A DNA stretch of 61,751 nucleotides from Nitrosospira sp. Its GTDB lineage: Bacteria; Pseudomonadota; Gammaproteobacteria; Burkholderiales; Nitrosomonadaceae. A program made the translations under genes and the position numbers. The notes under the pieces are model-generated. The model was not told the origin of the DNA. It saw nothing but the letters and a program-made list of their open reading frames with translations, and did not search any database. The stretch lies in assembly GCA_013450215.1 (NCBI GenBank), contig JACDSH010000004.1:1-61751 (forward strand). The letters run 5' to 3'. Positions within the stretch are counted from its first letter, which is position 1. Every line of letters begins with the position of its first letter. Positions 1 through 61,751 of the stretch are shown here, one piece after another.

Positions 1-53
1 AACTGACTGTAGAGGACTTGCGGACGCGGGTTCGATTCCCGCCGCCTCCACCA
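1..53 (+). ncRNA. ssrA: tmRNA (SsrA), 3' end only
   Basis: The first 53 bases carry a T-arm and T-loop (GGGTTCGATTCCC) followed by the acceptor strand and an encoded CCA, ending in GCCTCCACCA. This matches the 3' tRNA-like domain of bacterial tmRNA, which rescues stalled ribosomes with SmpB. The 5' part, including the tag-peptide frame, lies outside the window. A tRNA 3' end is the main alternative, but the preceding bases do not form a tRNA anticodon arm. The 3' end of ssrA is a frequent integration site for islands, which fits the accessory DNA that follows. Confidence 0.8.
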
Positions 54-60
54 ATGAGAA

Positions 61-93
61 AAGACCAACCACTTATCCGGTTGGTCTTTTTTT
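61..93 (+). terminator. Rho-independent terminator of tmRNA
   Basis: AAGACCAACC (61-70) pairs perfectly with GGTTGGTCTT (79-88) around an 8-base loop and runs into a T tract, 7 bases after the tmRNA CCA end. A second small hairpin, CCCGCG/CGCGGG, follows at 101-118. No gene is seen from about 120 to 356. Confidence 0.85.
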
Positions 94-356
94 ACCTACT
101 CCCGCGTACCTGCGCGGGTTCGTGAGGATTCTTTCGGACTTCCATTTTCTGCATTCCGTCACGTTTAGGTCACAATTCTCTCTCTCCTCGCCATTATTCT
201 CTCGTGCCTCAACCTTGCCATTGGATGAAGTCCGCATCTTCGAATTTATAATCATTGTTAATTCAATAGATTACATGCGGACTTATCAACGCGGTTTGAT
301 TGGAGAATTGGTAGGCGGAGGGGAATACAAGCACCGGGATCCTTAATCGCTTAAAG

Positions 357-528
357 TTATGGCGCAAGCTCCTTTGCCACCAAGCCAATCGACTTCCCGT
401 CCTTTACATGCTTGACCGCCCATTCCTTGAACTCGGTCGTGTATTCCTGCTTCGGGATATTTTGCATCTTTTTCCAAAAAGTAACGTTAATTGTACGTCA
501 CCCTTGGAAGGGCGTTTTTCGGGGAAAC
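357..528 (-). mobile_element. IS3-family element remnant, 5' end with truncated orfA
   Basis: Read on the minus strand, 528 to 357 holds the end of an insertion sequence and the first 36 codons of an IS3-type orfA (start 467, MQNIPKQEYTTEFKEWAVKH), which hits a stop at 357-359. The sequence is closely similar to the element at 60928-61345: both share the stretch CCAAGGGTGACGTACAATTA ahead of orfA and nearly the same OrfA N-terminus. The rest of orfA and all of orfB are missing, so it cannot transpose by itself. Its orientation is opposite to the right-hand copy. Confidence 0.8.
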
Positions 529-529
529 A

Positions 530-670
530 TCAATTCTGATCGGCGCGGTAGAGCATGTGATCGCCAGCTTGCGCGAGAGCGGACGGCAGCACCCCCTGGT
601 GATAGAAAATAATGCTGCCGGCAAGCCGGTGGTGGGTGTCATTTTTTCGTCGACCCAAATCGAAAAATAA
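530..670 (+). pseudogene. C-terminal fragment of an unidentified protein, cut by the IS end
   Basis: From the IS boundary (about 528) the plus strand has an open frame of 46 codons to TAA at 668-670, without a start codon. Its composition looks like real protein, with an amphipathic EHVIASLRE segment and ending VVGVIFSSTQIEK. I read it as the 3' end of a gene whose 5' part was removed when the IS inserted or was deleted. It converges on cusA. I do not recognise the family. Confidence 0.4.
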
Positions 671-740
671 CTTGGGCAGCCATTCCGCCCAGCGAAGTTG
701 CCAGGACTTTTGCCGAAATCGAAATGGCAGTGATTGTGCA

Positions 741-3700
741 TTAACGCCGCCGGCGCAGCAGCAGATATACCGCCGGAATCACGAACATCGATAGCAGCGG
801 CGCGGTGATCATGCCGCCTATCATCGGCGCTGCGATCCGCTGCATCACCTCCGAACCCGTGCCCGAACCGATCATGATCGGTAGCAACCCGCCGAGGATG
901 ACCGCGACCGTCATCGCCTTGGGCCGCACCCGCAGCACTGCACCTTCACGGATCGCATCGAGCAGATCGGTGTCGCTGCTCTTGCCTGCGGCCAATTGCT
1001 TGTCCCAGGCGTGCTTGAGATAGAACAGCATGATCACGCCGAATTCCGCCGCCACTCCCGCCAGTGCGATGAAGCCTACTGCGCCCGCGATCGACAAATT
1101 GTGCCCCAGCAAATACAGCAGCCAGAAACCCCCGATCAATGCGAATGGCATTGCCGCCATGATCAACAGAGATTCGTCGAAACGCTTGAAGACTAGATAC
1201 AGCAGCAGCAGGATGATGAACAGCGTGAGCGGCACCACCAGCATCAGCTTGGCAGTGGCACGTTCGAGGAATTCGAATTGCCCCGACCAGGAAATCGAAT
1301 AGCCTGGCGGAATGGTCACTTCCGCCGCCACTGCGCGCTGCATTTCCACCACTGCCGAGCGCAGATCACGCCCGCGAATGTCCACGTACACCCAGCCCGA
1401 CAGGCGCGAGTTTTCCGACTTGAGCATGGTCGGGCCATCGACAATCACCAGTTCCGCCACATCAGCCAGCACGATCTGCGCGCCGCGTTCGGTCACCACC
1501 GGCAACTGTCGCAGCTTTTCCAACGAGTCACGCAGTTCGCGCGGATAACGGAGATTGATCGGGTACCGCTCCAGCCCTTCGACGGTTTCGCCGATGTTTT
1601 CGCCGCCGATCGCGGAAGCCACTACCGATTGCACGTCGGCGATGTTCATGCCGAAGCGCGCTGCCGCATCCCGGTCTATGTTCACGTCGATGTAACGCCC
1701 GCCGGTCAACCGGTCGGCCAGCGCGGAAGACACGCCCGGCACTTTTTTCACCGCATGTTCGATTGCGGCGGTGATGCGGTCGATCTCGGCCAGATTGGCA
1801 CCAGCCACTTTCACTCCCACTGGACTCTTGATGCCGGTGGCCAGCATGTCGATGCGGTTGCGAATCGGCGGCACCCAGATGTTGGCCAGGCCGGGTACCT
1901 GGACGATGCGATCCAGTTCCGCCACCAGCTTGTCCTGCGTCATGCCTGGCCGCCACTGCTCGCGGGGCTTGAACTGGATGGTGGTTTCGAACATCTCCAG
2001 CGGCGCGGGATCGGTGGCGGTTTCGGCCCGCCCAGCCTTACCGAACACGCTCGCGACTTCGGGCACTGTCTTGATCAGCCGGTCGGTCTGCTGCAGCAGT
2101 TGCGCGACCTTGCCGGCGGACAGACCCGGTAATGCCGAAGGCATGTAGAGCAGATCGCCTTCGTCGAGCGGCGGCATGAATTCCCCGCCCAGTTGCGTCA
2201 CCGGCCATGCAGTCGAGGCCAGAACCAGGGCGGCAACAGCCAGTGTAGTTTTCGGGAAGCGCAGCACGCGCTCAAGCAGCGGCCGGTACAGCCTGATCAG
2301 GTAGCGCGTGAGCGGATTACTTTGTTCGGCGGGGATGCGCCCGCGGATCAGATAGCCCATCAGCACCGGGATCAAGGTGATCGACAATCCGGCTGCGGCT
2401 GCCATCGCATAGGTTTTAGTGTAGGCCAGTGGTGAAAACAAGCGGCCTTCCTGCGCTTCCAGCGTGAATACCGGCACGAACGACAGCGTGATAATCAGCA
2501 GGCAGAAAAACAGAGTCGGCCCTACCTCGGCAGCGGCGTCGCCGATCACCGTCCAGCGCTGCGCACTGCCGAGCGTCTCGCCGGGATGGGTGTGTTCCCA
2601 TTCCTCCAGATGCTTGTGGGCGTTCTCGATCATCACCACGGCCGCATCCACCATGGCACCGATGGCGATAGCGATACCACCGAGCGACATGATGTTGGCA
2701 TTGATGCCCTGATAATGCATGACGATGAAAGCGGTGAGCACGCCCAGCGGCAGCGCAACGATGGCGACGAAAGCCGAACGCAGATGAAACAGGAACAGCA
2801 CGCACACCAGCGCGACGACGATGAATTCCTCGATCAGCTTTTCCTTGAGGTTGTCCACTGCGCGCAGGATCAAGCCCGAGCGGTCGTAGGTGGTCACGAT
2901 TTCCACGCCGGGCGGCAAACCCGATTGCAGCCCTTGCAGTTTCGCCTTGACCGCATCGATGGTCTGCAGCGCGTTCTTGCCATAGCGCATCACGATCACA
3001 CCGCCCGCGACTTCGCCTTCACCGTTGAGTTCGGTGATGCCGCGCCGCAGTTCGGGACCGATCTGCACCTGCGCCACATCACCCAGGCGCACGGAAACAC
3101 CGGCATCGGTGACCTTCAGCGGAATGCGGTGAAAATCATCGAGCGAGCGCAGATAACCCGAAGCGCGCACCATGTATTCCGCCTCGCCCATTTCCAGCAC
3201 CGAACCGCCGGTCTCCTGGTTGGCGCGGCGCACGGCGGCAATGACTTGCGCATGAGTGATGTTGTAGGCCCGCAGCCGCGCCGGGTCGAGCACGATCTGG
3301 TACTGCCGCACCATGCCGCCGACACTGGCCACTTCGGAAACGTTGGGCACCGTTTTCAGTTCATAGCGCAGAAACCAGTCCTGCAACGCGCGTAGTTGCG
3401 CCAGATCCATCTTGCCGCTGCGGTCAACCAGTGCGTACTCGAACACCCAGCCGACGCCGGTGGCATCGGGACCGAGGGTGGTACGCGCTTGTGGCGGCAG
3501 ACGCGACTGCGCCTGATTCAGATATTCCAGCACGCGCGAACGCGCCCAATAGGGATCTGTGCCGTCTTCGAACAGCACATAGACGAAGGAATCGCCGAAA
3601 GCGGAAAAGCCGCGCACCGTCTTTGCTCCCGGTACCGACAGCATCGCCGTGGTGAGCGGATAGGTCACCTGGTTCTCGACGATCTGTGGCGCCTGTCCCG

Positions 3701-3860
3701 GATAAGTCGTGCGGATGATGACCTGCACATCGGACAGATCGGGCAACGCATCGAGCGGTGTTTTGCTCACCGACCACATGCCCCAGCCGGTGAGCAGTAA
3801 CGCCGCAAGTAGCACCAGAAAACGGTTGGTGATCGACCAGCGGATGATGCCGGCGATCAT
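741..3860 (-). CDS. cusA: Cu(I)/Ag(I) efflux RND inner-membrane pump CusA
   Basis: A 1039-residue RND transporter of the heavy-metal efflux class. It is the proton-driven pump that takes Cu(I)/Ag(I) from periplasm or inner membrane into the CusB-CusC conduit. An N-terminal helix is followed by the porter motif region [15 protein letters not shown] and the usual twelve-helix pattern, with a large periplasmic loop in each half. [15 protein letters not shown] and [10 protein letters not shown] correspond to the E. coli CusA segments that carry the methionine relay (Met672 and Met623), which favours copper/silver over zinc/cobalt substrates. The start overlaps the cusB stop by 4 bases, so the two are translationally coupled. 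It is the last gene of the operon. Length is normal for the family (about 1040-1050). Confidence 0.95.
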
Positions 3861-5428
3861 TTCCGCTCCCCGCCTGCTGCGAGCGGCGTGACCGCTATCA
3901 GTTGCGGGCCTGCGCTGCCCATGACGAACTCAAATCGTACCTGATCGCCTGCCTTGATCCCGGGTGGTAGACCAGTCGCCGGCAGCCTGAAGTCCATGGT
4001 CATCGGGCCCCAATCCATTGAGGCAATCGGACCGTGCGACAGGGTCACCGTATCCTGATGAATGGCTTCAATGCGCGCGCTGCCGCCATGCTGCTGCGTG
4101 GTGCCAGCAGTTGATGGGGGGGCACTGCCCATGCGGGTGGCGGTAGCGGTGAGGCTGGCTTCGGAATCGATCAGGAACTGGCCCGAGACCACCACTTTCT
4201 GCCCAGCCTGCAGCCCGTGTCTGATTTCGGTCTGGCCATTGCTGTCGAGTCCGGTTTCCACATCGACCTGATGGAATTTGCCGTCGGCCTCCGCGACCAT
4301 CACCACGCTGCGCTTGCCGGTGCGAATCACCGCTTCGCTCGGAATCAGCAAGGCTTCGCGCCCACCCGTGGCGACAAACGTCATGTTGACGAACATGCCG
4401 GGCGACAACGCGCCGTTCTGGTTGACCAGTTCCACCCTGGCCTTGATGGTGCGGGTGCCAGTATTCACTTCCGGCAGGATGGCCTGCACCCGGCCCTTGA
4501 ACACCGTTTCCGGTACTGCCGGCAAGCGCGCTTCGACCATGCTGCCGACATGCACCGAGCCGACTTGGCTTTCGGGCACTTCGGCGTTGGCCCACACGCT
4601 ATCCAATCCGTTCAGGCGAAACAGAGTCGCTCCCTGGAGCACGGTCATGCCTTCGCGTGCGCTCAATTCGGCGATCACACCGCCCACCGGCGCGGTGAGC
4701 GTGATGCGCGGATGGATCTTGCCGCTGCTTTCGATCAGCCGCATCTGCTCTTCGCTCATGCCGGCCTGGCGCATGCGGCTGCGGGCGCCGTCGATCAGCC
4801 CTTCCAGGTCGCTGCCCTGCATGCGGCGCACCGACAGATATTCCTCCTGCGCGGCCACCCAATCGGGCACATACAGGTCGGCCAGCGCCTGGCCTTTGTG
4901 CACCCGGTCGAGCGTGGCACGCACATGCAGCCGTTCGATGTAGCCGGTGGCGCGCGCCTGCACCAGCACCTGCGCACGTTCGTTGTAGGCAATCGCGCCG
5001 ACTGCTTCGACCCGTGGCACCAGCGAGCCGCTGACTACTTCTGCGGTGCGGATGCCGAGATTCTGCTGGATGCGCGGACTGACTGTCACCGTGCCCTGGT
5101 CGGCATCGGCGCCTGCATAAACCGGCACCAGCAGCATGTCCATGAAAGGTGATTTACCTGGCGCATCAAATCGCTTGCCCGGCACCATCGGGTCCTGATA
5201 GAAAAGTATCGTCTTGCCGGTCAGCGGGTCCACGTCCCCCGCCTTGATGCCCTGCTGCATGTGCCGGCGGGTTGCCTCCTCGCCGTCGGCTGCCTTCTCT
5301 GCCGTAGCCGCAGCGGGAGCGCTGCCGCCCATGGTCATGCCGCGCTTCATTCCCACAGAGTAAATGCCGTAGCCGCCTGCCCCAAACACGGCAACAACCA
5401 AAACAAGCATGATAGGTTTGATTTTCAT
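3857..5428 (-). CDS. cusB: Cu/Ag efflux periplasmic adaptor CusB
   Basis: A 523-residue membrane fusion protein linking CusA to the outer-membrane channel. I chose the ATG at 5428 because GGAGCAGCAT lies just upstream and the protein then starts [21 protein letters not shown], a membrane anchor. An upstream in-frame extension is possible but has no signal. A heavy-metal-binding segment ([22 protein letters not shown]) precedes the HlyD/biotinyl-lipoyl domain. The C-terminal 80 residues resemble a CusF-like copper-binding domain ([16 protein letters not shown], with the Trp and Met residues used by CusF), so CusF appears fused to CusB. It lies 13 bases after cusC and overlaps cusA by 4 bases. 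Confidence 0.93.
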
Positions 5429-5441
5429 ATGCTGCTCCGTG

Positions 5442-6755
5442 TCAGTGATCCAAGGAAGCGGAATGCTCTGCAGGAGTCTGGAAATTGAGCCGCGCCCACA
5501 AGCGTGCAGTTTCCAGTTCCAGTTTGAGCCGTTCCATGCGGGTGGTGATTTCGTTGCGGCGCGCATCGAGCACAGCAGCCAGCGTGCCGCTGCCGCCGCG
5601 ATAGCCGGCCAATGCCGCATGGGTGCGCTCGCGCGCCAGCGGAATCAGGGTTTCGTCATAACGGATGAAGCGTTCGCGGTTGCTTTGCCATTCCTGCAAC
5701 ATGGAACGCACTTCGGCGATATGCGCGCGTACTGCCTCCTCGCGCTGTGCGCGCACCCGCTCGACCACTGCCAGCCTGGCAGCCAGCTCTCGATCCTGCC
5801 GGTTCTTCTGATCCCATTGCAGCGGAATGGAGATGCCGACCGTCACCATGTCACTGTAAATCGAGCCGCGCTGGTTGTATGCCATCGCAACGCTCCAGTC
5901 GGTTTTTTTATTGGCGCGCGCAACTTCAGCATCGGCACTGGCGACTTCTTCCTGCTTTGCCAGCACAGCCAATACCGGGTGATGATTGAGCTGGGTGTCG
6001 AAATCCGCTTCCTTGAGATGGGCAATCTCGGTTGCCGGTTTTTCTCCCAAGGGGGCTTCGGCCGCAGCACCGATCCAGCGCGCAAGCATCGTCTTGGCGA
6101 TTGCAACCTGCCGGTCAAGCTGCGCAATCTGGTCTTCAATCTGGGCAACCGCCGAGCGCGCAGTGAATACATCGACTTGCGCACCGCGGCTGCTGCGATA
6201 AGCGGTTTCTGCCGCATTGATCTGCAGTTTGGCTTCGTCGCGCTGACGTATCAGCAATTCGCGGATTGCTTCCTGGTAATAGCGCTCCAGCCATGCCAAT
6301 GCCGTTTCCCGTTGCAGATTGGCCAGCGCCAAATCCCGGCCCACCTCGGCGCCCTCCGCTTCGCGTTCGAAACGGGCCGCGCGTGCCTGGCGTTTTTCCG
6401 GGCGCACGAATTCCTGCGCCACACCATATGAGCGCATGGTCATGAAATCACGACCGATGCTGAACTGATCCATGCCGCTGATCGGCAGATTGTTGATGCC
6501 CAGCTGCAAAGTCGGGTCAGGCAGCTGCCCGGCGGCAACCGCCAGATTGCGCGCTGTATCGGCCGCCGCTTCCTGCGCCACCAGTTGCCGCGAGCGTTCC
6601 TGTGCAAGCTGCATGGCTTGATTGAAAGTCAGTGCGTGTTCCGCATGAACTTGCTGTGCGCCGGCGCTCAACAACAGCGCCATGGCAATGTTGCCGACTA
6701 GGCCTCGCAGCTTCGAAATTCTTCGCTGTGCATAATGTAAATAACCAACAGACAT
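5442..6755 (-). CDS. cusC: Outer-membrane efflux protein, TolC family (CusC-like)
   Basis: A 437-residue outer-membrane factor that completes the tripartite copper/silver exporter. The start at 6755 is preceded by a strong GGGAGAG ribosome site. The N-terminus has an arginine-rich region followed by a hydrophobic signal segment (GNIAMALLLSAGAQQVHA). Two repeated TolC-type coiled-coil halves follow, with typical Ala/Gln/Glu/Arg-rich helices (QLAQERSRQLVAQEAAADTA; LAVVERVRAQREEAVRAHIA). There is no lipobox Cys as in some CusC proteins, so it is probably not lipid-anchored. First of the three pump genes. Confidence 0.88.
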   Translation of the reverse strand: MSVGYLHYAQRRISKLRGLVGNIAMALLLSAGAQQVHAEHALTFNQAMQLAQERSRQLVAQEAAADTARNLAVAAGQLPDPTLQLGINNLPISGMDQFSIGRDFMTMRSYGVAQEFVRPEKRQARAARFEREAEGAEVGRDLALANLQRETALAWLERYYQEAIRELLIRQRDEAKLQINAAETAYRSSRGAQVDVFTARSAVAQIEDQIAQLDRQVAIAKTMLARWIGAAAEAPLGEKPATEIAHLKEADFDTQLNHHPVLAVLAKQEEVASADAEVARANKKTDWSVAMAYNQRGSIYSDMVTVGISIPLQWDQKNRQDRELAARLAVVERVRAQREEAVRAHIAEVRSMLQEWQSNRERFIRYDETLIPLARERTHAALAGYRGGSGTLAAVLDARRNEITTRMERLKLELETARLWARLNFQTPAEHSASLDH

Positions 6756-6889
6756 GATCTCTCCCGATGACAAATGAAAACAAGCCAGTGAGTTGCCGGA
6801 CATGCGCGCAGAAATGCGCAAACACGGACGGACACGGCCAGTGTACTGAGCAGCCGGTCAGGCTGTCGACACAGGCGGCAACGGGACGA

Positions 6890-7348
6890 TCAGATGCGGA
6901 AGCAGCAGTGCAGGATAGTGTGCGATGGAGAAGTCGCGGGAGGAGGTGATTCCAAAGCTGCCAGCGGCTGAATGCGGATCGCAGCTTCTGACAACGACGG
7001 TGTCGTGTAGAGCGTGGTGTGCAACACTGCCAGTGGAATGGGTGCAGAAGCGCGATCCGCGCTTTGCTGTCCATACTTGCAGTGCTCGGCGCAGAGATTC
7101 TGGGTGGTGCGATCCGTCTGTATTGCACGATCCATCTTTTCACAACTCAGAGCGGCGCCATTTACCTGATCGCTCGTGGCTGCAACCATGCCGGATTCAG
7201 CAACAGCGGGAATGGATTGGCCTTGATTCCGCTCGAACAGCACAGCAGCAGGTATGCCCGAGCAGGCATAGGCAGCCACGGCCAACTGCGAGAACAGCAG
7301 CGCGCCGGTCAACACCCGACAAACCTGTTGCTTGAAGGAACGACACAT
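6890..7348 (-). CDS. Small secreted Cys/His protein, leader gene of the cus operon
   Basis: A 152-residue protein starting at 7348 (MCRSFKQQVCRVLTGALLF), chosen because GGAAG lies 7 bases upstream; start codons at 7354 and 7366 are in frame. Residues 1-30 form a signal peptide ending near AVAAYACSG, so export to the periplasm is likely. The mature part contains CAEHC and a C-terminal HCC, which could bind a metal. It lies 134 bases upstream of cusC behind the promoter at 7383-7411, so it is probably co-transcribed. Comparable unnamed proteins accompany copper operons in other proteobacteria. A role in copper binding or sensing is inferred from position and residues. Confidence 0.6.
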   Translation of the reverse strand: MCRSFKQQVCRVLTGALLFSQLAVAAYACSGIPAAVLFERNQGQSIPAVAESGMVAATSDQVNGAALSCEKMDRAIQTDRTTQNLCAEHCKYGQQSADRASAPIPLAVLHTTLYTTPSLSEAAIRIQPLAALESPPPATSPSHTILHCCFRI

Positions 7349-7382
7349 GATCATGCTTCCATCCATGCGCGAATTTCCAAAA

Positions 7383-7411
7383 ACCTTACTCGGATCAGGC
7401 GTGAATGTCAA
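7383..7411 (-). promoter_or_regulatory. Sigma-70 promoter of the cus operon
   Basis: On the minus strand, TTGACA (7411-7406) is separated by exactly 17 bases from TAAGGT (7388-7383). It lies 35 bases upstream of the start of the small secreted protein. The -35 box is perfect and spacing optimal, so control is more likely by an activator or repressor on the adjoining repeats than by a MerR-type 19-20-base spacer. Confidence 0.6.
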
Positions 7412-7415
7412 ATAC

Positions 7416-7463
7416 TCAAAGACAACACTCAAAGATCAATACTCAAAGATCAATTGTCAAAGA
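7416..7463. repeat. Four tandem TCAAAGA repeats abutting the cus promoter
   Basis: TCAAAGA occurs at 7416, 7429, 7443 and 7457, spaced 13, 14 and 14 bases. On the cus-coding strand the unit reads roughly GATCTTTGAGTATT. The array starts 5 bases upstream of the -35 box of the copper promoter, the expected place for an activator binding array. No CusR/CopR-type regulator gene is in the window. Confidence 0.65.
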
Positions 7464-7468
7464 TCGAT

Positions 7469-7888
7469 TCACTCACGCTGCCCCCCCCCCCACAACACCG
7501 GCGGGTCAGCCGCCAACTCCAATAGCGTGATGGTGTCCGGCAGAATGTCGTCCAGTATCGCCGCAACGATATCCGGTGCCAGCGTAGTCAGGTTCACCAT
7601 CCGGCTCACGTAACTGTTGTCCACGCCTTCGCGTTTGGCGATTTCCGTCAAGGTCTTGACCTCACCCGACTCCAACATGGCAAGCCAACGATGCCCCCGG
7701 GCCAAGGCCAGTTGCATCGGTGTGGGGTCAAGCGGTTTCTGCGGCCTGCCGGTTTCACCGTTGGGCAACGTGATCACCTTGTTGCTGCCGCGCCGCCGGA
7801 TCTTGATCGGGATGATCAGCGTCAACCTGCCGTCGCTGGATGGGATGATACCGGTTACACCAACGCGATTGATGTTGATCTCATTCAT
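7469..7888 (-). CDS. HTH (ParB-like) protein of the recombinase cassette
   Basis: A 139-residue protein whose ATG (7888) overlaps the recombinase stop by 4 bases. The N-terminus is short beta-rich sequence with a basic IKIRRRG patch. Residues 70-120 form a helix-turn-helix (LTEIAKREGVDNSYVSRMVN) followed by LAPDIVAAILDD, the pattern of small proteins that travel with DUF2924 and serine-recombinase genes. It probably binds DNA at the attachment region, perhaps as a recombination directionality or regulatory factor; this is inferred from position. An 11-G run at 7481-7491 lies in the last codons, so slippage there would change the C-terminus. Confidence 0.65.
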   Translation of the reverse strand: MNEININRVGVTGIIPSSDGRLTLIIPIKIRRRGSNKVITLPNGETGRPQKPLDPTPMQLALARGHRWLAMLESGEVKTLTEIAKREGVDNSYVSRMVNLTTLAPDIVAAILDDILPDTITLLELAADPPVLWGGGQRE

Positions 7889-9240
7889 GCCAATGCCCCC
7901 TCCTTCCTTTCCACCCTTGCCGGCTGCAACTCCATCACCACCTTCTCGATGCCGTTGGCCCGCAGGCGCAATTCCATGTTGGTCGGCGACACGATCACTT
8001 TCTCGATCAACAGTCTGACGATACGGCTCTGTTCGGCCGGAAACAGCTGATCCCAAATTGCATCGAGCCGCGTCATGGCCACCGTGACCTTGGCCTCATC
8101 CAGCGACGGATCCAGTTTGATCGCCTGCGGCACGATCTCAGCAATCAGCGCGGGCTGACGCAGGATCGCACGCAATTGCTCAAGCACCGCTGATTCGAGT
8201 TGGGCTGCGGGCAGGCGGGGCAACCCGGATGCTCCGGCACATTCCTTGGCATCGCGCTGCGGTAGGTAGTAGCGGTAGCGGTGTCCGTTCTTCTTGGTGG
8301 TGTACCAGGGTGACAGGGCACGCCCGTCGTTGCCGAACACGAGGCCCTTGAGCAGGAATGGCACCGTGGCCCGGGTGGTATTACCACGCACGCGCCCGTT
8401 GCTGGCCAGTATTGCCTGCACATCGCCCCATAGTTTCACATCGATGATGGCGATGTGCTCGGCTTGGTACCACTGTTCCTTGTGCCGCAGTTCGCCTAAG
8501 TAGGTGCGGTTGTTGAGTAGTTTATAGATCAGGCTTTTGTCGATTGGCGTGCCCATGCGCACCTTGCCACCCTGGGTGGTCCATGCCTTGGAGGTGACGC
8601 CATCCAGTTTCAGTTCCCTGACGAGGGTGGTGCTGGAGCCAAGTTCAACAAAACGCTGGAAGATGTGGCGAATCAGCTTCGCTTCCTTGCTGTTCTGCAC
8701 CAGCCGCCGATTGTGGACGTCGTACCCCAATGGCGGGATACCGCCCATCCACATCCCCCTCTTCTTGCTGGCGGTGATCTTGTCGCGAATACGCTCGCCG
8801 GTGACCTCACGCTCGAACTGGGCAAACGATAGCAGAATGTTCAGCATCAACCGCCCCATGCTGGTGGTAGTGTTGAACTGCTGGGTCACCGACACGAACG
8901 AAACCCCATAGCGTTCAAACACCTCGACCATTCGAGAGAAGTCGGTCAGGCTGCGGGTCAGTCGGTCGATCTTGTAGATCACGACCACATCGATCTTGCC
9001 GGCCTCGATATCGGTCATCAGGCGGCGTAGAGCAGGCCGTTCCATGTTGCCACCGGAGAATGCCGGGTCGTCGTAGTCGTCAGCGACTGCAATCCAGCCC
9101 TCGGCACGCTGGCTGGTGATGTAGGCGTGACCAGCATCGCGTTGGGCGTCGATGGAGTTGTATTCCTGCTCCAACCCTTCTTCACTGGATTTACGGGTGT
9201 AGACCGCGCAGCGCATACGCCGTTTGAGGACTTCGCTCAT
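7885..9240 (-). CDS. Serine site-specific recombinase
   Basis: A 451-residue recombinase. The start at 9240 (MSEVLKRRMRCAVYTRKSSE) overlaps the DUF2924 stop by 4 bases. The N-terminal resolvase domain shows the catalytic serine in YTRKSSEEGLEQEYNSIDAQ and the YKIDRLTRSLTDFSRMVEVF arginine motif. A recombinase domain (about 170-260, GGIPPLGYDVHNRRL) and a zinc-ribbon-like segment (about 290-340) follow. It is the only integrase candidate in the prophage and presumably performs integration or excision. A C-terminal helix-rich part is present and the protein looks intact. Confidence 0.88.
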   Translation of the reverse strand: MSEVLKRRMRCAVYTRKSSEEGLEQEYNSIDAQRDAGHAYITSQRAEGWIAVADDYDDPAFSGGNMERPALRRLMTDIEAGKIDVVVIYKIDRLTRSLTDFSRMVEVFERYGVSFVSVTQQFNTTTSMGRLMLNILLSFAQFEREVTGERIRDKITASKKRGMWMGGIPPLGYDVHNRRLVQNSKEAKLIRHIFQRFVELGSSTTLVRELKLDGVTSKAWTTQGGKVRMGTPIDKSLIYKLLNNRTYLGELRHKEQWYQAEHIAIIDVKLWGDVQAILASNGRVRGNTTRATVPFLLKGLVFGNDGRALSPWYTTKKNGHRYRYYLPQRDAKECAGASGLPRLPAAQLESAVLEQLRAILRQPALIAEIVPQAIKLDPSLDEAKVTVAMTRLDAIWDQLFPAEQSRIVRLLIEKVIVSPTNMELRLRANGIEKVVMELQPARVERKEGALA

Positions 9241-9743
9241 TTGCGCCCTCCCCGCTTGGGTTTGGCCGGTGCCCTGAGCCCGAAGAACAGCGGTCCCGAC
9301 CAACGGGTGCCGGTGATCTCTCGGGCAATCATGGACAAGCTGCCGTAGCGCCTGCCCTCATATTCATACTGTCCATCCATCCCGACCAGGATGCGATGCT
9401 CCACGTCCTGATACAGTCGTGTCAGGACAGTACCGGCGATCGGGCGGAAGTCCGCACTGCGTTTACGCAGTTTCCCGGTTTCAATTAGTGTCCGGATGCG
9501 GCGCTGGTTGCTCTCCAGCAGGTTGGGGTCAACCTTTTTGAATTCGATCACTTGCAGTTTATAGGCAATGCGCCGTTCCAGAAACTGGCGGTTATAGGTG
9601 GGCGTATCCCCGCCAAACAGGCGTTTCCACAGTGCGCGGATATCGCTCATTTCCATCTCCGGCAGTCGGGCGACCTGGGCCACTACCGATGGGGGTGTGG
9701 TGTATTGAGCGGTTCGGGCTTTCTGGGTGGTTGGGGCTTTCAT
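9237..9743 (-). CDS. DUF2924 family protein
   Basis: A 168-residue protein with the DUF2924 signature: RALWKRLFGGDTPTYNRQFL, then ERRIAYKLQV and a C-terminal GTVLTRLYQDVEHRILV...YEYEGRRYGSLSMIAREITG. The family is consistently linked to serine recombinases in prophages and islands; its biochemical role is not established. It overlaps both neighbours by 4 bases, making a tightly coupled cassette. Confidence 0.85.
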   Translation of the reverse strand: MKAPTTQKARTAQYTTPPSVVAQVARLPEMEMSDIRALWKRLFGGDTPTYNRQFLERRIAYKLQVIEFKKVDPNLLESNQRRIRTLIETGKLRKRSADFRPIAGTVLTRLYQDVEHRILVGMDGQYEYEGRRYGSLSMIAREITGTRWSGPLFFGLRAPAKPKRGGRK

Positions 9744-9952
9744 CTGGATTCCTCTGAGTGGTTGGAATCCGCATGAACGCTTCCATCGGGGGGAATAGCA
9801 AGTTCAAACCGATTCTCTGTCATCTCTTTATTTGATTGAAATATGCCGGGTTGACGCAAACGTGCAATGCCGCATGCCAGCAACGCCGCGACCTCCCACC
9901 TGCGCTGTTGCACCGTCATTCGATCAGGTGGAGTGTGGTTTACATTCATCAT
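9740..9952 (-). CDS. Small protein heading the recombinase cassette
   Basis: A 70-residue ORF that overlaps the DUF2924 start by 4 bases. The core RRWEVAALLACGIARLR resembles the short proteins often found directly upstream of DUF2924 genes. The start is uncertain: 9952, 9949 or the internal ATG at 9919 (MTVQQRRWEV). Function unknown. Confidence 0.55.
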   Translation of the reverse strand: MMNVNHTPPDRMTVQQRRWEVAALLACGIARLRQPGIFQSNKEMTENRFELAIPPDGSVHADSNHSEESR

Positions 9953-10098
9953 CGCGCTCGCTTTCGTCTATCCAACTATTTGATACCGCAATTGTGCGGA
10001 TGGACATTAATCTGCGCCATGAGGGAGTTTCGGGCGGGTGTGGGTTGCTGCGAGTTGATGCGGAAATACGGTGAAATTTATTGAGAAGAAGAATAACT

Positions 10099-10127
10099 TT
10101 GACTAGCGAACGATCGTTCCTTATAAT
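10099..10127 (+). promoter_or_regulatory. Promoter with GAAC-N4-GTTC operator for the LexA-like repressor
   Basis: TTGACT (10099-10104) and a perfect TATAAT (10122-10127) are spaced by 17 bases. Inside the spacer is the perfect palindrome GAACGATCGTTC (10108-10119), identical in form to the GAAC-N4-GTTC SOS box bound by LexA in Gram-positives and some other lineages. A repressor bound here would block polymerase. The expected transcription start falls at about 10133-10135, on the ATG itself (10134), so the transcript may be leaderless. Confidence 0.8.
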
Positions 10128-10133
10128 GCCCTC

Positions 10134-10733
10134 ATGAGAAAATCCAACTACAAACCTAACAAAGATCCCGAATATCTGGCCCGGCTACAGGCGTACTATG
10201 CCGAGCACCGGGTCATCCCCTCTTACGCGCGTCTCTTGGGACTACTGGGTTTCGCCTCCAAGGCTGCCATCAAGAGAATGTTAGAGCGGCTGGAGGCGGC
10301 CGGAATGCTGATGCGCACGCCCGATGGGGACTGGGCGCCGGATGACCCCTTTTTTGAGCGTAACATTGCCAGCCAGCCGGTTCCGGCAGGTGTCCCGGTT
10401 CCGGTACCAGACGAATACTGCGAGCAGGTGATGCTGGATCGTTTCCTGATCGAGAAACCGGCACAAACCGTACTGGTACGGGTCAAAGGCGAGTCGATGA
10501 TCAATGCCGGCATCCACAGTGGCGATCTAGCGATCGTAGAACGGCGGCTACATGCTGATCCCGGTGAGCTGGTAGTCGCCATCATCGATGACGAGTTCAC
10601 GCTCAAGACGCTGGGACACGATCGGGGTGGGTTCCATCTCATTCCAGCCAACCCGGACTTCTCGATCATCCGGCCACAGGGCAAGTTGGAGCTGTTCGGG
10701 GTCGTGGTCGGCCTGGTGCGCAAATATCCATAA
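10134..10733 (+). CDS. LexA/CI-like self-cleaving repressor
   Basis: A 199-residue protein of LexA length. The N-terminal winged helix (about residues 10-70, YLARLQAYYAEHRVIPSYAR) is followed by a hinge with PAG as the likely Ala-Gly cleavage bond. The C-terminal S24 peptidase domain has the catalytic Ser in RVKGESMINAGIHSGD and the Lys in DEFTLKTLG. Family knowledge: RecA-stimulated self-cleavage inactivates the repressor after DNA damage. The operator in its own promoter implies autoregulation. It probably controls prophage induction and the two genes downstream. It is separated by 24 bases from the next gene. Confidence 0.88.
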   Translation: MRKSNYKPNKDPEYLARLQAYYAEHRVIPSYARLLGLLGFASKAAIKRMLERLEAAGMLMRTPDGDWAPDDPFFERNIASQPVPAGVPVPVPDEYCEQVMLDRFLIEKPAQTVLVRVKGESMINAGIHSGDLAIVERRLHADPGELVVAIIDDEFTLKTLGHDRGGFHLIPANPDFSIIRPQGKLELFGVVVGLVRKYP

Positions 10734-10757
10734 TGAACAAACGACAACAACATTCCC

Positions 10758-11999
10758 ATGAAAATCTTCAATCCCCGCCACTTCCTGCGGCATATATCCA
10801 TGCCGACACTCCACGAGTTCGCTGCAGCGCACGTTCTGAATGGCCGGATCGATATCGATTGGCAGCAGGCAGCTGAAACCCTGCCGATGCAATTGGCTGA
10901 TGCGGTGGATGCGCTGAACGCCTCCCTGCAAGATCCAGAACTACCCGCGCTCGAGCGTAAAACGATCGAGTACGACCTTCATCTGTGGCACGACGATCTG
11001 CGCCGGGCACACATGATGTCGAATGCGCTGGCGATCAAAGGATTTCGCATGGCGTGTGATGGCGATGCGGATATCGAACCCGCCTTCGCCTCGCGCAACG
11101 ATCAAGAAAAGGCGCTCTGGATGATGGCATTCAGGGACAAGGCATTCCGCGATGCGGAGTTGCATCTCGCATTTCAGGCCAAGACCAATGGCAAGTACTG
11201 GAAGAAGCACCGGATTCAGGCAGGATTGAACCCGACCCGTGACCGCGACAAGCTGGAAACCTTCTGTCATGCGGTGGCCCGGTTGTACAAGAAGGTGGGC
11301 GCTGGCGACGGCACCCATATCGAGATCAGCGAACGCACTGGGGACGGCAGCATCCAGCTGGCCCTCTATGTCGAAGGTCCGGTGACGGCGATCGCCCATT
11401 TCGCCGAGAATCATTTCAAGCGCATCACGACCCGCATTGCACTCGAAACCGCGCTGGTGTACCACCCGGATTCCGGCATGGTCGAGACCGTGGTCAAGGG
11501 TGGCGCTGCCAATCATACGGCCGTGCTCCAGTTGTTCGGCAAACATGTGGTCCAGCAGGAGATCGCGCCTGAAGCAATCGGGAGGGCACATTTCAGGCTC
11601 AATGCGCTGCGGGACGGACTGATGGAGCCGTTCGATGACTGGTCGGTGCACGGCATAGAGAAAGCCCGGCTGCGCCGCGCGCGATTTAGCCCAACCGGCA
11701 GCAGCGGGATTTCCTTCGAGGTGGAGGCGTCGGCCGATAAGGAGCAGGATGACGCCATCCAGCTCGCGCTCGACAATCTCAAAATCCAGCACTCATTCGA
11801 GGCTGAGTATAATCTGATCCGGGCATGCATCATCGTCTACCCGTTGACCTCGGCCGAGCGTAAATCCACCCATTTCAGCTTCGACGTGAGTTCGACTGGA
11901 TCTTCCACCATCAGGAATCTCTCCGTGCAGAATCAGCATATCGCCCATATCGTATTGCAGGCGCTTAATGTCATCGAGCCCGAGGAGGTTCCCGCATGA
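10758..11999 (+). CDS. Unknown protein, first of a repressor-linked pair
   Basis: A 413-residue soluble protein that I do not recognise. It has no membrane segment or nucleotide-binding motif. The first 60 residues are helical (HEFAAAHVLNGRIDIDWQQA), with a charged middle region (FAENHFKRITTRIALETALV) and a C-terminal alpha/beta part. Neither possible start (10758 or 10800) has a good ribosome site. The stop overlaps the next gene by 4 bases, so the two proteins are probably made together and may interact. Its place directly behind the LexA-like gene suggests damage-inducible expression. Confidence 0.7.
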   Translation: MKIFNPRHFLRHISMPTLHEFAAAHVLNGRIDIDWQQAAETLPMQLADAVDALNASLQDPELPALERKTIEYDLHLWHDDLRRAHMMSNALAIKGFRMACDGDADIEPAFASRNDQEKALWMMAFRDKAFRDAELHLAFQAKTNGKYWKKHRIQAGLNPTRDRDKLETFCHAVARLYKKVGAGDGTHIEISERTGDGSIQLALYVEGPVTAIAHFAENHFKRITTRIALETALVYHPDSGMVETVVKGGAANHTAVLQLFGKHVVQQEIAPEAIGRAHFRLNALRDGLMEPFDDWSVHGIEKARLRRARFSPTGSSGISFEVEASADKEQDDAIQLALDNLKIQHSFEAEYNLIRACIIVYPLTSAERKSTHFSFDVSSTGSSTIRNLSVQNQHIAHIVLQALNVIEPEEVPA

Positions 12000-12961
12000 G
12001 CCAGGTGCAGTGTGATGCCACCGCGCTATTCTGTCGTTTGCTGGACAGGCCCAAGCCAGAAATCAATGGGCTGGCGCTGTGTAGCGGCGAGCATGCGGAT
12101 GCGGGCCAGCAGTTGCTGCGCGAACGCATGCTGCTGATCGGCACCCCGCTCGAATGGGTGACGTGTTCCGAGTGTGGGGTCGAGTTGGCGCGCGTCGTGC
12201 GTCAACTGGCCCACGACAACATCCTGCTGTTGTGTCCCGAGTGCGATCAGGTCAGCGCCCCGGCCAGCCTGCAGCACACCTACAAGCCGAGCTTCCCCAA
12301 AGTGGTGAATGCGCTGCTCACCGGCCTCAAGCTGTCACCAACCGGATCCAAGGTGATTGAACCCGACATCTGTTGGCGGCTGGGTACCACCGAGCCCACG
12401 CGCGGCCAACCGGTCACTTGGTATTTCTCGCGCCATCTGTATCAACCCAAGATCGCACAGCATCTGCGATCACAGATCAATCAGGACAAAACGGCGGGGT
12501 CCTGCCGGATCATTACCAGTAGCGAGTTGCCTTTGCCGGACTACTCGCCGCTGACGGGATTCGATGTGGTCAATCTGGCCATGATCGCGCGCATCAGTCA
12601 GAGCAAGTTTGAATTCTTTGCGGACCGGCTGGCAGCACCAGGGCCGCAGATTCTTGAAGAAGCGGTACCGGGCACGACTCTCAAATATGTGGAGTCGCAG
12701 AGCAAGGTATTCATCGATGGGAAGGCCTACGAGTTGGCGCCACGACAACGCTCCATCCTGTTGGCACTGATGAACGATCGCGACCACGAGATGGAGATGG
12801 ATGCGCTCAAAACGGCTTGCGGCTCACAGGCGCAGATCTTCTCGCCGAGCAAGGAGTTTCTCCGCAATCAGACCGTCTACCGGACCTTCGTCCGCTACCA
12901 GCGTGGTGATGAGCGTTATGTGCTACTTATACCGGAAGAAGATCGACACTGGCTGTGCTGA
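11996..12961 (+). CDS. Unknown protein with zinc ribbon and winged-helix-like C-terminus
   Basis: A 321-residue protein, coupled by an ATGA overlap to the previous gene. Residues 58-88 contain two CxxC knuckles (CSECG and CPECD), a probable zinc ribbon. The last 90 residues (VFIDGKAYELAPRQRSILLA and following) read like the winged helix of OmpR-type regulators: a beta hairpin, then LxxRQxxILxxL. It may therefore be a DNA-binding partner of the 413-residue protein. The middle segment is unrecognised. It ends 31 bases before the convergent toxin gene. Confidence 0.7.
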   Translation: MSQVQCDATALFCRLLDRPKPEINGLALCSGEHADAGQQLLRERMLLIGTPLEWVTCSECGVELARVVRQLAHDNILLLCPECDQVSAPASLQHTYKPSFPKVVNALLTGLKLSPTGSKVIEPDICWRLGTTEPTRGQPVTWYFSRHLYQPKIAQHLRSQINQDKTAGSCRIITSSELPLPDYSPLTGFDVVNLAMIARISQSKFEFFADRLAAPGPQILEEAVPGTTLKYVESQSKVFIDGKAYELAPRQRSILLALMNDRDHEMEMDALKTACGSQAQIFSPSKEFLRNQTVYRTFVRYQRGDERYVLLIPEEDRHWLC

Positions 12962-12992
12962 TTACGCTTACCCTGTTCCAGCAAAGGATGGG

Positions 12993-13277
12993 TCAGCCGA
13001 ATAGCTTGCTGTGCGAGCCAAGCCGTGCCAACTGCAAAGTGTCCGTATCGGGCTTGCGGTAGATTAGCAGCAGGTCTGGCTTGACGTGGCACTCCCGATA
13101 CCCGGACCAATCGCCGATCAGCGCATGGTCGCGGCTATTCTCTGGCAAAGGTTGATCGTCAAGCAGCAATCGCAAAATTGCAGCCAACAGCGAATCTACA
13201 TCCTTACTGTGGCGTGGTGTTGCTTTTACACCCTTGTAATCGCGCTTGAATGCCGATGCGCGTTCAATCGTCCGCAT
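12993..13277 (-). CDS. yafQ: YafQ-family toxin (RelE superfamily)
   Basis: A 94-residue RelE-fold protein: the N-terminal KRDYKGVKAT resembles YafQ, LPENSRDHALIGDWSGYREC is the family's central motif, and DLLLIYRKPDTDTLQLARLGSHSKLF is its C-terminal strand with the catalytic His near the end. Family members cut mRNA on the ribosome. The start overlaps the antitoxin gene by 14 bases, as usual for dinJ-yafQ. Probably an addiction module stabilising the prophage. Confidence 0.88.
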   Translation of the reverse strand: MRTIERASAFKRDYKGVKATPRHSKDVDSLLAAILRLLLDDQPLPENSRDHALIGDWSGYRECHVKPDLLLIYRKPDTDTLQLARLGSHSKLFG

Positions 13278-13527
13278 CCAGATCAGCCATTAATGCATCA
13301 ACGTTGCTAAAACGCCTGCCCTTGCCGGATTCGAGCTCAGCAATGGCTTTGCGAGTAGTTGCATTGGGCACTTTTACATCGAAGGGCAAGCGACGCTCCT
13401 CTGCGATGCGCAGCATCAGCAAGCGAATCGCATCCGAGACAGACAGCCCCATCGCTTCCAGTGCATCCGAAGCGCGCTCCTTGGTGGCGGTATCAATGCG
13501 AGCGCGGACATAAGTATCAGCAGTCAT
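13264..13527 (-). CDS. dinJ: RelB/DinJ-family antitoxin
   Basis: An 87-residue ribbon-helix-helix antitoxin. The start at 13527 has a strong AGGGAGGA ribosome site. The N-terminus TYVRARIDTATKERASDALE followed by GLSVSDAIRLLMLRIAEERR matches DinJ/RelB; the C-terminal acidic tail (DALMADLDADD) would wrap the toxin. Transcribed from the promoter at 13589-13561 and co-transcribed with yafQ. Confidence 0.88.
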   Translation of the reverse strand: MTADTYVRARIDTATKERASDALEAMGLSVSDAIRLLMLRIAEERRLPFDVKVPNATTRKAIAELESGKGRRFSNVDALMADLDADD

Positions 13528-13560
13528 TCCATCCTCCCTGAAACTGATTTGTAAAGCTCT

Positions 13561-13589
13561 ATTGTAGTCACAACGCGACCACGTATCAA
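13561..13589 (-). promoter_or_regulatory. Promoter of the dinJ-yafQ operon
   Basis: On the minus strand TTGATA (13589-13584) and TACAAT (13566-13561) are spaced by 17 bases, 34 bases upstream of the antitoxin start. Five of six consensus bases are present in each box. Confidence 0.65.
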
Positions 13590-13681
13590 GCCCGGTTGCT
13601 CCAAATAACCGATTGTCTGTGTTGATCAGTTTAATCACACTTTTCAGAAAAAATTCCCATTGGGTTCGCACGAATCGAGTT

Positions 13682-13780
13682 TGAGTAATGATTCTGAGTA
13701 ATCTGAGTAATGGTTTGAGTAATCCCACTTGAGATATTCGCATTACCGGTTGGTGCACACCTTGCGCACTCGAAACCGGT
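13682..13780. repeat. Four TGAGTAAT direct repeats and an inverted repeat before the early operon
   Basis: TGAGTAAT occurs at 13682, 13695, 13704 and 13716, all in one orientation, followed by an inverted pair ACCGGTT (13745-13751) / AACCGGT (13774-13780). They occupy the gap between the antitoxin and the first early gene at 13808. The arrangement suggests operators for an early regulator or an iteron-like origin. No clear sigma-70 promoter was seen among them. Confidence 0.6.
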
Positions 13781-13807
13781 CAATCCGAAATCATCAAGGA
13801 GATTCAA

Positions 13808-14026
13808 ATGCAACAAAATGTCAGACACCTGAATCAAGGTGAACTCGCCGACCGTTGGACCGTCAGTGAAGCCACGCTGGAACGCTGGCGGTCTGCAGGT
13901 ATCGGCCCGGTATTTCTGAAACTCCAAGGACGCGTCTTGTACCGCATCGAGGATATCGAAGCCTACGAGGTGCTGTGCCTGCGCAAGAGCACTTCTCAAC
14001 CGTTGGTGACAGGGGGTGCAGCATGA
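13808..14026 (+). CDS. MerR/AlpA-type helix-turn-helix protein (excisionase-like)
   Basis: A 72-residue DNA-binding protein with a classic winged HTH: LNQGELADRWTVSEATLERW then RSAGIGPVFLKLQGRVLYR and DIEAYE. The fold is shared by AlpA regulators and Xis-type excisionases. AGGAG lies 6 bases upstream of the ATG. As first gene of the rightward early operon, directly behind the repeats, it could regulate that operon or assist excision. Confidence 0.75.
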   Translation: MQQNVRHLNQGELADRWTVSEATLERWRSAGIGPVFLKLQGRVLYRIEDIEAYEVLCLRKSTSQPLVTGGAA

Positions 14027-14508
14027 CCGCCCTCACCCTCACCCCCACCACTCTGCCAGATCTGTCGGTCAGCCAGATCGCCGCGCTCTCGCATCAGGAA
14101 CTTCAGGAGTTTGACATCTCGCTTGCCATATTGGTGTCCTGGGTCAAGGTATCGCGTGACCGGATGAATGCGGCACTGGAGCAACGCTACGGCGAGCAGG
14201 CGCGGGCAGGCTTGCTGGAATCCGGACGCGACTTCGGCGTGATGCATCTATCTGATGGCGACTTGCGCGTGACGTATGACTTGCCCAAGCGCGTGTCGTG
14301 GGATCAGCCGCAACTCACCAAGATTGCCGAGCGCATCGTTGCCGCCGGTGAGCGCGTCCAGGATTACATGGACGCTGACCTGTCGGTATCTGAGTCCCGC
14401 TTCAACAACTGGCCCCCGGCACTCAAGGAGCAATTCGCCGCCGCCCGTACCGTGAAACCCGGCAAAGCCAGTTATCGCCTCGCCTTCGTTAAGGGGAATC
14501 AAGCATGA
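14023..14508 (+). CDS. Conserved phage protein, unknown function
   Basis: A 161-residue acidic, helical protein starting at 14023 in an ATGA overlap with the HTH gene. It contains QELQEFDISLAILVSWVKVS near the N-terminus and RVQDYMDADLSVSESRFNNW toward the C-terminus. Such proteins sit in early regions of related prophages. No motif suggests an activity. It overlaps the BRO gene by 4 bases. Confidence 0.65.
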   Translation: MTALTLTPTTLPDLSVSQIAALSHQELQEFDISLAILVSWVKVSRDRMNAALEQRYGEQARAGLLESGRDFGVMHLSDGDLRVTYDLPKRVSWDQPQLTKIAERIVAAGERVQDYMDADLSVSESRFNNWPPALKEQFAAARTVKPGKASYRLAFVKGNQA

Positions 14509-15263
14509 GTAACATTATTCCGTTCAATTTCGAGAACCATTCCATTCGCGTCTGTCTCGACGAAAACAATGCGCCATGGTTTAACGCCAAAGATGTCTGC
14601 GGTGTACTGGGTTACAGCAATGCACGCAAATCTGTTGCAGATCACGTTGACTCAGAGGATGTAACGAAACGTGACACCCTTACTGAAGGTGGCATCCAGC
14701 AAACCAATCACATCAACGAATCCGGTCTGTATGCACTGATCCTTGGCAGCAATCAATCGGATGCCAAACGTTTCAAGCGCTGGGTCACCCACGACGTACT
14801 GCCATCGATCCGCAAGACCGGCAGCTACACAGCACCCGGTTCGGTGGCAGCATTGCCTGCACCGGCACTAGATCGCGTGAATGCAATTCTGCTGATTGGC
14901 GAGGCCATTGCCCGGGTCCCCGGCGTCAAACCCGGCATCGCCATGGCAGCCACGCTTACCTGCATCTCTGACAACACCGGTCTGCAAGTCGAACAATTCC
15001 GCCGCGCATTGCCCGTTGCCAGCGAACCGATCTGCAGTCTCAATCCAACGCAAATCGGTGAACTGGTCGGAGTTTCGGCGCGTAGCGTCAATTCTCGCCT
15101 GCAGAATCTTGGGTTCCAATTCAAGAATGACCGCGATGAATGGGAACTGACGGAGTCAGGTAAGAAATGGGCTGAAGCATTGCCGTATTCACGCAACGGT
15201 CACGCTGGCTACCAGATTCTCTGGAATCCCGTTATGGCCGGTGAACTCAGGGAGATGGCGTAA
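14505..15263 (+). CDS. BRO-N domain phage antirepressor
   Basis: A 252-residue protein. Residues 1-110 form the BRO-N domain: WFNAKDVCGVLGYSNARKSV, HINESGLYALILGSNQSDAK and FKRWVTHDVLPSIRKTGSY. The C-terminal half contains a DNA-binding-like segment (LNPTQIGELVGVSARSVNSR). Phage BRO/Ant proteins counter the CI-type repressor or act on host regulators. Located early in the operon, which suits an antirepressor. Confidence 0.82.
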   Translation: MSNIIPFNFENHSIRVCLDENNAPWFNAKDVCGVLGYSNARKSVADHVDSEDVTKRDTLTEGGIQQTNHINESGLYALILGSNQSDAKRFKRWVTHDVLPSIRKTGSYTAPGSVAALPAPALDRVNAILLIGEAIARVPGVKPGIAMAATLTCISDNTGLQVEQFRRALPVASEPICSLNPTQIGELVGVSARSVNSRLQNLGFQFKNDRDEWELTESGKKWAEALPYSRNGHAGYQILWNPVMAGELREMA

Positions 15264-16105
15264 TGAGCTTACCCATCATCTCCGCAGAACAGCGTCTCAA
15301 TGAGAAGCGCTGCGCCAAGATTGCCCTCATCGGCATTCCCGGTTCCGGCAAGACTTCCCAGATCCGCACGCTTAATTCGCAGACAACGCTGTTCGTTGAT
15401 ACCGAGGCGGGCGACCTGGCCATTCTCGACTGGCCGGGGGATACCTTGCGTCCGCGCACCTGGCCGGAGTTTCGCGATCTGGTGGTGTTTCTGGCAGGTC
15501 CCATGCCCACCGCCCTGCCCGAGCAGGCGTTCTCGGCGGCGCACTTCCAGCACGTCTGCGGCCAATACGGCGATCCGGCACAGTTGGCTAAGTACGATAC
15601 CTATTTCGTCGACTCTCTGACCGTGCTCTCGCGGTTGTGTTTCGCCTGGTGCAAGACCCAGCCGCAGGCGTTGTCAGAAAAAACTGGCAAGCCCGATAAC
15701 CGGGGTGCGTATGGCTTGTTGGGCACCGAGATGATCACGGCACTGACGCACCTGCAGCATGTGCGCGACAAGCACGTCATCTATGTAGCCATCCTCGAAG
15801 AAAAGACCGACGACTTCAACCGACGCTATTACCAGTTGCAGCTCGAGGGCGCCAAAACAGCACTGGAGTTGCCGGGGGTGCTCGATGAAGTGATCACCCT
15901 TGCGATCCTCAAGGCCGACGACGGCACGCCCTACCGGGGTTTCGTTACCCGTGCCGACAACGCCTACGGGTACCCCAGCAAGGACCGCAGTGGCCGGCTC
16001 GATGCCATCGAAGAGCCGCACCTCGGACGCCTTATTGCCAAGTGCCTGGGACAGAACGCATGCGTACCACAGCACCCAGCCATACAACAAAACCCAACCA
16101 TTTAA
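15263..16105 (+). CDS. Phage RecA-fold ATPase (AAA, nucleotide-binding)
   Basis: A 280-residue P-loop protein: Walker A GIPGSGKTSQ at about residues 20-30 and a Walker B-like hydrophobic strand ending in VDS (TYFVDSLTVLSRL). This is the arrangement of the phage ATPases found beside ssDNA-binding and exonuclease genes (Sak/RecA-like annealing or recombination factors). Its start shares one base with the BRO stop. Likely part of phage recombination together with the next four genes. Confidence 0.75.
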   Translation: MSLPIISAEQRLNEKRCAKIALIGIPGSGKTSQIRTLNSQTTLFVDTEAGDLAILDWPGDTLRPRTWPEFRDLVVFLAGPMPTALPEQAFSAAHFQHVCGQYGDPAQLAKYDTYFVDSLTVLSRLCFAWCKTQPQALSEKTGKPDNRGAYGLLGTEMITALTHLQHVRDKHVIYVAILEEKTDDFNRRYYQLQLEGAKTALELPGVLDEVITLAILKADDGTPYRGFVTRADNAYGYPSKDRSGRLDAIEEPHLGRLIAKCLGQNACVPQHPAIQQNPTI

Positions 16106-16121
16106 TTAAAGAGGAAAACAC

Positions 16122-16742
16122 ATGAATACCAACAACATATCCGCCAACTGGAACGACTTCAACGATGCCGACGCACAGCAAGGCGCCTTCGATCTGATCC
16201 CCAAGGGCACCATCGTGCCGGTGCGTATGACGCTTAAACCTGGTGGCCATGACGACCACAACCAGGGCTGGACCGGTGGTTATGCCACCGAGTCATTCGA
16301 TTCCGGTGCGGTCTATCTCGCCTGCGAGTTCGTGGTCACCAGTGGCCCGTTCGCCAAACGCAAGATGTGGTCAAACATTGGCCTGCACTCGGCCAAGGGC
16401 CCCACCTGGGGCCAGATGGGGCGCAGCTTTATCCGTGGCGCGCTCAATTCCTCACGCAATGTGCACCCCAAGGATGAAACACCACAGGGGAGTGCTGCGC
16501 GGCGCATTGAGAGTTTCAATGATCTCGATGGCATGGAATTCATCGTCCGCATCGATGTGGAAAAGGACAACAAGGGCGAAGACCGCAACGTGGTGAAGCT
16601 TGCCATCGAGCCAGACCACAAGGACTACGCCGCTCTCATGAGTGGCATGCCGAGGGTCGTTGGTACACCGCAGGGTGGCAATTCCGCACCGGCACACACC
16701 ACCCAACCCACTACGACGGGCAAACCGGCGTGGGCGCAGTGA
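16122..16742 (+). CDS. Putative phage single-stranded DNA-binding protein
   Basis: A 206-residue protein with an OB-like beta-rich core (FDLIPKGTIVPVRMTLKPGG; GAVYLACEFVVTSGPFAKRK) and a low-complexity Pro/Thr/Gln tail ending in PAWAQ. That layout is typical of phage ssDNA-binding proteins next to ATPase and nuclease genes. Preceded by AAAGAGGAAAA. The function rests on layout and neighbours only. Confidence 0.55.
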   Translation: MNTNNISANWNDFNDADAQQGAFDLIPKGTIVPVRMTLKPGGHDDHNQGWTGGYATESFDSGAVYLACEFVVTSGPFAKRKMWSNIGLHSAKGPTWGQMGRSFIRGALNSSRNVHPKDETPQGSAARRIESFNDLDGMEFIVRIDVEKDNKGEDRNVVKLAIEPDHKDYAALMSGMPRVVGTPQGGNSAPAHTTQPTTTGKPAWAQ

Positions 16743-16749
16743 GGAGGCG

Positions 16750-17247
16750 ATGAAATGCTGGATTTGTACACGCGAAGCACGTGGCTTTGGAATTACCGAT
16801 ACGCGCCATGGCATCGGCGATGCCAGGCGTTATCCGATCGACTGGGTGTTCTGCTCCAAGCGCTGTCAGGACGCGTTCCACCGCTTCTATGTCATGCGTA
16901 TCGAGGCAGAGCGACTGGACCAGGAGCCGCCCATGATTGATGCGACGAAATACGAGCAGGCAGCAATTCGTTCGTGCCTGAAAGCGTTTGGCGAAGCAGC
17001 GGGCGAGATTGGCTTTACCAAACCGCTGGGCCACTACTCCGAAGCGCAGGCACTACAGGTGATCGAGGCCATCGTGACGGGCTACACCAACGCCATGGTC
17101 GATGCCCATGAGGAAACCAAGTTCCCGCCGGTGCGCGGCTTGCAGGCGACGCCTGACCCCATGGTGGTCGATTCAGTCAATCCATTTGCCGACATGGAAG
17201 ACGACCTGCCGTGGGAACAGGATGGCGCACAGAAAGGAGGTGCGTGA
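16750..17247 (+). CDS. DUF6511-type phage protein with Cys knuckles
   Basis: A 165-residue protein. The ATG at 16750 follows GAGGAGG and is preferred over upstream in-frame starts inside the previous gene. The N-terminus has CWIC and, after about 30 residues, CSKRC, a probable zinc site (residues 3-42). The rest is helical with a conserved-looking HYSEAQALQVIEAIVTGYTN. Function unknown. Shares one base with the nuclease start. Confidence 0.7.
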   Translation: MKCWICTREARGFGITDTRHGIGDARRYPIDWVFCSKRCQDAFHRFYVMRIEAERLDQEPPMIDATKYEQAAIRSCLKAFGEAAGEIGFTKPLGHYSEAQALQVIEAIVTGYTNAMVDAHEETKFPPVRGLQATPDPMVVDSVNPFADMEDDLPWEQDGAQKGGA

Positions 17248-18002
17248 TGCTGGATTTTAATCGTCAACCAAAACTGCACGAGCTGATCACCGCGCACATA
17301 GATACCGCGCTGACAGCGGAACGCGAACAGCAACCCAAGCGCACCTATCTTGGAGCATCCCGCTTAGGCGTTGCGTGTGACCGGGCATTGCAGTTCGAGT
17401 TTGCCGGAGCCCCTGTCGATCCCGGGCGGGATTTCTCAGGCCGTCTGCTGCGTATTTTTGAGGTGGGCCATACGCTGGAGGATCTGGCCATCCGCTGGCT
17501 GCGTCTGGCCGGACTGGATCTGCACACCCGCACCCGTTCGGGTGGCCAGTTCGGCTTCTCAGTTTGTGATGGCCTGATCCAGGGACATGTAGACGGTATC
17601 GTCACTGGAGCGCCAGTTAATCTTGGATTCACCTATCCGATGCTTTGGGAATTCAAAACAATGAATGCGCAAAACTGGCGTGACTGTGTGAAGCGTGGAG
17701 TCGCTGTTTCAAAACCGGTGTATGCCGCGCAGATGGCGGTCTATCAGGCGTACATGGAAGGGAGTATCGAGGGCATCAGTCAGAATCCTGCGCTGTTCAC
17801 CGCGATCAACAAGGACACGCAGGAGATCTGGTTCGAGCTGGTGCCGTTCGATGCAGCACTCGCACAACGCGCCTCAGATCGTGCCGTGAAGATTATTGCG
17901 GCGACCAGGCAGAGCGAATTGTTGCCGCGCAGCTTCGCGCAGTCGAGCCACTTCGAGTGCAAGTTCTGCGCATGGCAGGAACGTTGCTGGAGGCCGCAGT
18001 GA
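17247..18002 (+). CDS. PD-(D/E)XK exonuclease, RecB/Cas4-like
   Basis: A 251-residue nuclease. The start at 17247 follows AAAGGAGG. The motifs are those of Cas4/RecB-like exonucleases: an N-terminal Cys in GVACDRALQFEF, GHVDGIV (catalytic Asp), LWEFKTMN (the E-x-K motif) and a C-terminal FECKFCAWQERCW with three Cys, which with the N-terminal Cys could hold a 4Fe-4S cluster. With the ATPase and ssDNA-binding protein it forms a recombination module. Confidence 0.8.
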   Translation: MLDFNRQPKLHELITAHIDTALTAEREQQPKRTYLGASRLGVACDRALQFEFAGAPVDPGRDFSGRLLRIFEVGHTLEDLAIRWLRLAGLDLHTRTRSGGQFGFSVCDGLIQGHVDGIVTGAPVNLGFTYPMLWEFKTMNAQNWRDCVKRGVAVSKPVYAAQMAVYQAYMEGSIEGISQNPALFTAINKDTQEIWFELVPFDAALAQRASDRAVKIIAATRQSELLPRSFAQSSHFECKFCAWQERCWRPQ

Positions 18003-18337
18003 TCGCTCCCATGCAAATCGGCAAGATAGTGCCGCCCCGTCCTCTGGTCGGCATCCATGCGATCGAACGACTATTGCTGCGCTATGTGTTCGCACCGGTA
18101 CCGGAAGCGAAGTTGATCGTCGCGGTGATCTGTCAGGGGATCGCCGATGCCGCTTCGAGCGACGATTATCAGCGGCGCAGAGCGTGCCGATTTCTGCAGG
18201 GATTTCACCTTGAATATCTGGCAGATCTGGTCGAACTGAACCCGGAATTCGTGCGTGAAGTGGCGCGCCGGGCACGCTACCTCACCGCCGAACAATCCCC
18301 TCATCCACAACATTCAATGAAGATAGGTGCAAGATGA
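17999..18337 (+). CDS. Small conserved phage protein, unknown function
   Basis: A 112-residue protein. The start is taken as GTG at 17999, in a GTGA overlap with the nuclease stop and 5 bases after a GGAGG-like site; ATG 18011 is an alternative. The sequence is helical and basic ([18 protein letters not shown] tail). It overlaps the primase gene by 4 bases, so it belongs to the replication operon. Confidence 0.6.
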
Positions 18338-20649
18338 TGGATTTTAACGACAGTACGGCTCAAATAGGCAACAGATACGAAGAAGGTCGCGAGGAGATTC
18401 GACAAGCGTTGCTCGCCCGACTGGAATCGGTACTAACCACGATATTTCCGGCCGGCAAGGTGAGGCATGGCAAGTTCTACATCGGCGATGTGCTGGGTAG
18501 TCCAGGCGACAGCCTGGAGATTGTGCTCTACGGCGAGAAAGCCGGACTGTGGACCGATCGTGCCGACAACACCGGTGGTGACATCTTTCACCTCCTTGCC
18601 GGATATTTGAGGTTAAACGCCCAAACTGAGTTTCCGCAGGTGTTGCAGGCGGTGCGTGGCATGCTGGGACAGGTTCAGGTAGTCCCCATGCGCAAATCCA
18701 AACCCGCCCAGCCGGTCGATGATCTTGGTCCTGCCACCGCCAAGTGGGATTACCTGGATGCCGCCGGCAACCTGATCGCGGTGGTGTCCCGCTTTGATCC
18801 CGCACCCGGTCGCAAGGAATTCCGTCCGTGGGACGCCAAGCGCCGCAGAAAAGCCCCACCGGAACCGCGGCCGCTCTACAACCAGCCCGGCATGAGTACC
18901 TCCAACGCCGTAGTGCTGGTCGAGGGCGAGAAATGTGCGCAGGCGTTAATTGATGCCGGCATCTGTGCCACCACCGCCATGCATGGCGCCAACGCACCGG
19001 TCAATAAAACGGACTGGTCGCCATTAGCAGGCAAGACGGTGGTGATCTGGCCAGACCACGACAAGCCGGGTTCGAACTATGCAATGACTGCGGCTGACGC
19101 TGTACTGGCGGCGGGCGCCACCTCGTGTGTGGTGCTGTTGCCCCCTGATGACAAACCCGAAGGCTGGGATACGGCCGATGCAATCGTTGAAGGGTTTGAT
19201 GTCGCCGGATTCATCGTTCGCGGTCCGCGCCTGCAAATGCAGTTGCCGGTCGATGCGCCAGTGGCTGACTCCAACGTTGCCAGCGCGTCCAACCTGCCAT
19301 CAGATGGTGACAACGCGGTATGGGGCAGCGAGGACGCGCTCGCCTTAAGTTTCACCCGGCGCTATCAGAACGACTGGCGCTACGTTGCGAAGTGGGGCAA
19401 GTGGCTGATGTGGGATGGACAGCGCTGGTGCACCGAGGACACGCTTGCGGCCACGGATCTGGTTCGCCACGTTTGCAGGCAAGCAGCACTCAAGGCATCC
19501 AGTCCCAAAACAGCGGTCAAGCTCGCAGGGGCCAGCACCATGGGCGGCGTCGAGCGCTTGGCGCGCGCCGATCGTCGTCACGCCGGTACGGCCGATGAGT
19601 GGGACGCTGATATCTGGCTGTTGAACACCCCGGGCGGTGTGGTGGATCTGCGTACCGGGCGCATCCGTACACACAGCCGTACCGATCGGATGACCAAGGT
19701 CTCGACCGCTGTCCCTCGAGGTGACTGTCAGACCTGGCGCGCGTTTCTGTCGGACGTGACCGGGGGCGATGCCGAACTGATGGCGTACCTGCAGATCATG
19801 GCCGGTTATTGCCTGACGGGGGTCACGAGCGAACATGCGCTGTTCTTTCTGTACGGTACTGGCGCCAATGGCAAGTCGGTCTTCGTGACAGTGCTTGCGA
19901 CCATCCTCGGCGACTACGCGGCCAATGCACCTATGGACACTTTTATGGAAACACGCTCTGACCGCCACCCCACCGATCTTGCGGGGCTGCGCGGTGCGCG
20001 CTTTGTGGCGTCGATTGAAACCGAGCAAGGCCGGCGCTGGAACGAATCGAAGATCAAGACCATCACGGGTGGCGACAAGGTGTCGGCCCGTTTCATGCGG
20101 CAGGACTTCTTCGAGTACGTACCGCAATTCAAGCTCGTCATCGCCGGCAATCACAAGCCCTCGATCCGCAACGTGGACGAGGCGATGAAGCGGCGGCTGC
20201 ACATGATTCCGTTCACCGTGACGATTCCGCCCGAGCGCCGCGACAGCAAGCTCACCGGCAAACTCCTGCAGGAGCGCGACGGCATCCTGGCTTGGGCGCT
20301 GGAAGGTTGTCTTCTCTGGCAGCGCTTAGGGCTACACCGCCCGCAAAGTGTGATGGCCGCGACCGAAGAATACTTCGAGGCCGAGGATGCAATGGGCCGC
20401 TGGTTGGAGGAGCGCTGTGTGACGCAGGCCAATGCCAAGGCGTTGACTTTCGAGCTCTTTGCCGACTGGAAACAGTGGGCCGAATCCAACGGCGAATTCT
20501 TGGGATCGATGCGCCGATTTACGGACGCATTGATCACACGCCGGTTCGAAAAATGGCGCGCCACGGGAGGCGTGCGCGGGTTCAGAGGCATCGGACTCAA
20601 AGAGCCGACCAGCATTCCGCGCTCAACCTACCCCTACAACGACAACTGA
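18334..20649 (+). CDS. P4-type primase-helicase
   Basis: A 771-residue fused replication protein. The N-terminal third is a primase with a Toprim-like region ([20 protein letters not shown], then [11 protein letters not shown]). The C-terminal half is a D5/P4-type superfamily 3 helicase: Walker [15 protein letters not shown] at about residue 508, then [13 protein letters not shown] (arginine/sensor motif) and [13 protein letters not shown]. It would synthesise primers and unwind phage DNA at the origin. Last gene of the tightly overlapping cluster that begins at 13808. Confidence 0.9.
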
Positions 20650-20658
20650 GGATAGACC

Positions 20659-21372
20659 ATGACTCCAAATCATTGTTTCTTATGGCCGGTGACACAGATG
20701 ACACAGGGTGTCGGACAAGTAATTGAAATACCAATCCGGCGGCGGATTTCCCCTCGAGTGACGCATAAGACACCATACAACGTTAGTTTCTCACGCGAGG
20801 GCGCATACGCAGGTTATGGAAAGTTACGACATGCTGCGGCATCTGCGTCACTCGCTGATTTTGCAGAGCCAGAATTCCCGGTCCACGCCGGTGGGCGCAC
20901 CAGCCTGTTGGCCCTTGATCTGGGCACCACCACCGGTTGGGCGCTGCGCGCACCGGAGGGCCAGATCGCCCACGGGTTTGTGAGTTTCAAATCGCAGCGC
21001 TTCGAGGGCGGTGGCATGCGCTACCTGCGCTTTCGCCGTTGGTTGACCGAAGTGAAAGCCACCGTGGTCGGCACACAGGGCCTTGGCGCCGTTTATTTCG
21101 AGGAGGTGAGGCGGCATATGGGGGTGGACGCTGCGCACGTCTATGGCGGCCTCTTGGCCACGCTCACCGCCTGGTGCGAGCACCACCAGATCCCGTACCA
21201 GGGTGTACCGGTGGGGACGATCAAGAAGTTTGCGACTGGTCGTGGCAATGCGGGGAAGGACGAGATGATCGTGGCGATGCGGGAGCGGGGTCACGCCGTG
21301 ACCGACGACAACGAGGCCGATGCGCTGGCGATTCTGCATTGGGCCATTGATACGCAAGGAGAAAACGCATGA
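20659..21372 (+). CDS. RuvC-like Holliday junction resolvase of phage
   Basis: A 237-residue frame. Residues 82-237 form an RNase H-fold resolvase: LLALDLGTTTGWAL (first Asp), VYFEEVRRHMG (Glu) and TDDNEADALAILHWA (paired acidic residues). GTIKKFATGRGNAGKDEMI is the usual connecting motif. The first 80 residues look unlike the family and may be partly untranslated; the start is uncertain although GAGGA precedes it. Resolves branched DNA made during phage recombination. Overlaps the next gene by 4 bases. Confidence 0.82.
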   Translation: MTPNHCFLWPVTQMTQGVGQVIEIPIRRRISPRVTHKTPYNVSFSREGAYAGYGKLRHAAASASLADFAEPEFPVHAGGRTSLLALDLGTTTGWALRAPEGQIAHGFVSFKSQRFEGGGMRYLRFRRWLTEVKATVVGTQGLGAVYFEEVRRHMGVDAAHVYGGLLATLTAWCEHHQIPYQGVPVGTIKKFATGRGNAGKDEMIVAMRERGHAVTDDNEADALAILHWAIDTQGENA

Positions 21373-21953
21373 ACACCGAAATCTCGATTGGCCTTTTCCC
21401 TGAACACCTCAACGGCCACCAGGTGCTTGTCGCCGATGGACGAGAAGTACATTCCTTCCTCGAATCGAGGCAGAAATTTACAACCTGGATTCGTCGCCGC
21501 ATCCGTCAATACGACTTCGCCCAGGGTGTTGACTACTTGAGTTTCCAATCGGTGAATCAAGTTCCACACCAGGGAGGCACACGGCTGGTGGTCACTGAAA
21601 CATTCCATGTCTCCCTCGACATGGCCCGCGAACTGGCGATGATTGAAAGGACGGCGGTTGGCAAACGGGTCCGGCAATATTTCATTGCCTGCGAACGCCA
21701 ACTCATCGAACGGGCCATCATGATTGAACCTGAGCCAGATCTGTCCGAAGTTCACCTTCACGCGCTTTGCATTGACCTGCGTTACGCCGACCGAGCCGCT
21801 ATCAACCGACAGGCATGGGCAGATGTGGCCGGTGAAAACACCGCCCGCTTTCATGCGCGCCGTGAGGTGTTGCTGCGTCAACAACGCGAACTCCGCATTC
21901 GGGCAGTGCATCGGTCGCTGAGGACATTTGATTGCCCGGTCTGGGCGCAATAA
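21369..21953 (+). CDS. AntA/AntB-type antirepressor
   Basis: A 194-residue protein with the AntA domain: LVADGREVHSFLESRQKFTT, IRQYDFAQGVDYLSFQ and HVSLDMARELAMIERTAVGK ending GKRVRQYFIACERQL. It is the second antirepressor in this prophage besides the BRO protein at 14505. The C-terminal 80 residues carry a separate Arg-rich helical region. Overlaps the resolvase by 4 bases. Confidence 0.85.
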   Translation: MNTEISIGLFPEHLNGHQVLVADGREVHSFLESRQKFTTWIRRRIRQYDFAQGVDYLSFQSVNQVPHQGGTRLVVTETFHVSLDMARELAMIERTAVGKRVRQYFIACERQLIERAIMIEPEPDLSEVHLHALCIDLRYADRAAINRQAWADVAGENTARFHARREVLLRQQRELRIRAVHRSLRTFDCPVWAQ

Positions 21954-21957
21954 GAAA

Positions 21958-22167
21958 ATGAATATGAAAATACCTCAACCCCACTACCGTTGCCCGCTGG
22001 GCAAACTTCAACCCCAGACCACCGACCTTAATGCGATCAAGGAAGCCGGCTGGCGCGAGCAGCACATCCTGGTGGTGAACGAAACCGATGATCGGCTGGA
22101 CTTCATCGAGCGCGAGATCGTGCGCAGGATTGGCGAGCGTCTGTACGGAAGGACTCACCATGAGTAA
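21958..22167 (+). CDS. Small phage protein, unknown function
   Basis: A 69-residue protein from the ATG at 21958 (MNMKIPQPHYRCPLGKLQ). It has HILVVNETDDRLDFIEREIV and a basic C-terminus. It overlaps the DUF6362 gene by 8 bases. It is conserved-looking in position but has no recognisable motif. Confidence 0.6.
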   Translation: MNMKIPQPHYRCPLGKLQPQTTDLNAIKEAGWREQHILVVNETDDRLDFIEREIVRRIGERLYGRTHHE

Positions 22168-22555
22168 GTGGACGATTGATGAAGTGGCAGCATGCTTCGT
22201 GCAGGCAGCAGAAACAGCGCGGCGACTGCCGCCAGGTAGGGCGCAAGGTTATTTCAACAGCTGGTCGATGTTGGCCTTCCAGGTGCCTGATCGCTACCCG
22301 GATCCGCAGTGCATTGGTCGGCCCATGCCGCCGGGTCCGGCGGACATCGAGCGGATGTTGGAGACGATGCGCTGGGTGCAGTGGCTCGATCCCGAATCAC
22401 GGCACATCGTGTGGATGCGGGCGGACGGATGCGAGTGGTCGCAGATCGCCAGACGCTTCGGTTGTGCGGTCCGGACGGCGCAGCGCAGACGCGATAATGC
22501 GTTGTCCATCGTGACACAACACCTGAATGGAGTAGAGGTAGTTTCGGCAAGTTGA
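22160..22555 (+). CDS. DUF6362 protein, sigma-like HTH
   Basis: A 131-residue protein from ATG 22160. The N-terminus WTIDEVAACFVQAAETARRL and QGYFNSWSMLAFQ fit DUF6362. The C-terminal half is a sigma-70 region-4-like HTH: ADGCEWSQIARRFGCAVRTA followed by QRRRDNALSIV. Its site just before the late genes suggests a late-gene activator; that is inferred. Confidence 0.72.
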   Translation: MSKWTIDEVAACFVQAAETARRLPPGRAQGYFNSWSMLAFQVPDRYPDPQCIGRPMPPGPADIERMLETMRWVQWLDPESRHIVWMRADGCEWSQIARRFGCAVRTAQRRRDNALSIVTQHLNGVEVVSAS

Positions 22556-22694
22556 TCGAAGTTGCGTACTCCTGCGTCAGAATGAGGACTGGTGCGGGTT
22601 TGGAGCGTTTTTAGGGGTGTCACGTTTGGCGGGTTTTATGCTATTATTTGTGTCATAGTCAGAACAAGAGCGTTCAGACAAAACCATACTCCAA

Positions 22695-22717
22695 ACCGCC
22701 CTCGTGGCGGTTTTTTT
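22695..22717 (+). terminator. Hairpin-T terminator before the methyltransferase gene
   Basis: ACCGCC (22695-22700) pairs with GGCGGT (22706-22711) around CTCGT, followed by seven Ts. It ends 7 bases before the methyltransferase ATG, closing the early operon or attenuating this gene. The same 24-base hairpin is repeated exactly at 30734-30757. Confidence 0.7.
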
Positions 22718-22723
22718 ACGCAC

Positions 22724-23965
22724 ATGCAAACACTCAATATCGAATACCGTCCGGTAGACTCGCTGATCCCTTACGCGAACAATGCCCGCACCCACTCGGA
22801 CGAGCAATTGGCACAGATTGCCGCCAGTATCCGTGAATTCGGCTTCAACAATCCGATCCTGGTGGATGGGGAGCGCGGGTTAATTGCTGGTCACGGCAGA
22901 CTGCTCGGTGCGCGCAAACTGGGGCTGACCACTGTGCCGGTGATTGAACTCGCGCACCTCTCCCCCACACAAAAGCGCGCTTACATTCTGGCCGACAATC
23001 GCTTAGCCGAGAGTGCAGGCTGGGACAACGAGTTGCTATCCCTTGAACTGGCGGATCTGTCAGCGGCGGAATTCGATCTGGACCTGCTGGGCTTTAGCGC
23101 CGATGAACTCGATAAATTGCTCGATAGCGAGAACACCGGACTGACCGATGATGACGCTGTACCTGAGGTCACCGAGTCGGCAATCTCCAAATCCGGTGAT
23201 GTGTGGTTGCTCGGTGAGCACAAGCTGCTGTGTGGGGACGCCACCAAGGCAGAAGATTACAAAGCATTGCTCGGGGATGAGCTGGCCGACATGACGGTCA
23301 CCGACCCGCCGTACAACGTCAACTACGCCAACACGGCCAAAGACAAGCTGCGCGGCACCCACAGACCGATCTTGAACGACAACATGGGCGAAGGGTTCTC
23401 CGCATTCCTGCTTGCGACCTGCCAAAACATTCTTGCGGTCACTAAGGGTGCGGTCTATATCGCGATGAGTTCATCTGAGCTAGACACGCTGCAATCGGCA
23501 TTCCGTGCCGCTGGTGGCAAGTGGTCAACGTTTGTCATCTGGGCGAAGAACACGTTTACGATGGGCCGCGCCGATTACCAGCGCCAGTACGAGCCGATTC
23601 TCTACGGTTGGAAGGATGGCTCACAGCACTACTGGTGCGGTGCGCGCGACCAGGGCGATGTGTGGCAGATCAAGAAACCACACAAGAACGATCTTCATCC
23701 AACCATGAAGCCCGTGGAGTTGATGGAGCGCGCGGTGCGCAACAGCAGCAAGACGCGCGACATCGTACTGGACCCCTTCGGTGGTTCGGGCACCACGCTG
23801 ATCGCCTGTGAGAAATCAGGCCGTCGCGCACGGTTGATGGAATTGGATCCGAAGTACGCCGATGTAATTATTCGGCGCTTCCAGGATTACACCGGTAAGC
23901 AGGTCACGCGTCAAAGCGACGGAGTGAGCTTCAATGCGCTGTGTCCGGAAACGGGCGCCGCTTAG
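22724..23965 (+). CDS. ParB-N / DNA methyltransferase fusion
   Basis: A 413-residue protein from ATG 22724. Residues 1-110 are a ParB/Srx nuclease-like domain (SLIPYANNARTHSDEQLAQI and LIAGHGRLLGARKLG). Residues 165-400 are a beta-class N6-adenine or N4-cytosine methyltransferase: motif IV TDPPYN at about 196 comes before motif I LDPFGGSGTTLIACE at about 349. Such fusions are common in HK97-like phages, protecting phage DNA from restriction or changing host methylation. No matching restriction gene is present. Confidence 0.88.
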   Translation: MQTLNIEYRPVDSLIPYANNARTHSDEQLAQIAASIREFGFNNPILVDGERGLIAGHGRLLGARKLGLTTVPVIELAHLSPTQKRAYILADNRLAESAGWDNELLSLELADLSAAEFDLDLLGFSADELDKLLDSENTGLTDDDAVPEVTESAISKSGDVWLLGEHKLLCGDATKAEDYKALLGDELADMTVTDPPYNVNYANTAKDKLRGTHRPILNDNMGEGFSAFLLATCQNILAVTKGAVYIAMSSSELDTLQSAFRAAGGKWSTFVIWAKNTFTMGRADYQRQYEPILYGWKDGSQHYWCGARDQGDVWQIKKPHKNDLHPTMKPVELMERAVRNSSKTRDIVLDPFGGSGTTLIACEKSGRRARLMELDPKYADVIIRRFQDYTGKQVTRQSDGVSFNALCPETGAA

Positions 23966-24067
23966 TGGCGGCAGATCCACAATCAATAATGATCTGTGAA
24001 GTGCTTGCCTTCTCGGCCGAACAGAGCGTGAATGGGGTTGTCGCAACCCAACCAGAGAAGGCCCATC

Positions 24068-24325
24068 ATGAAAAACGAAAACGAATTTGTAGCTGAGATG
24101 ACCCGCAAAAACGCACGCGAGTCCCTGGTCAATGCGCGCAACACCCTGGCGCGCGCGCTGCAGGAAATGGACAGCTTTGTGGCGAAGTTTGACGCCGCTG
24201 CCACCGATGGTGATCGTGCCAAGATTCTCAACTGGACGATCAACCACCTGGTCTCGAGCATCCAGCCCAATCTGCGCATCGACATGCTGGCCGATAGCCA
24301 GAGTGAGCTGGCCAAACGGGGCTAA
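24068..24325 (+). CDS. Small phage protein, unknown
   Basis: An 85-residue helical protein from ATG 24068 (MKNENEFVAEMTRKNARESL) with an AGAAGG site 5 bases upstream. It looks like a coiled-coil (NTLARALQEMDSFVAKFDAA). Convergent with the DUF3489 gene 11 bases away. Function unknown. Confidence 0.6.
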   Translation: MKNENEFVAEMTRKNARESLVNARNTLARALQEMDSFVAKFDAAATDGDRAKILNWTINHLVSSIQPNLRIDMLADSQSELAKRG

Positions 24326-24336
24326 AGGGCATCCTC

Positions 24337-24846
24337 TCAGGCACCGATGCGGTACACACGCTCGCCACCAGATTCTTTGCTGGAGTCGATGGTGAGCCCG
24401 AGCTTCTTCTTGAACGCGCCAGCAAACGTACCACGCACTGTGTGCGATTGCCATGAAGTCGCCTCACAGATCTGTGCGATGGTCGCCCCCTCGGGGCGCT
24501 GCAACATCGCAATCACCTGCGCCTGTTTGCTCCCCTCTCGCATGCGGGGTTTGGCTGCTTTAGCTTGTGCTGCCTCAGCGTTGGCGATGACGGCATTGAG
24601 TGCGGCAAGCGTGACCGGGCCGCGTGCTGGTGCAGGTCGTGGCATACCGAGCGCGTCGTAGCCCTCGGCGGCAACGCACCAATGCACACCGTCACGGGTG
24701 ATCAGGGCGCGATTAGAAAGCGCATCGATTACTTGCTTGCGTGCACCCCCCTTCAAGTTGTCGGGGAACCAGCTGAGCCGTCCCTCGGTGTGGTGAATGG
24801 CGTGAGCGAGGATGGCGTGTTGTGAGGCGCTGAGTTGTGGGGTCAT
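24337..24846 (-). CDS. DUF3489 domain protein
   Basis: A 169-residue protein on the minus strand, from ATG 24846 with AAAGGAG upstream. The C-terminal half has the DUF3489 motif: [37 protein letters not shown] and [16 protein letters not shown], a winged-helix-like fold. The N-terminal half repeats a similar weak HTH pattern. The family is common in prophages and islands, with no established role. It runs opposite to the surrounding phage genes, so it is probably expressed independently, perhaps in the lysogen. Confidence 0.8.
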
Positions 24847-24961
24847 GTGATGCTCCTTTGTGGTTGATGACAGCGACATGAACACTTCATTTTGGAAGTT
24901 AATCAACTCAATTCTGCAGAAGATTCCAGCACCGTCTGTTACTGGTTATTGATTCTCCGCC

Positions 24962-25369
24962 ATGCCGCGTAAAGCGCCCACGCCCTGCCGACACCCGAGT
25001 TGTGGTGCGGTGCTGGCGCAGCCTGGCTACTGCGACGTCCACCGGACAGATCAGCGTCAATGGGACAGCACTGCTCGCAAGCGCCAACGGCAGGCGAGTC
25101 GCGCTTTGCCGACCAACAGCGCGGCCTGGCGCGCCATCCGTGCGCACGTACTTCGTGAAGAACCGTTATGCCGGGCGTGCCAACAACGAGGTGTTCTGCG
25201 TGCAGCAAGCGTGGTAGATCACATCAATGGAAATAGTCACAACAATGAACCATCGAATTTGCAATCAGTCTGCGGTCCGTGTCACGCCGCTGTTACCGCA
25301 CGACACGATGGCGGTTTCGGAAACCCGAGGGTTCGCCGTAAAAGCGGCGTGGCTAACCGATGCAAATGA
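24962..25369 (+). CDS. HNH endonuclease
   Basis: A 135-residue protein with the HNH motif VVDHINGNSHNNEPSNLQSV and CGPCHAAVTARH, and paired Cys (CRACQQRG) for zinc. Directly upstream of terS, as in HK97, where the HNH protein assists terminase cutting at cos. The overall order is the classic HNH-terS-terL-portal. Confidence 0.88.
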   Translation: MPRKAPTPCRHPSCGAVLAQPGYCDVHRTDQRQWDSTARKRQRQASRALPTNSAAWRAIRAHVLREEPLCRACQQRGVLRAASVVDHINGNSHNNEPSNLQSVCGPCHAAVTARHDGGFGNPRVRRKSGVANRCK

Positions 25370-25414
25370 CATATGACAATGGGGTGGTGGTGTCTAATAT
25401 CTACAATGTAATCA

Positions 25415-25500
25415 ATGAGATGCGTGCGCTTGCACAGATTTTTGCGCGTGCAAATTGAAACTTTTTTTCTTGTGCGCAATGCGCCTATGAAAGATGGAAT
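25415..25500. other. Candidate cos/packaging region
   Basis: The 165-base gap between the HNH gene and terS holds repeated GTGCGC/TTGCGCGTGCAAA-type segments and an A/T run. In HK97-like phages cos lies near here. No defined nick site can be read from one sequence, so this is only a location-based suggestion. Confidence 0.25.
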
Positions 25501-25534
25501 TTTCCAATATTCAACCCACAAGGATGCAATCCAC

Positions 25535-25999
25535 ATGGCTGGACGTAAGCCGCTGCCGCTGGCGATCAAACAGATCAAGGGAACCGTGCAGAAATGCCGC
25601 ACGAACCTTAACGAACCGCGGCCTACGACAACATTGAGCAGCCCGCCCGATTACATGAGTGATGTGGCCAAGGAGGCTTGGACCTACGCCATCACCAACT
25701 CCCCGCCCGGGCTCTTGTCAGCTCTGGACGGCGCGGTGCTCGAGCGCTGGGCCAACTGCTCAGGCCTGTACCGCGAGGCGCTGGCCAAGATCAATCGCGC
25801 CGGGGTGTCCGGGATGATCATCAAGACGCCGAGCGGCATCTTGCGTCGCTCGCCGCTGATGGATGTAATCCGCGAGTTGGCCATGGAGATGAAGGTCTAC
25901 GAGACGGAGATGGGGTTTACCCCTGCGGCGCGCTCGCGAATTTCAGCACCCAGTGATACGCCACGGGACAACGACCCCTGGTCTGACATCGCAGGCTGA
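25535..25999 (+). CDS. terS: Terminase small subunit, P27 family
   Basis: A 154-residue protein from ATG 25535 (MAGRKPLPLAIKQIKGT), with AAGGATG upstream; longer in-frame starts at 25415 and 25487 lack support. It shows the P27 family pattern with AKEAWTYAIT and ERWANCSGLYREALAKINRA. It recognises phage DNA for packaging. Shares one base with terL. Confidence 0.85.
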   Translation: MAGRKPLPLAIKQIKGTVQKCRTNLNEPRPTTTLSSPPDYMSDVAKEAWTYAITNSPPGLLSALDGAVLERWANCSGLYREALAKINRAGVSGMIIKTPSGILRRSPLMDVIRELAMEMKVYETEMGFTPAARSRISAPSDTPRDNDPWSDIAG

Positions 26000-27711
26000 T
26001 GGCACCACGCAACTATGCCGCTGTTGCGCGCCAGTACGCCCGGGACGTGGTGGCGGGCAGAATTTCGACCTGCAAATGGGCGCGCCAAGCCTGTCAGCGC
26101 CAATTGGATGACCTGGAGCGCTTCAAGGGGCCGGACAGTGCTTACCGGTTCAATCCAAAGCTCAACGACAAGTCTGGCAAGGCGTTCACACCCGCCGACA
26201 ACCTGTGCGCGTTCATCGAGCGCCTGGCGCATGTGAAGGGGCCGCTGGCCGCAATGCCTATCCACCTGGAGCCATGGCAGGTGTTTGTCCTCACCACCGT
26301 GTTCGGGTGGATCAAGCCGGACGGCAAGCGGCGGTTCCGACGGTCGTTCGTAGAAATCCCGCGCGGGAATGCCAAGTCGACAATTTCTTCGGCGCTGGCG
26401 CTGTACATGATGGCCGCCGATGGCGAAGGCGGTGCGGAGGTCTATTCGCTGGCTACGACTCGTGATCAGGCGCGGATAGTGTTTGGCGACGCGCAGACGA
26501 TGGCCAGGCAGTCGGCCGGGTTCCGCAACCGATTCGGCGTCACGGTGGGGGCCCACAACATCCATGTCCTGAAGACCGGCTCCAAGTTCGAAGCACTGTC
26601 GGCAGAAGGCTCAACGCTTGACGGCCTGAACATTCACTTTGGCTGCATCGATGAACTGCACGCGCACAAGACGCGCACCGTCTATGACGTGGTGGAAACC
26701 GGTACCGGCAAGCGCGACAACTCGCTTCTGTGGGTGATCACCACCGCCGGCAGTAACCGAGCCGGCATCTGCTACGAGGTACGAACCTTCGTCACCAAAT
26801 TACTCGATGGCGTGTTCGAAGACGACAGCCAGTTCGGCATTATTTATGGCTTGGATGATGGGGACGACTGGGTCACCGAAGCGTCGCTAATCAAGGCCAA
26901 CCCCAACTGGGGCGTGTCGGTGCGACCCGAGGTGTTGCTGCCGTTGCAGGCCAAGGCCATGCAGTTGCCCAGTGCGGTCAATAACTTCAAGACCAAGCAC
27001 TTGAACGAGTGGGTCAATGCCGACACCTCCTGGATGGATATGCGTGCCTGGGACCGCTGTGCAAACCCGAGTATGACGCTTGCGGCGTATGCCGGGCAGC
27101 CGTGCTGGATCGGCTTGGATCTGGCGAGCAAGACCGATATCGCAGCCTTGGTGCTGGTGTTCGCGCACCAGGAGATCGAGGGCGCGTTCGCGGTGTTTGC
27201 TCGCTACTACCTGCCGGAGGACACGGTGCACGCCAATGGCAACAGTCAGTACCCGGGCTGGATGGGCAGCGGGCGGCTAACGGTGACACCTGGCAATGTG
27301 ATTGATTTCAGCTGGATCGAGGCTGACCTGATTGAGTTCGTGTCACTACACGCGGTGCAGGCGGTGGCCTTTGATCCGTTCCAGGCGACACAACTGTCCA
27401 CACGAATGATGAGCGAGGGCTTACCGATGATTGAAGTGCGTCCGACGGTGCTCAATTTCTCGGAACCGATGAAGACGTTAGAGGCGTTGGTGCTGCAAGG
27501 TAAATTAATTCATGACGGCGACCCGGTGCTCGGCTGGATGGCCAGCAACGTAGTGGCGCACCTGGATGCAAAGGACAACATCTACCCGAGGAAGGAACGC
27601 CCTGAGAACAAGATCGACGGCATCGTGGCACTGATCATGGCGCTGTCGCGCGCTTTTCTTCCCGGTGACTCGGTGGTGCTGGGCGCGGACTATGAACTGG
27701 TCATGCTCTGA
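25999..27711 (+). CDS. terL: Terminase large subunit
   Basis: A 570-residue packaging motor and nuclease. Walker A-like EIPRGNAKSTISSALALY at about residue 115-135, Walker B FGCIDELHAHKTR near 213-225, and a nuclease domain starting at CWIGLDLASKTDIAALVLVF (about 370), with further acidic residues toward the C-terminus. It cuts concatemers and drives DNA into the prohead. Standard length for HK97-type TerL. Confidence 0.93.
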   Translation: MAPRNYAAVARQYARDVVAGRISTCKWARQACQRQLDDLERFKGPDSAYRFNPKLNDKSGKAFTPADNLCAFIERLAHVKGPLAAMPIHLEPWQVFVLTTVFGWIKPDGKRRFRRSFVEIPRGNAKSTISSALALYMMAADGEGGAEVYSLATTRDQARIVFGDAQTMARQSAGFRNRFGVTVGAHNIHVLKTGSKFEALSAEGSTLDGLNIHFGCIDELHAHKTRTVYDVVETGTGKRDNSLLWVITTAGSNRAGICYEVRTFVTKLLDGVFEDDSQFGIIYGLDDGDDWVTEASLIKANPNWGVSVRPEVLLPLQAKAMQLPSAVNNFKTKHLNEWVNADTSWMDMRAWDRCANPSMTLAAYAGQPCWIGLDLASKTDIAALVLVFAHQEIEGAFAVFARYYLPEDTVHANGNSQYPGWMGSGRLTVTPGNVIDFSWIEADLIEFVSLHAVQAVAFDPFQATQLSTRMMSEGLPMIEVRPTVLNFSEPMKTLEALVLQGKLIHDGDPVLGWMASNVVAHLDAKDNIYPRKERPENKIDGIVALIMALSRAFLPGDSVVLGADYELVML

Positions 27712-29012
27712 TGGGAATGTTCAGTTTCTTCTCCCGTTGGATGGCGTCCGCTGATCGATCTGCCGGGGGTGATTTCTGGTTTGAGCCGGTGTCGGCGCGT
27801 ACTGGTGGCGGCATGCGTGTATCACCGGAGAGCGCGCTGCGCCTCGCAGCGGTCTACGCCTGTGTGCGCATCCTCTCCGAGACCATGGCGTCGCTACCGC
27901 TGGTGATCTACCAGCGCCGCGCCGACGGGGCTAAGGACAAGGTGACCGACCACTGGCTGTATCGCCTGATGGCCAAACGCCCGAACCGGTTTCAGAATCC
28001 GTTCGAATGGCGTGAAATGCTGCAAAGCCACCTGGTCTTGCGGGGCAACGCGTACAACCAAATCATCACCAACCCAAGAGGCGAGGTGGTGGAACTGATG
28101 CCGATCCATCCGGACCGGGTCAAGATCGAATTGCTGCCTTCCGGCGAATACCGCTACCGCGTCACCGACCGCGCAGGCACCGAGGTCCTCATGCCGCGCG
28201 GTGACGTGTGGCACCTGCGGGGACTATCCTCCGATGGGCTGATCGGCATGAGCCCGATTGAGCTCGCCCGCGAGAACCTCGGGATGGCGCTCGCCGCCCA
28301 GGACTACGGTGCACGATTCTTTGCCAACGATGCCAAGCCCACGGGCGGCTGGATTGAGTTTCCCGGCTCGTTCAAGGATTCTGAAGCCAAGAAAGTGTTT
28401 CGCGAGTCCTATCAAAGTGCGCAGTCCGGCACCAACCGTGGCAAGGTGCTGGTGCTGGAGAACGGCATGAAGTTCCACGAGGTCGGCGTCACCAACAAAG
28501 ATGCTCAGTTTTTGGAGCTTCGAAAGTTTCAGATCACCGACATCGCCCGATTGTTCCGGGTCCCGCCGCACATGATCGCGGATCTAGACCGGGCGACCTT
28601 CTCCAATATTGAGCAGCAGAGTCTGGAATTCGTCATGCACACCATGACGCCGTGGGCTGAGCGCTGGGAGGCGAGCATCGAGTCTGAGTTGCTGCTCGAG
28701 AGTGACGACATCGAGATCGAGTTTGATTTCGCCAACCTGATGCGCGGCGATGCGGCCAGCAGATCAAGCTACTACCAAAGCGGAATTCAGAACGGTTGGT
28801 TGACGCGTAATGAGGCGCGTATCGCCGAGAACCTGAACCCCCTCGATGGCCTGGACGCGCCGCTACGGCCACTGAACATGGTCGAAGAAAGTGCGGCGGA
28901 AGATCTTGAAGTTGACGCCGAACAGGCGGAGCCGCCAGCGCGGGATAGCACCGTACCGATGACCGAAACCGAATTAACCCAACCACTGCTCGCCCCCGGG
29001 ACACTCTTATGA
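27711..29012 (+). CDS. Portal protein, HK97 family
   Basis: A 433-residue portal. The N-terminal SALRLAAVYACVRILSETMA and FEWREMLQSHLVLRGNAYNQ, and the middle FRVPPHMIADLDRATFSNIE, are hallmark HK97-portal segments. It forms the dodecameric channel for DNA at the capsid vertex. The C-terminal 50 residues are acidic and low-complexity. Shares one base with terL and overlaps the protease by 4 bases. Confidence 0.93.
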   Translation: MGMFSFFSRWMASADRSAGGDFWFEPVSARTGGGMRVSPESALRLAAVYACVRILSETMASLPLVIYQRRADGAKDKVTDHWLYRLMAKRPNRFQNPFEWREMLQSHLVLRGNAYNQIITNPRGEVVELMPIHPDRVKIELLPSGEYRYRVTDRAGTEVLMPRGDVWHLRGLSSDGLIGMSPIELARENLGMALAAQDYGARFFANDAKPTGGWIEFPGSFKDSEAKKVFRESYQSAQSGTNRGKVLVLENGMKFHEVGVTNKDAQFLELRKFQITDIARLFRVPPHMIADLDRATFSNIEQQSLEFVMHTMTPWAERWEASIESELLLESDDIEIEFDFANLMRGDAASRSSYYQSGIQNGWLTRNEARIAENLNPLDGLDAPLRPLNMVEESAAEDLEVDAEQAEPPARDSTVPMTETELTQPLLAPGTLL

Positions 29013-29932
29013 AAAATCAATTACTGGTCGCCGAGTTCCTGGCGACCCCGTGGGCGATGATGCCCGAGCACCTGAATGTGATGTACGGCGTCATTTCACG
29101 CTGGTCGAGCAACACACCCGCAGGTAATGAGGTGATGCAACGTATTGCGGCTGAGCGCAGTGCGCGTGAGGCGCGGCGTCAGGCCACCCAGGTGAACGCA
29201 GGCGGCATTGCCGTACTGCCGCTCTACGGCATCGTGACCCAGCGCGGCAATATGGTCGAGGATGTTTCCGGCCCGGGCAGTACCAGCACGCAGCAGTTCG
29301 CATTCAGCCTGCGCCAGGCATTGGCGGATGAGAGCGTGAGCCAAATCCTGATCGATATCGACAGCCCTGGTGGCAGTGTGTACGGTGTTGCAGAACTTGC
29401 CGATGAGATTACCAGTGCCCAAGGTCAAAAGCCTGTCATTGCGATTGCCAACAGCTTGGCCGCCTCCGCTGCGTACTGGATTGGCGCTTGTGCTGCCGAG
29501 TTCTACGTGACCCCTGGCGGCGAGGTGGGATCGATTGGCGTGTGGCAGGCGCACCAGGATTACAGCCGCGCCATGGATGATGCCGGCGTTACAACCACGC
29601 TCATCTCGGCGGGTAAGTTCAAAGTCGAGGGGAACCCCTACGCGCCCCTGAGTGAGGAGGCGCATGGCTTTATGCAGTCGCGCGTCGATGACTACTACGC
29701 AGCCTTCACCAAGGCGGTCGCTAAGGGCAGAAATGTACCGGTCGCGCAGGTACGCGACAGCATGGGCCAGGGCCGCGTGTTCGGCGCCGATGCGGCCCTT
29801 TCCAGCCACATGGTCGATGGCGTCGCCACACTGGATGACGTTATCAATAAGATGCGCCGCGCTGTCAGGATCTCATCCAAGCCACGGGCTTCGCGCTTGG
29901 CCATCGCGCAAAAGGAACTGCAAATTCTTTAA
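29009..29932 (+). CDS. Prohead protease, S49/SppA-like
   Basis: A 307-residue ClpP-fold peptidase: ILIDIDSPGGSVYGVAELAD (oxyanion strand), the nucleophile Ser in IANSLAASAAYWIG near residue 150, and the general-base Lys in SAGKFKVEGNPYAPL near 202. It matures the capsid by trimming the delta domain of the major capsid protein. The next co-oriented gene (capsid) is 865 bases away because an antisense gene is inserted between. Confidence 0.9.
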   Translation: MKNQLLVAEFLATPWAMMPEHLNVMYGVISRWSSNTPAGNEVMQRIAAERSAREARRQATQVNAGGIAVLPLYGIVTQRGNMVEDVSGPGSTSTQQFAFSLRQALADESVSQILIDIDSPGGSVYGVAELADEITSAQGQKPVIAIANSLAASAAYWIGACAAEFYVTPGGEVGSIGVWQAHQDYSRAMDDAGVTTTLISAGKFKVEGNPYAPLSEEAHGFMQSRVDDYYAAFTKAVAKGRNVPVAQVRDSMGQGRVFGADAALSSHMVDGVATLDDVINKMRRAVRISSKPRASRLAIAQKELQIL

Positions 29933-29944
29933 AACAGATTTTTA

Positions 29945-30568
29945 TTACCAAGCAGACGGCTTGGTAAAACGTCCATTCGCATCGGATAAGGGACTAGGAA
30001 ACTGTGAGGCAGAGAGCACTCCCTGCCGAATCTGCTTAATAAAATCGATGTGTGGCAACAAAGCTCGACTAGGATTCTTTTGAGGATTAAGGATGCCAAC
30101 CTTTTTACCGAGTTCTTCGCGGACGATTCTTATTGGAGCCAGAAGATCGGAATCATTTGAAATCACGACAGCAATATCAAATCGTCCTAAATGTGCATCA
30201 TGCAGTAAATGGGTTGCCAGATTAACATCAGAACCTTTTTCTTCGGTCTTGATGACCCTTGCATATTGTTGAGGCTGCCCTGTTGGAACTACCAATGGCA
30301 TGAATATCTCATGTGTTAGAAAATGTCCAAGATGAACAGAGACATTTGGCAACGTAGCTAAAGCACGCAGATATAACTGCTGCCTGACGGGCTGGTCCAA
30401 ATCGTTAGGTCTTGCAGAAACCAGGGCGGTAAAATATTTTATTTCACCAATCCTGTTGTTGGGCAGCAGCAAACGACACATCTGGTTTGGATCAACCCAA
30501 CGATGGGGCGTTTTACGTAACGCGCCATAGTAAAAATTAAATCCGTCAATATAGACGTTTGTGATCAT
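29945..30568 (-). CDS. NYN-domain (LabA-like PIN) ribonuclease, antisense moron
   Basis: A 207-residue protein on the minus strand. YIDGFNFYYGAL at the N-terminus (first Asp), KGSDVNLATHLLHDA and VVISNDSDLLAPIRIVREEL are the acidic motifs of the NYN subgroup of PIN-type nucleases, which bind Mg2+ and usually cut RNA. The start at 30568 is weakly supported by GGAATTC. The region has lower GC than its neighbours and sits backwards between the protease and capsid genes, which suggests late acquisition and lysogenic expression. A role in superinfection exclusion is a guess. Confidence 0.82.
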   Translation of the reverse strand: MITNVYIDGFNFYYGALRKTPHRWVDPNQMCRLLLPNNRIGEIKYFTALVSARPNDLDQPVRQQLYLRALATLPNVSVHLGHFLTHEIFMPLVVPTGQPQQYARVIKTEEKGSDVNLATHLLHDAHLGRFDIAVVISNDSDLLAPIRIVREELGKKVGILNPQKNPSRALLPHIDFIKQIRQGVLSASQFPSPLSDANGRFTKPSAW

Positions 30569-30733
30569 TGCGAATTCCAGAAATGCAGAAGCCACCCGAG
30601 GGTGGCTTCGCGCCCGGCTACCGAAGCAACCGGGGGGATGTGCGAATATTATGCATAACAAACCAACCGATTGCAATAGTAATCTGATTTTGTATTTTGT
30701 AGCAAACCCGCGATTCATCGCACCTCAAGTCTG

Positions 30734-30779
30734 ACCGCCCTCGTGGCGGTTTTTTTATACCCGCGTCAGGCGGGTTTTT
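30734..30779 (+). terminator. Two tandem hairpin-T elements upstream of the capsid gene
   Basis: ACCGCC/GGCGGT (30734-30750) followed by seven Ts, then ACCCGC/GCGGGT (30759-30775) followed by five Ts, ending 19 bases before the capsid ATG. The first is an exact copy of the hairpin at 22695. Within a late operon these may tune expression or process mRNA rather than stop all transcription. Confidence 0.6.
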
Positions 30780-30797
30780 CATTTCAGGAGAAATCAA

Positions 30798-32129
30798 ATG
30801 AGTAAACAATTGCGCGAGCTGCAGGCTCGCAAATCCACGCTGATCCAAGAAGCCCGTGCGCTCACCGAGCGCGCGGCCACCGACAACCGCGACATGAGCG
30901 ATGAAGAGGTCAGCGCCTTTGATGCGCTAAAGGCCCGCATTGACTCCGCCTCCGGCGCCATTGACCGCGAATCGAGCCTGATCGCTGAGGAAGCGCAAAT
31001 GGCCATAGGCGCACTGAACCACCCGCGCAACGCGCACATCACGGTGACCGACAACCGTCAGGCCGACCCGATGCACGGCTTCCAATCGGTGGGCGAATTC
31101 ATGCAGGCGGTCTACCAGGCTGACAAGCCCGGCAAGTCCCTCGATGAGCGTCTCCTCATTGGTCGCGATTGGGGTGGTGGCCGTGGTGCGGCAGCCCCAG
31201 GCAGCTTTGCCAACGAGGCCTCGGGCCAAGACGGCGGCTTCATGGTGCCCCCACAGTTCTCGCAGCAGATTTTTCAGCTCTCCCTTGGCGAGGATTCCCT
31301 GTTGCCGATGACCGACAACGTGGAAATCTCCGGTAACAGCATGGCATTCCCCAAAGACGAGACCACGCCCTGGGGCACCAACGGCATCCGCGCCTACTGG
31401 CAGGGTGAGGCCAATGCAGCAATAGCCACCAAACCCGTTCTGGGCCTGGCCACTTTGCGCTTGAAGAAGCTGATGGCGCTGGTGCCCACCACCGACGAGT
31501 TGCTCGATGACGCCAGCGCGCTCACGAGCTACCTGCCGGACAAGGTGGCGACCTCGATGCGCTGGAAGATGAACGAGTCGATTCTGTTCGGTGCTGGCAA
31601 CGGCGTGCCGGTTGGGGCGTTGAGTTCGGGGGCTACCGTAACGGTCGCCAAGGAAACGGGGCAAACCACGCAAACGCTATTTCCCCAGAACCTGGCCAAG
31701 ATGATTGCGCGCCTGCCCTCGGGCTCGTTCGCCAATGCAGTATGGATCGTCAACAACGATGTACTGCCAGCACTCTTTACGCTGACCTTGGGCAATTACC
31801 CGATCTACCTGCCAACAGGTCTGGGAGTCGGCGGCATTCAGATCTCGCCCTACGGCACGCTCTTGGGGCGTCCGGTGTTTGTGTCGCAGCACGCCAATAC
31901 CTTCTCAGCGCAAGGTGACATCTTGCTGGTCGATCTGAAGTACTACCAGACCATCACCAAGTCAGGCGGCATGCAGACAGCCACATCGATGCATCTGTAC
32001 TTCGATGCGGACCTCACGGCGTTTCGCACCACCTTTCGCATGGATGGGCAATCCAAGATCGTCGCGCCCATTTCGCCTGCCAAAGGTAGCGCCACCATGT
32101 CCCCGTTCATTCAACTCGGCGCGCGCTAA
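30798..32129 (+). CDS. Major capsid protein, HK97 fold
   Basis: A 443-residue capsid precursor. Residues 1-95 are the coiled-coil delta (scaffold) domain (KQLRELQARKSTLIQEARAL, ATDNRDMSDEEVSAFDALKA), removed by the S49 protease. The HK97 fold follows, with GSFANEASGQDGGFMVPPQF at the start of the mature part, WKMNESILFGAGNGVPVG and PYGTLLGRPVFVSQHA. AGGAG lies at the usual distance. Confidence 0.94.
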   Translation: MSKQLRELQARKSTLIQEARALTERAATDNRDMSDEEVSAFDALKARIDSASGAIDRESSLIAEEAQMAIGALNHPRNAHITVTDNRQADPMHGFQSVGEFMQAVYQADKPGKSLDERLLIGRDWGGGRGAAAPGSFANEASGQDGGFMVPPQFSQQIFQLSLGEDSLLPMTDNVEISGNSMAFPKDETTPWGTNGIRAYWQGEANAAIATKPVLGLATLRLKKLMALVPTTDELLDDASALTSYLPDKVATSMRWKMNESILFGAGNGVPVGALSSGATVTVAKETGQTTQTLFPQNLAKMIARLPSGSFANAVWIVNNDVLPALFTLTLGNYPIYLPTGLGVGGIQISPYGTLLGRPVFVSQHANTFSAQGDILLVDLKYYQTITKSGGMQTATSMHLYFDADLTAFRTTFRMDGQSKIVAPISPAKGSATMSPFIQLGAR

Positions 32130-32156
32130 AGCGTCCACCACACAAGGAGAAAAACT

Positions 32157-32603
32157 ATGTTTCCAAACTCACAAGCCAGCGAGATGCTCGCCCTCATCGC
32201 TACCCTCGATCCAGCCTCCCAGGCCGCAGGCGCAGTCAGCACCGGCTGGGTGTCGGTGGCCAACCACCTCGGATTTCTGGCGCTGGTGCAAACCGGCGTG
32301 CTGGGCACGGCCGCTACGGTCGACGCCAAACTGCAGCAGGCACTGGACAACGCAGGCACCGGTGCAAAAGACATCACCGGCAAATCCATCACCCAGATCG
32401 TCAAGGCCACGGGTGACAACAAGCAGGCGCTCATCAACATCAAGCCCGAGGAACTGGACACCGTCAATGGTTTCGGTTTTGTGCGGGTCACGGTGACGGT
32501 TGGCGTAGCCGCCAGCATTACCTCAGCGCAACTGATCGGTGTGAATCCGCGCTACGCGCCGGCGGACTCGCAAAACCAGGCGGCCGTGGTGCAGGTCATC
32601 TAA
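32157..32603 (+). CDS. Conserved phage structural protein, possibly head decoration
   Basis: A 148-residue protein directly behind the capsid gene, with an AAGGAG site. Distinctive segments are GTGAKDITGKSITQIVKATG and FVRVTVTVGVAASITSAQLI. Proteins with this pattern follow the capsid gene in many HK97-like prophages. The decoration or stabilising role is inferred from position. Confidence 0.65.
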   Translation: MFPNSQASEMLALIATLDPASQAAGAVSTGWVSVANHLGFLALVQTGVLGTAATVDAKLQQALDNAGTGAKDITGKSITQIVKATGDNKQALINIKPEELDTVNGFGFVRVTVTVGVAASITSAQLIGVNPRYAPADSQNQAAVVQVI

Positions 32604-33179
32604 ATGCCGCTGCAACTCATCACCCCACCCGCAGAGGAACCGGTGTCGATTATTGACGCCAAGCTCCACCTGCGGGTGGACTTTAACGAGGACGACACCT
32701 TGATTGCCTCCTTGATCTCGGCATCTCGGCAAGCCGCTGAGACCCTGACCGGATGCCAGTTCGTGACCGGGCGCTGGAAACTGGTGCTCGATGGGTTCCC
32801 GCGTTGCGTCATCGCGCTGCCTAAATGCCCGGTGCAGTCGGTGCTGACCATCAATTACCTGGACATGAACGCAGTGCTGCAGACCATGCCGGCCTCAACC
32901 TACACGGTGGATACGGCGTGTGAGCCAGCGCGTATCACCCCCGTGTTCGGTCAGTTCTGGCCGCTCGCGCTGCCGCAGATCGGCGCGGTGACGGTCACCT
33001 TCGATGCCGGGTATGGCGCGCCATCTGATGTTCCCGAGGGCATCAAGAGCTGGATCAAACTGCGTGTGGGAAGCCTCTACGCGTACCGCGAGGAAGTCGC
33101 TGTGACGAGCGGCGGTCGTATCGAAACATTGCCCTTCATGGACGGATTGCTCGATCCCTACAAAGTCTCACTCATATGA
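32604..33179 (+). CDS. Head-tail connector, gp6 type
   Basis: A 191-residue protein with the gp6-like connector pattern: EEPVSIIDAKLHLRVDFNED, then LIASLISASRQAAETLTGCQ and a C-terminal IKSWIKLRVGSLYAYREE. It forms the adaptor ring under the portal. Adjacent to the previous stop, and overlaps the next gene by 4 bases. Confidence 0.85.
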   Translation: MPLQLITPPAEEPVSIIDAKLHLRVDFNEDDTLIASLISASRQAAETLTGCQFVTGRWKLVLDGFPRCVIALPKCPVQSVLTINYLDMNAVLQTMPASTYTVDTACEPARITPVFGQFWPLALPQIGAVTVTFDAGYGAPSDVPEGIKSWIKLRVGSLYAYREEVAVTSGGRIETLPFMDGLLDPYKVSLI

Positions 33180-33520
33180 ATTCGCTGCAGGCAGGTCAAT
33201 TGAATCGGCGCATCACGCTGGAGTCCCTGGTGCAGACTAAGGATTCGGAAGGCGGCATGGTCGATAGCTGGTCTGCGGTCGCCACGGTATGGGCCAAAGT
33301 GGACAACCTGTCAGGCAATGATCGCCGCGCCACCAGTCACGGTGGACAGGTTGCAGAAGCCCGCACTGAATTCACTATTCGGCACCGGTCGGGTCTCAAT
33401 GCAAAAATGCGCGTGAACTACGGCGGTAAAAAATACAACATCCGCCACCTCAATGATTTTGCTGAGGAGCATCGCTTCGTGGTGTTGACGTGCGACACCG
33501 GGGTGAATGATGGGCGGTAG
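33176..33520 (+). CDS. Head closure/head-tail adaptor protein
   Basis: A 114-residue protein with the SPP1 gp16/DUF head-closure pattern: QLNRRITLESLVQTKDSEGG, VDSWSAVATVWAKV and a C-terminal GKKYNIRHLNDFAE. It plugs the filled head before tail joining. Overlaps the next gene by 14 bases. Confidence 0.85.
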   Translation: MNSLQAGQLNRRITLESLVQTKDSEGGMVDSWSAVATVWAKVDNLSGNDRRATSHGGQVAEARTEFTIRHRSGLNAKMRVNYGGKKYNIRHLNDFAEEHRFVVLTCDTGVNDGR

Positions 33521-33995
33521 CAGGGTCCTTGGCATAGGCGAGCTGATCCGCTCGTTTGCAACGTTGGCGATCGACATGAAAAAAACCGCCGCCCGACGCA
33601 TTGCGGCAGCAGGTGCCAGTATGTTGCGCCAGGAATCGCGTGTAATCGCGCAAGCCCTCGGCCTGCGCAAGACCGGCGCATTGATCAAGAACATTGTCAT
33701 CAAGCGCGAGCGCAATGTGCCGCCCGGCACCGAGCAATACAACCTGGGCGTGCGACACGGGCGGGACTTGGGCAATGGAAAGAAAGTCACAAAATACTTA
33801 GCGCTCAACAAATCTGGGCGCGTTGTGACCCGGCGGCAGAATGATCCGTTTTACTGGAGTTTTTTGGAATTCACCACGAAACGTCGCACCGGGACGCCCT
33901 TTATTGCAAAAGCACTTGAGAACAAATCCACCGAGGCCATCGCCGCCATGGAAGCGCAGGCGCTGAAAGAGGTTGAGAGGGCTGCCAGCAAATGA
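33507..33995 (+). CDS. HK97 gp10-like tail component
   Basis: A 162-residue protein of the gp10 minor-tail/neck family: a basic N-terminal helix (MKKTAARRIAAAGASMLRQE), a middle GALIKNIVIKRER and a C-terminal FWSFLEFTTKRRTGTPFIAK-type segment (FYWSFLEF...TPFIAKAL). Part of the head-tail joint. Overlaps the following gene by 4 bases. Confidence 0.82.
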   Translation: MMGGSRVLGIGELIRSFATLAIDMKKTAARRIAAAGASMLRQESRVIAQALGLRKTGALIKNIVIKRERNVPPGTEQYNLGVRHGRDLGNGKKVTKYLALNKSGRVVTRRQNDPFYWSFLEFTTKRRTGTPFIAKALENKSTEAIAAMEAQALKEVERAASK

Positions 33996-34339
33996 CCATC
34001 AAATCGCAGGTGCTCACCGCCCTATCTGCCGTGTTGGCGAACACCTGGGCGGTAGATCTACCGGAGCAGCCCACCTGGCCCGCGATCGTATTTGATATCG
34101 ACAGCGAACCGGAACAGAACTGGGTGCAGGACGGCGGCTACGACCAGCACACTGTGGGCGTGGTGATACTGGCCAAAACGCTGGGCGAGATTCCTGTGCT
34201 ACAGACCTCAGTTGATGCAGCGCTGGCGGAAATCCTGGTCTATCTACGCGAAGAAGGCCGCGGGGATGCGGCTTATGAATCAGATCCGAGCGTTTACGCT
34301 TGTTTTTCTAATCATGTAATTCGCACCCGTCGAATCTGA
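33992..34339 (+). CDS. Tail terminator-like protein (DUF3168 type)
   Basis: A 115-residue protein in the slot of the tail terminator. WPAIVFDIDSEPEQNWVQDG and HTVGVVILAKTLGEI resemble the beta-sheet of DUF3168/gpU-like proteins that cap the tail tube. The assignment relies on gene order more than on motifs. Followed by a terminator. Confidence 0.65.
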   Translation: MTIKSQVLTALSAVLANTWAVDLPEQPTWPAIVFDIDSEPEQNWVQDGGYDQHTVGVVILAKTLGEIPVLQTSVDAALAEILVYLREEGRGDAAYESDPSVYACFSNHVIRTRRI

Positions 34340-34360
34340 GCCTGCCGCATCCGACTATCA

Positions 34361-34380
34361 ACCCGCTCAGGCGGGTTTTT
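34361..34380 (+). terminator. Hairpin-T between head-tail and tail genes
   Basis: ACCCGC pairs with GCGGGT around TCAG, followed by six Ts, 14 bases before the next start. Similar in sequence to the second hairpin at 30759. Confidence 0.55.
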
Positions 34381-34395
34381 TATGGAGAAAAAATC

Positions 34396-34593
34396 ATGAG
34401 CAACAAGAAACAGATTCCACCCGTTGCGCCCGGCATCGACGTTGAATTCGCTGATAGCGTGGATGTCCTGAGTGGCGCCGAAGACTCCGACCTGTTGCGC
34501 GCCATCACCACCGATGACCATGCCGGCAAGGGTGGGTCCTACACCTACGACCCCGCTACTGGACAACGCACGCGCAACCAGGATTCAGCGTAA
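34396..34593 (+). CDS. Small tail-region protein, unknown
   Basis: A 65-residue acidic protein (KQIPPVAPGIDVEFADSVDV) located between the tail terminator-like gene and the tube gene. A GGAGAAAAA site precedes it. No motif. It may be a minor virion or assembly protein. Confidence 0.6.
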   Translation: MSNKKQIPPVAPGIDVEFADSVDVLSGAEDSDLLRAITTDDHAGKGGSYTYDPATGQRTRNQDSA

Positions 34594-34633
34594 CCGCTTT
34601 TATTTTCCGATCACAACTTGTCAGGAGTAACCC

Positions 34634-35566
34634 ATGTCAAAAGCATCGCGTAATGTAATCCTGCTCGCAAAAATCCAGCCCGTCGTCGGGACGGATTCTG
34701 TCCCAACCGTCGGGGCCAATGCCATTTTGTGCAGCGAGCCGAAAGTCGATCCGCTCAATGCGCAGATCGTGAAGCGCAACAATGTGCTGGCATGGATGGG
34801 CAACCCCGGTAGTGTCGTGGCCGCCGTACATTCCACCATCGAGTTCGAAGTGGAAATGCAGGGTTCCGGCGTTGCCGGTACACCGCCCAAGTTTGGTCCG
34901 CTGTTACGTGGCTGCGCGTTAGGGGAAACCATCGTGGCAGCCACCAGTGTTGGCTATACGCCGGTCGATACCGCGCACGAATTACTCTCGTTTTATTATT
35001 TCCTTGATGGGATCAAACACGTAATCACTGATGCGAAGGGCACGGTCTCATTCGATCTGAATGCACAAGGCATCCCGGTGATGAAATTCAAATTCTGGGG
35101 CTTTTACTCGACCCCAACAGACCTCACCAATCCTTCCGGAACGGATTACTCCGGATTCAAGGATCCGCTGCCGATCAATAAGGCCAATACCACCGCCTTC
35201 ACCTTGCACGGCATTGCGCTCAAATCCAAATCACAAACACTCGATCTGGCAAATCAGGTGGAGTACGTCAACAAACCTAACTTCGAGGGCATCCAGATCA
35301 CCAACCGCATGCCGGTGGGCAGTGCAGTTTTCGAAGTGGATACGCTTGCCGTGAAAGACTGGTACAGCGTAATCAAGAACGGTACGCTCGGCGCATTGGC
35401 CGTGACACACGGGCTGACTGCTGGCTACATTTCCGGTATTAGCGCTCCCAAAGTGCAATTAACAAACTTATCTTATACCTCCGACCAAGGCATTGCCCAT
35501 TGCAATTCGAGCATGGATTTGCAGGCCAATGCCGGGCGAGATGAACTGGTTGTGACATTCACTTAA
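34634..35566 (+). CDS. Phage tail tube protein
   Basis: A 310-residue major tail protein: N-terminal VILLAKIQPVVGTDSVPTVG, a beta-rich core and repeated strand patterns typical of tail tubes (EFEVEMQGSGVAGTPPKFGP). Placed after the terminator-like gene and ahead of the tail chaperones, as in lambda V. AGGAG is present 8 bases before ATG. Confidence 0.85.
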   Translation: MSKASRNVILLAKIQPVVGTDSVPTVGANAILCSEPKVDPLNAQIVKRNNVLAWMGNPGSVVAAVHSTIEFEVEMQGSGVAGTPPKFGPLLRGCALGETIVAATSVGYTPVDTAHELLSFYYFLDGIKHVITDAKGTVSFDLNAQGIPVMKFKFWGFYSTPTDLTNPSGTDYSGFKDPLPINKANTTAFTLHGIALKSKSQTLDLANQVEYVNKPNFEGIQITNRMPVGSAVFEVDTLAVKDWYSVIKNGTLGALAVTHGLTAGYISGISAPKVQLTNLSYTSDQGIAHCNSSMDLQANAGRDELVVTFT

Positions 35567-35591
35567 ACCGGTTCTGATGCAGCACCCCTTT

Positions 35592-35614
35592 GCCTCGCTC
35601 CTGCGAGGCTTTTT
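35592..35614 (+). terminator. Hairpin-T after the tube gene
   Basis: GCCTCGC (35592-35598) pairs with GCGAGGC (35603-35609), followed by five Ts. It would limit transcription past the highly expressed tube gene into the chaperone and tape-measure genes. Confidence 0.65.
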
Positions 35615-35635
35615 GTTCTATTCGAGGAATCAATC

Positions 35636-35965
35636 ATGACATTTAAAAAATCCGCTAAGCCCACCTTCACCAGCCGCGTGACGGTGAATATGCCCAACGA
35701 CAAAGGCGGACACGACAAGTCGCAATTCGATGCGGTATTCAAGTACATCAGCAACTCCATCGAACTGGAGGAATTGCGCAACCTGTCCGCCCGCGAGGTG
35801 ATGGAACGAGTGTTGCTTGGTTGGAAAGAGTTTGTCGATGAACAGGGTGCGCCGGTTGATTTCAATGAAGCTGAAGTGCAGGCGTTGCTGTCGATCCCGC
35901 AGGCGTTATACGGCTTGATGGAAGCGTTTTGGAGCAACGTCGTCAAGGCATCAATAAAAAACTAG
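35636..35965 (+). CDS. Tail assembly chaperone G
   Basis: A 109-residue protein in the lambda gpG position between tube and tape measure. It is acidic and helical in its second half (ELEELRNLSAREVMERVLLG). The last codons ATA AAA AAC TAG carry a -1 slippery heptamer immediately before the stop, so a fraction of ribosomes should continue into the overlapping DUF1799 frame, giving a gpGT-like fusion of about 242 residues. Confidence 0.8.
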   Translation: MTFKKSAKPTFTSRVTVNMPNDKGGHDKSQFDAVFKYISNSIELEELRNLSAREVMERVLLGWKEFVDEQGAPVDFNEAEVQALLSIPQALYGLMEAFWSNVVKASIKN

Positions 35966-36019
35966 AGGAGGCCGCGCGCTGGTGGGCAGGTGACAGGCAT
36001 GCCTCCGCCGCGCGGCTCC
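35956..36019 (+). promoter_or_regulatory. Programmed -1 frameshift site with downstream stem-loop
   Basis: A_AAA_AAC (35956-35962) lies in the zero frame of gene G directly before TAG. Four bases downstream, GGAG plus CCGCGCG (35967-35978, one bulged G) pairs with CGCGCGGCTCC (36009-36019), giving 11 base pairs. The shift leads from gene G into the DUF1799 frame, which is the -1 frame. Confidence 0.85.
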
Positions 36020-36363
36020 AGCACGGTACTGCCGTCCTCGATGGACTGATTGCCGACAGTGCACAGGAAGATGTAATCGAAGCGGTGCGCGCGCGCATCG
36101 AGCAAGCCGACACGCCGGACGAAGATACTGCCGATGCTTTCGAGGTGTTCTCAGAAAACTGGGACAGCGTCCTATTTTTCCTGCGGGTTGGCACGCAATG
36201 GAATGCAATCGGCGGCATGGAGCGGGTGCATTGGCTGGGCCTGAACTATGCCGGAGTCGAAACGCGCATGCCGAAATCAAAAAAGAAACGCAAAAAGCTG
36301 TGGGATGACCTCCAAATAATGGAGGCCACCGCGCTGGAAGTTCTGAATCGTCAAAAGGATTGA
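35962..36363 (+). CDS. DUF1799 protein, T part of tail chaperone GT
   Basis: The 133-residue extension entered by the frameshift (first residues LEEAARWWAGDRHA). An ATG at 35929 is in frame but has no ribosome site and lies inside gene G. The C-terminal part SVLFFLRVGTQWNAIGGMER, then HWLGLNYAGVETRM, matches DUF1799, a family found at this position in lambda-like tails. The fusion would bind the tape-measure protein during tail assembly. Confidence 0.75.
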   Translation, partial: LEEAARWWAGDRHASAARLQHGTAVLDGLIADSAQEDVIEAVRARIEQADTPDEDTADAFEVFSENWDSVLFFLRVGTQWNAIGGMERVHWLGLNYAGVETRMPKSKKKRKKLWDDLQIMEATALEVLNRQKD

Positions 36364-36365
36364 TC

Positions 36366-39300
36366 ATGTCGGCACTCGGATCATTGGTGGTGAAACTCGC
36401 GCTGGAATATGCCGAGTACACCCAAGGTCTCGACAAATCCAGTCAGGCTGCGCTCATGCATGCCAAAAATGTGCAGCGTAATTTTGATTCTGCCGAGAAG
36501 TCAGCCAAGCAATATTTCAGCCGTATCGCAACCGGCGCAGTTGCGGCCGTGGCCGCGTATGCCGGTATCAACGCTGCGATCGACCGTCTGAGTAACTCCA
36601 TCAACACCTTAGCCAAACTCGACGACATGGCGCAGAAGACTGGCTCCTCGGTCGAGAACCTCTCTCGTATCCAGAAAACCGTTGCTGCATTCGGCGGCGA
36701 TTTCGGCGCAGTCGATAACGCCATTGCCAAGCTCGCCAAGGGCATGGGCACGATAGACAGCGATACCAACAAAGCCAACAACGCGCTCAAGGCGCTGGGT
36801 ATTTCTTCGCGCGATACCGCTGGCAATTTGCGCGATCCGTCCCAGGTGATGATCGAGATCGCCAGGAATTTACAGAACTACGCCGATGGCGCGGGCAAGA
36901 CTGCGCTGGCCACTGATCTGTTCGGTAAATCCGGTGCGGAAATCATGCCGGTATTGAACGACATGGCGGACAACATCAGCCGCTTCTCCGGTGTCTCGAC
37001 CGAGGCCGCGCAGCAGGCCTCACTGCTGAAAGACCAGATGGGGCTGATGAGCGGGCATGTGGATTCGCTGTACACCTCCATGGCACTGAACCTGATGCCA
37101 GCGCTGACCGATATCGCCGGAGCAATGAACAATACTTCGACCAATACGGTGGCATTCACCGCCACCGCCGATGCAGCAGGGATTGCCCTCAAGGGACTGG
37201 TCACCGCGGGCTCACTGGTGGGGTATGTGTTCACCCAAGTCGGCACTGCCATTGGTGCGGCGGCGGCGATGGCCGATCGTTTCGCGCATCTCGATTTCTC
37301 CGGCGTCAAGGTAATCAAGGATGCGTTCTTGAGCGACGCCGCTGACAATTACGCGTCGCTGGGGAAATTCATCGGCGACGTGTGGAACGGCTCGTCGGAG
37401 GTCGCGAAGCAAACCTCCAAAATCAACACGCCCGCAGTAGCCAAGCCCGCACTCAACTACCAGTCTGGCGCGGCAGCTGCCAGTGCCTCTGACGCCAAAG
37501 CCGCCATCAATGCCTACGACAAACTGATTGGCTCGATCCATGAGAAAACTGCCGCGCAGGCGCTCGAATTATCCGGGCAGGCCAAGTTGACTGACGGGCA
37601 GAAAACCGCACTGGATGCCATGGTCAAATTGCGCGACGGCACGCTCAACCTGACCAGCGTGCAGAAAATCAAACTGACCGGAGATCTGGAAAATCTGCTC
37701 ACCACCGAGCAATCAGTGACCGCCATGCAGGCCGCCAAGAAAGCCGCTGATGATCTGATCCAATCCGGCCAGCGGCAGATCACCGGCGTACAAGGACAGC
37801 TCGACGCGCTGCGTGAACAGAATGCCATGATCGGCATGAGTAACGAGCAGATCATCGCATTGACCGGATCGAAGAACGAGGAACTTGCGGCAAACCTGCG
37901 TAGTGCCGCCGTCTATGCCGGGCCATTGCATGATGCATACATCCAGCATGCCAACGATCTGGATGCGCTCGCGCAACTACAGCGAGATCTAGTGAAAGAG
38001 CAACAGATTGCCAAAGCGGGGGAAGACTGGAGTCGGATGTGGAGCACGATGGAACAGACCGGCCGCATGGCATTCGTGCAATTCGCCGCACACGGGACAA
38101 GCGCGATGGCATCCATCGGGCAATCCATCAAGATGTCCATCATTGATCTGCTGTATCAGCTCACGGTACGCAAGTGGATCATCAACATCGGCACTTCGTT
38201 GAGCGGGAGTTTTGCTGCAGGGGCAGCCAATGCCGCCGGGGGCTCGGTGAGCGGTGGTGGCATCAGCCTGATGAACATCGCCTCCAGCGCCAGCAATGTT
38301 TTCAGTGCGGTCACCGGCGGACTCACCAGCACGCTCGGCAGCGGTATTGCTGGTCTTGGCAGTATGTTCGGTTCCAGCGCGGTGAGCGCGTTTGGCGCTG
38401 GCTTAGCCGGCTCCACGGCAGGCATATTCAGTGCGGCAGGTGGGGCAGGTACTGCGTTCATCGGTGGCGCCGGCACGGCAATCGGAGGCGCTGGCATGGG
38501 TGCTGCCGCCACCATCGGCGCGAGCCTGGCAGCAATGGCCGGGCCTGCGATTGCACTGATCGCGGTTGATCTGGTTTTCAGAAAACTCGCTGGTGATAAA
38601 GTAATTGGTGGGGGCGTGGGGAAGGTACTGAATTATGTGCCGGTGCTCGGCCCCATGCTGAACACCATGTTTGGGCGCGGCCCGTTTAAACCCGCCGGGC
38701 CGCAGGAGTTGGTCGGACAGTTTGATGCCAGCGGCTTCGAGGGCGACCTGCAGCAAACAATGCGCAGCAAAGGCGGATGGTTTCGTAAAAACCGCTACAG
38801 AGTAGACCACACGGCTCTTAGCGAGGATACGCAACAAGGCCTCTCTTCGGTCGTCGCGACAGCCTCCGCCATCTATGCCGATCTGATTCAGTCCGCCGAT
38901 GAAGGCGCCCGCTCGCTCGCAGGCTGGACCTATTCAGTGCGACGGCAGATCGACTCTGAAGAGAAGATCAAGCAGTTGACTATTGACGTGTCCAACAGTC
39001 TGGGCATGCGCCTGGTGCCGGAATTGGCGGCGGTGCAGCAGAAGGGCGAGCAGTTGACGGACACCGCCAAACGCATGCGCTCGGAATTCATTTTGACCAC
39101 CGAACTGATCGATCTCACCGGGCAGTCGTTTGGTGCATTGGGGCTGGCCAGCACCGTCGCACGCGACAACCTGATCCAGTTATTTGGGGGAGTGGATAAG
39201 GCGGCTGCGCCGCTGCAGGCGTACTACCAGAGTTTTTACACCGACGCCGAGCGCAACGCCAGCGGCTGGCGGCTGCTAAATCATGCGCTGTCCAATCTCG

Positions 39301-39857
39301 GGCTGACCACTCTACCCGCCACGCTCGACCAGTACCGCGCCCTGACCGAGGCGCAGGATCTAAGCACCAATGCCGGGCAGGGAATGTTCTCAGCGCTGGT
39401 GCAACTCGCGCCCGCGTTCGCATCGTTGACCAATGCGACTGAGCAGTTGGGCCAGGGTATCGTCGCGCTGACAGAGGACTATTTTGCCACGCTGACGGAC
39501 TATATTCGCTACCAGCACACCAGGCAGACCGGCAGCAATACGCTGCTGAGCCAGACCAACGCATTCCGCCCGCCTGGGTTTGCCAGCGGCGGTAATTTCG
39601 CCGGTGGTCTACGCATCGTCGGGGAGAATGGCCCCGAGTTGGAGGCCACCGGCCCATCGCGCATCATCAGCAATAATGAGTTGATGGCCAAGCTGCGCAG
39701 CCCCGATGCTGGCAATGCTGCGTTTGTGGCGGAAATTCGCCAACTCCGCGCAGAACTCAAAAAAACTAACGATGCAATCGCACGCCACGTTTCAGCAACC
39801 GCCGATATGGTGCGTCGCTGGGACAACGATGGCATGCCCGCCGTGAGAACGGTATGA
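36366..39857 (+). CDS. Tail tape-measure protein
   Basis: A 1163-residue protein from ATG 36366 (MSALGSLVVKLALEYAEYTQ). The long helical N-terminal part with QKTGSSVENLSRIQKTVAAF is the TP901-type tape-measure core. The middle has hydrophobic Gly/Ala-rich segments (about 620-740) able to insert in membrane during DNA entry. The C-terminus has RIVGENGPELEATGPSRIIS, the usual end motif. Length predicts a tail of about 170 nm by the 0.15 nm-per-residue rule. Confidence 0.92.
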   Translation: MSALGSLVVKLALEYAEYTQGLDKSSQAALMHAKNVQRNFDSAEKSAKQYFSRIATGAVAAVAAYAGINAAIDRLSNSINTLAKLDDMAQKTGSSVENLSRIQKTVAAFGGDFGAVDNAIAKLAKGMGTIDSDTNKANNALKALGISSRDTAGNLRDPSQVMIEIARNLQNYADGAGKTALATDLFGKSGAEIMPVLNDMADNISRFSGVSTEAAQQASLLKDQMGLMSGHVDSLYTSMALNLMPALTDIAGAMNNTSTNTVAFTATADAAGIALKGLVTAGSLVGYVFTQVGTAIGAAAAMADRFAHLDFSGVKVIKDAFLSDAADNYASLGKFIGDVWNGSSEVAKQTSKINTPAVAKPALNYQSGAAAASASDAKAAINAYDKLIGSIHEKTAAQALELSGQAKLTDGQKTALDAMVKLRDGTLNLTSVQKIKLTGDLENLLTTEQSVTAMQAAKKAADDLIQSGQRQITGVQGQLDALREQNAMIGMSNEQIIALTGSKNEELAANLRSAAVYAGPLHDAYIQHANDLDALAQLQRDLVKEQQIAKAGEDWSRMWSTMEQTGRMAFVQFAAHGTSAMASIGQSIKMSIIDLLYQLTVRKWIINIGTSLSGSFAAGAANAAGGSVSGGGISLMNIASSASNVFSAVTGGLTSTLGSGIAGLGSMFGSSAVSAFGAGLAGSTAGIFSAAGGAGTAFIGGAGTAIGGAGMGAAATIGASLAAMAGPAIALIAVDLVFRKLAGDKVIGGGVGKVLNYVPVLGPMLNTMFGRGPFKPAGPQELVGQFDASGFEGDLQQTMRSKGGWFRKNRYRVDHTALSEDTQQGLSSVVATASAIYADLIQSADEGARSLAGWTYSVRRQIDSEEKIKQLTIDVSNSLGMRLVPELAAVQQKGEQLTDTAKRMRSEFILTTELIDLTGQSFGALGLASTVARDNLIQLFGGVDKAAAPLQAYYQSFYTDAERNASGWRLLNHALSNLGLTTLPATLDQYRALTEAQDLSTNAGQGMFSALVQLAPAFASLTNATEQLGQGIVALTEDYFATLTDYIRYQHTRQTGSNTLLSQTNAFRPPGFASGGNFAGGLRIVGENGPELEATGPSRIISNNELMAKLRSPDAGNAAFVAEIRQLRAELKKTNDAIARHVSATADMVRRWDNDGMPAVRTV

Positions 39858-40759
39858 AGATGATTCGGCCCATGCCGGTAAACGATGCCGCCCTGACCAG
39901 CAGCAACGTACCAGAAACTGATTACGCGGCGTACAACCCGGCAACGACTTATACCCTGGGCGCGCGCGTGATTTACATCGCCGCCGATAAGCATTGGATC
40001 ATCGAGTCTCTGCAAAACGCCAACACAGGGCACGCGCCGACCGGGTTGGCAGCAGATACCTGGTGGCTGAAAGTGGGCGCGACCAATCGCTGGCGCATGT
40101 TTGATGCGGTGGTGTCGGGACAAACCAGTAACGCTGATAGCATTGATGTGACGATCAATTGCACTGGTCGGGTCAACGGCATCGCGCTGATGAATATCGC
40201 CGGAGCGACGGTTCGCATCATCGTCACGGACGCCATTGATGGTGTTGTTTACGACAAAACGACCAGCCTGGTTTCGACAATGGGAATCACTGACTGGTAC
40301 GTGTATTTCTACGAGCCGATTGTTCGCGTGTCTGATTTTGTGGCGCTGGATCTGCCGGCGTACTACGCCCCCACTGTGAGGGTGATTTTATCGGCGCCAG
40401 GTGCCACAGCACTGCTGGGCGAATTGATGCTCGGGATGCAGTTTAATATTGGGATCACCGACAATGGCGCATCGGTCGGGATCGATGATTACAGCGTCAA
40501 ACAGCAGGATGTGTGGGGTAATTTCAGCATTCTGGAGCGCGCCTACAGCAAGCGTGCCACTTTTGCGGTTGAGGTCGAAAACGTGCGCATCGATGCGCTA
40601 CATTTGCTCCTGGCATCTTATCGCGCCACGCCAGTGGTGTGGGTCGGCATCGAAGGGTATTCCTCAACATTTATTTACGGGTTTTACAAAGGATTTCGCA
40701 TCGACATTCCAGGGCCGGTGGTGTCAGCCTGCAGCCTCGATCTCGCCGGGCTGACATAA
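39854..40759 (+). CDS. Minor tail protein with N-terminal carbohydrate-binding-like repeat
   Basis: A 301-residue protein overlapping the tape-measure gene by 4 bases. Residues 25-75 (AAYNPATTYTLGARVIYIAA, then DTWWLKVGATNRW) resemble the CBM5/12-like module with its aromatic residues. The remainder is beta-rich. It occupies the place of the distal tail or tip protein. No catalytic motif was seen. Confidence 0.65.
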   Translation: MKMIRPMPVNDAALTSSNVPETDYAAYNPATTYTLGARVIYIAADKHWIIESLQNANTGHAPTGLAADTWWLKVGATNRWRMFDAVVSGQTSNADSIDVTINCTGRVNGIALMNIAGATVRIIVTDAIDGVVYDKTTSLVSTMGITDWYVYFYEPIVRVSDFVALDLPAYYAPTVRVILSAPGATALLGELMLGMQFNIGITDNGASVGIDDYSVKQQDVWGNFSILERAYSKRATFAVEVENVRIDALHLLLASYRATPVVWVGIEGYSSTFIYGFYKGFRIDIPGPVVSACSLDLAGLT

Positions 40760-40795
40760 GGCGTATCAGAACACTTTAACCACAGGACTAGAATT

Positions 40796-41704
40796 ATGCC
40801 AGCGATTACCTTGCTACCTACGCCAGCACCCTCCCGAACAATGATTGATGCGGTCTATGTGCCCGCAGCCGATGCACTGATGGGCGCACTGCCTCAGTTG
40901 GTCGCTGAGATCAATGTAGCCGTGACCGCCATGAACAACAACTCGACCAACGCTACCAGCACCACGGCGCTGAGTATTGGAGCTGGAACCAAGAGCCTGA
41001 CCGTGCAGACGAGCAAGAGCTACGTTGTTGGGCAGAGTTTAAAAATAGCATCTTCCGCAAGTCCTTCAAATTACATGATCGGCTATGTAACTGCATATAC
41101 GGCCGAGACAGGTGCGCTTGTTGTCACCGTGACGCAGCACAGCGGATCGGGAACAATTGCAGCATGGACGGTGACGCTTGCAGTTGAAGGGGTGTTATCT
41201 CGCGTTGTGCTAAATGGCGCTACGAGTGGCTCTATTACGATCGAGGCGCCAGCCGTTGCAGGCTCTGGAACACTCACTCTACCAGTTGCGACCGATACGC
41301 TGGTGGGCAAGGATACGGCTGATACGCTGACGAATAAGACTCTGGTCGCACCGGTGCTAGGTACACCGGTAAGTGGGGAGTTAACTAACTGCACGGGGAC
41401 AGTCAATTCTTTAAATGCTGGCATAGGAGTTAACCAGACTTGGACGAATGTTTTAACCACTCCGGGTAGATCGGCGGGAACAACTTATACGAATAGCACT
41501 GGAAAACCTATCTTTGTTCTCATTACCTGCTCATCTGGCACGACAACTATAACCGGAACTGTGAATGGACTTACATTTACCTCTGGGATTGGGTCAGGGG
41601 CTTATTACAATGCCTCCACTATTTATCTAATTGTGCCAAATGGTAACACTTATAAAACCAACTCTTTTGGAGCTGGCATCCAGTCATGGTTTGAGCTACG
41701 TTAA
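40796..41704 (+). CDS. Tail fibre protein, receptor-binding tip
   Basis: A 302-residue fibre. The N-terminal helix AADALMGALPQLVAEINVAV would attach to the tail; DTADTLTNKTLVAPVLGTPV is a motif widespread in phage fibres. The last 90 residues are Thr/Ser/Gly/Tyr-rich beta structure encoded by lower-GC DNA, suggesting an exchangeable receptor-binding tip. Confidence 0.75.
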   Translation: MPAITLLPTPAPSRTMIDAVYVPAADALMGALPQLVAEINVAVTAMNNNSTNATSTTALSIGAGTKSLTVQTSKSYVVGQSLKIASSASPSNYMIGYVTAYTAETGALVVTVTQHSGSGTIAAWTVTLAVEGVLSRVVLNGATSGSITIEAPAVAGSGTLTLPVATDTLVGKDTADTLTNKTLVAPVLGTPVSGELTNCTGTVNSLNAGIGVNQTWTNVLTTPGRSAGTTYTNSTGKPIFVLITCSSGTTTITGTVNGLTFTSGIGSGAYYNASTIYLIVPNGNTYKTNSFGAGIQSWFELR

Positions 41705-41719
41705 AAAGGATAGTTGATA

Positions 41720-42127
41720 ATGATTTACTACAAGGATTTAACCACTAACGAAGTCTACGGATATGATGAGACAGAAGAATCGCAACTGCCATATATCCAG
41801 CAATCTATTGATAACGGATGGGAGAATGTTACTGGGAGTTATCCCCCTCCTCCTCTGCCGCCAACGGCAGAGCAGAATCAACAAAAAGCCTCCGGGTTGT
41901 TATACAACACCGACTGGACGACCATATCTGACATAGGGCTACCAACAGCCAGTCCCAGATTAGCGAATCAAGCAGAGTTTATTGCGTATCGCCAAGAGAT
42001 TCGTCAGATTGCTGTGTACCCTTTAGCAGGTGAAATAATCTGGCCCACACTACCAACTGAAGTTTGGGTACCGATTCCGCCGTTGGATGAATTCCTGTCA
42101 GTGCTGCCGACTCAGACGATACCGTAA
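41720..42127 (+). CDS. Tail fibre-associated protein (assembly-like)
   Basis: A 135-residue protein from ATG 41720, with AAGGA 9 bases upstream. The N-terminal MIYYKDLTTNEVYGYDETEE followed by a Pro-rich linker (PPPPLPPTAE) and NTDWTTISDIG fits the tail-fibre assembly/DUF4376-like pattern. Co-located with the fibre gene as expected. Followed by a hairpin-T. Confidence 0.65.
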   Translation: MIYYKDLTTNEVYGYDETEESQLPYIQQSIDNGWENVTGSYPPPPLPPTAEQNQQKASGLLYNTDWTTISDIGLPTASPRLANQAEFIAYRQEIRQIAVYPLAGEIIWPTLPTEVWVPIPPLDEFLSVLPTQTIP

Positions 42128-42147
42128 TCTATTTACATTCAACTACC

Positions 42148-42170
42148 AAGCCTCTTCGGGGGCTTTTTTA
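42148..42170 (+). terminator. Hairpin-T after the tail genes
   Basis: AAGCC (42148-42153 region) pairs with GGCTT (42161-42165) around CTCTTCGGG, followed by Ts. It separates tail genes from the lysis cluster. Confidence 0.6.
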
Positions 42171-42195
42171 TTGCTCTAAATTCAGGAGGAACATC

Positions 42196-42411
42196 ATGGC
42201 AATCGAAAAAGAAAAGGAGAAATGTGTGGTGACATCGGTCAAGGATGTGGCTGCGAGAATCAGGCGATCGATTGCTGCTGTCGAGGCAGACATGGAGCCG
42301 GCTGTTGACAGGTTGGTGGTGCGTTTGGCTGCAAAAAAACATTCTACGGCATTCCTGTTCACCATCATCGTGGCCGCGTTCGTGGTTGGACTGCTTGCAG
42401 GCAAATCGTGA
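42196..42411 (+). CDS. Small membrane protein, holin-like
   Basis: A 71-residue protein: charged N-terminal helix (RRSIAAVEADMEPAVDRLVV) then one C-terminal membrane helix (AFLFTIIVAAFVVGLLAG). AGGAGG precedes it. The lysis cluster context suggests a holin or antiholin partner. It overlaps the next start by 4 bases. Confidence 0.65.
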   Translation: MAIEKEKEKCVVTSVKDVAARIRRSIAAVEADMEPAVDRLVVRLAAKKHSTAFLFTIIVAAFVVGLLAGKS

Positions 42412-42587
42412 TCCCAGAAGTGTGGGAATGGCTCGCCGGCCAGATCATCGTTGGTGCTGCAATTTGGGGCGGAATCCGCGCAGATATTCGCGGAATTCAT
42501 CACCGGCAAGATCAGTTAGGCAAGAGCATCACTGAGGCGCACCAGCGTATTGATCGGTTGTTGGAAAAAGGTCGTCACGAAGATTAA
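42408..42587 (+). CDS. Small membrane-anchored lysis protein
   Basis: A 59-residue protein starting at GTG 42408 (GTGA overlap with the previous stop). A hydrophobic N-terminal segment (WLAGQIIVGAAIWGGI) is followed by a charged helix ending RIDRLLEKGRHED. Size and layout fit accessory holin/XhlA-like proteins. The start codon and short length make it easy to miss. Confidence 0.6.
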   Translation: MIPEVWEWLAGQIIVGAAIWGGIRADIRGIHHRQDQLGKSITEAHQRIDRLLEKGRHED

Positions 42588-42668
42588 CGAATCGCCCCGG
42601 CGCACCTGTCATAGCACTCTCCCCTTCCGTGCTGGCAATCGCCTGGGCACATTATTTGAGCGCCTCGA

Positions 42669-43157
42669 ATGACACCAAATCAAAAAGCATTTCTGGAAAT
42701 GATTGCTTACAGCGAACTGGGCTCCGCACTGTTGAAATCCTCCGACAATGGATACAACGTCATAGTCGGGTCAACACCGGCGCACCCGATCCTGTTTCAC
42801 GACTACTCAAAACATCCGCGTCAACTGATAAAGCTGAGGCCCACGCTTGCATCAACTGCGGCGGGCCGCTATCAATTGCTTGCTCGTTACTTCGATGCAT
42901 ACAAACTCAGCATGGCCCTACCAGACTTCTCGCCGCATAGCCAAGACTTGATTGCGCTGCAACAGATCAAGGAGTGCCGTGCGCTGGATGACATCGAGGC
43001 CGGAAAGTTCCAGTCGGCCGTTAGGAAGTGCGCTCACATTTGGGCAAGCCTCCCCGGTGCCGGTTATGGCCAACACGAAAACAACATGGAAAACCTACAA
43101 GCGGCCTACAAGCAAGCTGGCGGCACGCTGGTGGTTTCACAAAAGGATGATCTATGA
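42669..43157 (+). CDS. Endolysin, lambda R-type (GH104)
   Basis: A 162-residue soluble muramidase of the lambda R/GH104 type: FLEMIAYSELG (with Glu), STAAGRYQLLARYFDAYKLS and RKCAHIWASLPGAGYGQ. Lacking a signal sequence, it depends on the holin to cross the membrane. An internal stretch HPRQLIKLRP is the family's catalytic-cleft loop. Overlaps the next start by 4 bases. Confidence 0.85.
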   Translation: MTPNQKAFLEMIAYSELGSALLKSSDNGYNVIVGSTPAHPILFHDYSKHPRQLIKLRPTLASTAAGRYQLLARYFDAYKLSMALPDFSPHSQDLIALQQIKECRALDDIEAGKFQSAVRKCAHIWASLPGAGYGQHENNMENLQAAYKQAGGTLVVSQKDDL

Positions 43158-43411
43158 AAGATGGCTACAAAAAGGTTTGCCGAGACTGGTTCACAGAAAC
43201 CAATAATCTAACCCATGATCCGGTACGGGCGCTGGCGGCTGGTGTGATATTGGCCGGTGTAATACTCGTTGTTTACTCAGTGGTTTGGCGTGGTGAAAAA
43301 TTCGACGTGCAAACATTCGGGATTGGCATGGCCAGCTTGTTTGCTGGCGTGGGCGCGGCACTGGGATTAAAGAAAGAATCTACCCATGCGCAGGGCAAGG
43401 ATGACAGCTAA
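43154..43411 (+). CDS. Holin-like membrane protein
   Basis: An 85-residue protein with two membrane segments (ALAAGVILAGVILVVYSVVW and IGMASLFAGVGAALGL) separated by a charged loop, and a polar C-terminus. Directly follows the endolysin. A class II holin topology is likely. Confidence 0.7.
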   Translation: MKDGYKKVCRDWFTETNNLTHDPVRALAAGVILAGVILVVYSVVWRGEKFDVQTFGIGMASLFAGVGAALGLKKESTHAQGKDDS

Positions 43412-43994
43412 AATTCTGGCATTCAAGGAATTCCTGCTGATCGTTGCAATCTCCGTGGTGCTGTTCGCCATATCCTGGGGATGGCATTGGTATCGTGAGC
43501 ATGGTGCGCCTGTTGGGAAGTCTCTGCCCGCTGTTATTTCCTGGGAAGTCGCTCATCAGCCACATGAGTTGGCCGACATGAAGGTTCCGCCCGAAGTTAT
43601 TGCTGGCGGAAAGAGGGTCAAGGAAAACCTGAATCTTCCTGCCTCAGTAGTGCAGCAGGACAGCAAAAAGGTGACGGGGGCCGCCACCACGAAGGCAGAT
43701 GGTCACCGTCATACAATCACCAGTGTGCTGGATACATCCACCGGCAAGACCACCATGTATGACCGGGTAGACCCACTACCGTGGTTCCAATTTCTCACCA
43801 GTGGGCGTGTCGGCGCCTACTACGGAACAAGTGATCAAGGCGCGGCTGCCATGCTGCTTGTAGAGCAGGATTTGTTGCAGGTTAAGGCGCTTCGACTTGG
43901 AGTAATCGGTACGGTGACTCAACCTACCGGTATGAACGCTGGGCAGCTCTCAACCCATGGGTTTGTTGGCATCGGCGGACGGATCGAATGGTGA
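43401..43994 (+). CDS. Membrane-anchored protein of lysis cluster, unknown
   Basis: A 197-residue protein starting at 43401, overlapping the previous stop by 11 bases. One N-terminal membrane anchor (FLLIVAISVVLFAISWGWHW) is followed by a long periplasmic part of beta-like sequence. It does not contain the spanin lipobox. It could be a spanin substitute or an unrelated periplasmic protein. It is the last intact phage gene. Confidence 0.6.
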   Translation: MTAKILAFKEFLLIVAISVVLFAISWGWHWYREHGAPVGKSLPAVISWEVAHQPHELADMKVPPEVIAGGKRVKENLNLPASVVQQDSKKVTGAATTKADGHRHTITSVLDTSTGKTTMYDRVDPLPWFQFLTSGRVGAYYGTSDQGAAAMLLVEQDLLQVKALRLGVIGTVTQPTGMNAGQLSTHGFVGIGGRIEW

Positions 43995-44027
43995 TTATAT
44001 TCCTCCAAGTATTCGACATAAATATAC

Positions 44028-44325
44028 GCAGTTAACTGACATCGATCTGATCACGGCATTGAACGCCACGCTGCGCTACTGCCCGGTGCTGGCCACTGAG
44101 CCCGAGGGGCGGCTCGCCGCCATCGTGGATTTCACGTTCAACCTCGGGGCGGGGCGGCTGCAGGCCTCGACGCTTAGGCGGCGGGTCAATCAGCGGGACT
44201 GGCATGGAGCGGGCCAGGAGCTGCGGCGGTGGGTGTATGGCGGCGGGGTTGTGCTGCCGGGGTTGGTGATTAGGCGGGAGGCGGAGATCGCCCTGCTGAT
44301 CGCCGGGGTGAAGACCAGCGTCTAG
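44028..44325 (+). pseudogene. C-terminal remnant of a GH24 phage lysozyme
   Basis: The frame ends with RLAAIVDFTFNLGAGRLQAS, RRWVYGGGVVLPGLVIRREA, the C-terminal domain of GH24 lysozymes. The N-terminal catalytic Glu and EGxxLxxY region are absent, and the preceding bases are AT-rich and unrelated. The segment 44040-44330 is markedly GC-richer than its left side. It is therefore a fragment from another element, marking a junction between prophage and BREX island. Confidence 0.75.
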
Positions 44326-44356
44326 GCCCCGAAGCAATCCCGGCGGGGCTGCATCG

Positions 44357-45370
44357 TCATGGATTGTTCCAGCAACCTGGACTCTGCGAATCAAAGAATG
44401 TCACGGTGGTGTCTGTCAACGAGCGGCCAACGGCCTCGAGGACATGGCGGCAGAAGGCCTGCTGATCAGCTTCTGTTTGACCAGTGAACACGGAGACCGC
44501 CATTCGTCTAGGCGGACTTGCCGCGATGGCATCGAGTATATGCTGGTCCCGTTCGTCAAAGCTCCAGCCATACACGACCACACTCTCCCCGAGAGCGGGC
44601 AGGGCCTTCTCATACATGTTCGTCAGGTAGTGACTTCGGCGAATCGCGGCAACTTTCACCTTACTGGTTCCCTCACTAACAAACACCGGCACGTAGCACT
44701 CGGACGACCACTTTCGGGTAATCGTTGCGAGCAAATCACCCGTCGTGCCAGTGGATGCCTCGATCTTTGTCTCATCACCGATGTAGTCGCGAGCTACTGA
44801 CAGACTGCCATGTGGATAGAACACCAGCGTTGATCCCACCGCGCGCTGATAAGGCGTCCGCAGGTATTCCCAGTCCGTCTGGAATTCACCGTGACGGAAC
44901 ACGTCCTTGAACCAGTTGCCGTTTGCTGCATTGAACAGCAGCATGGCCCAGTACAAGGTGAGGTCATAGTTTAGGCTGACGACAGTTGGGAACGAGCTCG
45001 CGAAAGCGCCAATCCGTTGCAGGTCGGCCACAACATCGGCATGTACCGGATGCACGCTGTGCACCGCTTCGATCAGTGCTGTGCGTACTTCCGCGTAGGC
45101 AGCGGAGATATCGGTCGACGGCGACCCCAAGGCCGCGTTGACGTGCTCGGCATACCAGCATGCGAGCAGCACATGTTCAAAGTCGGTCGTGCCAATCTTC
45201 GCAAAGATTGGTGCAGTGGTAGGAAGCAGCCCTTTTGCGTCAGCCACGCTGTGAAGTGTTGGATATGCAAATTCTTCATGAATGGCGATGCTGGCGCCGT
45301 TGCCAAGAAGGATGGTACTCCAACTTTCTCTATGGATGCTTGCCCAGGTGACGATGTCGATTCTGTCCAT
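44357..45370 (-). CDS. SIR2-like DUF4917 family protein
   Basis: A 337-residue protein 53 bases behind brxL on the same strand. The N-terminus STILLGNGASIAIHEEFAYP is the GNG-S motif of the DUF4917/SIR2-like group, with FSFTVVSLNYDLTLYWAMLL-like segment (SFPTVVSLNYDLTLYWAMLL) and VVVYGWSFDERDQHILDAIA, which match the NAD-binding-fold positions of SIR2. SIR2-like effectors in defence islands deplete NAD when triggered. Its attachment to a BREX operon suggests an abortive arm, which is inferred. Confidence 0.7.
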   Translation of the reverse strand: MDRIDIVTWASIHRESWSTILLGNGASIAIHEEFAYPTLHSVADAKGLLPTTAPIFAKIGTTDFEHVLLACWYAEHVNAALGSPSTDISAAYAEVRTALIEAVHSVHPVHADVVADLQRIGAFASSFPTVVSLNYDLTLYWAMLLFNAANGNWFKDVFRHGEFQTDWEYLRTPYQRAVGSTLVFYPHGSLSVARDYIGDETKIEASTGTTGDLLATITRKWSSECYVPVFVSEGTSKVKVAAIRRSHYLTNMYEKALPALGESVVVYGWSFDERDQHILDAIAASPPRRMAVSVFTGQTEADQQAFCRHVLEAVGRSLTDTTVTFFDSQSPGCWNNP

Positions 45371-45423
45371 GTATTTCTACGTATCCAATCTGTGCGCTGG
45401 AAGTTGGGCTCCATTCGTTTGCA

Positions 45424-47517
45424 TCATGCCCGGAAGATATCCACCTTCGTTTCCAGGCACTTGCGCAGACTCAGATCGTTTGCACCAACCTCAAACCAAC
45501 CCGCAGGCTTCTGGTAGAAGTCCAGCCCGCGACCGATCTTGATGATCCAGCCGTTGTCGAGGTGGATTTCGCGGTCATGGATGTTCGGGTTGAGTTTCAC
45601 CTCTAGCTCGACGTCCAACTCCAGGAGACTCTGTTTGAGCTCGTCAAGCTTCTCGGCGATGTCGGCCAACTGGGTCTTGTCGTCGTAGCCGGTGATCAGG
45701 CTGATCTTCTCCACGGTGCCTGCCTTCAGCACCGTTTCGCAGAAGCGCACGAAGTTCTGAATCTGATGTTGCAACCGGATATACGGATCCTCGATGGCGA
45801 CGGCCTTTGCACCCTGTAAGTAGGGGCCAAGGATCGACTCATAGCTGTAACCGGTGTCGCCATAAAGGATGCTGAAATGCTGCTCCTTGAGCTCCACTGC
45901 TGGTGGCGCAACCACCGCTGGTGTTGGCGCAATCGGCGATGGAGCCACTGAAGGTTCTGCCGCAACGGTAGGCGCAGGCTGCCCGGCAGACTGCGCTTCT
46001 ACTGCCTCGCTGGATTGCTCACTCGCCTGGCTTAAACGACGACGAGCCGGCTGCTGTGTTGCCGCCGCATCCTTCGATTCAGGGCAGAAAACTACCACCT
46101 CCTCACCGCTGGCCTTGAAGTAGGACAGATTGATGCGTGCAAACTCGTCGTCTGGCTTGCGCTTATTCATTTGCTCCTTGACGCGGCGGCGGCACTCAGT
46201 CGCGTAGGCCACGTACTCTTCGAACTCGTCATCGGTCGGCGGCCCGTTCGGGTGCAGGATCTTCAAGAACGCGCAGACGGTTTTCTTGATGCCTTTTTCG
46301 TCGCGCCCCTCGATGGCCTTGCCGAGTCGAATGCGCTTGCTGACTTCCTCATACCGGTTGGTGTGCTTGAACTGGTAGTGGAAGGCCTCTGCAAGGTAAT
46401 CGGTGATGAATCCGTAACTGCTGGTCAGGAACTCGCTGCTGTTCTTGGGCATCTCCCAGCCCGGGATGTACGCCGCGAAGCGGTCCATCACTGCCAGGTC
46501 AAACTCGGGTGGAAGCGGTTGGAACAGGTCATGCTCGTTGGAGTTCACCACTTGCTGGATCGATACATCGATGTTTCCGACGAAACTCAGACTGGCATCA
46601 GCAATGACCTCAGCGCCGCGCGAAAAGCGCCCGTTGGCCATGAAGTCCTTCATGATCTGGATGGTGTCCTGATCGCGCACTTTGATCCCGCCAACCTCGT
46701 CAAACGCGACCGTGTCCCAAAAGCCGACCAGGCCCACCTTGCGTCGGGCATTGTTGTAGAACAGCGTGGCCTTGGTCGCTTGGCCGCCCGAGATCAAGGT
46801 GGCGTAGGGCGAAAACTCGCTGAAGAAATAGGACTTACCGGTGCCGCGTGGGCCTAATTCGATGTAGTTGTAATTGGGTTCCACCAAGGCTGCCAGCCGA
46901 GCGATGAAGTGCATCTGCACTCGCTTCGACAGCTTGCTTGGCTCCAGACCAACCGAACGCAGAACCGCGGCGATCCACTCGTCGCGTGTGAATGCTACCC
47001 GGCCTTCGGTGTAGCGCTCAAAGTCGAATCGTGAGAGTTGAATGGGCCGCAGATCCTCGATCGAGAACGCGTAGTCGTCCTCATCGATATCGTTGTGCGC
47101 CAGGGTGACTTCCGCCCAAATTCCGCCTTCTAGAAGCCGGTCGTTATCGCGGTAGAATTTCTCGCCAATCGCAATGCGCTGCGAGTTGAAATTCTCCAGG
47201 GATGCCCAGTGGCGCTTCTCCTTCTCGACATAACGGACGTGAATCTTGTCGATGAAGCGGTGCTTGCCCTTGGTGGCCACCTTGGATTGAGCTGCATTGG
47301 CTTCGTCAGGACGAACGTAATTCTCCTGCAAGGAGGAGAGCACTGCTTCAATGCCTGCATCCATTTCTGCCTGGTCATTGCTGGCGCAATACTTGGCGAG
47401 CAGAAACTCCAGGACAAAGGTTGGGACGTTGGTGCCTTTCTTAATCCGATGCAGCAAGTCCTTGCGAAGAACTTTGCCATCGAAGGTTACATTTAGCTTT
47501 TGGTCAAGTTCGTCCAT
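45424..47517 (-). CDS. brxL: BREX Lon-like AAA+ protein BrxL
   Basis: A 697-residue AAA+ protein. The N-terminal domain is followed by Walker A ELGPRGTGKSYFFSEFSPY (residues 221-238) and a Walker B/sensor region with FWDTVAFDEVGGIKVRDQDT. Residues 490-560 form a Pro/Ala-rich linker to a C-terminal Lon-protease-like fold, lacking an obvious Ser-Lys dyad. BrxL forms DNA-binding ring hexamers or dodecamers and is needed for phage blocking in type 1 BREX. Begins 5 bases after pglZ. Confidence 0.92.
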   Translation of the reverse strand: MDELDQKLNVTFDGKVLRKDLLHRIKKGTNVPTFVLEFLLAKYCASNDQAEMDAGIEAVLSSLQENYVRPDEANAAQSKVATKGKHRFIDKIHVRYVEKEKRHWASLENFNSQRIAIGEKFYRDNDRLLEGGIWAEVTLAHNDIDEDDYAFSIEDLRPIQLSRFDFERYTEGRVAFTRDEWIAAVLRSVGLEPSKLSKRVQMHFIARLAALVEPNYNYIELGPRGTGKSYFFSEFSPYATLISGGQATKATLFYNNARRKVGLVGFWDTVAFDEVGGIKVRDQDTIQIMKDFMANGRFSRGAEVIADASLSFVGNIDVSIQQVVNSNEHDLFQPLPPEFDLAVMDRFAAYIPGWEMPKNSSEFLTSSYGFITDYLAEAFHYQFKHTNRYEEVSKRIRLGKAIEGRDEKGIKKTVCAFLKILHPNGPPTDDEFEEYVAYATECRRRVKEQMNKRKPDDEFARINLSYFKASGEEVVVFCPESKDAAATQQPARRRLSQASEQSSEAVEAQSAGQPAPTVAAEPSVAPSPIAPTPAVVAPPAVELKEQHFSILYGDTGYSYESILGPYLQGAKAVAIEDPYIRLQHQIQNFVRFCETVLKAGTVEKISLITGYDDKTQLADIAEKLDELKQSLLELDVELEVKLNPNIHDREIHLDNGWIIKIGRGLDFYQKPAGWFEVGANDLSLRKCLETKVDIFRA

Positions 47518-47522
47518 TTTTA

Positions 47523-50051
47523 TTATTCCGTATAGTCAGTTTCAATCGCAAGAGTGCTGTATGTGGCGAGCGTGGTTGGGTTCAGTACCTTGAACGAAAA
47601 CTTACCCCTGAATTCATCATCCATCCGTAGCGCAATCTGTTTGCGTTGGTCCGTCATCAAAGTCACGGTTCGGGTGGTGGGATTCACATCACCGCCGGGG
47701 CGTGGCTCACCCACCACATTGCCCTTGCTGTCCTGGGCTTCCAACAAGATTTCAACGCTCATGTCCTGCGAGAACATGTCGTCTGCAACCAGTATCACTT
47801 CGACAACCGGCAATCGCGTAGTAATTCGTTTGGCGCCATTCTTGTAGCTCAGCTCCACCACTACCTTGCGCAATTCCGCATGGGGGGTGGTATCCAGCCG
47901 CGCTACCAGCACGGGTACGACAGCTTCCGCGAGGGATACTCCGCCGTGGAAATACAGATGCCCCGCACGATAGGGCGCCATGCTGCGGGGCAAGGCTACT
48001 TGGGAGAAGTCGCCCCGAATGCCGACCTTATCCGCGCTGACGATCAGGCTGTGACCATCAGCCGCGCCGTTGCCCAACATCATGCGGTCATGTGCATTCA
48101 CAAGCCAATTGCCTTGGGGTTTGACGCAAACATCACCAGCTTCTGCATGCGCGTTGAGGAAGAAGCCGTGGTCGGTCACGATGACCGCCTCTTTGAAGCC
48201 CATCCCGCGCAGCTTGTGCAGAGCGACGCGAATCAGCTTCAGCGTGCCGGGAATCAGGCCCAGCGTCGTCTCGGGGTTGCTTTCCAACTGGCTGTCGATT
48301 TCCGTGGAACGCAGCACCAGCAGGTCGACAATCTCTGCAATCTTCGGTTTGCCACGTACAAAATCGTTGAGCAACATTTCCGAAAAGCGATCCCCATACC
48401 GCTTAGCCAGCACATTCATGCGTTGCGGGACGTTGCCCACCGGCGCCCCGGCCAGCTTGGGCAGGAGTGAGTCGTTCTCCAGCGACAGGGTCAAACCCGT
48501 GCGTGCGCCAGGCAACAAGCTCGCCATGCCCACCAGGGTGATGGTCGGCAGCTGCGCATAGGCCGCTTGCAGCTCGACCGGCCCATCCTCTGCCAGCAGT
48601 TTTTCGAGGGCCACACCCAACTCGTAGCGCAGGGCGTCCACCATCAGGTAGGCCACCTTGCGCCCTCTTTCCCTGAGCCGGTCGGCCACCAGGCGATCAA
48701 AGGCATCGGCATTGGCTAGGCGCCCAGTCGGCGGCCACCCAGCGGTCTCGACGTGCTTCACGAACACGCCCTGAACCTTTTCGGCCAGGCGCCGATAGCA
48801 GGCGCGAGCCTGGCTGATGACTTCATGCATCAAGCCGTGCTGGTCGAGGAAATCGCCTGCCGCCTGCTCAAACTCGCGTTGCAGGCGGTCAGCCTCGCGC
48901 AGGCTGCCCAGATAAAAATCGATCAGATCAACCTGAGAGCGGGCGTGGTCGGGCAACTGGCGCTCAAAGTCTTCGCAGGCTTCGACCAGGCTCAACCCGG
49001 ACCGCACCAGCTCCCACTGCGCCTGGCTTTCGCCCTTGCCCAGCCACACGGAACCTTTGTGGCGGGTCAGCACACGGCGTGTGGCATCAGGATCCCCAGT
49101 GACGATGCCCTTGATTGCCGTGCGCAGGAAAGTCCGCTCCTCAAAGGGGAAAGTGTCGCGCTCGCCCAGGTCTTCGATCGCCCTGCACAGGTCAGTCAGA
49201 TAGAGCTCCGCCTCGATGGCTTCCGCCCGCTCGATATAGACCGCGCGTGACTTCGGGTCGCTGCGCAGACGGTCACATACATCCTCGACGATCGGTCTGG
49301 TTTCCATCGGCGCGTGCGGCACCCCTTTCAAGGTTTCTGGCAGCGCTACCGGCAAATCAAACACGAACTCGCTGAACAGCACGTAGCGCCACAGCTCATC
49401 CGCCAGGGCGGACCAAGTCTTACCGCGCGTCTTCACGCTCAGACCCAAGGTGGCGCGGAGGAAGCCGTGTGCCTCCTGCACCCAGCCTTCTTGCCCCTTA
49501 AGCGCCTCGGTTTGGCTGGCACTGGGCGCCAGCAGGCCGGCCAGAATCTCGCGGACAGACTCCACCCGCAGAGTGGCTCGCAACTGGGGCCAGCTCACAC
49601 CACCGCCGATCGCGTCGATCACCGCGAAGCTCGGTCCAGCAGCTGACCCGGTAAACACTTGGCGAATCTCAGTGGCATGATCCGGCTTGGCACGCAGACA
49701 AAGGCTCAGGTACTCGTCGCCATCGCCCTGCGGGAACACGGCACCGCATTCTGCATACAGGGCGAATGGGTCAGCCTGCTTCTGCTCGTCGGTTTCGGGT
49801 TGCTTGGTCGGTACATAGATCAGCACCCCTTCCAATGGGGCCTTGGGCCGCCCTACGTCGCGCAGTGCCAGCAATGCCGCCTCCCGGCTTTCAATGCTGC
49901 TTTCGGATGTGTCAATGACGCGCACCTTGTCGGCTGCCAAGTCGAAGCACTGCTCGCGGTAACGCTTGTCGGCGTCGTACACCACCAAGGCGCCGGCCTG
50001 CTTCAAGCGGGGCCGCAGGACGCTCTCGCGGATAAATTCAGCAATACTCAT
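47523..50051 (-). CDS. pglZ: BREX alkaline phosphatase-like PglZ
   Basis: An 842-residue PglZ. The central alkaline-phosphatase-fold region shows KVAYLMVDALRYELGVALEK, metal-binding Asp, and IVTDHGFFLNAHAEAGD. The start at 50051 overlaps the pglX stop by 4 bases. PglZ is the hallmark gene of BREX and is required for both methylation and defence. Length is within the type 1 range. Confidence 0.93.
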   Translation of the reverse strand: MSIAEFIRESVLRPRLKQAGALVVYDADKRYREQCFDLAADKVRVIDTSESSIESREAALLALRDVGRPKAPLEGVLIYVPTKQPETDEQKQADPFALYAECGAVFPQGDGDEYLSLCLRAKPDHATEIRQVFTGSAAGPSFAVIDAIGGGVSWPQLRATLRVESVREILAGLLAPSASQTEALKGQEGWVQEAHGFLRATLGLSVKTRGKTWSALADELWRYVLFSEFVFDLPVALPETLKGVPHAPMETRPIVEDVCDRLRSDPKSRAVYIERAEAIEAELYLTDLCRAIEDLGERDTFPFEERTFLRTAIKGIVTGDPDATRRVLTRHKGSVWLGKGESQAQWELVRSGLSLVEACEDFERQLPDHARSQVDLIDFYLGSLREADRLQREFEQAAGDFLDQHGLMHEVISQARACYRRLAEKVQGVFVKHVETAGWPPTGRLANADAFDRLVADRLRERGRKVAYLMVDALRYELGVALEKLLAEDGPVELQAAYAQLPTITLVGMASLLPGARTGLTLSLENDSLLPKLAGAPVGNVPQRMNVLAKRYGDRFSEMLLNDFVRGKPKIAEIVDLLVLRSTEIDSQLESNPETTLGLIPGTLKLIRVALHKLRGMGFKEAVIVTDHGFFLNAHAEAGDVCVKPQGNWLVNAHDRMMLGNGAADGHSLIVSADKVGIRGDFSQVALPRSMAPYRAGHLYFHGGVSLAEAVVPVLVARLDTTPHAELRKVVVELSYKNGAKRITTRLPVVEVILVADDMFSQDMSVEILLEAQDSKGNVVGEPRPGGDVNPTTRTVTLMTDQRKQIALRMDDEFRGKFSFKVLNPTTLATYSTLAIETDYTE

Positions 50052-53000
50052 TCATCACCCCCGGCATTCTTCTTGCCGCGCACCTTCTTCGGTTTGGCCT
50101 CGGGCTCGATGTACAGATCTTCCAGGCCATGTGCGATCGCCAGGCTCTTGTCTGACCTGCACTTCTCACGCACACGCTCGGGCCAGTAGCTCATCGCCAG
50201 GTGCGCCCAGTCGTAGTCGCCTTTCTCTAGCTTGGCCCAGGTGTCCTTGAGCACCTTCTGCCAAGGCTTGTGCCGGAACAGCGGCCACAGCGGTGCGGCG
50301 CTGATCTGCACACCGTCGTCGTGGTTAGGCTTGTAGGTTGGCGCGAGTTTGAGCAGGGTGTCGCGCAGCTCGATCAGTTCCAACTCGAAGGCTTGCAGTG
50401 CTTCGAACTGCTTTTCGTCGTCGCGGGTACGGGCCGAGCCTTTGTTGCGCAGCGCCGTCACATCGCCGCCGACTTGTTTGAGCTTGGGCTCTATGAAGTC
50501 GTTGAAGGCCGTGTAAAGCGTTTGGTTGCTCAGACTGTGGTAGTAAATCCACAGGGTGTAGCTGCCCGAATTCGTAGATATTGGCCAATATATTGGCGCT
50601 TGCCTGCGACTTTTGGAGTATCGGTAAAGGTGATCAGCAAAAAAACCATTTGGTTGCGCAAGATAGTTTCTTAACCGAGTTTTTTCGAGCAAGGAACAAA
50701 TCTCAGCCTCGGTATCGTCAGCTTTGGAACCCCAGATGATTCGCAATGCTTGTTCGACCCGTCCCACGATATCCATATCGTGACCTACTTCATCTACCAA
50801 TACTCCTTGCCAATCTACCTTAAGTTGATATCTTTCTGGCACATTGCCTGATGCTGTATTCACATCGGAAGCAATTTTCAATGAAGCAGGCTGGTGTTCA
50901 GGTATTGGCAACCAGGGATTAAAGTTCATTTCAGCATCAGCATTTGACGCACACCGTATGTCCCAGCGTCCATAAATACATCCAACCAAGAAGGAAACCG
51001 CAGAATGTGCCCAGAACTGAGATGGCGATGACGTCGACTTCCAATCAACTCCGAGAATAGGCAATACGGAAGGCCGGTTGCTGGCGGCTGAAAAGATATC
51101 GTTCTTCTCCTCGTGGTTAAGTTTGTATATGCTCGCTGCAAGCTCATCAAGCTCATTGATGAGTCTCCCTACTTTCTCGCCTACCCTCAAGTAGTTAGCT
51201 ACCCATTCCGCTCTTTGAATTGCGATAGGTGGGCGACAAAAAAATGGGTCTGTTTCCAATCCCTCACTGGCCAGCCTCATCTCTGCATAAATCTTCCTTG
51301 AAATATCGACTAACCTCGTCCTTGCTGTGTCATCGGCAAGAATCAGGGGGAAAGCGTTTACGTAACCCACGCCCTTATGTTGACCACAATAGAAATTTAT
51401 TCCTGATTGAATTACCAACGAATTAACTAACCCAAGTACATACCATGTTGTATCGTTGGGTTCGATTGGCGCACCAAATCCTTCATTAGTCAAAATGAAC
51501 CCTGGCGGAAGAGGTTGAACGTCCAAATACTCCCCGCGCTTCCCAAAACACAAGCCAGCCTGCAAATGCCGCGTCGGACTCCGCAGAATGGTTGAAGGAT
51601 GATTTACTAAATCGCCTGCATAACCTTCAGTAATAACGCACTCTTGGAATGGCACATAGAACGGTGAATATTCAGAGCCATTCCACATTCGTTTCACGCG
51701 GTGGACGAATGCGTTGGGCTCCACTTCCCAGAACAACCTCTTAAAAACATCGCTCTTGATTGTGTGCCCGTTGTAGAACGTAACTCCATTTCCTGAGAGT
51801 GACTTACCTTCTTTCAATGCAATACGCAAGAAATCCGGTAATTGAAAGTTGATTGCCGAAAATGGCTGTTCAAGAAGTGCTTCATGTGAAAGCTCAACAG
51901 GTTGTCTTATAGCAGTAAGCAGAGCTCCAGGCTTATCCGTTTCTTTAGTTATATCTACTCCAAAAGCCAGTCCGAAAGATTGATTTCCCTGTGAAAACAC
52001 TACAGAAGAAACCTCGACATTTGCATCTAGAACTCCCCAACCGAGCTCACCTACGATCTCCAAGGCTTGGTTGCGCAGCAGGAGATCAGTACGAAAATTC
52101 TGATAGCTATTCTTGATCAATACTGTTCTATCAATTACTGAGCCACAACGCCCACCAGTTGCCAGCAACTGTGCGGTTCGCTCGACAAATGCACAGATGA
52201 GATTATTCGAATGGTACGGAAAAGCCCTATCCACATAGTCAGCTGTTCGAACAGATATCTCACCGAAGGGCGGATTCATCACCACCACATCAAACACCTC
52301 GCGGCACAGATCGATCAATCGCAATCCCTGCAAAGCATCCTGAGCAAACAGACGCCCCTGATAGTTCGATTTCGCCGCCTGCGCGAACTCGGTCAGTGCC
52401 ACGTGCAACCGTACCCCTGCCTGCTGCCAGCTTTCCTGCTCCTGCTGCGCAAATAGCCCCGTACCTTTTCCGACGTAGACCTGACGGATTAAGTGCGGCA
52501 GCTCCCGCTCCGCCTGCAGCAGCACACCCAGCTCCGGCAAGCCCCTGAGCAATTGCAAGGTTTTCTCGAACAGTTCGGCGTCGCGCTGATCCAGGCTGGC
52601 GGCAAACTGCTGGCGCAGCTCACGCTCTGCCGGCGGCGCAATGGCGGCGACCACGTGCCCACGTCCAATCATAGGCCGCTCTTTGGCCTTTACCCCTTCA
52701 TCGTGCCACGCACGCTGCGCTCGCAGCCACAGTGCCAAGGAAGCAATCTGCGCGGCGCGCGGGTCGATGTCGACGCCGTAGATATTGTGCTCGATGATCA
52801 GGCGCGGCACGTCGCGCAAAAAGGCAGCCTCGTCTTCGTAGGTCTGGCTCAGTGGCTTGAGCGCAGCTTGGGGCTGGGTTGAGACGTCCAGCGAACCGGG
52901 GCCATGTTGCAGCTCCCAGGCCCATGCCTCGCGATAGATCTCGGCGAACAGATCGAAGGCATACAGGCCAAAGTGCATGGAGCCGCAGGCGGGGTCCAAG

Positions 53001-53884
53001 AGTTTCAGGGTGCGCGGGTCGCGCAGCTTGGTGGCTGCCCCCTGCTTTTGAAGAGTGGCCGTTTCGTCGGGCTTGACCAGCAGATACTGGCAACGCTCGC
53101 GCAGATATGTATTGCCCCCGGTGGCGTTGAACCACAGGCGCCCCAGGGTGTTGTCCACCAGGAACTCGACGACGTAGCGCGGCGTGAAGAACTGGTTGCG
53201 CACCGCCAGCTCGCGGCTGTTGCGCGGTGCCTGCGAGGCATCTCGCATCGCCTTGCGTTCTTCTTTGGAGTTGAAGTACTGGTAGATCCAGCCGATGGTT
53301 TCGTCCTCGCTCCACAGCGGGGCAATTTCGGCATCGTTGATAAGGTTGAGCACTTGCAGCAGCGCTGCTTCGCGCGGGAACAAGCGGCCCTGCGGCGAGT
53401 AGCGATCGAACAATCCCGGCAAGTCCTGGCTCAGCTCATCGAACACACTGAACAGGTAGGTGCGGTAGGCATCGCCGGTTTCGCCCAGGCCGGTGCCAGC
53501 CAGCCGTGCGTACAGCTGAAAGCCCTTGGCCTGGAAGCCGTTGCCGACCGACTCAACCAGCAGGCCACGCGACTCAGCCATGCGCAAGGCGGCCATGCGG
53601 TTGAGCACGGTAAAGGCTTGCTCGCGGACGATACGGTCCAGACCCTGCTTGGCATCCATGTCGCCACTGGCGGTGTAGTGCGCCAGGGTATCGCGCAGGA
53701 TGCGGGCGGATTCGCGCTGGGCATCGTTGATATGGCGCAGGCTGGCCAACTCCGCCACGGTGCCTGCATTCGGGTCCATGCCGTAGTCGTTCTGGAGCTG
53801 ACGAGTGAACTCCTCTTCCAGCACGCGACGGGCGTCGTTGACGAAGCGCTGCAGGCGATTTCTTGTTGCTTGATCGAAGGCCAT
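50048..53884 (-). CDS. pglX: BREX adenine-specific methyltransferase PglX
   Basis: A 1278-residue N6-adenine methyltransferase from ATG 53884 (MAFDQATRNRLQRFVNDARR), with GGAGAAG upstream; a longer start at 53920 would overlap the zinc-ribbon gene. Motif I-like KLLDPACGSMHFGLYAFDLF precedes motif IV VMNPPFGE near residue 535, and YGVDIDPRAAQIASLALWLR links them. The C-terminal target-recognition region (about 50590-52260) has lower GC and more A/T codons than the rest, typical of exchanged specificity domains. PglX marks the host genome for self recognition. Confidence 0.94.
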   Translation of the reverse strand: MAFDQATRNRLQRFVNDARRVLEEEFTRQLQNDYGMDPNAGTVAELASLRHINDAQRESARILRDTLAHYTASGDMDAKQGLDRIVREQAFTVLNRMAALRMAESRGLLVESVGNGFQAKGFQLYARLAGTGLGETGDAYRTYLFSVFDELSQDLPGLFDRYSPQGRLFPREAALLQVLNLINDAEIAPLWSEDETIGWIYQYFNSKEERKAMRDASQAPRNSRELAVRNQFFTPRYVVEFLVDNTLGRLWFNATGGNTYLRERCQYLLVKPDETATLQKQGAATKLRDPRTLKLLDPACGSMHFGLYAFDLFAEIYREAWAWELQHGPGSLDVSTQPQAALKPLSQTYEDEAAFLRDVPRLIIEHNIYGVDIDPRAAQIASLALWLRAQRAWHDEGVKAKERPMIGRGHVVAAIAPPAERELRQQFAASLDQRDAELFEKTLQLLRGLPELGVLLQAERELPHLIRQVYVGKGTGLFAQQEQESWQQAGVRLHVALTEFAQAAKSNYQGRLFAQDALQGLRLIDLCREVFDVVVMNPPFGEISVRTADYVDRAFPYHSNNLICAFVERTAQLLATGGRCGSVIDRTVLIKNSYQNFRTDLLLRNQALEIVGELGWGVLDANVEVSSVVFSQGNQSFGLAFGVDITKETDKPGALLTAIRQPVELSHEALLEQPFSAINFQLPDFLRIALKEGKSLSGNGVTFYNGHTIKSDVFKRLFWEVEPNAFVHRVKRMWNGSEYSPFYVPFQECVITEGYAGDLVNHPSTILRSPTRHLQAGLCFGKRGEYLDVQPLPPGFILTNEGFGAPIEPNDTTWYVLGLVNSLVIQSGINFYCGQHKGVGYVNAFPLILADDTARTRLVDISRKIYAEMRLASEGLETDPFFCRPPIAIQRAEWVANYLRVGEKVGRLINELDELAASIYKLNHEEKNDIFSAASNRPSVLPILGVDWKSTSSPSQFWAHSAVSFLVGCIYGRWDIRCASNADAEMNFNPWLPIPEHQPASLKIASDVNTASGNVPERYQLKVDWQGVLVDEVGHDMDIVGRVEQALRIIWGSKADDTEAEICSLLEKTRLRNYLAQPNGFFADHLYRYSKSRRQAPIYWPISTNSGSYTLWIYYHSLSNQTLYTAFNDFIEPKLKQVGGDVTALRNKGSARTRDDEKQFEALQAFELELIELRDTLLKLAPTYKPNHDDGVQISAAPLWPLFRHKPWQKVLKDTWAKLEKGDYDWAHLAMSYWPERVREKCRSDKSLAIAHGLEDLYIEPEAKPKKVRGKKNAGGDE

Positions 53885-53886
53885 GC

Positions 53887-54120
53887 TTATTTCTTCTCCG
53901 CGCTCGCGAGCCACCACCAAGGGGCAAACTCATTCTTGTCATTGGTGTGCTCGATGACTGATCCACACGCCGTGCACTGATAGGTGAACTCCTCCCAGCC
54001 GCCAAACATCGAGCCTCGGAACGGCCGCGTATCAACATGGCGCAACTCTGAATGCGGCGAGTCGTGCCGGCCCTTCTTCAACTGTTCCTGGCAGGCTTGG
54101 CAAGGAGTCGGAGCTGTCAT
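53887..54120 (-). CDS. Small zinc-ribbon protein between brxC and pglX
   Basis: A 77-residue protein starting in an ATGA overlap with the brxC stop and ending 2 bases before pglX. Two CxxC pairs (PCQACQE near residue 8 and QCTACGSV near 50) would hold zinc. RPFRGSMFGGWEEFTYQ lies between. It is too tightly coupled to be accidental. Small accessory genes occur at this site in type 1 BREX loci, but I do not recognise this one. Confidence 0.75.
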   Translation of the reverse strand: MTAPTPCQACQEQLKKGRHDSPHSELRHVDTRPFRGSMFGGWEEFTYQCTACGSVIEHTNDKNEFAPWWWLASAEKK

Positions 54121-57100
54121 TTATCGCCCCCATTGCCTACCGTGAACGTCACTTCGATCTCAGTGTAGAGGCCGAGCTGTGCCTTGATCTCGTGGAGCTG
54201 CTGAAGCAGCGCATCGATGTCTGCAGCCGATGTCATCTTCATGGGCACCACGATCGACTTGGTGAGCTTGGCCGGGCCTTTATCACCCGCCTTGGCGCGA
54301 TCTTCTTCCATGCGCTGGCGTAGGCGTTCCTGGCCCTGGCGCTGAATGGAGCGCTTGAGGTCTTCGAGGGTGCTGTTGATGTCGTAGTCGCGTGCCAGGA
54401 GCTTCTTGAGTCCGGCCAGGTCCTGGGTCGCGGTCAGGGCGAGTCCATCGAGCCGATTCACAGAATTGCCGCGCTCTTCCTGGGTGAGCTCTTCCCATTC
54501 GGGGATGCGCTGCAAGTCCTCTACCCCGTCCTTCAAGCGCAATTTTTGCTGCTCAGACAGGGTGATGACGGCGTCGCGCACCCGACCCTTCAGGTGGGTC
54601 AGCTGCGAATTGAAGTCGGCGGTGCGCTTGTAGAAGTCCTCTTTGCCGAGGCGCTCCGACAGGGTGCCCAGGTCTTCACTCAGTTCGCGGCGTAGTTCGC
54701 CAGGCACGCCAGTGTCCGGCAAGGCCTCGATGTCACGGCGATGGGCTTGCAGATCCCGAAGAGTGGCATCGAGCCCGTTGTCGAGAACGCGCTTCACTTC
54801 CAGCGCCCACTTGAGGTTGTCGTAAATGGCAGAGGCTTCGGCGCCCAGGCGCTGGGGGGCGTCGGAGGCATCTGTAAACAGGACATCGGCAATGTCCTGG
54901 TTCAAGGTGCGGATGCGGTCGCTGCCCGCCAACCCAAGGCCACTGAGTTTCTCGGCCAAAGAGCCATACTCGTGCTGGAAGTGCGGGAAGTGCTTGGCGG
55001 CTGCCTTGCTGATCTCCTGCTCCAGCGGAATGACCATGTCACCGACCAGTTCGGTGAGCCGCTCCGCCGCACGACCGAGGGTTTCGTTGGACGGGCGCTC
55101 GTCGCGCAGGGCGACGCCGATCTGCTTGAAGGAGTTGTTGGTCTTCAGGGCATCGATGGCCTGCTGGCCTGCGGCAGTGACTTCACGTCCCGAGACCTTG
55201 AGTTTGATTTCGCCAGCCATCAGCATGGCGGCGACGATGTAGCGCGTCGTGTCGGGTGACCAGCCGAACGGGTCGCTGCTGAAGTCGTCGAGCAGGCGCT
55301 TGCCATCGACTGTGCCGCGCTTGTCGATGTAGTCGCGGATGCTGATCATCGCCTTGTGGTCGGTCTTGAAGGAGGCGCGACCTGCCACGGTTTGCACCAG
55401 GCCGAGCGGGTCCAGCGCGCTGCTGATGGCAGCGGGGTTGGCGACCTTCAGGAATTTCTCGGCGGTGTCGGTGCCGGCGCGCACTGGTGCTTCGACATAG
55501 CGGTCGAAGACTTGGTCGGCCACGTCGGAGAGCAGCTTCTTGGCTGCTTCCAATAGGTCGCCGTCCAGCGCCGATACCGCCGTAGCCTGGCCCCGGAAGA
55601 CAAACGAGCCTGCCTGCAGGGTCTGCTTGATTTTGCTCTGCAGTTGGGTCGCGAGCTTGGCGGCCCGATCGAGCTGGCCGGTGCAGTAGTCCTTGACCTC
55701 TTGGTCGGGCTCGTTGCGGTGCAGTTCGGTAATGCGCTGGCAGCGATAGATTTCGTTTGCCAGGTCGTCGAGTTCGGAATTGGCGCGGGCCAAGAGCCCG
55801 ATGACGTTCCGGCCTGCGCGGCTGCGGGAATCATCCAGCATCCGATTCTTGGCGGTCTCGTAGTCGCTGGCAGACACCAGCTCGACGACGGTCTGAATTG
55901 TGCTCTGATCACCGGCCAGGCTGGTGATGGCGCTGCCAGCCTGGACCTTCAGGCCCGTTGCGACGGCCATAGTGCCGTGCAGACTGAAGCGGGGCAGCGG
56001 ATCGAAGGACTCGCGCAATGCATCGTTGAAGATGCGCCTCACGTCCACGGTACGTAGTGCGATGACGCCGCGCTCTTGTTCGATGTCTCGCAGCTTCTCG
56101 CTGAGGAAGACGAGGTTGCCGTCTTTCTCACCCAACGGCACATGCACGTCGCCCAACATCTCTTCCACGGCCTTGCGCACTGTGTCCAACTGCGAGGAAG
56201 CAGTGATCGATGGATGCATCAGGCTGGCGACGTTCTGCACTGACACTGGCAAGTTGCCGAGGATCTGCAACACGGCGACAGACTTGGCGATGTCCTGATG
56301 GAGTTGCGAGTCCGGGAAGCGAATCTGGACCTTGCCAACTGACTGGTGGATGGACGAGAAGGCGCGGCGAATGTCCTTCTCCAGCTCGTCGTACAGGGTG
56401 ACGGTGGTAGCTAGCCAGCCCACCGGCTGATCCGCCATCGCCTTGGAGCCACCTTCGCCCTTCAGGACGTCCTGGATCACCTTGATCGCAGAGCGCAGGC
56501 CGATGCCGCCGGTGGACTTGGCCAGGGCGCCCAGCAGGTGCAGCAGGATGTCGAAGTGAGCCGGCAGGAACGGGTAGAGATTAGTGAAACTCTCTTTGCT
56601 GAAGTCGGCGTCGTAATACTTGGCGTCTTGCAGCTTGGTGTTGTGCCGCAGCGCCTGGCCGTGGGCCTCAAACAGCTTGCCGAGCTCAGTCTCGCCAGCC
56701 GGTGATTTGCCGAGCAGACGGCGGTAGCAGATCTCTTTGATGTCGCTCGATTCGAGGTCAATCTGGATCGGGAAGCGATCTTTCAGCTTGTAGAGCTTGT
56801 CCGAGTTCAGCGCTGCGCGCGGGTCGTCCTCGGTGAGGGTCTGCTGCGCGGTGGAGATGATCCAGGCCTTGCCATCGCCCAAGCGCTTAAGGTTCTTGGC
56901 CAGGCCGTCGAGGTTAAGAATCAGATTGTCACGTGAGGCGACGTACTGGCCAACCTCGTCGACGATGAAGATGATGTTCTGCTTCCCGCTCTTCTCGCGA
57001 ACAATGTCAAGCATCTCTTGGACACGCTGGTCTTCAAACTGGAAGAATCCTTCTGTGCTGGAGGAAAAGGATTTGGCTTCCGGAAAAAGCGCAGGGTACA

Positions 57101-57749
57101 TTTCGTGTGCGATCTTTGGAATCAGCCCATCAATAGCGAGAGGGTTATTTTGAACGCGAGCCCAAGTGGCCCCAGGCAGTGCTTTTGCGATCCGCTCATG
57201 TAGCTCTGATGTGCGCGCATCCTTTTCGACCATCCGCTCGAAGGCTGCGATCTTGAGGTTTCTTGAGTACCCCGCCCACTGGAGCACCTTGAAGTACAGC
57301 ACGGTGGAGACATCTTCCATCGTGGCACCTGCCAACATTTCGCTGGCCAGATCGAGCATTACTACGGCAGCAGGGAATCTTTGGGCCACCGTGCTCAAGA
57401 GTGCTTTGGTTTGCGGCTTGTGCAGCCGATCCTGTAGATGCTTTATGAAAGGCGTGCCGTCGATGGTGCACTTGTCATCGAATGCAAGACCAAGATACTT
57501 GGTGAATGAGCTCTTACCTGACCCGTAGAAGCCCGAGACCCAGACGCCAACCTCATTTTCGCCACCAGACTCCATCGCCAGTTGCATGCGATCGAGGAGC
57601 TTGCGGAACTGCTCCTCAATGCTCTCGGTGACCACATACTCGGAGATCTCAGCCTTGAGGCGGCCTTCTTGCGAGGCGCCATAGGTGATGACCTTCTCAA
57701 TAGTCCGGTAGATGTCCTTGCTTGGGTCGAAGAGTGAGCGAATGGTCAT
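54117..57749 (-). CDS. brxC: BREX P-loop ATPase BrxC
   Basis: A 1210-residue ATPase. Walker A GFYGSGKSSFTKYLG at residues 73-87, Walker B IIFIVDEVGQYVASRDN near 260, and the long DUF6079/BrxC helical body with a Leu/Glu/Arg-rich C-terminus. BrxC is essential for BREX activity and probably organises PglX and PglZ. Starts 29 bases after brxB. Confidence 0.93.
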   Translation of the reverse strand: MTIRSLFDPSKDIYRTIEKVITYGASQEGRLKAEISEYVVTESIEEQFRKLLDRMQLAMESGGENEVGVWVSGFYGSGKSSFTKYLGLAFDDKCTIDGTPFIKHLQDRLHKPQTKALLSTVAQRFPAAVVMLDLASEMLAGATMEDVSTVLYFKVLQWAGYSRNLKIAAFERMVEKDARTSELHERIAKALPGATWARVQNNPLAIDGLIPKIAHEMYPALFPEAKSFSSSTEGFFQFEDQRVQEMLDIVREKSGKQNIIFIVDEVGQYVASRDNLILNLDGLAKNLKRLGDGKAWIISTAQQTLTEDDPRAALNSDKLYKLKDRFPIQIDLESSDIKEICYRRLLGKSPAGETELGKLFEAHGQALRHNTKLQDAKYYDADFSKESFTNLYPFLPAHFDILLHLLGALAKSTGGIGLRSAIKVIQDVLKGEGGSKAMADQPVGWLATTVTLYDELEKDIRRAFSSIHQSVGKVQIRFPDSQLHQDIAKSVAVLQILGNLPVSVQNVASLMHPSITASSQLDTVRKAVEEMLGDVHVPLGEKDGNLVFLSEKLRDIEQERGVIALRTVDVRRIFNDALRESFDPLPRFSLHGTMAVATGLKVQAGSAITSLAGDQSTIQTVVELVSASDYETAKNRMLDDSRSRAGRNVIGLLARANSELDDLANEIYRCQRITELHRNEPDQEVKDYCTGQLDRAAKLATQLQSKIKQTLQAGSFVFRGQATAVSALDGDLLEAAKKLLSDVADQVFDRYVEAPVRAGTDTAEKFLKVANPAAISSALDPLGLVQTVAGRASFKTDHKAMISIRDYIDKRGTVDGKRLLDDFSSDPFGWSPDTTRYIVAAMLMAGEIKLKVSGREVTAAGQQAIDALKTNNSFKQIGVALRDERPSNETLGRAAERLTELVGDMVIPLEQEISKAAAKHFPHFQHEYGSLAEKLSGLGLAGSDRIRTLNQDIADVLFTDASDAPQRLGAEASAIYDNLKWALEVKRVLDNGLDATLRDLQAHRRDIEALPDTGVPGELRRELSEDLGTLSERLGKEDFYKRTADFNSQLTHLKGRVRDAVITLSEQQKLRLKDGVEDLQRIPEWEELTQEERGNSVNRLDGLALTATQDLAGLKKLLARDYDINSTLEDLKRSIQRQGQERLRQRMEEDRAKAGDKGPAKLTKSIVVPMKMTSAADIDALLQQLHEIKAQLGLYTEIEVTFTVGNGGDK

Positions 57750-57778
57750 AGGGTTGTCCCAGGTGTTCTTTTGTCTGT

Positions 57779-58354
57779 TCAGCCGCCGACGTGGACGGAG
57801 CGGTAATTGCCGTCTTCCGGGTAGAAGCCGAGAAACTTCAGGCGCGTCTTGCCGGTTCGCACGCCGGGGTACAGAAAAATCGTCGGCACGTGAAACTTGC
57901 CTTGGAGCTGGCTTTCGATGGCACCGATGCGCATAAACGGATGCAGTGCCTCGAGGTCCGTCACCAAGAGCAGCGCGTTCTGCTGGCCCTCCAGGGGTTG
58001 CAGGGCATCTTCAAGGCGCTTCAGTAGGCCGTTATCCGCTGTCAGGATGTCCGCCAGTGCCTTATTGGTGCGCGGCCAATCCAGCGGAGCGGACCTGTCT
58101 TCCTTCACGCAGAGCGACCAGAGCGGGTCGTCTTTGAGCAAGGCCCAGATCTGTTCCGCAATGGAAAACGTGTGTACATCCCAGCCTTCCTGGTGGAGCT
58201 TGGCCACCCAAGCGGGCGTTTGCTGCTTCACCTCAAGGATCTGCTCTGGTGGGAAGACGAGGTAGTAGATCGGCTCGAAGCTCGCATGGCTGAGCTCGCG
58301 CCCGTGCCGGATGCGCTCGCGCAGTTCGTCGAAATCAGCTTTGAGTGAGGGCAT
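57779..58354 (-). CDS. brxB: BREX protein BrxB (DUF1788)
   Basis: A 191-residue DUF1788 protein: N-terminal ELRERIRHGRELSHASFEPI and FEPIYYLVFPPEQILEVKQQ, the C-terminal VPTIFLYPGVRTGKTRLKFL-type strand. It overlaps the brxA 3' end by 20 bases, so translation is coupled. Required for methylation and defence in type 1 systems. Confidence 0.92.
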   Translation of the reverse strand: MPSLKADFDELRERIRHGRELSHASFEPIYYLVFPPEQILEVKQQTPAWVAKLHQEGWDVHTFSIAEQIWALLKDDPLWSLCVKEDRSAPLDWPRTNKALADILTADNGLLKRLEDALQPLEGQQNALLLVTDLEALHPFMRIGAIESQLQGKFHVPTIFLYPGVRTGKTRLKFLGFYPEDGNYRSVHVGG

Positions 58355-59123
58355 CGCAGAGCGCCTCCATGTTTTGTTGTTTCCAGCTGATCCGGATCAC
58401 ATCGCCCGCCGCTTGGACGATGAGCAATCCTTTCAGCGAAAGCCGCTTGATCTCTTCCAGCACGTCTTCGCGGGCCAGACCAAATAGCTGCCAATCTTCG
58501 TGAATGAGCAGTGCGTTGTCGCCTACACCCGCAAAGTGCAGTTCGTAGGAAAGGTATGCCGCAACTGTCTGTGATATGCGAAAGGGTGCAATTTTGCGAG
58601 CCTGTTTCTGACCCCGCTCAAGCAATCCATAATCCGCACAGCAACCGGTCAAATAAGCGGATACATGTCGCACCGTCGTTTCCGACCATCGTTTCATCGT
58701 CTTCCCATCGTCTATGCCACGCTCGACGAATTGACGGGCGTCGACATTGGAGATCTGTGTGTACCCGCCTACGTACCGCGCCCAATAGACATAACGAACA
58801 AAGTCGCCAAGGATCAAGTTGGCTCGACTAGTGTACACGAGCATTAGCTGTGCGAGATCAGCAGTAGAAATGACTGAGGAGAGCCGTTTGAGATGTATGG
58901 CTGGCGCCCCCCCTGCAACTAGGTAACGTGGGGCGAAGCATTCAATCACGATGTTGCGAAGCCGGCGCGCGGTGACCGAAGGAAATCTGCCGGATTCCAG
59001 TGCGGCTTGATATAGCTGATTCGGCGACAGACCCGGCGACCACAAGTCGAGGAGAGCCTTGGTCTCGTTGACGAGTCCAAGGCCTGCCCCCAACTGGGTC
59101 GTGTAAGGCTTGCTGTCAGCCAC
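58335..59123 (-). CDS. brxA: BREX protein BrxA (DUF1819)
   Basis: A 262-residue DUF1819 protein, NusB-like helical fold. AGLGLVNETKALLDLW at the N-terminus, SVTARRLRNIVIECFAPRYL in the first third, and TTVRHVSAYLTGCCADYGLL fit the family. A small DNA-binding role is reported for the family in type 1 systems. Begins 2 bases after the brxE stop. Confidence 0.92.
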   Translation of the reverse strand: MADSKPYTTQLGAGLGLVNETKALLDLWSPGLSPNQLYQAALESGRFPSVTARRLRNIVIECFAPRYLVAGGAPAIHLKRLSSVISTADLAQLMLVYTSRANLILGDFVRYVYWARYVGGYTQISNVDARQFVERGIDDGKTMKRWSETTVRHVSAYLTGCCADYGLLERGQKQARKIAPFRISQTVAAYLSYELHFAGVGDNALLIHEDWQLFGLAREDVLEEIKRLSLKGLLIVQAAGDVIRISWKQQNMEALCDALTQS

Positions 59124-59125
59124 AG

Positions 59126-59626
59126 CTAACCCACAAGATATGGGTAGGTTTTGGCGTTCTGCGTGAACGCCGATAGATAGACCGCAGCGATAGCCTTCAG
59201 TGTGTCGGTGGAATCGAGATCCTTGATGCCACCGACCGCCGTTGGACCCACGCTGGACGTGCCGCCTGTGGCGGCCAATCGCTTCAACGCATCAAGCGCA
59301 GCCTCTTTGCTTTGTGGCGCCTGGCTGGCGAGTTCTTCCCCCACGCTACTTTGCACGGTCGTGTGCAGGTCTTGCTCGACTTCCTCGGGCAACCGGAACA
59401 GGTGGTAGCTGCCGACGCTCAGATGATCGTCGTGCAATCGCCTAGCCGCTTCCAGCACACCGTGGTACTGAGCGAGGCGAGACGTTTTCGAGAAGACCGG
59501 CTCCAGAAAGAGCTTGCTTGATGCCTCATAGAACGCCGTTGGCCACCAGGCGCACTGAGCACGCTCGCCAAGGAAGCCGACGAGCATCCTCATTTGCAGC
59601 AATGTCGGTAGGTAGGATTCTTTCAT
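59126..59626 (-). CDS. brxE: BrxE-family protein heading the BREX operon
   Basis: A 166-residue protein. LLQMRMLVGFLGERAQCAWW followed by KTSRLAQYHGVLEAARRLHD is the pattern of BrxE, known as the first gene in type 6 BREX. Here it precedes a set that includes brxL, which belongs to type 1. The ribosome site GAAAGATGAG is weak. Its role is unknown. A BREX promoter must lie in 59627-59860, but no convincing boxes were found. Confidence 0.78.
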   Translation of the reverse strand: MKESYLPTLLQMRMLVGFLGERAQCAWWPTAFYEASSKLFLEPVFSKTSRLAQYHGVLEAARRLHDDHLSVGSYHLFRLPEEVEQDLHTTVQSSVGEELASQAPQSKEAALDALKRLAATGGTSSVGPTAVGGIKDLDSTDTLKAIAAVYLSAFTQNAKTYPYLVG

Positions 59627-59863
59627 CTCATCTTTCGTAGTTCATTTTTTCTAGTTTGTATTATTATCCCTGCACTGTACGGCCTTTGCTGGACTGGGGC
59701 AATTCTAGTATGCAGAATGCAAGGCTCGTAGCATGAGCCCGCATGGAGACGATTAGTTTTTCCTAGACGTCCATTCAGCAAGAATTGAGTTTCTCCCTAC
59801 ACATCAAGAAAATACAGTAGCATTATCGGTGTCAGTACTGTTGGGAAATGGTCGGGTGCGGGC

Positions 59864-59870
59864 GTTAGGC
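59864..59870 (+). other. attC-type core half site (GTTAGGC)
   Basis: GCGTTAGGC at 59862-59870 ends with GTTRRRY, the right half of an integron attC site. No matching RYYYAAC is found just upstream, so it is taken as the right half of a truncated attC at the left edge of the first cassette. Weak by itself but supported by the full site at 60032. Confidence 0.5.
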
Positions 59871-59901
59871 CAATAATTGTTATGTTTCGTGAGGTCCAGG
59901 G

Positions 59902-60099
59902 ATGTCAGAACCATTAATGCCAAGCTCAGCCCTTATGTCAGAGTATCTTGGTAAATGGGAACAACAAGAAAATTACAGGCTTCAAGAGGCATCTCTGGGG
60001 CCCCTCTTTCATACCTTCGTGCTAAATAATTTTCTAACTCGGCAGTTAACACGAATGCTGCGCGATAAAGCCGCGCAGCGCCGGTTAGCTCTACGTTAG
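59902..60099 (+). CDS. Integron cassette ORF 1, unknown
   Basis: A 65-residue protein (MSEPLMPSSALMSEYLGKWE). The cassette from the half site to the attC is about 230 bases. The reading frame ends with TAG inside the R' box of attC (60097-60099), typical of cassette genes that run into their recombination site. The sequence suggests a helical protein; no family recognised. GTCCAGGG lies upstream as a weak ribosome site. Confidence 0.45.
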   Translation: MSEPLMPSSALMSEYLGKWEQQENYRLQEASLGPLFHTFVLNNFLTRQLTRMLRDKAAQRRLALR

Positions 60100-60101
60100 A
60101 T
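60032..60101. other. Integron attC site (70 bp)
   Basis: The site reads TTCTAAC (R'', 60032-60038), a 5-base spacer, AGTTAAC (L'', 60044-60050), GCTGCGCG / CGCGCAGC internal stem (60057-60064 and 60072-60079), GTTAGCT (L', 60084-60090), a 4-base spacer, and GTTAGAT (R', 60095-60101). R''/R' and L''/L' each match in 6 of 7 bases. The symmetry and order are those of a folded attC. Confidence 0.82.
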
Positions 60102-60117
60102 TTATGGAGTCAAATTA

Positions 60118-60387
60118 ATGGCAATTTTCGATACCAAGAAAGTAATCGATTTCCTTTCTGAAAAATGGGGAAACCGAGATTGCCAAATGTGTGGCAAGGG
60201 TCCGTGGGAGGTTCAAGATAAAGCATTCCAGTTAATGGAGTTTCATCAAGGGAACTTAGTAGTTGGTGGCCCACTCATTCCAGTCATCCCTGTTACTTGT
60301 ACCAACTGCGGAAATACCGTTTTGGTCAACGCCATCATCTCTGGCGCAATTAAGCCGGAGACTGAAGCGCAGGGGAGAAAAGAGTGA
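60118..60387 (+). CDS. Integron cassette zinc-ribbon protein
   Basis: An 89-residue protein with RDCQMCGKGPWEVQD (residues 21-35) and CTNCGNTVLVNAIISG near the end; the two CxxC pairs form a zinc ribbon, with FHQGNLVVGGPLIPVIPVTC between them. TGGAG lies 8 bases upstream. Proteins of this form are common in integrons and islands, with no established function. It overlaps the next gene by 4 bases (GTGA). Confidence 0.72.
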   Translation: MAIFDTKKVIDFLSEKWGNRDCQMCGKGPWEVQDKAFQLMEFHQGNLVVGGPLIPVIPVTCTNCGNTVLVNAIISGAIKPETEAQGRKE

Positions 60388-60770
60388 CCAACCTAAAACT
60401 ATCTCAAGGCCTTGAAGTACTTCGCCCAAAAGCTGATAAGGCGTTCCCAATTCCTTGCAATGAGTGGGATGTATTAAAAGGAAAAATAAATGACCTAACC
60501 ACTGAACCGTGGTTCTTTCATTCTACTGGTACTACGTTAATCGGTGCGGCACTAGCGACTTTAATAGCTATATGGACTGGTGCAGTAACTACTACAGCAG
60601 ATAAAAACACAATCGTCATAGCTTGGGCTATTACCGCAGTTTGTTTGATGGTTGGTGTTGTGTCCCTATTTTTCGCTCATGCTGAACGCAAAGCTCACAA
60701 ATCAAAAGCAAGCGATGTTTTGACACAAATGAAATTAATTGAGCAAAGGTTTGAGCGTGAAGAAATCTAA
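60384..60770 (+). CDS. Two-helix membrane protein partnered with the zinc-ribbon protein
   Basis: A 128-residue protein starting at GTG 60384 within the stop of the zinc-ribbon gene. Two membrane segments (STGTTLIGAALATLIAIWTG; TIVIAWAITAVCLMVGVVSL) are followed by a charged helix (THE end: MKLIEQRFEREEI). The stop TAA lies inside the R'' box of the next attC. The coupled soluble zinc ribbon plus membrane protein layout resembles small two-gene defence or stress modules; function unknown. Confidence 0.7.
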   Translation: MTNLKLSQGLEVLRPKADKAFPIPCNEWDVLKGKINDLTTEPWFFHSTGTTLIGAALATLIAIWTGAVTTTADKNTIVIAWAITAVCLMVGVVSLFFAHAERKAHKSKASDVLTQMKLIEQRFEREEI

Positions 60771-60788
60771 CCCGGCGTTCGAGCGGGG
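60765..60788. other. Truncated attC, left half
   Basis: ATCTAAC (60765-60771) is the exact complement of a GTTAGAT box, followed by CCGGC and GTTCGAG, where L'' should be. No right half follows: IS-type sequence (TTCCCCCAAAATAGTTGACA) begins within 25 bases. So the second cassette has lost its 3' attC half. Confidence 0.6.
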
Positions 60789-60927
60789 CGGTAATCTTCC
60801 CCCAAAATAGTTGACACCTCCCCCTAACGGAACGGAGGTGTTTTATGGGCAAATCAAGTCTGCCAAAAGTGCGATCTGCCGTTACTATGACCATGACTGG
60901 GATGTGGTGTCTAGTGATCCTGATCGC
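60789..60927. mobile_element. Insertion sequence fragment
   Basis: TTCCCCCAAAATAGTTGACA followed by CCTCC...GGAGG (60829-60838 region) resembles an IS3-type terminus. One frame here (QIKSAKSAICRYYDHDWDVV) looks coding but is cut off at the next IS. The fragment lies between truncated attC and the IS3 element at 60928. Confidence 0.4.
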
Positions 60928-61002
60928 AGCTATTTGAGGTTCCCCCGATAAATAGTCTTCCAAGGGTGACGTACAATTAACGTTACTTTTTGGAGGAAGA
61001 AG

Positions 61003-61296
61003 ATGCAAAAGATCCCTAAGCAGGAATACACGACCGAGTTCAAGGAACGGGCAGTCAAGCATGTAAAGGAGGGGAAGTCGATTGGCTTGTCAGCTAAGGA
61101 GCTTGGTCTAGTAGAACAAACACTACGTAACTGGGTGAAGTTGTCAGCGGCAGGCAAGCTCACTGGAGCGGGTACCAAGCCGGTCACACAAGAACAAATG
61201 GATTTATCCCGGCTCCGTGCTGAGAACGTAAGACTGAAGCGGGAATGTGAAATCCTAAAAAAAGCCACGGCGTACTTCGCGAGAGATGTAGTGTGA
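61003..61296 (+). CDS. IS3-family transposase OrfA
   Basis: A 97-residue HTH protein (FKERAVKHVKEGKSIGLSAK, then EQTLRNWVKLSAAGKL) with a leucine-zipper-type C-terminus (LRAENVRLKRECEILKKATA). An A7 run at 61256-61262 (CTA AAA AAA G) is a typical -1 slippage site into orfB. The element cannot produce a full OrfAB because orfB is cut. Confidence 0.88.
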   Translation: MQKIPKQEYTTEFKERAVKHVKEGKSIGLSAKELGLVEQTLRNWVKLSAAGKLTGAGTKPVTQEQMDLSRLRAENVRLKRECEILKKATAYFARDVV

Positions 61297-61345
61297 AGTA
61301 CGCCTGGATTGATAAGCAACGGGAATTTCCTCTCACTGAGGTAGC
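61293..61345 (+). pseudogene. IS3 transposase orfB, N-terminal fragment
   Basis: GTG at 61293 starts KYAWIDKQREFPLTEVAY, the usual N-terminus of IS3 OrfB, in the -1 frame of orfA. After about 17 codons it joins unrelated sequence and loses the DDE catalytic domain. The region 61346-61751 shows no gene. Confidence 0.75.
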
Positions 61346-61630
61346 CTACCCCGAAGCTGCCGTTCATGTGAACTTCCCCCCGAAATTTCATCTTCCAGGA
61401 GGTGGGTATAAATTCAACTGCCACCGGGAAGATTACAGGAGCAGTGTACGTCGATTAATTTACGCTCATTGCAACTGATTGCAATTGACTACCTCAGTGC
61501 ATGTCCGTGTGGGGTCCCGCCAGCGCAATTGAATTGGAGTTCGCAGGCACTCTACCGCTGAGGAAACATTAGTGGGAAATTCTGATAGAATGCTCGTCTT
61601 GCAAGGGATTTAGGCAACTACAATCACCAG

Positions 61631-61656
61631 CTATCAATGACTATCAACCGCTATCA
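61631..61656. repeat. Three CTATCA repeats at exactly 10-base period
   Basis: CTATCA occurs at 61631, 61641 and 61651. The 10-base period places all copies on one face of the helix, as in arm-type or regulator binding sites. No gene is visible in the surrounding 400 bases. Confidence 0.55.
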
Positions 61657-61751
61657 TGCGCAGGATAGAGTTTGTTTGATACTGGTTGCCGCCACACCAC
61701 CAATTAGATGCAAGTGCAGAACCCCTCGCAGGGTCGGCATGCTCAGGATGG

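Follow-up and report, generated by a model that had tools for sequence, protein, structure and literature searches.

Background

The described elements to which the present locus bears the closest likeness are the CALIN, in which attC sites are present and no integron integrase is found nearby or elsewhere in the genome; a published census counted 2,961 of them versus 2,760 complete integrons (PMC9024848). IntegronFinder 2 reports a CALIN from two attC sites upwards, and the earlier version of the program accepted a single site (PMC9024848). Points of comparison are also offered by the attC of the blaOXA-2 and blaOXA-21 cassettes of class 1 integrons, by the chromosomal integrons of congeners and other members of the host family, and by a group of small plasmids of enterobacteria (the pTA144-3 type).

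The locus was found in Nitrosospira sp., on a contig of 61,751 nucleotides (C7) that was analysed over its entire length and is referred to below as the window. The genome of 1.6 Mb is assembled in 59 contigs, with an estimated completeness of 99.8%. A preliminary description of the window had pointed to an integron cassette array without an integrase at 59862-60788, next to BREX. To the left of these positions a BREX operon begins on the minus strand; to the right, an insertion-sequence region precedes the end of the contig. We conclude with considerable confidence that the locus is what remains of an integron cassette cluster, decayed and without an integrase, because one of its attC sites is genuine by its sequence, the next has been cut and no integrase gene accompanies them. 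The remnant is also foreign in base composition (44% G+C versus 57% for the window). Its features and those of its surroundings are collected in Table 1.

Table 1. Features of the cassette remnant and its surroundings (positions in the window)
Feature	Position	Strand	Details
BREX operon brxE-brxA-brxB-brxC-pglX-pglZ-brxL plus DUF4917/PDC-S21 gene	44357..59626	-	Conserved unit ends at 59653
Possible attI-like or insertion-point segment	59798..59882	+	Ends in GTTA 59879-59882; likeness to congener contig G007:C63
GTTAGGC heptamer, earlier taken for a half site; no attC half	59864..59870	+	L'-R' profile
Cassette 1 ORF, 65 aa	59902..60099	+	Stop TAG 60097-60099 inside R'
Intact attC, OXA-2-type	60032..60101	+	R'' 60032-60038, R' 60095-60101, crossover G^TT 60095/60096
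Cassette 2 gene A, 89 aa, Zn-ribbon-like	60118..60387	+	Two conserved CxxC pairs
Cassette 2 gene B, 128 aa	60384..60770	+	Two hydrophobic helices; overlaps gene A by GTGA
Truncated attC, R''-L'' half only, ATCTAACCCGGCGTTCGAGCGG	60765..60786	+	R''-L'' profile; exact 20-mer in viral contigs
Truncated IS3-family-like IS	60935..61343	+	orfA 61003-61296 (HTH_Tnp_1); homology from 60934/60935 in many genomes

The intact attC site

The 70-bp element that separates the two cassettes has its parts in the order R'' (TTCTAAC), L'', L' and R' (GTTAGAT), with correct AAC and GTT cores. R'' and R' are complementary at six of seven positions, and L'' and L' match at six of eight with one extra (extrahelical) base. 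A DNA search of 72,556 plasmids returned 82 records, headed by the attC of the blaOXA-21 and blaOXA-2 cassettes (86-88% over 66 bp, E from 1e-14 to 6e-13); the identity to the blaOXA-21 site is 87.9% over 66 bp, and in the OXA-21 record the attC lies directly 3' of the gene and is followed by qacEdelta1, as in a class 1 integron. The element and its counterparts (88% over 66 bp) are of equal length and share the terminal stem CGATAAAGCCGCG and R', whereas R'' reads GCCCAAC in the blaOXA-2 and blaOXA-21 sites. Unlike those cassettes, the one in the window is unrelated to a beta-lactamase and resides on a chromosome without intI. Sites resembling the element also occur in many genomes of the host family, and attC sites at intI-positive loci match it at 98% over 44 bp (L034) and 89% over 65 bp (L037).

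Statistical models of attC structure point the same way. A covariance model of our own making (R1), derived from 21 sites in the integrons of relatives with the window site left out, and with E-values that are to be read as rough, gave the element 31.2 bits (E 3.9e-4), its sole match in the genome. Positive controls from outside the training set scored 58.7 bits (aadB attC) and 48.5 bits (OXA-21 attC), and 31.2 bits is among the lower of the scores that true attC sites attain. Position weight matrices based on 81 distinct attC ends from relatives were run on both strands of the window (123,460 positions), and with the L'-R' matrix the top rank in the window went to the right end of the intact site, at 21.0 bits.

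The bottom strand is predicted to fold into a hairpin of -17.4 kcal/mol (DNA parameters; z -2.9) that was equalled by one in 200 shuffled sequences. In the minimum-energy fold L' pairs with R'', and not R' with R'', as might be expected if the element were a chance palindrome or a terminator. The OXA-21 attC, however, shows the same ambiguity in folding, forced R''/R' pairing costing 2.8 kcal/mol there versus 1.9 in the window, and neither a palindrome nor a terminator would explain homology to the attC of known cassettes at an E-value of 1e-14, so that we regard this alternative as scarcely conceivable. Judged by its sequence, the element is a genuine attC and, because it is homologous to the OXA-2 attC, it is likely to be recombinable by an integron integrase. 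The R''-L''-L'-R' symmetry recognized in the preliminary description is borne out by the cores, the order of the parts, the homology and the covariance model; of the checks proposed at that stage, both the covariance-model score and the bottom-strand fold came out in favour of an attC.

The ends of the cluster

Cassette 2 is followed by a site of which the right half is missing. The R''-L'' matrix places it first among the 123,460 positions, with 25.2 bits as against 17.3 for the next best in the window and a leave-one-out median of 20.5 bits for true R''-L'' ends. Its 20-mer TAACCCGGCGTTCGAGCGGG recurs exactly in two viral contigs (L094 and L095), where it opens attC sites supported by the covariance model. 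The first rank and the viral 20-mer together argue that this is a real attC, cut at 60786, and the full covariance model with its filters off yields just 6.3 bits here because the right half is lost. The truncated site that had been noticed after the 70-bp element is in fact the best R''-L'' match on either strand of the window.

To the right of the broken attC come 148 bp (60787-60934) for which neither the plasmid collection nor the loci compared offered a relative, and then the IS, which is common in the genus. Direct cutting of the attC by this IS was considered and rejected as stated, since the homology of the IS begins at 60934/60935 and the 148 bp lie between.

At the left end, the half site that had been proposed in front of the 70-bp element could not be upheld. 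The GTTAGGC heptamer scores -1.1 bits (rank 333) with the L'-R' profile and 1.6 bits (E 6.5) with the unfiltered covariance model, and we have rejected it as a mere heptamer match. A different candidate for the left end came from a congener, in which a segment of contig G007:C63 (L073 5413-5497) is 79% identical to 59798-59882 over 85 bp, the similarity stopping at GTTA. Integron integrases join DNA at places of this kind (G^TT). In the congener the 85-bp segment is followed by ORFs with degraded attC-like ends: the best R''-L'' and L'-R' matches coincide after an ORF of 335 aa (12.2 bits with the covariance model), and a second, weak L'-R' end follows the first ORF. This cassette stretch is absent from another congener, G006, in which the flanking genes adjoin. 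Taken as a whole, L073 5351-7560 is a cluster of decayed cassettes that contains a possible SIR2-like ORF and a relic attC, and no intI occurs in the 12-kb stretch that was read.

Because the match ends at GTTA and decayed cassettes come next in the congener too, the segment in the window may represent either an attI-like site or a point of insertion common to the two genomes, a tentative assignment that draws on two copies, too few for a firm claim. A search of 399 genomes of the order disclosed no further copy, and comparison with the attI regions of ten intI-positive relatives disclosed no likeness, all scores lying in the shuffled range. The comparison with the congener suggests GTTA 59879-59882 as the left boundary of the cluster.

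The missing integrase and the class of the element

No integron integrase was found in the window, as had been noted before, or anywhere in the genome, where the genome-wide search called for at that time had a best TIGR02249 score of 86 bits against a cut-off of 265. The best-scoring proteins are a pair of tyrosine recombinases, 303-304 aa in length and probably XerC and XerD, and the other integrase-family proteins of the genome (on contigs C19, C32 and C50) gave no TIGR02249 match. A true intI is nevertheless carried by 16 of 61 genomes (the host and 60 relatives), two of the eight congeners among them, which makes it plausible that the gene was lost here or that the cluster originated through an integrase acting in trans.

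The assembly is a draft whose contig ends 965 bp beyond the truncated attC, and it is possible that attC sites or an integrase were missed in an assembly gap. One might even suppose that the integron is whole in the living strain and was split by the assembly only, given that the end of the contig is so close to the cluster and that its final 55 bases (61697-61751) are identical to an end of contig C19. We consider this highly improbable: none of the 59 contigs contains any part of an integron integrase, the covariance model finds no second attC in the genome, and C19 runs on into ordinary chromosomal genes. The 55 bases are likely to be an assembly-graph overlap, which would place those ordinary genes beyond the cluster.

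With intI absent and an attI that is tentative only, the locus falls short of a complete integron. It differs from the chromosomal integrons of congeners and of the family (L030, L031, L032 and L033), whose attC are of the same type across many family genomes, in that these keep intI, and its left-end segment is unlike their attI regions. The absence of an integron integrase is as in a CALIN. In contrast to the default definition of IntegronFinder 2, however, the locus has one complete attC and half of another, since the upstream half site is not attC-like, and this is below the minimum of two. "Array" was for the same reason a generous word. What stands of the earlier description is a remnant cluster of cassettes, on the grounds of the attC homology and covariance-model score, the cut second site and the lack of intI genome-wide; the upstream half site has to be given up. 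The element is of a well-known and common kind, a decayed, integrase-less CALIN with a single attC.

The neighbouring BREX operon

The operon to the left of the cluster is recognizable as BREX by the presence, in order, of brxA, brxB, brxC, pglX, pglZ and brxL; brxE (59126-59626, minus strand), which encodes a BrxE family protein, is the gene nearest to the cassettes. Searches with BrxE found three relatives in the 399 genomes of the order and two more in viral contigs. The DNA homology of the three closest BREX relatives (G567, L124 and L125) with the window stops at 59652/59653, outside the cassettes. These operons carry other DNA at that end, and at least G567 and L125 have a different gene upstream, which we take to be a WYL-type regulator; no supported attC was found in the stretches compared of any of the three. 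The break in homology and the lack of cassettes in the relatives argue that BREX and the cassettes are independent modules that became joined secondarily near 59653.

The cluster had been called unusual beside a BREX operon, and this holds up poorly, as the close homologues end at 59652/59653 without cassettes; a loose association would still be allowed by a finding in a distant BREX locus of the same type, G752. There, an attC-like site of 48 bp (L116 3121-3168) lies ~1.1 kb upstream of brxE, and its weak score of 19.3 bits (E 0.026 in a search of eight loci) makes it a lead only. Its surroundings include a possible R''-L'' half at L116 ~4057, and a GIY-YIG-like ORF and an ORF of 285 aa lie beside the two. 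Were BREX and cassettes functionally or recurrently associated, for example through a preference of cassettes for insertion upstream of brxE, the G752 site might be a second instance, but its cassettes would face BREX, opposite to the orientation in the window, and the three much closer homologues have no supported attC in this position. Such an association is in our view improbable, and the link between the two modules looks mostly incidental. Literature searches on BREX in connection with integrons or attC listed no paper that joins BREX with CALIN or attC.

Other elements in the vicinity may be recorded here. Prophage genes (head-tail connector, tail tube and tail tape measure) occupy 32604-39857, ~5 kb before the BREX operon. 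The window opens with the 3' end of a tmRNA (positions 1-53), of which contig C20 carries the complete copy; this end was the sole match in an Rfam search of the window, which returned no RNA family at the cluster. A stretch of 31 bp in a BREX-bearing viral contig (L124 298-328) matches the tmRNA stretch of the window, and Rfam did not confirm a tmRNA there.

A possible history of the cluster

From these comparisons we infer the following order of events. An integron integrase, ancestral or acting in trans, would have placed the cassettes at a GTT target, perhaps in the attI-like segment that ends at 59882, and would afterwards have been lost or may never have been present at the window locus. 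The second attC would later have been cut by rearrangements, among them the junction at 60786 and the IS at 60935, and the other side of the cluster would have become joined at 59653 to the BREX operon. A supplied integrase could still cut and join the intact attC on its folded bottom strand; cassette 2 would no longer be excisable with precision, because its attC is broken.

How the cassettes reached the locus allows for a second answer, namely that an integrase located elsewhere put them off-target at a place where there was never an integron. Off-target insertion is one origin of CALIN that was proposed by Cury et al., according to the summary of their work in PMC8618304. It would agree with the absence of intI and of a nearby attI homologous to those of the relatives, and with the congener contig G007:C63, in which decayed cassettes likewise separate genes that are neighbours in G006, the 12-kb stretch read there being free of intI. 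The 85-bp segment common to the left ends of both clusters, on the other hand, suggests a shared attachment site and not random targets. We treat an off-target origin as a serious contender, although we lean somewhat against it.

The contents of the cassettes

The small ORFs had been described as having their stops inside the att sites, and this is the case at both: ORF65 stops in R' of the intact attC, and gene B with TAA 60768-60770 in R'' of the truncated one. The last ~20 codons of ORF65 in cassette 1 are attC sequence, a search found no protein relatives, and the ORF may not be a gene.

Cassette 2 is the one unusual feature of the remnant, a conserved pair of genes for a Zn-ribbon-like protein and a membrane protein with two helices. 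Both proteins have their counterparts, in the same gene order, in a Gallionella sp. MAG (L050 3001-3677; 65% identity for gene A and 70% for gene B) and on 2.68-kb mobilizable plasmids of E. coli and Salmonella (pTA144-3 type; L049 826-1499; 53% and 35% to pTA144-3), as compared with 60118-60770 in the window. Neither a pattern scan nor the covariance model found an attC at the plasmid or Gallionella copies, and the remaining annotated genes of the plasmids are for replication, mobilization and Rop. None of the papers in the collection searched names the proteins of these plasmids. Against the Gallionella copy, pN is 0.20 and pS 0.76 for gene A, and pN is 0.18 and pS 0.84 for gene B; with pS saturated and pN near 0.2, the sequences indicate that both genes are under purifying selection, and the two-gene cassette has probably been kept for its own function.

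As to what that function might be, the structure model of gene A (helix plus beta strands, pLDDT 70) is compatible with a Zn ribbon, and that of gene B (pLDDT 57) was too poor for structure comparison. Sequence searches of the PDB gave no usable match. Gene B was tried as a SLATT two-helix effector and the assignment was dropped: the leads were below the cut-off (E 0.017-0.019; PADLOC RTasSLATT, E 0.019), and the curated SLATT profile scored 15 bits versus a cut-off of 41. Matches of gene A in viral contigs were discarded as short and from an unrelated small protein, and no relatives of gene B were found in viral contigs or phages. Cassette 2 might conceivably be a module of two genes for defence or plasmid stability, in which the membrane protein would act as effector and which would move in three forms: as an integron cassette, as cargo on tiny plasmids, and inserted in chromosomes. 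We put this forward as a speculation that is rather unlikely to be right.

Implications

As an integron remnant the locus is ordinary. Its attC is a real one, of a type shared with clinical beta-lactamase cassettes, and here it sits in the chromosome of a bacterium that has a small genome and relatives with many such sites; this agrees with the view that environmental bacteria are a source of attC types. The one promising part of the locus is the conserved pair of genes in cassette 2, compact and testable, which lies beside a defence operon here and occurs on small enterobacterial plasmids as well.
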